A DNA stretch of 33,282 nucleotides from a virus: IMG/VR virus record IMGVR_UViG_3300047089_000316, positions 1-33,282 of that record. One strand, given 5' to 3'. This document shows, piece after piece, positions 1 to 33,282 of this stretch; position 1 is the first letter of the stretch; the number at the start of each line of letters is the position of its first letter. A program made the translations under genes and the position numbers. The notes under the pieces were generated by a model, which made no database searches, was not told the DNA's origin, and worked only from the letters and a program-made list of their open reading frames with translations.

Positions 1-957
1 ATCGTCGCCAACCGGTTCGGTGTGGTCCAGCCCGTGCGAAGCTTCGTCTGTCACTGTGATGTCGTCTTGGGCCAAGACGACGGCAAACGACGAGCTGCCG
101 ATGACAGTCAACGTGTACAGCGCACCGGGGAGTTGCGCTGTGGTCTGCAACGTGACGACGTTCCCTGAAACACGTTTGACGTCGATAGTCGAGATGCCGC
201 CAGCCCATTGGTAGCGAGTGCGATCGTTTGCTGCGGCGTTGTTGGCGATCGGTTCGCTGAAATACACGTCCACTTCGGTGGGCGAAATCGCGAGCACAAG
301 CTGAAGCGTCGGCTCGACGCCAATGCCCTGGTACTCGAACGGGATCCCCGTGCTGGCTTCTTCCGCAGCGCCGCGCAGCGTCGACGCAAGCGCCACCGTG
401 TACGTCGCAAGGTTCGTATGCTCGGTCACGTCGATTTCGACGTACAACGGATTGAGCTGTCCCGCGGGCACGGCGACAACCAGCGGCACAACTTCTGCGC
501 CGCCCGGGGACGTGTTGTGGAAGACGTAGCTACCGGGTCGGCGAAGCGCGTCGTTGATCAGCATCGGCGCCGAAAAATCGATTCGCACTTTGGATTCATT
601 CAGCGCGCGCGCATTGGCGATGAAAAGCGCAAGAATCGGCTGACGCACCAAGTTGTCGCTCACGCTGACGACATCGTTCACGCGGATCATTCCGTCGATC
701 ACGATCGACAGTTCGTCCGTCACGACGACGCTGTCGCTGAGCGCGATGCGCGTAACGCTCACAGGCGCGAGTGCATCAGTGACGGCGACGCTGTCGTTTA
801 CGCTACGCGTATCGAAGCGGCCGCTCTTGACGTCCACGACGTCAGACGCCGAAAGCGCGTCCGTGACATCCGCGATCACGAGTAGCGCGCCCATCACAGA
901 CAGCGCGCTGTCTGTGGTCTCGGAGCTGTCGTCTACGGTGCGATTGAGAAGCGCCAT
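1..957 (-). CDS. Tail fibre or baseplate-attached protein, 3' partial, with SD-x-V-x-V-x-D repeats and Ig-like domains
   Basis: The frame starts at an ATG at 957 and stays open to the window edge: 319 codons with no stop, so the C-terminus is missing. It begins four bases after the J-like gene stops, with an AAGG about ten bases upstream, so it is probably co-translated with the baseplate genes. Residues about 8-125 hold loose repeats such as NDSVAVTDAL, SDSVVVTDEL and NDVVSVSDNL. After that come two beta-rich segments, about residues 133-215 and 240-300. Their patterns (VRIDFSAPM, VDVYFSEPI, YTLTVIG) resemble bacterial Ig-like (Big_5/SbsA) domains. Another repeat core, DDITVTDEAS, appears near the window edge. 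A gene after baseplate J often encodes gpI or a fibre. I see no gpI signature and favour a fibre or fibre-linker. The repeat is also the hallmark of the large gene at 17128-21360. Confidence 0.75.
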   Translation of the reverse strand, partial: MALLNRTVDDSSETTDSALSVMGALLVIADVTDALSASDVVDVKSGRFDTRSVNDSVAVTDALAPVSVTRIALSDSVVVTDELSIVIDGMIRVNDVVSVSDNLVRQPILALFIANARALNESKVRIDFSAPMLINDALRRPGSYVFHNTSPGGAEVVPLVVAVPAGQLNPLYVEIDVTEHTNLATYTVALASTLRGAAEEASTGIPFEYQGIGVEPTLQLVLAISPTEVDVYFSEPIANNAAANDRTRYQWAGGISTIDVKRVSGNVVTLQTTAQLPGALYTLTVIGSSSFAVVLAQDDITVTDEASHGLDHTEPVGDD

Positions 958-961
958 GTCT

Positions 962-3142
962 TTATGGCCTTGCGATCAGGACGTTGATCGTGCCTGCGAT
1001 CGGCAGCTGTCGCGAGCTAAGCACTACGCCGTCTCCCGGTAGGCCGTCGATAGTGACGGCCGCAATTGAATCGTCGATCTTGAATACTTCGTGGACCAAG
1101 CGAGAAATCGGCACGCTTCCGCCGAAGTTCCACTCGTACGTGACGCCGTCTTTCTTCCGCGCTTCAGGCTGCAGCACCTGGGCCAGGCCGTTCTTGACTT
1201 GCTCTTCGGTCACGGTCTCCGGCGCTTCTATCTCGACAGTCATGTCGACGACTTTCAAATCGAAGGCGACAGCGTACACGCGCTGGTTTCCGACATAACG
1301 CTGCGGCAACGGCGGGCTCGCATATTTGTCGCCGTTGAAGAACACCTCGATCTCGCGCAAGTATTCCGAGGTTGGAATCACCCCGCCCGATCCGCACAGA
1401 ACAAGCTCCACTGTCTTGACGCCGAAGCCTTCTTCGACAAAGGTCGCGCGACTGAATGGCCGTGTGCCATCGGATGCCACGAACGCCTTCGCCATCACGA
1501 TCGCGTCATCGCCATTGAGCGCGACGTCTTTGGTGCGCAACGTCGCTGGCCCGGCGAGTTTCGCTCGTTCGAGGCTTTCAGGCGAAGCGCCTTCAGCTTC
1601 TGACCACCCACCCGCCTGTCGCGGGTTGTAGATCGTATTGACGAAGGTAAGGCCGGTTTTGTCGACAACGATCGTGTTGGATCCCACGTTGCCACTGACT
1701 TCCGCGTTGAAGCGGTAGTCGATCGAGACGTTGCCCTGGCCCAGCGGCGGGATGCGCCCGGTGACGCCGTCGCCCGTGCGCACGGTGGCCCGGTCATTGT
1801 CTCCGAGCACGATCGTGTAGTGTCTGTCTTGCGGTCCCGAGCGAAGAAAGTTTCGAACGCGCGTCCATTCTTCGTCGTCCACGGTCACGGTTTCGCTGCC
1901 GTCGATGAAGTAGTCGCGCGTCGTCTCGAACTGCTGATTGGGCCCGCCATTGGACGAACCAAGTGGATCGTCCGAGACAGAGCGCCCCTGCACGACGGGA
2001 GAGATCACGTACTGATCGCCAGTGTCCATGCGGCAACGAGCCAAAGTCGGCGACGTCGGGCCGGTTACGGTCACGATGCGAAAGCGGATCCAAAAACCCT
2101 GAATGCCGTTGATCGTGGTGACGCGCCAGTTCGTCGATTCGGTCTGCGGCAAACCGAACGAAACATCATGCTCGCCCGCCGTCGCAAGACCATGCGTGTC
2201 GTCCAAAAAGTTCAACTCAGGCGACATCGCGAACTCGGACCATTCACAGCCGACCGTATAGTCGGTCGCGACGGTCGACGGCGAGCTCTGACCCAACAGA
2301 CCTGTTACGCCAATATTCTGCGCACCGTTCCACGTCGACACCACTTCTTCGTACGCGCCTGTCTCGTTCAACGTGACGCGCACGCGCGCACCGCGCCTGT
2401 CGGATGCGCCCAGAAGCGAGTCGAGATCAAACGACAGCTGCCCGGCGCCGATATTCACAACCACTTCCGGCTGCACGTCAAACACGTCGCCGTCAAAGTA
2501 CTCCCACGCTCCTGCGATATTGGTGAGCGCCGCGACCACGTTCAGTCTGAGCGCGTCCCACATTGCCGAGTCGTGTCCAAAATAGAGCGCATCGCCACTT
2601 GCCGGCGTCGACCACGGAGTGAAGTTCGACCCAGCGTTTGCTTCAGTCGTGTGATCCGTGATTACGCCGCCATCCTCTGAATGGACACTCGTGAAGCGAT
2701 CGGTGCGCGTCACGGTCACGCCTTCGAGTGACTCGAAGTAGATTACGGGCACATCCGTGTCGCCGCGTGTCGCGCCTTGGGCAAGCGCCGGCACAACCTC
2801 GGTCGACGCGCTGAACGCACGCGCCAACTGATAGACGAGTTCGGAACTCGCTGGCGAAGCCGAGGCCAAGTCGTAGCCGATCAGCTGCAACATGTTGCGA
2901 ACGGTCTCGACGAGCTGCGCAGTGGGCAACGTGTTTTCGTTGGCGACGACGTCGAGTAGCGTATTGTTCAGGTGCCCGACGAGCGCGAAGCTTCGAAGCA
3001 ACTGGATGAACGGCTCAAAGTCGCTTTCGTCGGTCAGCTCCGGAACGTCGATGCGCTTGCGGACGAGCAACGCCTCCAAGATCTGTGCGTAGTAGAACGC
3101 AGAGAACTCGAACGACGGGACTTCGATCACTTTGGATGGCAT
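962..3142 (-). CDS. Baseplate wedge protein, J-like / gp6-like
   Basis: This 726-residue protein is a Baseplate_J-type wedge subunit, the family that joins the hub to the baseplate periphery and signals sheath contraction. The C-terminal third is the most diagnostic part: VDMTVEIEAPETVTEEQV, followed by a segment with VPISRLVHEVF and a final GTINVLIARP strand. The N-terminus (about 1-110) is helical and acidic. The long middle section is beta-rich and makes the protein larger than P2 gpJ. That middle section may hold an inserted outward-facing domain. The ATG at 3142 is preceded by AGAGG at a good distance and lies 11 bases after the gp25-like gene. The gene order spike, gp25-like, J supports the call. 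Confidence 0.88.
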   Translation of the reverse strand: MPSKVIEVPSFEFSAFYYAQILEALLVRKRIDVPELTDESDFEPFIQLLRSFALVGHLNNTLLDVVANENTLPTAQLVETVRNMLQLIGYDLASASPASSELVYQLARAFSASTEVVPALAQGATRGDTDVPVIYFESLEGVTVTRTDRFTSVHSEDGGVITDHTTEANAGSNFTPWSTPASGDALYFGHDSAMWDALRLNVVAALTNIAGAWEYFDGDVFDVQPEVVVNIGAGQLSFDLDSLLGASDRRGARVRVTLNETGAYEEVVSTWNGAQNIGVTGLLGQSSPSTVATDYTVGCEWSEFAMSPELNFLDDTHGLATAGEHDVSFGLPQTESTNWRVTTINGIQGFWIRFRIVTVTGPTSPTLARCRMDTGDQYVISPVVQGRSVSDDPLGSSNGGPNQQFETTRDYFIDGSETVTVDDEEWTRVRNFLRSGPQDRHYTIVLGDNDRATVRTGDGVTGRIPPLGQGNVSIDYRFNAEVSGNVGSNTIVVDKTGLTFVNTIYNPRQAGGWSEAEGASPESLERAKLAGPATLRTKDVALNGDDAIVMAKAFVASDGTRPFSRATFVEEGFGVKTVELVLCGSGGVIPTSEYLREIEVFFNGDKYASPPLPQRYVGNQRVYAVAFDLKVVDMTVEIEAPETVTEEQVKNGLAQVLQPEARKKDGVTYEWNFGGSVPISRLVHEVFKIDDSIAAVTIDGLPGDGVVLSSRQLPIAGTINVLIARP

Positions 3143-3153
3143 GCCGGTCGCCT

Positions 3154-3543
3154 CTATGGGTTGGTCGTAGACGCGTTGAAGCTCTCGCGAAACATCTGCT
3201 CTTTGTCGCTTTCGACCGAGAGATACTTCAGCGTCAAAATCATCTCTTGCGTTTCACTGTCTTGTGTCCAGCGAATCGTGTTGCGACGAAGGATGTAGCG
3301 TTTCTGCGCCTCGAAGCGCCGAAACACGTCGTTGAGGCGGCGCATGATCGTCGCCTGCAGCACCTGATCGGACTGGCCAAAGATCATGTTCGCGCCGACG
3401 CCTACATTCTGCTGAAAGGCGTTTTCGTTTGCGTCGTCGCCCAGCGCCAAGCGAATGATCTTGTCGTCGTTTTCGTCGCCCGACGACAGCCGCGCGCCGC
3501 CGCCCTGGCTGACGCCCACGGGCATCGCAAGTCCGGTGGGCAT
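3154..3543 (-). CDS. Baseplate wedge protein, gp25/gpW-like
   Basis: This 129-residue protein sits directly before the J-like gene, where gp25/gpW-like wedge subunits are normally encoded. Visible features fit loosely. There is a Gly/Pro-rich start (GLAMPVGVSQGGG), a central segment with NVGVGANMIFGQ, and then helix-strand patterns ending with ILTLKYLSVESDKE. The usual EPRI-type signature of gp25 is not obvious, so position carries part of the weight. The ATG at 3543 shares its first base with the TGA of the preceding gene, and a GGGAGGG lies eight bases upstream. It could instead be another small wedge protein. Confidence 0.65.
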   Translation of the reverse strand: MPTGLAMPVGVSQGGGARLSSGDENDDKIIRLALGDDANENAFQQNVGVGANMIFGQSDQVLQATIMRRLNDVFRRFEAQKRYILRRNTIRWTQDSETQEMILTLKYLSVESDKEQMFRESFNASTTNP

Positions 3544-3809
3544 CAGGACAGCCCTCCCGGGGGCGTGGTCGACGGGCCGCCCGTCAGTGAGATGGGCGCT
3601 GGGTTCAGGACCGGCACCGCGATAGAAGCCGCCGCGATCACGACTGTCCCGGGCGGGATGCTGACAGTAGCGAGCGCCGTCTTGACGTACGAGTCGATCG
3701 CATCGGACAGCTGCGTCGCTGCGTCGGCGGCAGACAATTGGTTGTCGTCACCGATTTTCTCGAACACATGCTGAATCGCTGTCTTCAGGCCTGCCTTGTC
3801 GAGTGCCAT
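3543..3809 (-). CDS. Small baseplate-region protein of unknown function
   Basis: This 88-residue protein starts at an ATG at 3809, four bases after the spike gene, with GGGTGAGG upstream. It begins with a helical segment (residues about 1-45: LKTAIQHVFEKIGDD, then QLSDAIDSYVKTAL). It continues as a Val/Ala/Pro-rich strand region (IPPGTVVIAAASIAVPVL) and ends in a flexible Pro/Gly/Thr tail. Proteins of this build, starting MALDK-LK, are common beside spike genes in contractile phages, but I know of no assigned role. It overlaps the gp25-like gene by one base, so the two are probably made together. An assembly or spike-associated role is only a guess. Confidence 0.7.
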   Translation of the reverse strand: MALDKAGLKTAIQHVFEKIGDDNQLSAADAATQLSDAIDSYVKTALATVSIPPGTVVIAAASIAVPVLNPAPISLTGGPSTTPPGGLS

Positions 3810-3813
3810 CGCC

Positions 3814-4518
3814 TCACCCTACCTTCGTGATCGAGCTCAAGGTGTTTGCGGGCATCGGCACGATCGGCACACCGCTCGGTCCTACTCCCGTCGGATGTGT
3901 ATGCGTGTCGAAGTACTGCTTGAACAGATTGCCAAGGATCATGGCCTGCTCGCCGCCGTTCACTTCGATCGTGTCGGACGTCAGGACAATCTTGCCGGAG
4001 TCCGAATCCATCACGAGCGTCGCGCCAGCTTTGTTCTGCAGCGTCACCGTGCCCTTTGCGTCGAACGTCAAAAGCGCGCTGCCGTCCTTCCACGCCAAGG
4101 TCATCTCTTCCGCGCCCTCGGTGTCGTCGAACATGAACACGTGCCCGGCAGGTGTCGCAAAGCCCCGGCGCTTGCCGTAGTTCTTCTCGGTGAACTTGCT
4201 GTGAATCAGCGTTGGCTTGTCACCGTCCTCGTCGTCGGTGTAGTAGCGTGCACTGCGCCACTTCAGATCGAGATTGTCGATCGACATCTGGCCGGGCTGC
4301 TCGTCCTCGTCGGAGCCTTCCAGGCATTCGACCTCGACAAGCTCGCCGATGTCCGGAACGAAGAAGAAGCCCCAGTCGTGCACGGGCTCGACATCGACCG
4401 GGACCTCCACGTCTTCGTCGCCCATGATGCCCACGCACGCCACGCGGATCACGCCGCGCTTGTCGGGGTCCTGGTTGAAAGTAACTTTCGCGGGATAGGT
4501 TGCAGTCATCAATGCCAT
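3814..4518 (-). CDS. Baseplate spike protein, gpV/gp5-like, with HxH needle tip
   Basis: This 234-residue protein is the central membrane-piercing spike. Residues about 7-115 look like the OB-fold of the Phage_base_V family, with acidic loops (GDEDVEVPVDVEPVHDWGFF) and PDIGELVEVECLEG. Residues about 120-195 read as short alternating strands typical of the trimeric beta-helix (ALLTFDAKGTVTLQNKAG, IVLTSDTIEVNGG). Near the C-terminus H206-T-H208 followed by PTGVGPSG matches the iron-binding HxH tip of spike proteins. There is no lysozyme domain like that of T4 gp5. The start at 4518 lies nine bases after the hub gene, as expected for a hub-spike pair. Confidence is high because both the domain order and the tip motif are visible. 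Confidence 0.9.
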   Translation of the reverse strand: MALMTATYPAKVTFNQDPDKRGVIRVACVGIMGDEDVEVPVDVEPVHDWGFFFVPDIGELVEVECLEGSDEDEQPGQMSIDNLDLKWRSARYYTDDEDGDKPTLIHSKFTEKNYGKRRGFATPAGHVFMFDDTEGAEEMTLAWKDGSALLTFDAKGTVTLQNKAGATLVMDSDSGKIVLTSDTIEVNGGEQAMILGNLFKQYFDTHTHPTGVGPSGVPIVPMPANTLSSITKVG

Positions 4519-4527
4519 GGAAACGAC

Positions 4528-5883
4528 CTATTCGAGCTCGGGCACGACCTTGCGCATCGTGCATTCGAGTTCGTACCCAGCGTTGTTCGAAAGCTTGTGG
4601 TTCACATTCGAAAAAAAGTACTCGCCATCCAGCCCCATGCCGATGCCTGAAATATTGTGGATCTGCCGCGCCATCACCGTTTCGATCCCGATGGTCGTGC
4701 CCGTCGAAAGAATGAAGTTTTCGCGATGACGCCTAAACCACTGGCGCGTCCACTGGATCAGTTCGGCTTCGCTGTGAAAGCGCCGATTCGCGATCGCCGT
4801 GAAGCTGTATTCGTCGATGAAGATTTTGACGCTCGACGCCGTCTTGTACTCTCCATCCAACACGTTGCCGTCAATGTCGTCCGGCACGACCGCGAGCGGA
4901 TCGGGGGTGTCTTCGTTCTCTTCATGGAAGATGGCATCGAAAATTTTGCCAGTCTTTGGATCCTTGACACGCGCCTGCATCTTCGTGATCGCGTTGTGGA
5001 TCGCCAGTTCGGGTTCGAACTCCAAGAGCGTTCCGAGATTGCCGTGATCGTATTTGAACGTGTAGACCTTCTCTTGCAGCTCTTTGCGCTCGACCTTGGC
5101 GGGATCTCTGAAGTGCAAAGTCCACTTGCCGGTCTCGTCGCCATCGACCCAGAAGAAAAAGCCCGTGATGTTCGATAGCCCTTTGACGAAGTCGTAGTCC
5201 GTCAGGCCGACTTTCTGGACAAACGTATGCTTCGCATCGTGCGTGTCGTCGACCTTCAACTCGAAGTTGTAGGCGAGGCCGCGCTGTCGAACCGCGTCCG
5301 CAAACGTCGCATTCTTGAACATGCGATCGAGCCGCGCCGCTTTCTTCTTGTGGCCGCCGCGACGAGGCCGGCGCCGCGACGTCTCGGGCTTCGCGTAGAT
5401 CGGAGAGTTGGGCGTCTTCGGCCCTTGCGGCGCATTGTCCATCATGGCCGAGTCCTTGGTGTAGCCAATCACCTCGACCGTGGGGATGTCGTCGCGCGGA
5501 AAGTTCGGGCGCACCTTGCGAATGACCACGCGCCCTACGTGCTTGAGCGAAGTGCCGTAGCCCAGCGCCAGCGTCATTTCGTTGCCCGGCTGAAAGACGC
5601 GCACGTCGCGTAGCGACAGGTGGCTACCCACGCCGCCGCCGCCCGTGCTGCGACCGCCCAGTGGGCCGCGCGGCATCAGTCCCTTGGGCGGCACGTAGCG
5701 TGGATCGCGAAAGACAACCTTCATCATGTCGGCTAGGCCGTCCGACGATTCGTATTCGACCTTTTCGACAAGCTGACGGATCCCCATCGGCACTTCGACG
5801 CCGCCAACGCGAATGCTGAAGTTCGGTGCATTGAACGAGACGTCGTCTGGAAACGGACGGCTCAGTGTGGATATGTCGACCAT
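4528..5883 (-). CDS. Baseplate hub protein, gpD/gp27-like
   Basis: This 451-residue protein fits the Phage_GPD (late control D) hub family, which forms the ring between the tail tube and the spike. The N-terminus has two strand-rich units (FSIRVGGVEVP, then MTLALGYGTSLKHVGRVVIRKV). The core carries TDYDFVKGLSNITGFFFWVDG, a pattern typical of these hubs. The C-terminus ends with a strand set near GEYFFSNVNHKLSNNAGYEL. A very basic loop at about residues 205-225 (SRRRPRRGGHKKK) is unusual and may be exposed. I chose ATG 5883 because it has GGGAGG eight bases upstream and fits the end of the previous gene at 5900. The open frame continues upstream to 6036, but that part lies over the neighbouring gene and is basic and low-complexity. 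Confidence 0.88.
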   Translation of the reverse strand: MVDISTLSRPFPDDVSFNAPNFSIRVGGVEVPMGIRQLVEKVEYESSDGLADMMKVVFRDPRYVPPKGLMPRGPLGGRSTGGGGVGSHLSLRDVRVFQPGNEMTLALGYGTSLKHVGRVVIRKVRPNFPRDDIPTVEVIGYTKDSAMMDNAPQGPKTPNSPIYAKPETSRRRPRRGGHKKKAARLDRMFKNATFADAVRQRGLAYNFELKVDDTHDAKHTFVQKVGLTDYDFVKGLSNITGFFFWVDGDETGKWTLHFRDPAKVERKELQEKVYTFKYDHGNLGTLLEFEPELAIHNAITKMQARVKDPKTGKIFDAIFHEENEDTPDPLAVVPDDIDGNVLDGEYKTASSVKIFIDEYSFTAIANRRFHSEAELIQWTRQWFRRHRENFILSTGTTIGIETVMARQIHNISGIGMGLDGEYFFSNVNHKLSNNAGYELECTMRKVVPELE

Positions 5884-5899
5884 AGCGAAACGCCTCCCG

Positions 5900-6754
5900 T
5901 TACAAGCCGCCCACTGCGCTGATGACGCTTCGACTCGAAGATCGCGTTGGCGAAAGCACGTGCGAGACGTAGTTGCCTGACCGCTTCTGAAAGAACTGCA
6001 GACGTAGCCGACGCTGTGGCGTGTCTTCCCTGCCAAACGCGCTTTTCAAGGGAATCGAAGTTTGCATCACTCGCTTGCTGCGCACGCCCTCGATGGACGG
6101 CAGCTTGACGACGTCGCCGGGCTCCAAGCTTTGCAGGATCGGATGCATCTTCCGGATCACATCGCCGATCATCGGATTGCCATACTCTTCGAACGCGAGC
6201 AGCTCGAAGTAGTCCCGGTCGCGCGCGCGTGCATAGCGTGTGTCTGTCTGTTCGGCGTCGTCCAAGCTGAACGGCGTGAACTCCATCAACGACAACGTGA
6301 AGGTGATGTCGCGCGCGCCACCAAAGAAGTTGGGTCGCGCGTAGCCGATCTTTGCGCCAGTGACGACGCAGTTCATCATCAGATGGCCGTCGCCGATCCA
6401 GAACTGCAAGATGGGCGGGCGCCGTAGGGACGGATCGATCTTCGTCCAAGAAACCAGCATTTCGAGCTTGGCCTCCGGCGAAGCGTCGAGCGCGTGGTTG
6501 CTGTAGAACCGCGCGTCGAAAGACACTTTCTCTGCCGCACCGTTCAGAAACTGCAGGATCGGGTTCTGCCGATTGAGCGAAGTGAACTGACCCCAGTTCA
6601 CTTCGATGTCGCGCCCGACGTTTTCCGCTTCGAACTGGCCTTGCATCACTTGGCCAGAGTCGAGATTGAGCAGGTTCCAAACCTTGTAGTTCGGAATGAA
6701 TTTCGTCGCGGCCGCGGCCGCGGCGGTGCTTGTCGTGAGCAGTGGACTTGCCAT
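5900..6754 (-). CDS. Tube-initiator / baseplate adaptor with LysM-like domain
   Basis: This 284-residue protein lies between tape measure and hub, where LysM-bearing baseplate proteins (T4 gp53, P2 gpX, Afp7-type CIS tube proteins) are encoded. Residues about 15-165 form a beta-rich tube-like domain: PPILQFWIGDGHLM, then ARDITFTLSLMEFTPFSL. Residues about 180-220 look like LysM, with YFELLAFEEYGNP, a helix, then LEPGDVVKLPS. The C-terminus is Ser/Arg-rich. The ATG at 6754 overlaps the tape-measure TGA by one base, so translation is probably coupled. Upstream extensions of the frame to 6892 or beyond lie over the tape-measure gene and are Arg-rich, so I rejected them. The likely role is starting tube polymerisation on the hub. 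Confidence 0.75.
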   Translation of the reverse strand: MASPLLTTSTAAAAAATKFIPNYKVWNLLNLDSGQVMQGQFEAENVGRDIEVNWGQFTSLNRQNPILQFLNGAAEKVSFDARFYSNHALDASPEAKLEMLVSWTKIDPSLRRPPILQFWIGDGHLMMNCVVTGAKIGYARPNFFGGARDITFTLSLMEFTPFSLDDAEQTDTRYARARDRDYFELLAFEEYGNPMIGDVIRKMHPILQSLEPGDVVKLPSIEGVRSKRVMQTSIPLKSAFGREDTPQRRLRLQFFQKRSGNYVSHVLSPTRSSSRSVISAVGGL

Positions 6755-9138
6755 CAGGTACCTCGGGCGGGCACGGCGCCGTGTTCGGCAGCCGCCCGCT
6801 TTGCCCATGGAGTGGATTTGAAGCCAGCGCGCTCGCTGAGTTCCTGCTTGTGCTTGCCCGTCGCGCGCGCGATGGTCTTGCCGTCGACGCACACCTTGCT
6901 GTCAACGTTCAGTTCGTCTGGCATCGCGCCCGCTACTGCATCGCCCACGGCGTTGCCGATAGCGGCGGCATCGAGCGCCTTCTGATCAACCACCATGGTG
7001 TCTCGTTCATTGCTGTCGAGCACGATGTCTTCAGCCGCTGAACCGCCTGAGCCGCCCATGCCTCGCTCGCTGCGCCCGACGTCGATCTTGAACTCGTCCT
7101 GGCCGAAGTCCTGCATCTTCTTGCCCCAGTCGAAGCCGGCGAGCTCGGCGATGTAGCCCAAGCCGAACGACAGCTGTTTGATAAAGTTCACGATCGATTC
7201 CATCACGCTGAGTACAACGTTGCGAATCTTGAAAAAGATTCCCTCCACGATGCCGAACATCAGCGTGAATGCTCCGCCGATGATCGTCGCTGCGGCACCG
7301 GCGATGTTGCCGATGAAAGTGAACACGACCTTGAAGAAAGGGCCAAGCGCCTTGAGCGACTGAAAGATGCCGCCAAACGTATCCGTGAGATCGTTGGTGA
7401 TGTCGCCCCAGATCTCTTTGAACTTGGTCCAGATGACTTCGAAGGCCGGATTGAACCACTCGAAACCGGAGAGGATCGGCTTGATGCCGTTCTCCATGAG
7501 CCAGTTGAATCCACCCACGATGTTGTCGACGATACGCGTGAAAGTGTCTTTCACCGTCTCGCCGTCCTTCTGAAGCATCAGAAAGCCGCCTACGACGAGC
7601 GCGATTGCGGCCAACACCGGCCAGGTGAAGACTGCTCCGATGACCGAGCCAAGTCCCGCGAACACCGGCCAAATCACGTTGGTGATGACATAGGCGATTG
7701 TTCCGAGCGCAACCAACACCGGCGCCACGGCGGCGGCCACGAAGAAGATGACCGTCGCGATCTTGGTGAAGGACTGAATCATTTCTTCAGATCCGCCACC
7801 TGTGAACTGGGCAATCAGATCCATCAGGCGTTGCCTGAGAAGGACGTAACCATGGATCACAATATCGATGCCTTGCCGAATCCCAAGCGCGATGGCGACC
7901 ATGGTTGAGCCGTATTTTGTGGCCGTCTCTTGTGTAAGGCCCTGTTCTGAGTTGATTTCCTTCAAGAGCACCACCAGGCCGACGGCGTAGTCCTTGTACT
8001 GCTTGACCGAGTTCTTGAACGGCTCCAAGAACTGACCCATCGTCTCGATCGAAAACGCTGATACCGCCTTTGTGAGCAAGTCGAGCTGGCCATAGAAGTT
8101 GTCCAACCGCGTCTCGGCCATCTTCTTCGCTTCACCGTTCGCGTTTTCCAACTGACCCACCAATGAGTCGAGCTTGCCGGAGTCGAGGGCTGTTTCCATC
8201 GCCGTGAAGATCTTCTGGCCGCGGACGCCAAAAATCTCGGTGACGGTTCGGGCGCGCTCCATCACGTTCGGGATCTGCTTCACTTTCGTGTGGATCTGCC
8301 TGAAGACATCGACCATGTCCAATCCGCCCTTCGCGGTCTTGGTCATCTTGATGCCCATGTCTTCAAGCAATGCCGCGCCATCCGCCGAAGGCTTCGTCAA
8401 CTTGATGAGCGCTTGCGTAAACGACGTGCCGCCAATTGCGCCGCGCAAACCGGCATCTGCTGCAACGCCTAACGAAGCAGCAAGCACCGGAAGTTCAATG
8501 CCGAGCGTCTTGGCTTCGCCAGCGGCATACTTCATCGACTCGCCCATGCCCACGATGCTCGTGTTCGTTTTGGCGCTCGTGACCGCCAACACGTCAGCGA
8601 AGTAACCCGCGTCGGTGGCCGGCTTCCCGAGCGCACGCAGTGAGTTCGACACGATATCCGTTGTCGTGGCGAGATCGATATTCTCCGCGGCAGCCGCATT
8701 CAGCACCGGCGTGAGCGCGGCAATGGTCTCCGTCTGATCGAAGCCAGCGCGCGCCAAGAACTCCATCGCCTGGCCCGTTTCGAATGCACTGAACTTGGTG
8801 CCTAGGCTCTGCTTTTTGGCCTCATCGGTCAGTTGCCCCAATTCTGCTTTTGTGGCTTGCGACACAGCGCCAACTGCTGACATTTGCTGTTCGAACTTCG
8901 CAGCTGTGTCGATGCCCGCGCCAAACGCTAGCGTAGCTGGCATCATGGCGACGCCAGCGCCGCGGGCAGCGCCACCCAGTTGAGCGAAGCCCGCGCCTAC
9001 TCCTTTTGCGGCGTCGACGATGCCAGAAAATTGTCCCTTGAACTTGTCGGCTGCCGAGCCGGCCGACTTCATGCCGGACACGGCTTGGCGTTCGTCAAAC
9101 ATCAGCACGCCGCCTAGACCAACATTTTCAAGGGACAT
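6754..9138 (-). CDS. Tail tape measure protein, TP901-type
   Basis: This 794-residue protein sets tail length and is threaded inside the tube. Residues about 75-330 show the PhageMin_Tail (TP901) core, with AAKFEQQMSAVGAVSQ, FLARAGFDQTETIAALTPVL and SFTQALIKLTKPSADGAALL. Hydrophobic segments lie at roughly 460-530 (VIFFVAAAVAPVLVALG, VLAAIALVVGGFLML) and 600-650, as in tape measures thought to enter the host membrane. The tail end is charged. By length it would predict a fairly short-to-medium tail. The ATG at 9138 has AGGA five bases upstream and lies six bases after the frameshifted chaperone frame, the standard arrangement. Confidence 0.92.
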   Translation of the reverse strand: MSLENVGLGGVLMFDERQAVSGMKSAGSAADKFKGQFSGIVDAAKGVGAGFAQLGGAARGAGVAMMPATLAFGAGIDTAAKFEQQMSAVGAVSQATKAELGQLTDEAKKQSLGTKFSAFETGQAMEFLARAGFDQTETIAALTPVLNAAAAENIDLATTTDIVSNSLRALGKPATDAGYFADVLAVTSAKTNTSIVGMGESMKYAAGEAKTLGIELPVLAASLGVAADAGLRGAIGGTSFTQALIKLTKPSADGAALLEDMGIKMTKTAKGGLDMVDVFRQIHTKVKQIPNVMERARTVTEIFGVRGQKIFTAMETALDSGKLDSLVGQLENANGEAKKMAETRLDNFYGQLDLLTKAVSAFSIETMGQFLEPFKNSVKQYKDYAVGLVVLLKEINSEQGLTQETATKYGSTMVAIALGIRQGIDIVIHGYVLLRQRLMDLIAQFTGGGSEEMIQSFTKIATVIFFVAAAVAPVLVALGTIAYVITNVIWPVFAGLGSVIGAVFTWPVLAAIALVVGGFLMLQKDGETVKDTFTRIVDNIVGGFNWLMENGIKPILSGFEWFNPAFEVIWTKFKEIWGDITNDLTDTFGGIFQSLKALGPFFKVVFTFIGNIAGAAATIIGGAFTLMFGIVEGIFFKIRNVVLSVMESIVNFIKQLSFGLGYIAELAGFDWGKKMQDFGQDEFKIDVGRSERGMGGSGGSAAEDIVLDSNERDTMVVDQKALDAAAIGNAVGDAVAGAMPDELNVDSKVCVDGKTIARATGKHKQELSERAGFKSTPWAKRAAAEHGAVPARGT

Positions 9139-9144
9139 GTTTTC

Positions 9145-9363
9145 CTATCTCCGTCGTCGTGCGCGATGGGACTTCTGCGCCTTTTTTGCCTCGGACAGCT
9201 CGGCCTGCTTCTGTCTCGAAAGACGCTTGAGGTTCCAAGCGCGTTCCACAGTCTCCATCTCTTCGATGTCGCCGTACTTGACGCCGCCCTCTGAGTAGTA
9301 ATAGAGGACGAACGCTTCTTCCCGAATCTCGTCGGCCGATGCTATCGGGAAGAAGCGCCGAAA
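9145..9363 (-). CDS. Tail assembly chaperone, -1 frameshift extension (T part of G-T)
   Basis: This segment is read only after a -1 shift from the upstream chaperone frame. It adds 72 residues, beginning FRRFFPIASADEIREEA and continuing through VLYYYSEGGVKYGDIEE to a very basic end (KKAQKSHRARRRR). The joined product would be about 380 residues. In lambda and many other phages the shorter G and longer G-T forms together coat the tape measure and recruit tube subunits. The same frame is open back to an ATG at 9444, but that stretch is antisense-like to nothing and overlaps the coding end of the first frame. No ribosome site is evident there, so an independent start is unlikely. Confidence 0.8.
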   Translation of the reverse strand, partial: FRRFFPIASADEIREEAFVLYYYSEGGVKYGDIEEMETVERAWNLKRLSRQKQAELSEAKKAQKSHRARRRR

Positions 9364-9369
9364 AAATTT
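9313..9369 (-). promoter_or_regulatory. Programmed -1 ribosomal frameshift signal (slippery run plus stem-loop)
   Basis: On the minus strand the first frame reads AAT TTT TTC inside the run AAATTTTTTC (9369-9360). This contains two canonical X-XXY-YYZ heptamers, A AAT TTT and T TTT TTC. A shift of -1 enters exactly the frame that ends at 9145. Five bases after the first heptamer a perfect 13-bp inverted repeat begins: CGCTTCTTCCCGA (9357-9345) pairs with TCGGGAAGAAGCG (9325-9313), leaving a 19-base loop. The first frame's TAG (9344-9342) lies in that loop. Slippery site, spacing, stem and position before the tape measure all agree. Confidence 0.85.
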
Positions 9370-10286
9370 CGGTACTTCCAATCGATCGGAAGATTGAATG
9401 CATGCCCGCCGCGCTTGAACTTGGTGCACACTTCCGGCTGGCATGAGCCTTCGAGGCCCATCTTCGGACCGAGAAAGTTCTGGTTGATGCCCTCTTGCAT
9501 CCCTTCGAAGTCAGGCTTCGACAGCTCATCGATCTCGACGAGTGAAAGCGCGACCGGCACGGTCTCGTCGTTCAAGCCGACGATCGCGCCTTGAAGTGCA
9601 AGCGCCTTGATCTCTGTCTCGTTCTGATTGTTCTTCGCGTGCTCCATCAGGCCCCACTTCGGATAGGCCATTTGAAGATGAGTCACGGGCTTGTGCCGGA
9701 GCTCGATGGGATCTTCGAGATTGTAACGCCAGATGATCGCGTCGATGTCTTCGACCGCGACGACGTCGATCGAGTTGAGATCGCCCGTATACGGGAAGCT
9801 GACCCCGCAGCCGATGCGCGGGCAGTCTACGTTCAGACTCAAGCGCGAGCCCATCGTGTGCATGCGCAAGAGGATGTAGATGTAGAACACGTCGGCCATG
9901 TACATCGTCGACAAGACGACCGTCTTGCGCGTGTCATCGAGCTCGTCCATGTTGTGCGGGCCGATGCGTGAGCACATGTTCGCGACCACCAGCGGCACGT
10001 GCTCAGTCATCGTGGCGTCTGGCGCGATCTTCCGCCCGAGCTCGCGATCGTCTTTGGTCTTCCACTTCTTGATCGCGATGTCTTTATGCAGGCGACCGTC
10101 GGAGTCTAGGATGCCGATCGGCATCCGCTGCCCCCACTCGCGCATCGTGGTGGAGATGCGCCGCGGAGTTTCGGACTTGTCGCTTCGCTCGATCAGTTGT
10201 CCGTCGGCTTCGACGGGCAGCTGAGCCAGAAATTTCGACACCCGACGTGGTTCTTTTCGCTCTTCTGTTGTTGCAGGCTCTGTCAT
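9342..10286 (-). CDS. Tail assembly chaperone (G-like), with two CX4C pairs
   Basis: This 314-residue protein is encoded just before the tape measure and runs into the frameshift signal at its 3' end, the hallmark of a tail assembly chaperone. It is larger than lambda G. The N-terminal 50 residues are charged and probably flexible. A central region has CPRIGCGVSFPYTGDL and the C-terminal end has CQPEVC. The two CX4C pairs, about 125 residues apart, could bind one zinc ion, a feature of chaperones in other contractile phages. The ATG at 10286 is preceded by AAGGG eight bases upstream. A GTG one codon earlier is possible. Most ribosomes should stop at 9342 and give this short form. Confidence 0.75.
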   Translation of the reverse strand: MTEPATTEERKEPRRVSKFLAQLPVEADGQLIERSDKSETPRRISTTMREWGQRMPIGILDSDGRLHKDIAIKKWKTKDDRELGRKIAPDATMTEHVPLVVANMCSRIGPHNMDELDDTRKTVVLSTMYMADVFYIYILLRMHTMGSRLSLNVDCPRIGCGVSFPYTGDLNSIDVVAVEDIDAIIWRYNLEDPIELRHKPVTHLQMAYPKWGLMEHAKNNQNETEIKALALQGAIVGLNDETVPVALSLVEIDELSKPDFEGMQEGINQNFLGPKMGLEGSCQPEVCTKFKRGGHAFNLPIDWKYRNFFGASSR

Positions 10287-10405
10287 CACACGGTCCCTTC
10301 AATCGGCCCAAAATACGAGCCTTGATAGGTCAACCAACACATGGGCGAGGCCGTCACGGCACGAACGTGAAGAAGCTTCTTGAGGCTTCGGCCCCGGCGC
10401 CTCGC
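10287..10405 (-). other. Intergenic spacer between tail tube and chaperone genes
   Basis: I see no gene in these about 119 bases. On either strand they contain an 8-bp inverted repeat (GGCGAGGC at 10344-10351 with GCCTCGCC at 10399-10406). Its loop holds a 12-base palindrome, AAGAAGCTTCTT (10370-10381). The right arm touches the tube stop codon. There is no T-run, so it is not a clear terminator. It could stabilise or trim the 3' end of an abundant tube mRNA. The AAGGG for the chaperone gene lies at the low-numbered edge of the coding start. Confidence 0.45.
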
Positions 10406-10843
10406 CTACAGCGGCAAGACGTCGTCTGCGGAAAGAGTCCACTCGACCAGCGCGATCTCGCCTTCGTTCTTGGCTTCGAGGTCCGGGAGAGCGCGCTTCT
10501 TGGGGAAGACGCCCGCGAGTGAAAACGTGCGCGCCGTCTGCCCCGAAAGGCTTTCGTGCGTGAGCGTGACGGGTTTTTTGTACGCAGGATCGATCGGGTC
10601 TTGGGAATCGCGGTACCACTTTTCGAGCGCCGCTTGCTCGACAGTGTGGTGCAGCGGAACCTTGATCGTGAACTCTGTCGCCTTCCGAAAGCCACCGCTT
10701 GCAACGGTGCGATCGGGCAACTCGGTCGTTTCGAGCTCGTCTTCGATTCCCGACACTTCGAGCGCCGTGATGGACAGAAGTCCCACGACCTGAAGCGTGT
10801 ATTTGTTGACCGGGATGTGGTCGGGTAAAATCTCGCCCTTCAC
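10406..10843 (-). CDS. Tail tube protein, T4 gp19-like
   Basis: This 145-residue protein matches the phage_T4_gp19 tube family, whose hexamers stack to form the inner tube through which DNA passes. The visible pattern is typical. There is a strand-rich start, then ALEVSGIEDELETTEL, then GFRKATEFTIKVPLHH, an AALEKWYRDSQDP segment, and a final strand near GEIALVEWTLS. Length is normal for the family. It begins with GTG at 10843, preceded by GGAGGG six bases upstream, a strong site that compensates for the weak start codon. It follows the sheath by one gene, and a structured spacer follows it. Confidence 0.88.
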   Translation of the reverse strand: MKGEILPDHIPVNKYTLQVVGLLSITALEVSGIEDELETTELPDRTVASGGFRKATEFTIKVPLHHTVEQAALEKWYRDSQDPIDPAYKKPVTLTHESLSGQTARTFSLAGVFPKKRALPDLEAKNEGEIALVEWTLSADDVLPL

Positions 10844-10894
10844 TTTTGCCCTCCGTTTCGTTGGGGTTCGTTGTTGATCGGCATTGCGAGCCGA

Positions 10895-11338
10895 CTACGC
10901 CTCGACCGTCACCGGCTTGAGTCTGACCGTGGCCGATAGGCCTGTGGCTGCCGTCCCGACCGCCGTGACCGACAGCTCGACCTTGTCGCCGGCTTCGACC
11001 TTCAGCCCGATGGCGAGGCCCTTGGCGGTGCCGTCGGCCTCTGCGTTGTCGATCGACAACGTGGCTTTCGACACGTTGTTGACGAGCACCGCGACCGTCG
11101 TGGTTCCGGCCGTGCCGGCGACGTCTGCTTTCATGTAGACGTTCGCCAGCAAGCTCGGCGAATCGCACAGCACGCAGCCCTTGATGCCGGTGGACGGCGT
11201 CGCTTGGCTATAACCGATCGTCTCGCCCGACGACGCAGCAAGCGCCTGCAAGACGTCCAACAATCTGTCTGCGCCGTTGGAGTCGTCCAGCCCCGCGCCC
11301 GCTTCGCCCAGTGTCCGCTTCAAAGTAGCTCTCGACAT
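10895..11338 (-). CDS. Unknown 147-residue protein between sheath and tube
   Basis: I do not recognise this protein. Residues about 1-45 are helical (MSRATLKRTLGEAGAG, LLDVLQALAASSGE). From about residue 65 to the end it reads as a beta-sandwich of small residues, with NVYMKADVAGTAGTTTV, GLAIGLKVEAGDKVELSV and ATGLSATVRLKPV. Two cysteines occur close together (GCVLC). In most contractile phages sheath and tube genes are adjacent, so an extra gene here is uncommon. It could be a tail decoration or a second tube-like or cap protein. The ATG at 11338 has AAGGA and a closer AGG upstream, inside a 70-base gap after the sheath gene. Confidence 0.75.
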   Translation of the reverse strand: MSRATLKRTLGEAGAGLDDSNGADRLLDVLQALAASSGETIGYSQATPSTGIKGCVLCDSPSLLANVYMKADVAGTAGTTTVAVLVNNVSKATLSIDNAEADGTAKGLAIGLKVEAGDKVELSVTAVGTAATGLSATVRLKPVTVEA

Positions 11339-11408
11339 GATCCTTGTTTCCTTCCCGTTGGCGCCCGAGCGCCGTTTTGTTCCTTGGATGCCCGTGCTGC
11401 CGCGATCG

Positions 11409-13691
11409 TTACGCCACCGACTCGAAGATGCCCTGCTTGCCGATCTTGATGATGAAGCGCTCGACCGTGTCAGCGAGCTTCAAACTGACTTCTGCGTATT
11501 TGTCGGCTTGAGCGCGCGTGAGGTCGGTGTTGATCTCTTCGTCGACCTTGATGATCGCTGCGTCCGCAAACGTCTTGCCGCGCAACGCACGCTTGACGAA
11601 CTCGGGCGTAAAGAACGTGATCAGTGCCGTCTTGGCGGGCGCGTCGCTCTGCGAGTCGTTGATCGCAAAGATGATGAAGTCGAACGACGTTTCGAGAACT
11701 TGCTCGTAATACGACATCTGCTCGCGCTGATGCTTGAAGCGCCACGTCGGATCGCGATGCAGCGTGCGATCTCCCCAGATCACGAAGTTGCCCTGCTTCT
11801 TCTTGATGACGGAGATGCCAGCCGGATTGAGCAGCTCTTCGTTGAGCCGCTGGTCGAGTGTCGGCAGCTTGAGCACGCGCGCCAGAATTGCGTCGATGCC
11901 TGCTTCTGCCTTGTGGTAGCCGTCGAAGTCCGCAGCGATGCGTGCTTCGCGACCGTGAATCATGCCCGTGAGCGGAATCAACTTGAGCCGGCCCTCGCGC
12001 GCGAACGACGGATCCGGATCCGGCACATAGCCGTAGGACGGCCACGACATCACGGCGTAGTCTGAGCGGCCCAGTGTGTCGTTGACGAGCCCGATAGCGC
12101 CTTGCTCGGTCGTGACGTTCGCCGGGCATTCATAACGGTACTGATGGTTCTTGGCCTCTCCGTATGCCATGCCGGCTTTTTGCACCGCAGTGGACGTAAT
12201 GCCCGGAGTGGCGAACTTCACAAGTCCAAGGCCTTGGTCCGCGAGTCCGTTGAACGGGCTCAAGTCGACGTCCCATGCCTGCTGCTCGTAGCTCGCGTCG
12301 ATGACATCCGCGTTGCCGTCGGCGCCACCGGTCATTTCGAGCGCCGCGACCACCATGAACTCATCGCTGACGGCGCCGCTCAGAGTGAGATCCGAGCCCG
12401 CGGCGACAGTGATTGTGTTGTAGTTGTTTGCGATGATGCGGTAGGCCTCGCGCTTCGCGTGGACCTTGTCGGGATACAGAAAACCACCGACCAAAGAATC
12501 TTTCAGGAACGGCTTGTAGTGAATCGTCAGCACGTCGCCAGCGGCCAGCGGTGAAGAACCGGCCGTGACTGTGAACGCGGGGATCCACTTGTTTTCGGTC
12601 ACGTAGGAGCTGCCGAGCGTGACTAGCGCGCTAAACGCCCCGAAACGCTCCGACTCGAAATTGCCGTGCGTCGCGTTAGTCAGCGTGCCTTCACTGCCCG
12701 CCAGCGTGAGCGTCGGGTTGCCGCCGCCTGGACTTGAGGCCTGAAAGTCCTTGATGGTGGCTGTCAGCACGCCGGCCGTAACCGAAGCGATCAGGCCGTA
12801 GTGATTCGCTGGTCGAACTGCAGCGGTGTGCGCGCCCGTCCAGAGGTCTTCGGCACGAACGTAGTAGTTCGAGTCGTCGTTATTGATCACGTTGACCCAG
12901 TAGCGAGCGTTCAACGGATCGGTGTGGAGGTTCGGCCATTTCCGTGCGAGCGAGCCATCGACATAGGCTTCGATCGCGAACTCGGAATCGGGCGAGTCTT
13001 CGCCATCGGTGATACGAAACGAAACCGCCTTGCCCGCGTTTTCGAGCGTGATGAAGAAACGCGTCGTCGAACCCGATGCAGCGACATACTGATCGTACAT
13101 CGTCTGATCGCTCGCGACTGTGACGAGCCCCGTGTCTGAGTTCCCGATGATCGGAAAGCGAGCATTCGACACATCGCGAAGCTCGACGTAGCCCCCCTTG
13201 AGGCGATCCGTGGCGAAGTCCGTGTCCATCCCGCCCGGGAGCTGCAACGTCGTGTTCGAGAGATCGTCGCCTTCAGCGGTCGAATCCATCTCGCCGGAGA
13301 TGTGGAGTGACTTTCCTCCCCAGCGGCCACCGTTCGCGGCTTTGAGAACGCCCATCGGCGTGAGCACGCCCGCTTTGCGCGCGAAGAGCGTTGCGCTTGC
13401 CTGAATCTCGTTGCCGTCGGTGACGCGCACGAGCGCCAGCCCGCCCGCGCCGTTGGCGCTACTGAAGAAGTCCAGTGCGCAGTCGGGCAAAAAACTGTCG
13501 GGAATCACGCCGCCCGTGCGCTTGAACAGCTCGGTCTTCGAGCCGATCAACATCAGCTTTCCGATGTCACCGCGTTCGAGAATGCCAGCGTAGCCCGCCC
13601 ATCCGAGCGCGCCGGGCGCGATAGTCTTATCGCCCTCTTGTTCCTCGATCACCGTGCCAGCGCCACGGGTCGGGCCATATCGCTTTACCAT
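11409..13691 (-). CDS. Tail sheath protein
   Basis: This 760-residue protein is the contractile sheath, which drives the tube through the cell envelope. The C-terminal domain, the conserved assembly part, shows FVIWGDRTLHRDPTWRF, then FVKRALRGKTFADAAIIK, and ends in long strand-helix units (VERFIIKIGKQGIF). The middle holds a common sheath insertion with SEFAIEAYVDGSLARKWPN and RYWVNVINNDDSNYYVR. Length is above the usual 400-660 residues, so extra outer domains are likely. The start is firm: ATG 13691 has a perfect AAAGGAGG nine bases upstream, overlapping the TAA of the preceding gene. Such a strong site fits a protein needed in hundreds of copies. Confidence 0.92.
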   Translation of the reverse strand: MVKRYGPTRGAGTVIEEQEGDKTIAPGALGWAGYAGILERGDIGKLMLIGSKTELFKRTGGVIPDSFLPDCALDFFSSANGAGGLALVRVTDGNEIQASATLFARKAGVLTPMGVLKAANGGRWGGKSLHISGEMDSTAEGDDLSNTTLQLPGGMDTDFATDRLKGGYVELRDVSNARFPIIGNSDTGLVTVASDQTMYDQYVAASGSTTRFFITLENAGKAVSFRITDGEDSPDSEFAIEAYVDGSLARKWPNLHTDPLNARYWVNVINNDDSNYYVRAEDLWTGAHTAAVRPANHYGLIASVTAGVLTATIKDFQASSPGGGNPTLTLAGSEGTLTNATHGNFESERFGAFSALVTLGSSYVTENKWIPAFTVTAGSSPLAAGDVLTIHYKPFLKDSLVGGFLYPDKVHAKREAYRIIANNYNTITVAAGSDLTLSGAVSDEFMVVAALEMTGGADGNADVIDASYEQQAWDVDLSPFNGLADQGLGLVKFATPGITSTAVQKAGMAYGEAKNHQYRYECPANVTTEQGAIGLVNDTLGRSDYAVMSWPSYGYVPDPDPSFAREGRLKLIPLTGMIHGREARIAADFDGYHKAEAGIDAILARVLKLPTLDQRLNEELLNPAGISVIKKKQGNFVIWGDRTLHRDPTWRFKHQREQMSYYEQVLETSFDFIIFAINDSQSDAPAKTALITFFTPEFVKRALRGKTFADAAIIKVDEEINTDLTRAQADKYAEVSLKLADTVERFIIKIGKQGIFESVA

Positions 13692-13700
13692 TTCGTGAAT

Positions 13701-13708
13701 CCTCCTTT
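13701..13708 (-). promoter_or_regulatory. Strong ribosome binding site of the sheath gene
   Basis: AAAGGAGG lies nine bases before the sheath ATG at 13691 and overlaps the TAA of the upstream gene (13709-13707). It is among the best matches to the 16S rRNA tail in the window and fixes the sheath start. Confidence 0.85.
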
Positions 13709-14954
13709 AGGGGACTTCAATTGTCGGGCCGCCTGTGCCTGTCACTTTGAAGCGCTTTACCCCGGTGATCGGCCTGGCATCTTCGGGATAGAATACTGCG
13801 TTGCAGATTCGCGCCTGCACTCTGGCGCTGAAAGTCTCTTTCTGCATCGGCGTCGAGCGATCAACGAACATGCTGTCTGGCCAGATAGGATAGAACTCGT
13901 CTTGGCCGCGCACGCGAAGCAAATCTGTGTTCGCGAAGTAACGCGAGAGCTCTTCGCCAAAGACGTGCAAGTCGCGCGAACTGGGCGCAATGAGCAGTAA
14001 CGGCACCTGGATGTCGCCCTGCAGGCCGTCTGTGAACATGAAGCCGTCCCCCGTCGCCTTGTTCATGACGTAGGGTCTTTCGCGGATTTGCCGCGTATTC
14101 ATGACCTCGGTCTCGTCGACGATCACGACAGGGATTTTCGCGATCTCTGTATAATCTTGCGACTGCATCAGGACCACGTGCGGACGCCACGCGAAGCGAA
14201 CTTCGAGCCGGTGCCCGGTCGGCTGGGCGGGGATCAAAAGTAGCTTTGTCGTCGCGTCGTAGGTCCAGCCAGTGACCGGCGCCATGTGCACGGGGTCGCT
14301 GGTATTATTGTAGAGCGCATCGACGCCGACGACGTCATACGGCGCCTGCAGCATCTTATTCAGGTCGATGGATGTTTGCCCTGTCGAGTCGATCGCTAGA
14401 ATCGAAATCGGCCGCAGCTGTTCTTTCAGATCAGCGACAAACGATCGAATCACATAGTCTTCGAGCGCGACGAGATCCGTTTCGAACAGCAACCTGATCT
14501 CGGTCACATAGGGCGTAACTTTGGGGTTGGTCGTGCTGAGATTGACGACGACGCCCAGCGACTGCACCGGCCAACTCGCGATGTTGTCGGCGACCTCTTG
14601 CTCGGTATTCCAATTGTTTGGCGAGGCAGGGATCCAAGCTTGCGCACCCTGATTCCAGTAGCGTTCAGTCGTTCCGTCATTCAAGCGAAAGCGCACGTCG
14701 GTGACTTGCGCGCCGCGAAAGTCGCGATGCGTCTTCGAGAGCACCATGAAGCTCGCCCACTTGCGACATGCGCCCGGCGTTGTCACGCGCGTCTTCGCAT
14801 AGAGGTCGAGCTCCGTCGGAAATAGACCACTCGCCACCGGAGCGAGTTCGAGGCGATTGCGCGTCGGGTCCAAGCGCACGCCAGCAAACGTCAGGTTTCG
14901 TCGCTGCGTTTCGTCGAACGAAAAACACTTCGGCCACTTTCGATATCGCGGCAT
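13707..14954 (-). CDS. Unassigned neck or tail-terminator-region protein, 415 residues
   Basis: The gene lies between a neck protein and the sheath, where tail terminator genes are normally found, but the product is two to three times larger than typical terminators. I recognise no family. The N-terminus (about 1-170) is beta-rich with Asp/Thr-rich loops and FLFPTEL-like strands. The centre (about 180-270) has YVIRSFVADLKEQL and a strand cluster ending HRLEVRFAWRPH. The C-terminal third contains VMNTRQIRERPYV and a segment, SRDLHVFGEELSRYF, that resembles a helix used for ring packing. The start ATG 14954 lies four bases after the previous stop. It may be a terminator with added domains, or a collar protein. 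Confidence 0.7.
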   Translation of the reverse strand: MPRYRKWPKCFSFDETQRRNLTFAGVRLDPTRNRLELAPVASGLFPTELDLYAKTRVTTPGACRKWASFMVLSKTHRDFRGAQVTDVRFRLNDGTTERYWNQGAQAWIPASPNNWNTEQEVADNIASWPVQSLGVVVNLSTTNPKVTPYVTEIRLLFETDLVALEDYVIRSFVADLKEQLRPISILAIDSTGQTSIDLNKMLQAPYDVVGVDALYNNTSDPVHMAPVTGWTYDATTKLLLIPAQPTGHRLEVRFAWRPHVVLMQSQDYTEIAKIPVVIVDETEVMNTRQIRERPYVMNKATGDGFMFTDGLQGDIQVPLLLIAPSSRDLHVFGEELSRYFANTDLLRVRGQDEFYPIWPDSMFVDRSTPMQKETFSARVQARICNAVFYPEDARPITGVKRFKVTGTGGPTIEVP

Positions 14955-14958
14955 AGCT

Positions 14959-15597
14959 TCACTCGTCCTTCAGGCCTTTGCCTGCGTTCTTGCGCGCGCG
15001 AAACGATGCTTCGAGCGCCGCTTTCCAGTTCTTACGGCACAGCGCGATGATTCCCGCGGTTCGAAACCCCGCCTTGATGAACCTTCGCGGAGGAATGACG
15101 ATCTTCTTGGTGTCTGTCGCAAGCGGCTTCCAGTCACGCGGCATGCGCGCCCAAAGCTCCGCCGCACGACCCGTCAGTCTATTCGGATCGATCTCACCAA
15201 TGCTGGCGCGCCACAGCATGAAGAACATACCGCGCATCGCGGGCGTCACAGAGATCACAACGCCTTCATGCAGCATCTCAACCAGGCGATGCGCCGGAGA
15301 CGAGCGAAGCACGCCCACGAACACGGTGAAGTCGTCGACGACGTGCGACGTAACGGCTTGGAAGAGCCCGCCGTGGTCGACCAATGGCTTACTCGATCCT
15401 TTGATGGCGATCGTCAGCGGCGCATTGGCCTTGAGCTTTCCGGACTGGATGACTTTGCGAACGGCCGCTTCGATGATCTTGCCGTTCAGCGCAGTCGCCT
15501 TTCGAATGTTCTTGCGCGCGACCTCGTCAAAACCATGGGCGTCCAGCGCAGCGCGCCAGCGCTTCAAGCCCTTGATCTTGAATTGGGTCTTCGGCAC
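14959..15597 (-). CDS. Neck / tail completion protein, Mu G- or HK97 gp10-like
   Basis: This 212-residue protein resembles phage virion morphogenesis and gp10/gpS-type proteins that complete the tail end or neck. Residues 1-60 are basic and helical (LKRWRAALDAHGFDEVARK). Next comes APLTIAIKGSSKPLVDHGGLF, very close to the family pattern of a loop followed by a PLVDTG-L motif. A loop with IPPRRFIKAGF follows near residue 170. The family is usually 100-160 residues, so this one is long, with an extra section about 105-160. It starts with GTG at 15597, one base after the previous stop, so coupling is likely. Position next to head-closure and adaptor genes supports the role. Confidence 0.75.
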   Translation of the reverse strand: MPKTQFKIKGLKRWRAALDAHGFDEVARKNIRKATALNGKIIEAAVRKVIQSGKLKANAPLTIAIKGSSKPLVDHGGLFQAVTSHVVDDFTVFVGVLRSSPAHRLVEMLHEGVVISVTPAMRGMFFMLWRASIGEIDPNRLTGRAAELWARMPRDWKPLATDTKKIVIPPRRFIKAGFRTAGIIALCRKNWKAALEASFRARKNAGKGLKDE

Positions 15598-15598
15598 C

Positions 15599-16021
15599 TC
15601 AGACCCCGGGCTTCTGCCGCTCCGGCTGACGGTCGCTGAAAAATACCTTCAGCATGGCCGGCCCCAACTGACTTGGGTAGTGGCCTTCGTAGCGCAGCTT
15701 CGTCACATAGACGTCGAGATCCACACGCGCGACGCCAGAGCCGTAACCGGCAATGCGATCGCCGCGCTTCACTTGCTTACTCTGTGCTCGCAGATCGCGC
15801 GTGAGCAGTAGAACGTAGCCAGTCGAATACTCGGCCGCGCCGTTGTCTTGCATGCGCAGCTCACGATCGGAGAGCCAGCGCCACTGTCCGGGCACCGTGA
15901 AGGCTGTCTCGTACCTCACGGTCTGCACGGGCTCGGCGTAACCATCGTCTTGGATGGTGGCCGAGGTGTTCACCGATTGAATGTCGGTCGGGAGGGGGTG
16001 CAATAGTCGAGGTTGAACCAT
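15599..16021 (-). CDS. Head-closure (stopper) candidate
   Basis: This 140-residue protein is encoded directly after the adaptor and before the neck protein, the position of head-closure proteins that plug the portal after packaging. The first 25 residues are Pro-rich and strand-like. The rest is mainly beta with FTVPGQWRWLSDRELRMQD, VLLLTRDL and RVDLDVYVTKLRYEGHYP. A stopper is usually a small SH3-like beta-barrel of 100-140 residues, which fits. I see no specific signature, so this rests on size, predicted strands and gene order. The ATG at 16021 lies four bases after the adaptor's TAA. Confidence 0.6.
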   Translation of the reverse strand: MVQPRLLHPLPTDIQSVNTSATIQDDGYAEPVQTVRYETAFTVPGQWRWLSDRELRMQDNGAAEYSTGYVLLLTRDLRAQSKQVKRGDRIAGYGSGVARVDLDVYVTKLRYEGHYPSQLGPAMLKVFFSDRQPERQKPGV

Positions 16022-16025
16022 AGCC

Positions 16026-17126
16026 TTAGATCCAAGTCGGATTGGCAGGCGTCGCCATGCCAGTCGGGGCCTTGTAGAGCCGGATGATCATCTCGACCTC
16101 CGGATCGTTGACGAGGCCGTTCAGGCCCGGCTTGCGCGGTACGATCTCGCCGCCGCTCAGCTGGTATTTGATCTGATGCCCGTCGGTCCATTCCTCCTTG
16201 ACCATTCCGGTTGTGATCGCCGGAGGTGCGAGCCCCATCGGCGGATCGCCCACCAGAGGCAGCGATAGGTTCCGAATGACCAACTTGAGCAGCGCGCGCT
16301 TGATCATCGCAGGCGTTGAGCCATCAGACTCGACGTAGCCGAACACGCCTTTGACAAACTGATTTTGCCGACCCTTGTGAAAGCGACTTCGTTGCGTACG
16401 GTCGGACGCCGTGTAGATGTCGCGGTCGTACCCGAATGTGTCGACGAGCTTGATGCGAGGGTTTTTGCGATCGTCAGGCAAAAGACATCCCGCGTACACG
16501 CGATAGCGACCAGGATCGAGCGCCACCGTGTCGTTGTTCATCTTCAGTGTCTCGACCGAGATGATCGGAATCGGCAAATGCAGCGTGTCGCTGTCGGTGC
16601 CGTCGAGATAGAACTGGGTAGGAATAGGCCGAAACCACTGGCGCGTAGCGCGCTCTAGCACTTGCTGCCAAAGCAAAATCGAAGCGAAGATCGTGGCGTC
16701 ATCCGGTGGGTCGACGTTCACGCCTGCCGCGCGCACGTCAGCGACGCTGATGTACGTTGCTCCGGCCCCGAGCGACGCCGACGACAGCACCTCGAACTCT
16801 TCGCTGAAAAACTGCTCAGGGCTCGCCGGCAAGTAGCGCGTGTACCACCGGATCTCCCACGTGCCGATCAGTGCGTTGGCCGGCACCGTGAACTTTGCGA
16901 CGTAGTGGCCTGTCGCGAGCTGATCGCCCGTGGGGTACGCGTTGAGGTTCACGACCTGTCGACCCGATGACGGATACACCAAGGTCGGAACGCTTGGCGT
17001 CGACACCTTTTCGAAGATCTGAAATGACAACTCCGACACGTTGATCGGCCCAGAGCTATCCGCCATGAACACATCGAGCTTCGGGTTCGATGCGTCGCTC
17101 ACTTCGTTTCTCGTCAATGCTGGCAT
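16026..17126 (-). CDS. Head-tail adaptor with N-terminal Ig-like domain
   Basis: This 366-residue protein combines two parts. Residues about 20-115 form a beta-sandwich-like domain (ISVSELSF-like strand, ATGHYVAKFTVPANALIGTW, EIRWYTRY, FSEEFEVLSS). This pattern is seen in Ig-like attachments of virion proteins. Residues about 125-366 begin ATYISVADVRAAGVNVDPPD and continue DATIFASILLWQQVLERATR, WFRPIP. That matches HK97 gp6-like connectors, which form a ring under the portal. Classical gp6 is about 100 residues, so the extra domain and the long C-terminus are unusual. The ATG at 17126 lies one base after the fibre gene's TAA, with GGAGG inside that gene. Confidence 0.7.
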   Translation of the reverse strand: MPALTRNEVSDASNPKLDVFMADSSGPINVSELSFQIFEKVSTPSVPTLVYPSSGRQVVNLNAYPTGDQLATGHYVAKFTVPANALIGTWEIRWYTRYLPASPEQFFSEEFEVLSSASLGAGATYISVADVRAAGVNVDPPDDATIFASILLWQQVLERATRQWFRPIPTQFYLDGTDSDTLHLPIPIISVETLKMNNDTVALDPGRYRVYAGCLLPDDRKNPRIKLVDTFGYDRDIYTASDRTQRSRFHKGRQNQFVKGVFGYVESDGSTPAMIKRALLKLVIRNLSLPLVGDPPMGLAPPAITTGMVKEEWTDGHQIKYQLSGGEIVPRKPGLNGLVNDPEVEMIIRLYKAPTGMATPANPTWI

Positions 17127-17127
17127 G

Positions 17128-20100
17128 TTATGTCGCCTCCACCGAATCGCCGAACTCGATTGTCAGACTCGCGCCTGGATTCAACTGATCTGTCACCGTG
17201 ATGTAGTCGCCAAGGTTCAAGACGAAGCCCACCGGGCCCGTCGAAAGATCCGGGCCGTGTGAAATCGTCAGTGGCCCCGCGGCCGCGACCGTGTACATCG
17301 CGATCGGTCCGATGTTCACGCCTCCGCTGATGCCATGTGGAGCGAACACGAGTTCGCCCGTAAATACACTGTCTTCCGATATGGATGCGTCACTGATGCT
17401 TCGCGACGTCGACACGGCGCGCGTCATGGCATCAGCAACCATGACTGCGTCGGCGCTCAGTGAGAAGATGTCGGTTTCGAGATGATCAGCGATCGCAACC
17501 GCGTCGCCGGCAGATCCGCCTAGCACGCGCTGAGCGACCAACGCGTCGACGGCTGCAGCGACGTCGTAGAGTAACTTCGCAGTCGCACTCGCTTTCTTGA
17601 GCGAGTCGATCGCGACTACAGCATCGAAGAGCTCGACGACGATCCCGTCTTGCCGGATCTCGATTGCGTCGTCCGTAGTCACGGCGTCGACAACGGCTCG
17701 CGCATAGGCAATAGCGCGTGCGACACGGTCAGATGTCACAACGGCGTCGCTAGTTGCGACTTCGGCACCGCGACTCGTGACGGCCGACACTTGATCGGCA
17801 AGGACTACGCCGTCACTCACCGTTCGAACAAAGATGCAATCGAAAACGACCGAATCGACAACGATAGCGACGTCGTCGAGGGCGACCCGCTTGAAGCCGT
17901 TCAGGGCGAACGCAATGGAATCGGCGACGGCAACCGTGTCCGAGCCCGCTCGCGCCGCGCTGTGCGCCCGCTCTAAGGCGTCCACCACGGCGGTGGCATC
18001 AGACGTCGTCCGCCACAAACTCCGGGCACTGGCGAGCGTGTCGGCCGCCACGATGGCGTCCGACGTTGTCAGGCTCTTGGCCCTGCTCTGACTGAGCGCC
18101 TCGCTCACCGTGACGGTGTCGACAAGGAGTCGGACCGTGCTCGTCGCCCTGGTCAAGGCGTCTGTGACGTCTACGGCGTCGGCAACGGCCAAGAGAAACG
18201 CGCCGGCAATGGATACTTGAGCGCCATCCGAGACCGTGACAGCGTCGCTGGCGGCCGCGCGGGACAAGCTGATGGCCCGCGCGACGACGTCGACAACTGA
18301 AGCCGCGTCGGAAATCGACGTCGATCGCGTCGTCGTAAGCCTGTCGGCGCTTGTGACCGCGTCTGTGGTCGAGCGCGCATAGCGCAGCGATATCGAAAGA
18401 AGATCTGCGATGCCGATGGCATCTGTATGGGCCAGCGACACGACCACTGACACTTGGTCAACGACGCTTGGCGCATCGGAAATGACGCGTCCGAAAGTTA
18501 CTTTCGCCGCGAGCGCATCGGACAGAGTTACGCTATTTGCGATGACGACGGCGCGCTCGACAAGCACTCCATCGAGCGCCAGCAGCGTGTCATTCGGTTG
18601 GCGCCCATACAGTGCCGTGCGGGCCGTCAGATCGACGAGCGCCACGGTGTCGGCCGCTTGACGACTCAGCACGCGACCGACCGCCAGCGAGTCGGTCACC
18701 ACGGCCGTATCGGAAGCCTGACGACTTCGCGTCAACGTGCGGGCTGCAGAATCTGTGACGACGGCAGTGTCCGAGAGAACTCGGCCAAATGTCGTTGTAC
18801 GCGCCAGCGAGTCTGTCACGACGGTCGTGTCGGAAGCCAGACGACGGCCGTACGTCGTGGTGCGCGCCATGGAGTCGGACGCGGCCGTTGCGTCTGAAAT
18901 CTGCCGACTCCGCGTCGGGGCGCTCGCGACGGACTCAGTAGCGACCACAGCGTCACTGACCACGCGACCGTGTGTCGCCGTGCGCGCCAGCGAGTCGGTC
19001 ACCACGGCCGTATCGGAAGCCTGACGACTTCGCGTCAACGTGCGGGCTGCAGAATCTGTGACGACGGCAGTGTCCGTCGAAGCGCGCTGAAAGGTCGCTG
19101 TACGCGCGAGCGAATCCGTCACCACAGCCGTGTCGGAAACGGTCTTGATCTTCGTGGCTGTGCGCGCGACCGAATCAGTGACCGCGACTGTGTCTGACGC
19201 CTGACGACTTCGAGTGAGAGTGCGAGCCGCCGAGTCTGTTACCACAGCCGTGTCGGAAGCGGTCTTGATCTTCGTGGCTGTGCGCGCGACCGAGTCAGCG
19301 ACAACCGCAGTATCGCTGATCACGCGACCATACGTTGTGGTGCGCGCCAGCGAGTCTGTCACCGCGGCCGTATCGGAAGCCTGACGACTTCGCGTCAACG
19401 TGCGCGAAGCGGAATCGGAGATCGTGACCGAATCATTCGCGACGGTGCGAAGAAACAAAAGTCCAATGGAATCGGTGACCGCAACTGTGTCACTCGCGGA
19501 AACAGTATAGACCTGACCGATGAATCCGAGCGTGAACAAGCCAATGATGTGTTGGCCCGCACTTGACGCCGACGTATTCGTGGCCCACACGACCGTATCG
19601 CGATCGGTCCAAGCGCCGATTCTATTCGGAGAATCCAAATTGCCGTTGAAAGCGCCTTGAAACGCCGAAGCCGTCTCTCGTCGCCGCTTACGCGTTAGTC
19701 CGGTCGCGCCATATGCAAAAGAACCCTGATTGCCGACTGAGTATTTGTAATTTGCGTGCCCTTCAGAAAAGCTCGCGGCGCTCGATCCGGCCGCCGTCGT
19801 AGACCGACACATGACCGAGTGCGAAAGCTTCTTTGTCGTCAACGACTGGCCCATGCCGATCGTCGGAAAGACCTGACTTACGCCCGGAGTGCCAGTTGAC
19901 TCGCACCTCTGAAGCTCGACCTGCGCCGGAAAATAGGTTGCGTTGCCCCAGTTGAGAGCGAGATACCAAAAATAGTCGGTATTGCTACCGGTCCATGACC
20001 AACCGCTTGATGTCGCCTGAGCAAACTGCAGATCGTATTGAGCCGCACCCGCCTGACTTTGTGTGTAGAAACTCTGATCGCGAACGATCGCGCTGTTGCT

Positions 20101-21360
20101 GGCTTCGAGCGAGGCGGCCCACGCTGCACCCGTGTTAGGGTCGAGCCAGCCAACGCTCATTTGGGCCGCGGCGCCGCCACCGCGCGTCAAACTCGTGTCG
20201 CCGGTCGCATTGATGCCGACGATATGGGCCATGTCTGGCCGCCACGGCAAGGCACTCAACGGACTAGCAGATCCGTCTTTCGCGCCGCATACGGCTGCGA
20301 GATCCGAACCGCCAAATGCAATGTAGTGAAAGTCCCATCCGCTCGTATCGACAACCGACCAATTTAGTCTAAATCCGTCAGTTATTCGGCTGTAAACAGC
20401 AAGCAACGACGGAGACACAGCCGTGGAGAAAAACGCACCGACAATCTTTCCAATCTGAGAAAACCCGCCCGTGCCGCCTGAAACGCCACTCGTGGCCCAC
20501 ATAGCGCCACAGCGCTGAGAGGCTGTGCTCACGCCATCATCAGCGCCTATTCCGTGCATGTACTCAACGTCGGTCGGCACCACGCCGCTGACATTCGTCC
20601 GCATGCCGTAAATGATCAGTGCCTTGCAGTCGAACCCAAGCCCTGTGATATCTTGATTTCCGGTCGACGTCGGACTCGTCAACGAGCCCGTTGCGACCCG
20701 GATGTCTTTTGGCGTCGCGGTTTGCGGCGGCTGAAGCACGAACATGTGCTGCGTGAGAGACGCATTACCCGAGCCCGACATCAGCTGGCTCGCGGTGCCG
20801 GTGCTTGTGCCAGACGTCGCAAAATCTTGCGTCTGGGCATACAGACACATCGTGTTGCTGAGGTCTAACCGCTCAGTCCAACCTGTAGCCGGCGAGATGC
20901 CTGAGCGGTTCGCTCCGACCGCGCCGATAGCGAGCGCAAGGCAATCGGCGACCGGCGTAGTTTCGGCGAGCCACGTCCAAGTGTCGCTACTGGTGATTTG
21001 GACTGAACGGCGACAGATAGGCCGCGTCTGGTCAGCGCCACGAATGCAAAAAACGACGGCTGAATAGTCGGCGGCAGACAACGAGCTGAACGCAGGAGAA
21101 TTGCTATCGCCAGCTTCACGAATTTTCCAAAAGACCGAAGCACTAAGGTCGTTCCATGAAGCACCAAGTCGATGCCAACCGGCCGGCGCGTTGACATGAG
21201 AGTCTCCGGTCGACCCTACGTTTGCTTTTGAGATGAACGCAATCAGCAGATCGCCATTGGCGGGTGCGCCACCGGCGTTGATCGTGGAAATCGTGACGGT
21301 GTGCGATGTCGCCGCCGTGCCACTCGCGTGTGCTTCGCCAACGTAAGTCGGAATGGCCAT
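17128..21360 (-). CDS. Large fibre-like virion protein with about 35 copies of a 20-residue repeat
   Basis: This 1410-residue protein has three parts. Residues 1 to about 210 form a strand-rich domain with NGDLLIAFISKANVG, APAGWHRLG, and AVVFCIRGAD. A second globular region, about 220-615, carries KALIIYGMRTN and YFWYLALNWGN. Both look like lectin-type or jelly-roll fibre domains. Residues about 620-1330 are roughly 35 tandem units of about 20 residues with the core SDT-A-V-V-T-D-S and an ART-x-T linker. A short end domain closes with LTIEFGDSVEAT. The repeats are Ser/Thr/Asp-rich with almost no Cys. Gene order puts it among head and neck genes, not after the baseplate, so a head fibre, collar whisker or decoration is as likely as a tail fibre. 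I used ATG 21360 (AGG four bases upstream); a GTG at 21432 is less likely. Confidence 0.82.
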   Translation of the reverse strand: MAIPTYVGEAHASGTAATSHTVTISTINAGGAPANGDLLIAFISKANVGSTGDSHVNAPAGWHRLGASWNDLSASVFWKIREAGDSNSPAFSSLSAADYSAVVFCIRGADQTRPICRRSVQITSSDTWTWLAETTPVADCLALAIGAVGANRSGISPATGWTERLDLSNTMCLYAQTQDFATSGTSTGTASQLMSGSGNASLTQHMFVLQPPQTATPKDIRVATGSLTSPTSTGNQDITGLGFDCKALIIYGMRTNVSGVVPTDVEYMHGIGADDGVSTASQRCGAMWATSGVSGGTGGFSQIGKIVGAFFSTAVSPSLLAVYSRITDGFRLNWSVVDTSGWDFHYIAFGGSDLAAVCGAKDGSASPLSALPWRPDMAHIVGINATGDTSLTRGGGAAAQMSVGWLDPNTGAAWAASLEASNSAIVRDQSFYTQSQAGAAQYDLQFAQATSSGWSWTGSNTDYFWYLALNWGNATYFPAQVELQRCESTGTPGVSQVFPTIGMGQSLTTKKLSHSVMCRSTTAAGSSAASFSEGHANYKYSVGNQGSFAYGATGLTRKRRRETASAFQGAFNGNLDSPNRIGAWTDRDTVVWATNTSASSAGQHIIGLFTLGFIGQVYTVSASDTVAVTDSIGLLFLRTVANDSVTISDSASRTLTRSRQASDTAAVTDSLARTTTYGRVISDTAVVADSVARTATKIKTASDTAVVTDSAARTLTRSRQASDTVAVTDSVARTATKIKTVSDTAVVTDSLARTATFQRASTDTAVVTDSAARTLTRSRQASDTAVVTDSLARTATHGRVVSDAVVATESVASAPTRSRQISDATAASDSMARTTTYGRRLASDTTVVTDSLARTTTFGRVLSDTAVVTDSAARTLTRSRQASDTAVVTDSLAVGRVLSRQAADTVALVDLTARTALYGRQPNDTLLALDGVLVERAVVIANSVTLSDALAAKVTFGRVISDAPSVVDQVSVVVSLAHTDAIGIADLLSISLRYARSTTDAVTSADRLTTTRSTSISDAASVVDVVARAISLSRAAASDAVTVSDGAQVSIAGAFLLAVADAVDVTDALTRATSTVRLLVDTVTVSEALSQSRAKSLTTSDAIVAADTLASARSLWRTTSDATAVVDALERAHSAARAGSDTVAVADSIAFALNGFKRVALDDVAIVVDSVVFDCIFVRTVSDGVVLADQVSAVTSRGAEVATSDAVVTSDRVARAIAYARAVVDAVTTDDAIEIRQDGIVVELFDAVVAIDSLKKASATAKLLYDVAAAVDALVAQRVLGGSAGDAVAIADHLETDIFSLSADAVMVADAMTRAVSTSRSISDASISEDSVFTGELVFAPHGISGGVNIGPIAMYTVAAAGPLTISHGPDLSTGPVGFVLNLGDYITVTDQLNPGASLTIEFGDSVEAT
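18682..18773 (-). repeat. 92-bp perfect direct repeat, copy 1
   Basis: This block is identical over 92 bases to 18985-19076. A 40-base part also recurs exactly at 19365-19404. The three copies lie about 300 and 330 bases apart. Perfect identity while neighbouring units have drifted points to recent duplication or gene conversion within the fibre gene. Confidence 0.92.
18985..19076 (-). repeat. 92-bp perfect direct repeat, copy 2
   Basis: This is the second copy of the block at 18682-18773. Its start offset is 303 bases, a whole number of codons, so exchange between the copies would keep the reading frame and only change repeat number. Confidence 0.92.
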
Positions 21361-21531
21361 GGACCTACTCGCCTCCGCTCCGATGGCGTGAACGACCACG
21401 GCGCCAGCATTCGCGGCATGACGCCGCGACACTCTGCACTTGCACCGTGGTCGAGCCCAGACTCGTCATAGGGAGCCACCCGCCTTCAGGGTCCTGACGA
21501 GCCCCGAATCCAGAAGCGGATCGGGCGCCCG
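21361..21531 (-). other. Non-coding spacer upstream of the fibre gene
   Basis: About 170 bases lie between the zinc-ribbon stop and the fibre start. This is the longest spacer in the window. I see no convincing small gene in it. It contains most of the stem-loop at 21493-21536 and GGAGG-like bases just before the fibre ATG. A promoter is possible, but I cannot point to clear -35 and -10 boxes in this GC-rich DNA. Confidence 0.5.
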
Positions 21532-21536
21532 TCAGG
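21493..21536 (-). other. Long stem-loop over the zinc-ribbon stop codon
   Basis: On the minus strand the 44 bases from 21536 to 21493 fold into a 19-position stem around a six-base loop (GCTTCT). CCTGACG pairs with CGTCAGG at the base and GATCC with GGATT at the top. Two positions mismatch. Two pairs are G-U only in the minus-strand RNA, so the structure is better in that transcript than in its complement. No T-run follows, so it is not a standard terminator. RNA processing or protection is possible. Confidence 0.65.
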
Positions 21537-21873
21537 CAGTAAACACGTTCCTACAGGTCGGATCGGAGCACACGCGTTCGGTCGTGGCACCGGAGATGCC
21601 TGACTTGTGCATCTTCGTCTCGCGTCCGCACTTCGCGCACGGGAAGTGCGGGCTCTCATCGTTGGGTCCGCTCCGTGGAACTTCTTCGGGTGCTGGCTGC
21701 ACTTTACGACACGTGGCGGACGAGCATATGCGTTCAGACTCGTCGTGCCGCGGCGCCTCCCCGTACGGTCTCGATTCCGCACCGCATTCGGGGCATGGAA
21801 AAGAAGCTTCGACGGGCACGACTTCGATAGAAGCCGCGACCACGTCGGTCATGTGTTGGCGATCGTTCGCCAT
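21532..21873 (-). CDS. Tandem zinc-ribbon protein
   Basis: This 113-residue protein contains two similar zinc ribbons. The first has FPCPECG (C27, C30) and CSSATC (C50, C55). The second has FPCAKCG (C79, C82) and CSDPTC (C102, C107). Spacing within each ribbon is nearly the same (CX2C-X19-CX4C), showing an internal duplication. A Pro/Glu-rich linker of about 20 residues joins them. Zinc ribbons bind nucleic acid or protein; there is nothing here to choose between these. Its place in a structural operon suggests an assembly or small virion role. The ATG at 21873 overlaps the previous gene's TGA by one base, so translation is probably coupled. A second ATG at codon 8 is possible. Confidence 0.8.
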   Translation of the reverse strand: MANDRQHMTDVVAASIEVVPVEASFPCPECGAESRPYGEAPRHDESERICSSATCRKVQPAPEEVPRSGPNDESPHFPCAKCGRETKMHKSGISGATTERVCSDPTCRNVFTA

Positions 21874-22361
21874 CAGGTGATCCGGACGTTGTACGTCAGC
21901 TTGAGTTTGTCCGCCGTGGTCTTATTGACCGCGGTGAACACTGCGCGCATCAGACACGAGCCACCGGGGCTCGTATTCTGATTGAGCACGACGACTTCCT
22001 TGATGTTGGTCGCCGACTTCGAGCCAGCGCCCGACGGATAGCTGATGACGAGCTGAAACGTACGCGTGCCCGCGAGCAGCGTCTTCAAATCGACCGTGTT
22101 GATCGTGCCGGTCACGGGCGTCAGCACGTTGGTCTGGGCGCTTGAAGCGGCGCCCGAGCTGGTGCCGATGCGCATCTGATCCCAGTCGTTCGCGTTCAGG
22201 CCGCACGCCTGACGCCACGTCTGTTTCTTGCCCGAGTTCACGACCAAGTTGTGCGTGCGCGTACGCTGAATCACTTTCGGGCCATCGACGCCGTCGCGAA
22301 TGACTTCGACGTCGACGTAACCGCCAAACTTACGACCTTCGAGAATGTCTTGAACGTTCAT
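21873..22361 (-). CDS. Small beta-rich virion-type protein
   Basis: This 162-residue protein shows a pattern common in uncharacterised phage virion proteins. It has THNLVVNSGKKQTWRQACG, then MRIGTSSGAAS, a strand pair with TFQLVISYPSGAG, and a C-terminal run with LMRAVFTAVNKTTADKLKL and YNVRIT. The IGTG-like turn and the final LMRAVF-AVNK strand are typical of this group, often found near fibres or decoration proteins. I infer a fibre-base or decoration role from these features and from its place two genes before the repeat fibre. The ATG at 22361 has GGAGG about ten bases upstream, inside the end of the glycosyltransferase gene. Confidence 0.7.
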   Translation of the reverse strand: MNVQDILEGRKFGGYVDVEVIRDGVDGPKVIQRTRTHNLVVNSGKKQTWRQACGLNANDWDQMRIGTSSGAASSAQTNVLTPVTGTINTVDLKTLLAGTRTFQLVISYPSGAGSKSATNIKEVVVLNQNTSPGGSCLMRAVFTAVNKTTADKLKLTYNVRIT

Positions 22362-22366
22362 ACCGT

Positions 22367-24211
22367 CTAGTCCTCCGCGGCGCGCCCGCTGAGTGCGCCC
22401 TCTATGAGTGTAACGTTGGCCCTGGCTTCAGCGAAAGCTTCGGGCGGTGAGTCATCAGGCAACAGCTCGACCACGCGCCGACACCATGCCAGCGCTTCAT
22501 CCAACATGCCGAGGTCGCCGCAAACCATCGCCAAGCGCTGCGCCGGCAAGTATGAATAGAACGCGAGATCGATCCACCAAACTGTGATCGGCGGATCTCC
22601 AATCCCCGACGCAGCGATCGTGTAGAAGCGTCGCGCCTTTTCGAGTTCTTTGCCGAGATACGCGATGTCGCCGAGCCACAAGAAGTGCTCGCTGCGACTC
22701 CAATCGTCCCCCGTACAAGCGTGCAAGACGGCAGAAGCTTCTTTCAGCCGACTCTGAATCATCAGCTCTTTGGCCACGATCAGCCGAGCCTGGTACCTCT
22801 GAACTCCGTTGTTTGAGACGACGAGAAACTCTTGGAGGCGATCGAGCGCGCGCGAGACGTCGATGTCGCGCCACTCCTGGCCGAGATAGAAAAGACTCGC
22901 CTCGGACTTGCGCGACAACCAGTCGTCCAGTAGCGCGCTTCTGTTCTGGGCCTTGCGTTGTTTGGCGCGGCTCGCGCCCCGCTCATGGTGGCGATCGTGA
23001 AGCGTCTTGACTTGGCCCAAGACCACGCAAAACGTGCCTTCCGGGAAGTCGAGCACGTTGTGAACCGGGCGCTTGAACCGGATGTCGGGCGCGTTTTGAA
23101 ACAACCACGGAAACGCCCACTGCTGTCCGTTGCCTTGGCGGAGCACGAAGCCCACGCGCGCGGCCTTTGGCAACACGGTGTCGAGCGCGCGCAGCACGTC
23201 ATCGCCCGCGACAAGCCGTTCATGACCCTCGGTCATGAAGATCCAATCGCCGGTGCATTGGTCGATGCATTGGTTGCGAGCCCACGAAAAGTGGATCCCG
23301 TTCTCGCCCATGAACTCTTTGCACGCGCCGTTGCAGATCGGGCACTCGACGATTCGGTGACCCGCGGGCGGGCCCATGGGATCGCGCAAGAAAAATACTT
23401 TGTCCGCATACTGCGCGGCCACTTCCCAGGTGTTGTCTGTCGTGCGTGGATCCACTCCGACGATGAGCTCATCGGCGATCCCGCGCAGCGAAGCGAGCGT
23501 CGGTTCGAGGTCGTGGCCTTCGTCGCGCACGGGCAGCGTTGCCGACAAGCGAAAGCCCTTGTGTGCAAGGGCTCCGCACACGCCGAGCAAATAGGGCCCG
23601 AGCACTTCGACGCGCACGTCGTCGCCGAAATGGTCCTGCAGCTCGTTCTTGAACGTCATCGCGGTGAACTTGACCGTGTGCTGCGGCTCTTCGTCCGGGC
23701 CCAATCGGTTGTTCGGTACGCTGATAATCGCGCCGTACGGCTTCACGAACGCCATGCCCGCGAAGAGTTCAGCGCGCGTAGCGGCGGAGAGATGCTCCAC
23801 GCATTCGGTCGACACGAACAGCGAGACGCCTTCGAACGCCGCCAAGAGATCATCGACTTCCAAGTCGAGACGCTTCGCGTTGACGCCGCGCGCGATGGCC
23901 GATTGAAGCGCGACCTCGCTGTTGTCGATCACGACAACGCTCTCGACGTTGGCGAGCGCGGACAACTGCTCCGCCAGCACGCCAAGTCCGCCGCCGATGT
24001 CCGCGATTCGCAGCGCTTCTATCGCCTTGATGCTGCCGACGATTCTGCTCGCACGTGCGTACACGCGCGCGAGCGCTTGCGTGCGCCACGTCTCTTCGTC
24101 TTCCTTCTGCCACAGCGCGTCCCACAGGTCCGCCGCGTTGTGCCGGCGCGCTTGCTCTTCGATCTCGTTTCTCAGTTCACGCTCGACGTATTGGGCGATG
24201 GCTTCGGCCAT
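22367..24211 (-). CDS. Methyltransferase - family 2 glycosyltransferase - TPR fusion
   Basis: This 614-residue protein joins three parts. Residues about 40-215 look like a class I SAM methyltransferase. Motif I is IADIGGGLG at 69-77, the acidic end of strand 2 is VVVIDNSE, and a later SVPNNR loop is present. Residues about 222-400 look like a GT-A glycosyltransferase of family 2. LPVRDEG opens it, VGVDPRTTDNT (D254) is the nucleotide-sugar loop, and GDWIFMTEGHERL (about 321-333) stands where the metal-binding acidic motif is expected. An insertion with CPICNGAC lies at 290-297. Residues about 440-600 are paired helices like TPRs. I chose ATG 24211, with GAGGG upstream; the frame extends to 24262 without support. 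The target is not shown. Confidence 0.8.
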   Translation of the reverse strand: MAEAIAQYVERELRNEIEEQARRHNAADLWDALWQKEDEETWRTQALARVYARASRIVGSIKAIEALRIADIGGGLGVLAEQLSALANVESVVVIDNSEVALQSAIARGVNAKRLDLEVDDLLAAFEGVSLFVSTECVEHLSAATRAELFAGMAFVKPYGAIISVPNNRLGPDEEPQHTVKFTAMTFKNELQDHFGDDVRVEVLGPYLLGVCGALAHKGFRLSATLPVRDEGHDLEPTLASLRGIADELIVGVDPRTTDNTWEVAAQYADKVFFLRDPMGPPAGHRIVECPICNGACKEFMGENGIHFSWARNQCIDQCTGDWIFMTEGHERLVAGDDVLRALDTVLPKAARVGFVLRQGNGQQWAFPWLFQNAPDIRFKRPVHNVLDFPEGTFCVVLGQVKTLHDRHHERGASRAKQRKAQNRSALLDDWLSRKSEASLFYLGQEWRDIDVSRALDRLQEFLVVSNNGVQRYQARLIVAKELMIQSRLKEASAVLHACTGDDWSRSEHFLWLGDIAYLGKELEKARRFYTIAASGIGDPPITVWWIDLAFYSYLPAQRLAMVCGDLGMLDEALAWCRRVVELLPDDSPPEAFAEARANVTLIEGALSGRAAED

Positions 24212-24243
24212 GATCCCTCGCTTTCGTATGCAATTGGGTTTGG

Positions 24244-24717
24244 TTACAGAACGCCGTTCCAAAGTGACTTTGCGATCGATTGCCAGCCGGGCCGATCGTC
24301 GATCTCCTCGACGGTCTCGCTCGCCTCGTCGTCTTGTGCTGCTGCGGCCTTCGTGACCGCGGCACTGTCTTTCGGCTGATAGCCGACGACTTGTTCGACC
24401 TCGGTCAGGGCGCTGAACTCGAATGTCCCGTCTTTGTTGCGGGCGTACGCCGCGGCGTAATAGCGCGAGCGCGAATATTCGTCGCCGTTGGTGGTGCTAT
24501 TGTTGTAGACGTAGATGCTCAAAATGATCGACTTGGAAAAGATCTCGACGGGGTAGCAGCTCGCGTCTTTGGCCCCGAGGTTCAGTTTCTGCTTCGCCCA
24601 CTTCGTGGCTGCTTCGCCGATTTTCCGCGCGTACATCCCGACGCTTTCGCCGGTCGCCAGCGCGATGTCTTTCTGCACGGCCACAAGTTGCGTTTGCTTT
24701 GGCTTCTCTTCAGGCAT
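24244..24717 (-). CDS. Post-capsid protein sharing the scaffold's C-terminal W-S/N-G-V-L tail
   Basis: This 157-residue protein has no family I can name. Residues about 1-50 are helical and basic (KIGEAATKWAKQKL). Residues about 58-112 form a beta-rich unit: FSKSIILSIYVYN, RYYAAAYARNKDGTFEFS, then ALTEVEQVVGYQP. This looks like the small strand domain found near phage protease and scaffold proteins. An acidic linker follows. The last residues, SLWNGVL, closely match the end of the scaffold candidate, SIWSGVL. The DNA at the two 3' ends is also alike. It could be an accessory scaffold or an internal head protein recruited by the same tail. The start ATG 24717 overlaps the upstream gene by eight bases. 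Confidence 0.75.
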   Translation of the reverse strand: MPEEKPKQTQLVAVQKDIALATGESVGMYARKIGEAATKWAKQKLNLGAKDASCYPVEIFSKSIILSIYVYNNSTTNGDEYSRSRYYAAAYARNKDGTFEFSALTEVEQVVGYQPKDSAAVTKAAAAQDDEASETVEEIDDRPGWQSIAKSLWNGVL

Positions 24718-25135
24718 TGCGATGAGCTCCGGTCTTCAGTGCGTTGAATGTTTGCTTGCCGACCTTTTCGATCGTCACGCGCGAAGCTGGCTGCGAGGCG
24801 TGAGCCATCAGCGTCAGACACACATCGTCGGCGAAAAGCGTTACGCGCTCTCCGCCTTTGATCTTTCCATTCGGCTCGACCGCTTCGACGTGCACAAACA
24901 CGCGACGAGCCCTCTGGGGGCGAGACACGGAATACTGCACGCCAATGTCTCGCCCCGCTGTCTCGCCGCATTGCTGGCAACGGCCCCGCACGCTGTGACG
25001 CTCGACCAACGACACTCCGTTGATCGTCGCCTGAAAGTCCTCGCGCGCGAGACGTGTCAGCCACAACTGCGCCTGATCCGAATCCGTCAGATCGATGGGG
25101 TGTGTTTGGCCGTCAGCTGTATGGATTTTCAGCAC
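24710..25135 (-). CDS. Unknown 141-residue protein
   Basis: I do not recognise this protein. The N-terminal part (about 1-45) has the look of a small substrate-like beta domain (LKIHTADGQTHPIDL). One CX2C pair (CQQCGE, about 53-58) has no obvious partner pair, so a zinc ribbon is not supported. The second half has RRVFVHVEAVEPNGKIKGG and ERVTLFADDVCL strands. It starts with GTG at 25135 behind a weak GGGG four bases away. It ends overlapping the next gene by eight bases. The cluster position after the capsid gene suggests a head-associated role. Confidence 0.65.
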   Translation of the reverse strand: MLKIHTADGQTHPIDLTDSDQAQLWLTRLAREDFQATINGVSLVERHSVRGRCQQCGETAGRDIGVQYSVSRPQRARRVFVHVEAVEPNGKIKGGERVTLFADDVCLTLMAHASQPASRVTIEKVGKQTFNALKTGAHRNA

Positions 25136-25153
25136 AACACCCCATCGAAGTGA

Positions 25154-25465
25154 CTATTCGGGCTCGTTCGTCGTCGTAGGCGCCCCGAACGGGCCCGGAG
25201 ATTGCCCCGGCAACGGGGTCGTGGGCGGCGGTGCGGCCGGCGCCGGCTTGCGACCGGCCCTGGATGCAGCGGGCGGCTTGAGAGGCGCACCGGCCACGCT
25301 GAACACCACACCGCGCGCCTTCAAGTGCGCCGCCTCGTCGTCGCTCACGACACACGTGCGACCCGGCGCGACGTGGATCGCTCCTACTACGGTTCGTCCG
25401 CAGTCAGCGGGGAAGTCGTCGATCTGCTGCAGCTGCGCGCTGGGTGAAAAGATGATGGTCGGCAT
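25154..25465 (-). CDS. Small Pro/Ala-rich protein of unknown function
   Basis: This 103-residue protein has a folded first half, about 1-58: PTIIFSPSAQLQQIDDF, GAIHVAPGRTCVVSDDEA, and a strand with GVVFSVAG. The second half is a low-complexity Pro/Ala/Gly tail (PAPAAPPPTTPLPGQ) that ends in NEPE. Such a build suits a short binding domain with a flexible arm. The ATG at 25465 has AAGGG seven bases upstream and sits 11 bases after the acidic gene. I infer only a possible head-decoration or completion role from its place after the capsid gene. Confidence 0.65.
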   Translation of the reverse strand: MPTIIFSPSAQLQQIDDFPADCGRTVVGAIHVAPGRTCVVSDDEAAHLKARGVVFSVAGAPLKPPAASRAGRKPAPAAPPPTTPLPGQSPGPFGAPTTTNEPE

Positions 25466-25476
25466 GCGAATCCCTT

Positions 25477-25944
25477 TCAGTCGTCGTCTTCTTCTTCGTC
25501 GTCCGAGTCGTCTTCGTCGGGGGCTTGGGCGCCCAAGATGAGATCGATGATCTCGCGCTTGCTCGCCTTCTTCGGCACGTCCTTCAGCTTGAGCGGCAAC
25601 TCTTGATCGTCTTTGATCAAGAGCAGCAAGTCGTCGCGCGACATCTTCTTCAGATCCACGCGCTCGTACGTGCCCTTGACCTCTGCCTCGGGCTCTTCTT
25701 CGTCTTCTTCCTCGGCGTCGTCGGCTTCGGGCAGATCGACTTCTTCGGGCTCGGCAGCCTTGGGCGTCGGAAGCTTGCCCTTGGTGACCGTGACCGCAAA
25801 GCCGGGCTGCGCGCGGTAGTAAGCCGCTTCTTCGGGGTTGGTCGTGGTGAACGAATCACCCTTTGCCATCGAGCGACCCTTGAAGCCCGTATGCGTCAAG
25901 GGCCCCTTCTTCTGTCGTTGCAGTGTGATCTTGGCTTGAAACAT
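25477..25944 (-). CDS. Acidic post-capsid protein with SAP/HeH-like C-terminal helices
   Basis: This 155-residue protein has a basic start (ITLQRQKKGPLTHTGFKG) and a small domain with FTTTNPEEAAYYRAQPGF, a motif common in small phage head proteins. An Asp/Glu-rich linker of about 30 residues follows. The C-terminal unit, VDLKKMSRDDLLLLIKDD then KKASKREIIDLIL, has the helix-extension-helix look of SAP/HeH modules. A run of Asp/Glu closes the chain. These modules often bind DNA, but here they may bind protein. ATG 25944 has GGAGG nine bases upstream. Directly after the capsid gene, it could be a decoration or head-stabilising protein. Confidence 0.75.
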   Translation of the reverse strand: MFQAKITLQRQKKGPLTHTGFKGRSMAKGDSFTTTNPEEAAYYRAQPGFAVTVTKGKLPTPKAAEPEEVDLPEADDAEEEDEEEPEAEVKGTYERVDLKKMSRDDLLLLIKDDQELPLKLKDVPKKASKREIIDLILGAQAPDEDDSDDEEEDDD

Positions 25945-25982
25945 TTCTTGGGCCTCCTATGGCCAATCAAAACGCGCAGTGA

Positions 25983-26003
25983 GCTTAGTGGCGCGCCACA
26001 AGC
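25983..26003 (-). terminator. Hairpin after the capsid gene, weak terminator candidate
   Basis: Between the capsid stop and the next gene, the minus strand can fold GCTTGTGG over CCAC-t-AAGC around CGCG. The core is a 12-base perfect palindrome (25988-25999). A TTTT lies about ten bases further on, not directly after the stem. It could partly stop or protect the abundant capsid mRNA. I would not call it a standard terminator. Confidence 0.35.
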
Positions 26004-26013
26004 AAGTTACCGG

Positions 26014-27207
26014 CTAGACGCCGAGGCCGATGTTCCGGACCTTGACGATCGCGGAGAGCTCTTCGAACTGGACGTCGACCTTGGACGTGATTGCGTACTG
26101 ATTCACGCCCTTGTAGATGTCGCGGTCGCGCTCGATCCGGATCTCGCGACCGATGCCCACGATGAAGTTGTTTTGGTGCGTCAGGATGAGCTGCGGGCTC
26201 GAACGGTAGGTCACCTTCACGATGTCGCCGGAGCTGATCGCGCCGCCGATGCGTGTGATGGTTCCTGCCGCCGTGTCGACGCTGTAGTCGGTGCCCAAGA
26301 TGTACGGCGCGGTCGGGACCTTTTCGAGCGCGTCGTCGTGCACCACGACGTCGGTGATGTTGGCGTTTTTCAGAGCGACGGCCGTCGTGCCGTTCAACTG
26401 CACGTGTTCGACGGTGAGCGGCTCGAACTCCCAGAGCGGAACGGGCACGGCTTGGATGCCGAACGGTCCAGGCGTACCGCCACCGCCACCGGCAGCGTTG
26501 TCACCGAGTGCGGTCGCGCGCGTGGAGAGTTTCTCCATGTAGAGCTGCCACAGATCCGGGCTCATGAACCATCGCAGTGCAGCACGGTTCCGACGGAACT
26601 TTGTCGGCATCGCACGAATCGCTTTGCTGAAGATCGACAGGCCCACGTTTGCGCCTTGCGCGTCGACCACGTTCGAGCCGTCGGCGAGCACAGACCAGCC
26701 GTCGCTGAGCGCGAGGTAGCTGTCTTTGATTTCGTCGTTCGAGCCGCCTTCGATCAGATCCGATTGCGGGATCGCGGGGCCGAGCTTGTTGCCGTTGAGG
26801 TAGAGATCTTCGAGGTCGTTGGCGAGCTGTGTCGCCATCAGACGAATGATCGTCTCTTCGACGTTGTCGCCCTCGATGTTCAGCTCTCGGAAGTTGTCGC
26901 CGATCTCGAACGGCACCATCAGCTCATGCGGCGTGATGGTGATCTTGCTGGTCGTGATGCCGCGGCGCACTTGCGGGTCGACGCCTTCGGCCTTGGGCAC
27001 AGCGACGCGCTTGCCCACACCGATTTTGTCGATCTCCAAGTTTTCATTGCGGAAGCGCACGATCCGCGCGTTGTCCTTGAGCACGGTTTCGTCGATCACG
27101 AAATCGATGAATCGGTCGGACTGCGCGTCATTCAGTTTTCCGCCAGACGCGAGATCGTTGGCGACGATCGTGGCCTTTCTGACGAGCTCTTCGTTTGCGA
27201 TTGCCAT
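26014..27207 (-). CDS. Major capsid protein, HK97 fold
   Basis: This 397-residue protein is the main head subunit. The N-terminal arm (about 1-60) contains AIANEELVRKATIVAND and RFIDFVIDETVLKDN. The P-domain region has KITITPHELMVPFEIGDNF and ELNIEGDNVEETIIRLMATQ. Near the middle FRRNRAALRWFMSPDLWQL is a typical spine-to-A-domain link. A Gly-rich loop (GGGGGTPGPFG) follows. Residues about 265-335 (VVVHDDALEKVP, then GDIVKVTYRSSP) may form an added surface domain. The end, DVQFEELSAIVKVRNIGL, is diagnostic. ATG 27207 is preceded by GGGAG eleven bases away. Context between scaffold candidate and head genes is as expected. Confidence 0.93.
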   Translation of the reverse strand: MAIANEELVRKATIVANDLASGGKLNDAQSDRFIDFVIDETVLKDNARIVRFRNENLEIDKIGVGKRVAVPKAEGVDPQVRRGITTSKITITPHELMVPFEIGDNFRELNIEGDNVEETIIRLMATQLANDLEDLYLNGNKLGPAIPQSDLIEGGSNDEIKDSYLALSDGWSVLADGSNVVDAQGANVGLSIFSKAIRAMPTKFRRNRAALRWFMSPDLWQLYMEKLSTRATALGDNAAGGGGGTPGPFGIQAVPVPLWEFEPLTVEHVQLNGTTAVALKNANITDVVVHDDALEKVPTAPYILGTDYSVDTAAGTITRIGGAISSGDIVKVTYRSSPQLILTHQNNFIVGIGREIRIERDRDIYKGVNQYAITSKVDVQFEELSAIVKVRNIGLGV

Positions 27208-27268
27208 CTGTTGCTGTCTCCCTGTCTCGAAAGTTTCTTTTGAGGGCCTAGGTGTGATCGTCGTTCAA

Positions 27269-28249
27269 CTACAGAACGCCGCTCCAAATGGAGCCGGACT
27301 TCTTGGTGGAGGTCTCCGTCCCGCCGTCGTTTTCGGCGCTGTTCGAGTCGACGCGGACCTTCTCGATCTTCTCGACGCGCGTGACGAGGCCGCCGACGGC
27401 CGTCGCCAAGCTCTTCAAGAGCGAAACGACTTCGCCCTCTTCGCCATCGGCCGACTTCAGCGTGCCGGTCATGGTCGGCTTCTTGGACGGCTTGGTCAGA
27501 TCGTCGACCGAGCTCGGATTGCCGTGCGACTCGACAGCGGGCGTGTTGGCGTTGGGCGACGTGCCCGGAGTGCCCACGGCTTCGAGGACCAGCTTCAGGA
27601 TCTCTTGCGCGCTCTGCAGCGCCTTGATCCGCTGCGGAGTAAACGCGGCTGCTTTCTGCACCGCCGTGGCGAGCCCGGCCATGGTGAGCGGCTCATCGGC
27701 CAAGAGCGCGTCGAGCTCGTCGTCTGCCTTGCTCTGCGCTGCCTTTGCCTTCTTGGTCTTCGTCTTCTTGCCGTCGTCTTCGTCGCCATCGTCGGCCTGC
27801 CCCTTGCCCGGCTTTTTCGGAGGGAACGGGAAGGCTTTCTTCAGCTTCGTCACGAGAAGCTTCGTCGTCTTCGGGTCGAGCCCGGCTTCTTCCAAGACGC
27901 TTTCCACGCTCACCGACTTCGCGGTCTCGGTCTCGTCGGTGTCTTCGTCGCCGTCGGCGGGCTCATCGCCATCGGCCGGCGCCTTAGTCTCTTTCTTCAC
28001 GGCTACCAGGCCCGTGATCTTCGTGACGATGTCGTTGACGTGTGCCATCGCCTTCGCCACGTTGGCGTCGCCGCCCTCGGCGACTTCGAGCTCGACGGCT
28101 TCGGTTGCTTTCTTTGCAGCTGTGGCTCCCATGCTTAGACCCTCCTGATTTTTGATCACCAAAAAATCGACTTCGTTCGCCGGTGTGTCGACCAAGCTTA
28201 CTTCTTGGGTGTCCAGACCAACGAATCTGCGCTTTGCCTGCTTCGGCAT
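27269..28249 (-). CDS. Scaffold candidate with nested second start (long form)
   Basis: The long form has 326 residues and starts at ATG 28249, with GAGGGAG ten bases upstream. Residues 1-35 contain TQEVSLVDTPANEVDFLVIK, a motif seen at the front of phage proteases and scaffolds. From M40 onward the chain is Ala/Glu/Lys-rich and helical, with acidic linkers (ADGDEPADGDEDTDE), a basic patch (KKTKTKKAKAAQ) and a likely coiled coil near the end (LLKSLATAVGGLVTRVEKIE). This low-complexity helical build and the position between protease and capsid fit a scaffold. The last residues are SIWSGVL. A second ATG at 28132 has a far better ribosome site and would give a 287-residue form lacking the VDTPAN segment. 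The frame's extension to 28381 lies over the protease gene and is rejected. Confidence 0.75.
   Translation of the reverse strand: MPKQAKRRFVGLDTQEVSLVDTPANEVDFLVIKNQEGLSMGATAAKKATEAVELEVAEGGDANVAKAMAHVNDIVTKITGLVAVKKETKAPADGDEPADGDEDTDETETAKSVSVESVLEEAGLDPKTTKLLVTKLKKAFPFPPKKPGKGQADDGDEDDGKKTKTKKAKAAQSKADDELDALLADEPLTMAGLATAVQKAAAFTPQRIKALQSAQEILKLVLEAVGTPGTSPNANTPAVESHGNPSSVDDLTKPSKKPTMTGTLKSADGEEGEVVSLLKSLATAVGGLVTRVEKIEKVRVDSNSAENDGGTETSTKKSGSIWSGVL
28132..28146 (-). promoter_or_regulatory. Internal ribosome site for a short scaffold form
   Basis: AGGAGGG at 28146-28140 precedes an in-frame ATG (28132-28130) by seven bases. It is a near-perfect site inside the open scaffold frame. It should produce a product beginning MGATAAKKATEA that shares the rest of the scaffold. 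Nested starts of this kind are known from lambda C/Nu3. Confidence 0.65.
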
Positions 28250-28266
28250 TGTGTTCGAGCTCCCTC

Positions 28267-28830
28267 TCACTCTTCGAGCTTCACGACCTTGGCTCGACCG
28301 CCGATGCTGAAGCCGCCGATCTTGCCGTCTTTGACTTTCTTCCAAATGTCCGCGTCGAGCACTTTGACTGTCATGATCCAAGAGCCCTGACGAACCGTCT
28401 TTGCGCCAAGCACGATCCCGTTTGGCGCGATGTAGCTTTCGACGAGCGCGAGCTTTCCCTTGGGGAAAGTCGAGTGCTGCACGCCGAGTTTCGTCGTTCG
28501 ATTGAAGTTCTGAAGAAAGCCGTATGCGGCCTGCTTGATCACGTCGGCCGACATGATGTCGCCGTGCGCGTCGACCACTTCAGGTTGCAGCACAACCCCG
28601 CTGACGGTCTGTTCTTCGTCCGACGCCTTGAGGATCTCGATTTCGATCCGCTTTTCGACTGAACTCTGTTCAGAGTCTTCGTCTTCTGCATCGGCCTCGC
28701 ACTCGGCCTGCCCGTCGTCCGGCGCCGGCTCGGCGGCCTCTGGCTCGGGCGAAACATGCTTTTCAGCGCGCTGCTTCTGCGCGCCTTTCGCGAGCGCGGC
28801 GATAGAGTCGAGGTGTCCTTGAATGTCCAC
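28267..28830 (-). CDS. Prohead protease, XkdF type
   Basis: This 187-residue protein resembles the XkdF / Peptidase_S78_2 family of head maturation proteases, which cut the scaffold and sometimes the capsid arm. Residues 1-60 are Glu/Asp-rich and likely flexible. The core starts VSGVVLQPEVVDAHGD. H119 in GVQHS and S175 in GGFSIGG are the expected catalytic His and Ser. WIMTVKVLDADIWKKVKDG lies between them and is typical of the family. A third catalytic residue cannot be assigned by eye. The start is GTG 28830; the frame has a stop four codons upstream and no ATG until the core. No Shine-Dalgarno site is visible, and the GTG lies in a perfect hairpin. Confidence 0.85.
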   Translation of the reverse strand: MDIQGHLDSIAALAKGAQKQRAEKHVSPEPEAAEPAPDDGQAECEADAEDEDSEQSSVEKRIEIEILKASDEEQTVSGVVLQPEVVDAHGDIMSADVIKQAAYGFLQNFNRTTKLGVQHSTFPKGKLALVESYIAPNGIVLGAKTVRQGSWIMTVKVLDADIWKKVKDGKIGGFSIGGRAKVVKLEE

Positions 28831-28853
28831 GTCACGAGTTTATCGTGACGTGG
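28827..28853 (-). promoter_or_regulatory. Perfect hairpin covering the protease start codon
   Basis: On the minus strand CCACGTCACG (28853-28844) pairs perfectly with CGTGACGTGG (28836-28827) around a seven-base loop, ATAAACT. The protease GTG (28830-28828) lies in the second arm. The stem begins six bases after the upstream gene's stop. A ribosome finishing that gene would reach the stem, so start access may depend on upstream translation. No T-run follows. Confidence 0.7.
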
Positions 28854-28858
28854 TTGGC

Positions 28859-29950
28859 CTACTCGTTTTCGAGACTGTCGAAGTCCATCGACCCAAGCGA
28901 GATGTCGACCGTAGAACGGCACCTAAAATGGTACGGCGGCAGCGCCAAGCCGGCTTCGGCCAGCGCTTTGGTCCCGCCGTTGTCTCCGATCTCTTGGATC
29001 TCATCGGCCGACAACCACGGGTGCGCCGCGCGTACTGCAGCTGGCGACCTCGCGGCGCCCGTCTTCGCGATCTGCGCCTCGGCGTCAGACACCTGAAAGA
29101 CTTTGCCGTTCATGTACTGACAGATGTCGGAGGTCCGCTCATCCATCGGGTTCACGATCTCGTATGCCGTGATCCCGATGTCAGAAAAACTTCGAATCTG
29201 TCCGCGTACGCGCGCGTTCGTCGTGGTGTTTGCTGCCAAGCCTTCGAAGTACTTGGCGTCCGTGCCTATGAATCCACTCGGCACAGAGACCTTGCCGAGC
29301 ATTTCTTCGAGCGCCTTCGCGATGAATTTGCCGGCTTCGACCCGGCCCATGCCTTCGAGCATGGTCGGCGTCACCGCGATTCGAACTGCGTCTCGAACAT
29401 TTTTCGCATAGTGAATGCCGATCCACAGCATCTGGTCGGCAGTCAGCTCTTCGAGCGCGTTTTCGTCGAGCAGATCGAACTTGGGCGAGACCTCGGGTAT
29501 TTTTTTCTTGGCCTTGGCCAGCGGCGTGTCGAGCTCGGACAGATTGGGCACGACGTACTGCAGCGACGCCTTCGTCTTGCCCTTGGCCTTCTTCCAACCC
29601 GCCTTGCGCGCCAGCCTGTAGATGCTCGACAGCTCGGATGTCGCGCGTTCCTCCACGTCGCCGGCCCACTTCTTCATCACCGTGTCGACGGTGGCGCGCA
29701 CCGCCTTTACGGTGCCCGCCTCCTTGTACGCCGAGGCCGCTTGCGCGCTCGCCTGCTTGGTACGCACGCGCCACTTGCCCAGCAAGTAGTCGCGCATGCG
29801 CATCTCATGGCGTGCGATTTGCGCGACCTCACTGATCATCAGCGCCTTGGCGATAGACACGTCCGACGTCACAAGCACATCGTGCAAGATGTCCAACTCA
29901 CGCGAGCAGCACTCGCCTGACAACGCGTGATGCAGCGCGGCGCTTTTCAC
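28859..29950 (-). CDS. Minor head protein, Mu F / SPP1 gp7-like
   Basis: This 363-residue protein belongs to the Phage_Mu_F head morphogenesis group, present in few copies beside the portal and sometimes carried into the host cell. The key pattern is near the C-terminus: NPMDERTSDICQYMNGKVF (D270, R272, T273, C277), then LPPYHFRCRS (H341, C344). The spacing between the two parts is normal for the family. The N-terminal half is helical with a basic section (KKAKGKTKASL, about 120-130). It begins with GTG 29950 overlapping the portal's TGA, so it is probably translationally coupled. The protease gene follows after 28 bases. No toxin domain is fused at the C-terminus, unlike some MuF proteins. 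Confidence 0.88.
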   Translation of the reverse strand: MKSAALHHALSGECCSRELDILHDVLVTSDVSIAKALMISEVAQIARHEMRMRDYLLGKWRVRTKQASAQAASAYKEAGTVKAVRATVDTVMKKWAGDVEERATSELSSIYRLARKAGWKKAKGKTKASLQYVVPNLSELDTPLAKAKKKIPEVSPKFDLLDENALEELTADQMLWIGIHYAKNVRDAVRIAVTPTMLEGMGRVEAGKFIAKALEEMLGKVSVPSGFIGTDAKYFEGLAANTTTNARVRGQIRSFSDIGITAYEIVNPMDERTSDICQYMNGKVFQVSDAEAQIAKTGAARSPAAVRAAHPWLSADEIQEIGDNGGTKALAEAGLALPPYHFRCRSTVDISLGSMDFDSLENE

Positions 29951-31836
29951 GCGCTCTCCGTCATTCGCTTACGCCAGATGATTTCTGCAGAGCGGTTGAG
30001 CGCCAAAAGACGCTTTGCGACTTCGATCACGCTTTCAGGATCGTTCTCGTCGAGATCTTCGAGGCCCAGCGAAGACAGGTCCAGCTCGTCGTTGTCGTCG
30101 ATCAGGCCCAGCGCCTTGAGCGCCGTCACTTGCTGGCCAGGCTCAGTGGGCTGAGCTTGGTTTTTCACGGCCTCGGCCATGGTCATGCTGAACGGAACAT
30201 CGGCCGGGAAGTCTGCGGCGAAGTTGGGCAAGTCAGCGCCCAAGATGTCTTCGAGCAAGAAGCGCGCGATGCGCGGCGTCATGCCGCCCGTCTTCTCTGA
30301 GCCGCCCAAGATCTTCACGAGCTGTGTGTTGTCGGTCGTGTTGGGCGTGTTCGACTTGAACTTGTGAAAGATCACTCCCATCTCTGGGAAGATCAACCGG
30401 TTCATCATCTCGTCGAACTCCATACGCTCGGGCGCAAACACTTGCTCGTCCGCAAGGCGCCGCGACGACTCGGCAGTTGAACGCGTGTAATCGCCCGCTC
30501 GGCCCACGAAGATCGGCGGCAAGCGAAACGAACGGCGGATCTTGTCCTGGTTGTTCGTGCTGTAGTTCTGAAAGAGCGCGTCGGCGTGCTGCTCTTTGGT
30601 CAGCGGCTTGACATCGATCTTCACTTGGCCGCCGTCCTCGCCCGCCGTGTCCTCGCCGGTGGGTTCGGCTTCGATGATCAAAAACTTGCTGTAGTTGTCC
30701 GAGCCCTGGATCTGTGACTCGACGAACGACTCGATACGATCGACGGTGCCTTGCGTCAGCTGCCCGTTCGAAACGGCGACAACCATCGACGGGATGTTGT
30801 TGTTCTTGAACGTGATCCAGTTGATTTCCTCGGCCGCGCGGTCGCCAAAGATCGACAGCAAATTGCCGATGAACCGTGGCAGCCCGTAAGGGCTGCGCGG
30901 GCTGTAGAGCTTCAGGTGAAGGACTTCACTCGCTCGATCCTTCAGGTCGATGCGCTTGCGCTCGCCGCCCTCGCCATCGTGCTCGCCACTGCTCTTCGAG
31001 TACGCGCGCGGATCGCCGAACTCCTTGAACCACACGACCTTGTGGCCTGTGATCGACGACGTCGTGCGACCTTGCTGAATCGTGCGGCTCTGCACAAACG
31101 TGCGAAACCGGCGCATGACACGCTGCTCCTTCACGACCACGCTACCATCCGGCTGCAGCTCCAAGATTTTTCGCGTAACTTCGACCGCTTCGTCCTCCAT
31201 CTTGCCCAGACGCATTTGATAGCTCGGCAAGTGCGTAAAGCCCTGGACCTCACCCGCTGCGTTGCGAATGACCTCGTAGTACGCGTTGCCGGTCGTTTCG
31301 AGATCCTTGCGCAAGCGCCGACGAAACTGAACGAAACTTTCGGTCGTGCAGTAGGTGAAAAAGTTCGTGAGCCGCACCTTTTCGGCGCGCGCGCCATCGA
31401 GCGCCTTGCGCTGCTCCGGGGTCAGATCTCCCTTGGTGTCCGACGCCTGATCGTCTTCGATTTTGGTGACGTCATCGAGCCGCAGTCTCGACACGAAGCG
31501 ATGTCCGGTCGCTTCGATGTTCATCTCCATGGCCTCGACGCACTGAAACATCTCGGAGCTGTTTTCGGGTAGCATCGCGAGCGTCAGCATGTCGAACGGC
31601 GGCATGATGATCCGGCCCTTGTGGCCGAGCGCGTTGAATGGCTCTTCGGCCAGCGCTTCCGACTTGCCCGGATCTTCTTTCGATTCTGTCAGGCCGTTCG
31701 CTCCGCCGTTCTTGCGAACGTCGATCACCAGCGCGCGCACCTGACGTAGCGCTTTGTGGTTGGCCGCGTTGGCAGCTCCCGACGCGGAGCGCTGCGCAGA
31801 CAGTGGAATAGCGGTAGCTGCGTTGTCGATTCGCAT
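29947..31836 (-). CDS. Portal protein
   Basis: This 629-residue protein is the portal, the dodecameric ring at the packaging vertex. It follows TerL directly and precedes the Mu F-like gene, the standard order. Visible patterns include TTGNAYYEVIRNAAGEVQG, a typical portal strand pair, VLHLKLYSPRSPYGLPRF, and NNIPSMVVAVSNGQL. A later segment with RRSFRLPPIFVGRAGDYTRS is common in PBSX-type portals. The C-terminal section is helical and acidic. ATG 31836 has GGGAG ten bases upstream. A TTG at 31842 overlapping the terminase stop is also possible. The protein is longer than PBSX-type portals, mainly in an N-terminal stretch of about 60 residues. Confidence 0.9.
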   Translation of the reverse strand: MRIDNAATAIPLSAQRSASGAANAANHKALRQVRALVIDVRKNGGANGLTESKEDPGKSEALAEEPFNALGHKGRIIMPPFDMLTLAMLPENSSEMFQCVEAMEMNIEATGHRFVSRLRLDDVTKIEDDQASDTKGDLTPEQRKALDGARAEKVRLTNFFTYCTTESFVQFRRRLRKDLETTGNAYYEVIRNAAGEVQGFTHLPSYQMRLGKMEDEAVEVTRKILELQPDGSVVVKEQRVMRRFRTFVQSRTIQQGRTTSSITGHKVVWFKEFGDPRAYSKSSGEHDGEGGERKRIDLKDRASEVLHLKLYSPRSPYGLPRFIGNLLSIFGDRAAEEINWITFKNNNIPSMVVAVSNGQLTQGTVDRIESFVESQIQGSDNYSKFLIIEAEPTGEDTAGEDGGQVKIDVKPLTKEQHADALFQNYSTNNQDKIRRSFRLPPIFVGRAGDYTRSTAESSRRLADEQVFAPERMEFDEMMNRLIFPEMGVIFHKFKSNTPNTTDNTQLVKILGGSEKTGGMTPRIARFLLEDILGADLPNFAADFPADVPFSMTMAEAVKNQAQPTEPGQQVTALKALGLIDDNDELDLSSLGLEDLDENDPESVIEVAKRLLALNRSAEIIWRKRMTESA

Positions 31837-31838
31837 AG

Positions 31839-33282
31839 TCAAATGACTCCCGGTTCTTTTCTGGCGCTGCCACGGCGCCGCATTTTGCTGGTGGTGACGG
31901 CGAGGTCGAGTGCGTCAAAAAGATCTTTGTACTTGTGGTTCGGAAAGAGCACGAGATGTTCGATCAGAAGCGCCTGCGAGCCCTTGCGGAAGAACATGCG
32001 TTTGTCTTCGAAAAGAGCCGACAATTTCCACGCGCGCGTGATCTTGTCCTTGTCCGTTTGAACGCGCTTCAAACGGAGATCCTTGTCGACCTCTTTCAGC
32101 GTTTGGTACTGAGCCGCCTGGTACTGATTGGTTTCAATGCCACAGCGGATCGGCTTCCAGCGCCGATAGTATTCGACGATCTTTTTCGTCTGTGCGCTGA
32201 AGCGCAACTGATCTTCAAAGTAGTCGAGCACGTAGTAGCCACTACGATCCTTGGTGACGCCGATCACGACGATCGCGAACTTGTCGGCTTTCTCGTCTTC
32301 ACTGATCGCCAGATCCACGCCCATGAAGACGCGAAGCGTCTTCGGGTCCGGCCACACGTCATCTGAGAGCTGCTGACAGTAGTCGTACTGAAAGATCTCT
32401 CCCTTCATCGCCTCGGTGTCGCACTGATACTGAGCATTGAAAATGATCAGGCCGGCGCGCTTGCGCCGTTCGAGGAACCACTTCGCGGGGTACTTCTTCG
32501 GCCACGGGCTTCGGCCCTTCTCGTCGAGCGCCGGGATAACTTGGTGGTGCTTCTTGAGCTCGCTTTTGATCAGGTGACCGTACAGATCGTCGTAGTGGTA
32601 GCGCGTCCCGAGCATGTGGTGCTCGCCGCGGTGCGGCACGTTTTCGTCGGGCGGCTCAAGCGTCGGCATGAGCGTGTTGTAAAACCACTTCTGCGTCTTC
32701 TCGCGCTGCAACTTCGTGCGGCTGTTGTCTTCGTCGACCAAGTCGTCCGAGATGATCACGTCGTAGTGCTTCGACACGACCGTGCCTTCGACACCGACGC
32801 ACGTGACAGAAGCTTCTTTCGCGACAATCGTGCGCGGCAACACCTCAATCTCGCGCTCGTCCCACTTGCCAACGCGCTTCGAGTCATAGTAGCGCCCGAA
32901 GATCTCCTGCAGGCGCGTGTTCGTTTCGAAGTGCGACTTGATGTTCTTCAAGAAGCCGCACGCGTTCTGCAACGTCTTCGATGCTATCAAGATCCGTAGA
33001 TTCGGATTCTTGAGTAGAAGGTGAATGACTTTCACCTCAGTGCACGTCGTCGACTTGCCCGCGCCGCGGAAGCAAAGCTGCAAGCTTTCGCCGTGCTCGA
33101 ACTGAAACTGCATCATCGCGAGGTGAAATGGCTCGACCTGCAGTCCGAGCACTTCAGTCGCCAAGATGTCGATCCGGTCGTTGTTGATGACCTGATCGCG
33201 AATCCAGTCGTTCCGGAGCTTGTAGGAGTTCTCGTAGAAGTCGATCAGCTGCGCACGGTCTGCCCGCCGAAGTTGTTTCGGC
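31839..33282 (-). CDS. terL: Terminase large subunit, 5' partial
   Basis: The frame is open from the stop at 31839 to the window edge, so at least 480 residues are visible and the true start lies outside. A TTG at 33164 is unlikely to be the start, because 39 coding-like codons precede it. The ATPase half shows Walker A FRGAGKST (about 33046-33068) and Walker B YDVIISDDLVDE (about 32730-32765). The nuclease half shows the RNase H-type acidic residues in MGVDLAIS (about 32300-32325), CGIETNQYQ (about 32120-32145) and LDLAV near the C-terminus. The protein cuts concatemeric phage DNA and pumps it through the portal. It overlaps or abuts the portal gene, as usual. Confidence 0.95.
   Translation of the reverse strand, partial: PKQLRRADRAQLIDFYENSYKLRNDWIRDQVINNDRIDILATEVLGLQVEPFHLAMMQFQFEHGESLQLCFRGAGKSTTCTEVKVIHLLLKNPNLRILIASKTLQNACGFLKNIKSHFETNTRLQEIFGRYYDSKRVGKWDEREIEVLPRTIVAKEASVTCVGVEGTVVSKHYDVIISDDLVDEDNSRTKLQREKTQKWFYNTLMPTLEPPDENVPHRGEHHMLGTRYHYDDLYGHLIKSELKKHHQVIPALDEKGRSPWPKKYPAKWFLERRKRAGLIIFNAQYQCDTEAMKGEIFQYDYCQQLSDDVWPDPKTLRVFMGVDLAISEDEKADKFAIVVIGVTKDRSGYYVLDYFEDQLRFSAQTKKIVEYYRRWKPIRCGIETNQYQAAQYQTLKEVDKDLRLKRVQTDKDKITRAWKLSALFEDKRMFFRKGSQALLIEHLVLFPNHKYKDLFDALDLAVTTSKMRRRGSARKEPGVI

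Follow-up and report, generated by a model that had tools for sequence, protein, structure and literature searches.

What does a tailed phage build from a protein half of which is a 20-residue repeat, encoded between the genes of its head and its neck? The locus that raises this question lies in a stretch of 33,282 bases (IMGVR_UViG_3300047089_000316; here called the window) from a metagenomic phage known here from sequence alone. The minus strand of the window holds the late-gene block of a contractile-tailed phage, with terminase, portal, minor head, protease, putative capsid, connector, tail completion, sheath, tape measure and baseplate genes. The same phage is present in a longer contig (IMGVR_UViG_3300046680_000412; 81,974 bases), which differs from the window over 20 kb by one substitution and a 24-base indel (99.9% identity) and does not differ at all across another 5,711 bases (100%). 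The indel lies at position 12683 of the window, within the sheath gene, the longer contig being otherwise near-identical. Two overlapping ORFs in different frames (27269-28830) match phrog_3017 (head maturation protease), the N-terminal part in 28267-28830 (E 2.4e-36) and the C-terminal part in 27269-28381 (E 4e-5), a pair that possibly reflects a frame change or a split gene.

A 20-residue repeat forms half of a late phage protein

The array gene (17128-21360, minus strand) encodes 1,410 aa from the ATG at 21360. Its reading frame is open from a GTG at 21432 (17128-21432, minus strand); the ATG, preceded by GGAGCGGAGG, is the likely start, and residue numbers given here count from the GTG. 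The gene is flanked on the same strand by a putative major capsid gene (26014-27207, minus strand), which follows the protease gene, matches phrog_1623 ('virion structural protein') and forms the other border of a variable slot, and by a head-tail connector gene directly downstream (16026-17126, minus strand; phrog_442 at residues 121-283). The connector has about 110 extra N-terminal residues without a PHROG match, and an Ig- or BppU-like reading of this extension had no support from PHROGs in the window. Connectors downstream of arrays have such extensions in the window and in locus L099 (10430-11425), where the extension matches phrog_5707, of unknown function.

The array spans 17335-19494 (minus strand; residues 647-1366) and comprises about 36 units of about 20 residues of the type S-D-x-[VA]-x-V-x-D-S. 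This number follows from 34 motif matches and the pattern of their 33 spacings, 30 of which lie within 18-22 residues (21 at exactly 20), the remainder being 26, 38 and 42. The longest motif chain is 33 units, compared with a maximum of 4 among 5,000 shuffles, and self-identity peaks at lags of 20 (30%), 40 (27%) and 60 residues (23%) against a median of 12%. Serine and threonine together make up 25% of the array, and aspartate 10%. A sequence-only reading of the window had proposed about 35 copies at 17371-19505 and came close on both number and extent; it was right that the repeat forms half of the protein, as the array takes up 720 of 1,410 residues, and that the gene lies among head and neck genes. 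It had also described globular N-terminal domains, a short C-terminal cap and a Ser/Arg linker; about 620 residues do precede the array and a short C-terminal part follows it, both presumably globular, and the linker exists but is merely a few residues long (STSRSISD). A sub-block that is more homogeneous by eye (18655-19437, minus strand; residues 666-926) holds tandem repeats at the DNA level. These have periods of 60 and 120 and lie at 19052-19380, only in the first third of the array, the rest being more diverged, which suggests recent duplication in that third.

We found no curated family for the repeat, in agreement with the sequence-only reading, to which no named domain with this core was known. 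The whole array protein gave no match in Pfam-A at E up to 1, and nothing in NCBIfam exceeded its cutoff; the array resembled the serine-rich model NF033849 (E 1.2e-7) at 29.5 bits against a cutoff of 650. Like the array, NF033849 represents a serine-rich repetitive protein, but the array differs in its phage setting, its 20-residue period and its conserved Asp pair. The only match in PHROGs was a weak one to phrog_12240 (unknown function; E 1.7e-6). No tail-fibre family profile matched the array protein in Pfam or PHROGs, no Ig-like domain of Hoc-type capsid decoration matched it in Pfam, and none of these searches linked the array to a described repeat family with a known tail location. Weak hits in the PDB, to designed helical repeats (at best E 4e-4) and to the Hap autotransporter (E 4e-4), were set aside as probably compositional. 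AlphaFold2 models of five units, built with 11 and 41 aligned rows, had such low confidence (pLDDT 41 and 38) that they define no fold for the repeat, such as a beta-solenoid or beta-spiral shaft, and do no more than suggest about two strands per unit.

Array proteins of one family share a cap and differ in length and N-terminus

Relatives of the phage were fetched by the capsid protein (27 loci) and the sheath protein (51 loci). Family counts, which take any match in the fetched stretches, refer to the 24 of 67 contigs with the capsid and connector genes both in view. The other 43 were left out, among them L259, which has a phrog_5417-like gene and the enzyme gene described below and ends inside the slot. 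The array is present in 7 of the 24 contigs. In array-less relatives, slot content ranges from a few small genes (L277, L286, L300, L309) up to several large proteins; of ten large slot proteins from nine such relatives, six had no PHROG match and four had weak ones, two to families of unknown function and two to 'tail' families (E 3e-4, 9e-4). The slot is hypervariable, with other large proteins in the array-less L287 (2920-6407), L291 (1-6106), L294 (552-3176) and L331 (2-4519).

Array proteins of this family range from 186 to 1,636 aa. The C-terminal cap (17128-17355, minus strand; residues 1360-1434) is found in all six other array-bearing contigs at 40-61% identity; the 186-aa protein is little beyond four units and the cap, and in L289 a cap-like segment is internal. 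The N-terminal region (19495-21360, minus strand; residues 25-646) is present in three of the six at 38-49% identity. No such region was detected in L264 (one contig with L284), where different sequence precedes the array, and it is missing from the short ORFs of L285 and L289. Pfam recognised no fold in this region, and a proposed likeness of its first domain to those of L115 and L058 was dropped (BLASTP against L115, E 2.5; phmmer with three N-terminal pieces against the ORFs collected at that stage, nothing at E up to 1). A constant cap, an array of variable length and an exchangeable N-terminus fit a stalk that is anchored at its C-terminus or close to it and has an interchangeable outer tip, and the stalk-like character proposed from the sequence gains support from the virion-gene setting and from the length variation among relatives. 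As tail fibres are usually held by their N-terminus and the cap is C-terminal here, fibre polarity would be reversed.

The repeat is widespread among phage loci

Motif scans of viral contigs returned 196 loci. Among these and other array loci, 47 have an array of five or more units and fall into 32 clusters at 60% identity; before the clusters were counted, six short loci were swapped for longer pieces of their own records. Because the motif scans are narrow, the repeat occurs in at least 32 clusters. The longest regular array outside the window's family and L024 has 26 chained units (L217). Neighbour genes, where examined, are head, head-tail or tail genes, and in L205 and its kin the arrays lie among head and tail-fibre genes of podovirus-looking phages. 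An N-terminal Laminin_G_3 domain (ConA-like lectin; Pfam) was found in two of seven array proteins scanned (L047, E 3.1e-15; L101, E 1.7e-14). An Ig- or BppU-like reading of genes of about 110 aa beside some arrays had no Pfam support in L101 and L104. In MW202478 (L022, 5833-7791), a gene annotated as tail tubular protein A has, by eye, a long N-terminal array of a different unit, of GTAKTTTFTKQTATL type.

A 100-position array profile detected the arrays of all three viral test records (E <=2e-24), each of which had supplied rows to it, and nothing at E 1e-5 in three cellular test records. At E 1e-10 it found nothing in 235 + 249 + 249 = 733 cellular genomes of three phyla, none of them a known positive. 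As the set held no known-positive genome and diverged arrays would miss this threshold, the result suggests that the repeat may be restricted to phages. A scan of cellular genomes with a stricter motif, giving 17 loci without 20-residue arrays, was discarded; that motif occurs in 1 of the 196 viral loci, which is not an array locus. When a phage collection was searched by tblastn, the whole array protein and the array proteins of L217 and L115 had no match, the array alone matched one record weakly (Pseudoalteromonas phage Y7, E 0.01), and the array protein of L006 hit two records, in both through an inserted domain alone.

A phrog_5417-like gene is linked to the array

The phrog_5417-like gene of the window (21873-22361, minus strand; E 2.4e-9) is a frequent neighbour of array genes. 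Within the window's family it occurs in all seven array carriers and in none of the 17 other contigs, and a gene of this kind also lies close to the array in L004, L104, L101, L099 and L103 (E 8.5e-14 to 2.4e-26). With a model built from these five sequences and that of the window, all six array-linked, we detected the gene in 45 of the 103 motif loci whose chains reach two or more units, compared with 1 of the remaining 93 (Fisher 2e-14, on loci that had not been dereplicated). The counts by cluster and by family used this model as well. Among the 32 array clusters it is present in 21, within three genes of the array in 17 and on the array's strand in 21 of 21; direct adjacency was seen in 9 of the 21 vs 4.2 expected (p 0.012). 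The gene is absent from the stretch examined in the other 11 clusters. The stop of the window's phrog_5417-like gene is overlapped by an ORF of 113 aa (21532-21873, minus strand) with two CxxC...C...C groups, zinc-ribbon-like by eye, and in five relatives the next ORF after the phrog_5417-like gene has 108-114 aa, a correspondence judged by size and position only.

Linkage in the reverse direction is weak: among ten regions of database phages picked by phrog_5417 similarity, a chain of at least four units was found in one (phage Simon, chain 4), the longest chain being 1-2 for BcepGomr, Axy14 and phiAxp-1. Degenerate units can be seen by eye ahead of the phrog_5417 gene in BcepGomr (gp17), EBPR siphovirus (gp36) and phiA008. 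In four of six phages tested (BcepGomr, phiAxp-1, Axy14, Simon), the gene next to that of phrog_5417 falls into phrog_384 ('virion structural protein'), the other two giving no match. BcepGomr-like phages thus resemble the window in having a virion protein gene and then a phrog_5417 gene, and BcepGomr gp17 resembles the array protein in its C-terminal degenerate SD-like units (by eye). Unlike in the window, the pair of BcepGomr, Axy14 and phiAxp-1 sits after the tape measure gene and before a large tail-tip gene, and the motif chains are short. Individual phrog_5417-like proteins cross-match tail-fibre PHROGs and some head-protein PHROGs too, and the phrog_5417 profile weakly matches the baseplate hub of HFTV1 (E 0.003), a virus whose tail is deposited as PDB 9H4P (PMC12494034). 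The phrog_5417-like protein would be a likely adaptor for the array protein.

A methyltransferase-glycosyltransferase accompanies the array in the window's family

The slot of the window also holds a gene (22367-24262, minus strand) for a 631-aa protein that combines methyltransferase, family-2 glycosyltransferase and TPR domains (MT-GT; Pfam), of which PF00535 exceeds its cutoff (E 2.6e-6) and PF13649 and TPR fall just under theirs. MT-GT is present in each of the seven array carriers among the 24 contigs, even the one whose array protein has only 186 aa, and in 1 of 17 non-carriers, a relative (L258/L282) that lacks the array and the phrog_5417-like gene. Capsid identity is 74-100% among carriers and 54-83% among non-carriers found by capsid; as carriers are mostly closer relatives, p-values for co-occurrence are overstated and common descent may explain much of it, so that array, partner and enzyme may have come together by inheritance of a single event. 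The enzyme of the window's myovirus family probably adds sugars, perhaps methylated, to the Ser/Thr-rich stalk. Glycosylation of mycobacteriophage virions provides a precedent. It has been suggested in PMC11256854.

The proximity of the enzyme could also be incidental, MT-GT modifying the capsid or another protein and the array serving as an unmodified stalk. This explanation, which is compatible with the other readings, is quite conceivable, although we lean against it. It would account for the relative that keeps MT-GT alone, it is consistent with possible co-inheritance within the clade, and it agrees with phmmer searches in which five enzyme queries matched array loci of only 3 of the 32 clusters, namely the query sources and near copies. 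Its weak points are the presence of MT-GT in 7 of 7 carriers, the 25% of serine and threonine in the array, and a GT2-methyltransferase fusion about 4 kb from the array of L099, a locus outside the capsid relatives found. In L006 and its relative L024, a group-1 glycosyltransferase gene adjoins the capsid gene within the same cluster. The link between enzyme and array is strong in the window's family and, as the other 29 array clusters gave no enzyme homologue, anecdotal elsewhere.

A second repeat gene follows the baseplate genes

The main array gene lies at the capsid-neck border of the late genes, as would be expected of a neck or collar gene. A second SD-repeat gene of the same phage (1-957, minus strand; cut by the window end) lies directly after a baseplate wedge gene and thus, unlike the main array gene in its capsid-connector slot, downstream of the baseplate genes, where tail-fibre genes are expected. 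It has six motif matches, encodes 696 aa in the longer contig and matches the array profile at E 2e-9. Its chain of four units compares with a maximum of three when the whole protein was shuffled 5,000 times; when only the first 120 residues were shuffled, 2 of 5,000 reached four. The C-terminal part matches a glycosylhydrolase model of NCBIfam under its cutoff. Two genes share the region after this gene, one of them encoding a Tail_P2_I protein. In L016, the post-baseplate SD gene (4755-6845; NF045728, E 4.8e-7, under cutoff) and a gene two further on (8189-10651, 820 aa) have in common, by eye, a C-terminal SPDGxxWT-type repeat, which we take to resemble the Asp-box propeller motif.

The sequence-only reading had regarded gene position, among head and neck genes rather than after the baseplate, as the mark of an appendage of the head or collar, a view that is not supported in this form. 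The array that follows the baseplate genes counts against a head-only role, and so do other loci. In two relatives (G748, G751) the array profile also has a match some 10 kb past the sheath gene, as far from it as in the window, and the head slot of G748 is free of arrays; an array pair lies beside a baseplate wedge gene in L163, and another lies downstream of baseplate genes and, by eye, of a lysis gene in L101. These arrangements raise a serious rival to a head or neck appendage, namely that the protein is an accessory tail or baseplate fibre whose gene just happens to occupy a variable slot next to those of the capsid, with SD repeats serving as general-purpose fibre spacers. The position of the phrog_384/phrog_5417 pair between tape measure and tail-tip genes and the weak match of the phrog_5417 profile to a baseplate hub point the same way. 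However, the long arrays of the window's family sit in the capsid-connector slot, and arrays lie near portal, capsid or terminase genes in L099, L047, L024, L115 and L127. We consider a tail or baseplate fibre a credible explanation that probably does not hold, and we favour the neck or head, by analogy with gene position in known phages.

Discussion

That the array protein is an adhesin expressed late and secreted by the infected host or displayed on its surface, not part of the virion and encoded in the slot by chance, is very improbable: its likeness to the bacterial serine-rich model (E 1.2e-7, sub-cutoff) and to an autotransporter adhesin structure (E 4e-4) may be compositional, whereas the gene lies between capsid and connector genes on their strand, the profile found nothing at E 1e-10 in the 733 cellular genomes of three phyla (none a known positive), and the N-terminus has no signal peptide by eye.

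Several characterized viruses offer partial parallels. In phage Milano, which has a sheathed tail, the collar protein gp13 falls by number between capsid gp9/gp10 and neck gp14, and is beta-rich with one domain structurally similar to glycan-interacting proteins (PMC10491603). The slot of the array gene, directly before the connector, corresponds by gp number to that of Milano gp13, an analogy of gene position and not homology; unlike the array protein, gp13 is a ring protein of two domains and about 230 residues, from which no fibres protrude (PMC10491603). The turrets of HFTV1 are head-borne appendages whose outer domain is proposed to bind glycans and which are proposed to make the first contact (PMC12494034). 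They differ from the array in being two-protein structures on capsid hexamers (PMC12494034). The only match found here is the weak one of the phrog_5417 profile to the HFTV1 baseplate hub, and the parallel is one of analogy, not homology. The neck passage structure and whiskers of lactococcal 936-group phages represent a neck appendage encoded by an accessory late gene, which lies in a hot spot and occurs in some close relatives and not in others (PMC4759559). The array gene is similar in being an accessory late gene in a variable slot, again by analogy and not homology; the 936-group gene, unlike the array gene, lies upstream of the major tail protein gene (PMC4759559).

Overall, we consider it about evenly balanced whether the array protein is a cassette-borne, possibly glycosylated virion stalk, held by its cap and bearing an exchangeable N-terminal tip, with the neck or head as its favoured place. 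In such a stalk, about 36 beta-rich units of 20 residues would form the shaft, whose length would shift by gain or loss of units. The conserved C-terminal cap would be the end, or joint, by which it is attached to the particle or a partner, for which the phrog_5417-like adaptor would be a candidate, and the N-terminal region would form an outer tip open to exchange, probably acting as an adhesin that binds surface glycans. The appendage would most likely sit at the neck or head, the site of the gene slot. A broader version, which we put forward as speculative and on balance doubtful, is a class of glycosylated head or neck fibres of reversed polarity, spread among unrelated tailed phages as a cassette of SD stalk and phrog_5417 adaptor, tuned in length by unit number and joined by the enzyme in the window's family. 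To our knowledge, such a class was not previously known.

Virion fibres and stalks are a known kind of structure; this variant adds a repeat for which no curated family was found and a newly linked partner family, possibly together with reversed polarity and glycosylation. The capsid-connector slot, which ranges from a few small genes to many kilobases, provides a natural comparison of related phages with and without the array. Two blanks in annotation, the SD repeat and phrog_5417, are thereby brought together with MT-GT, in one family, into a single testable hypothesis, that of a modular virion appendage.
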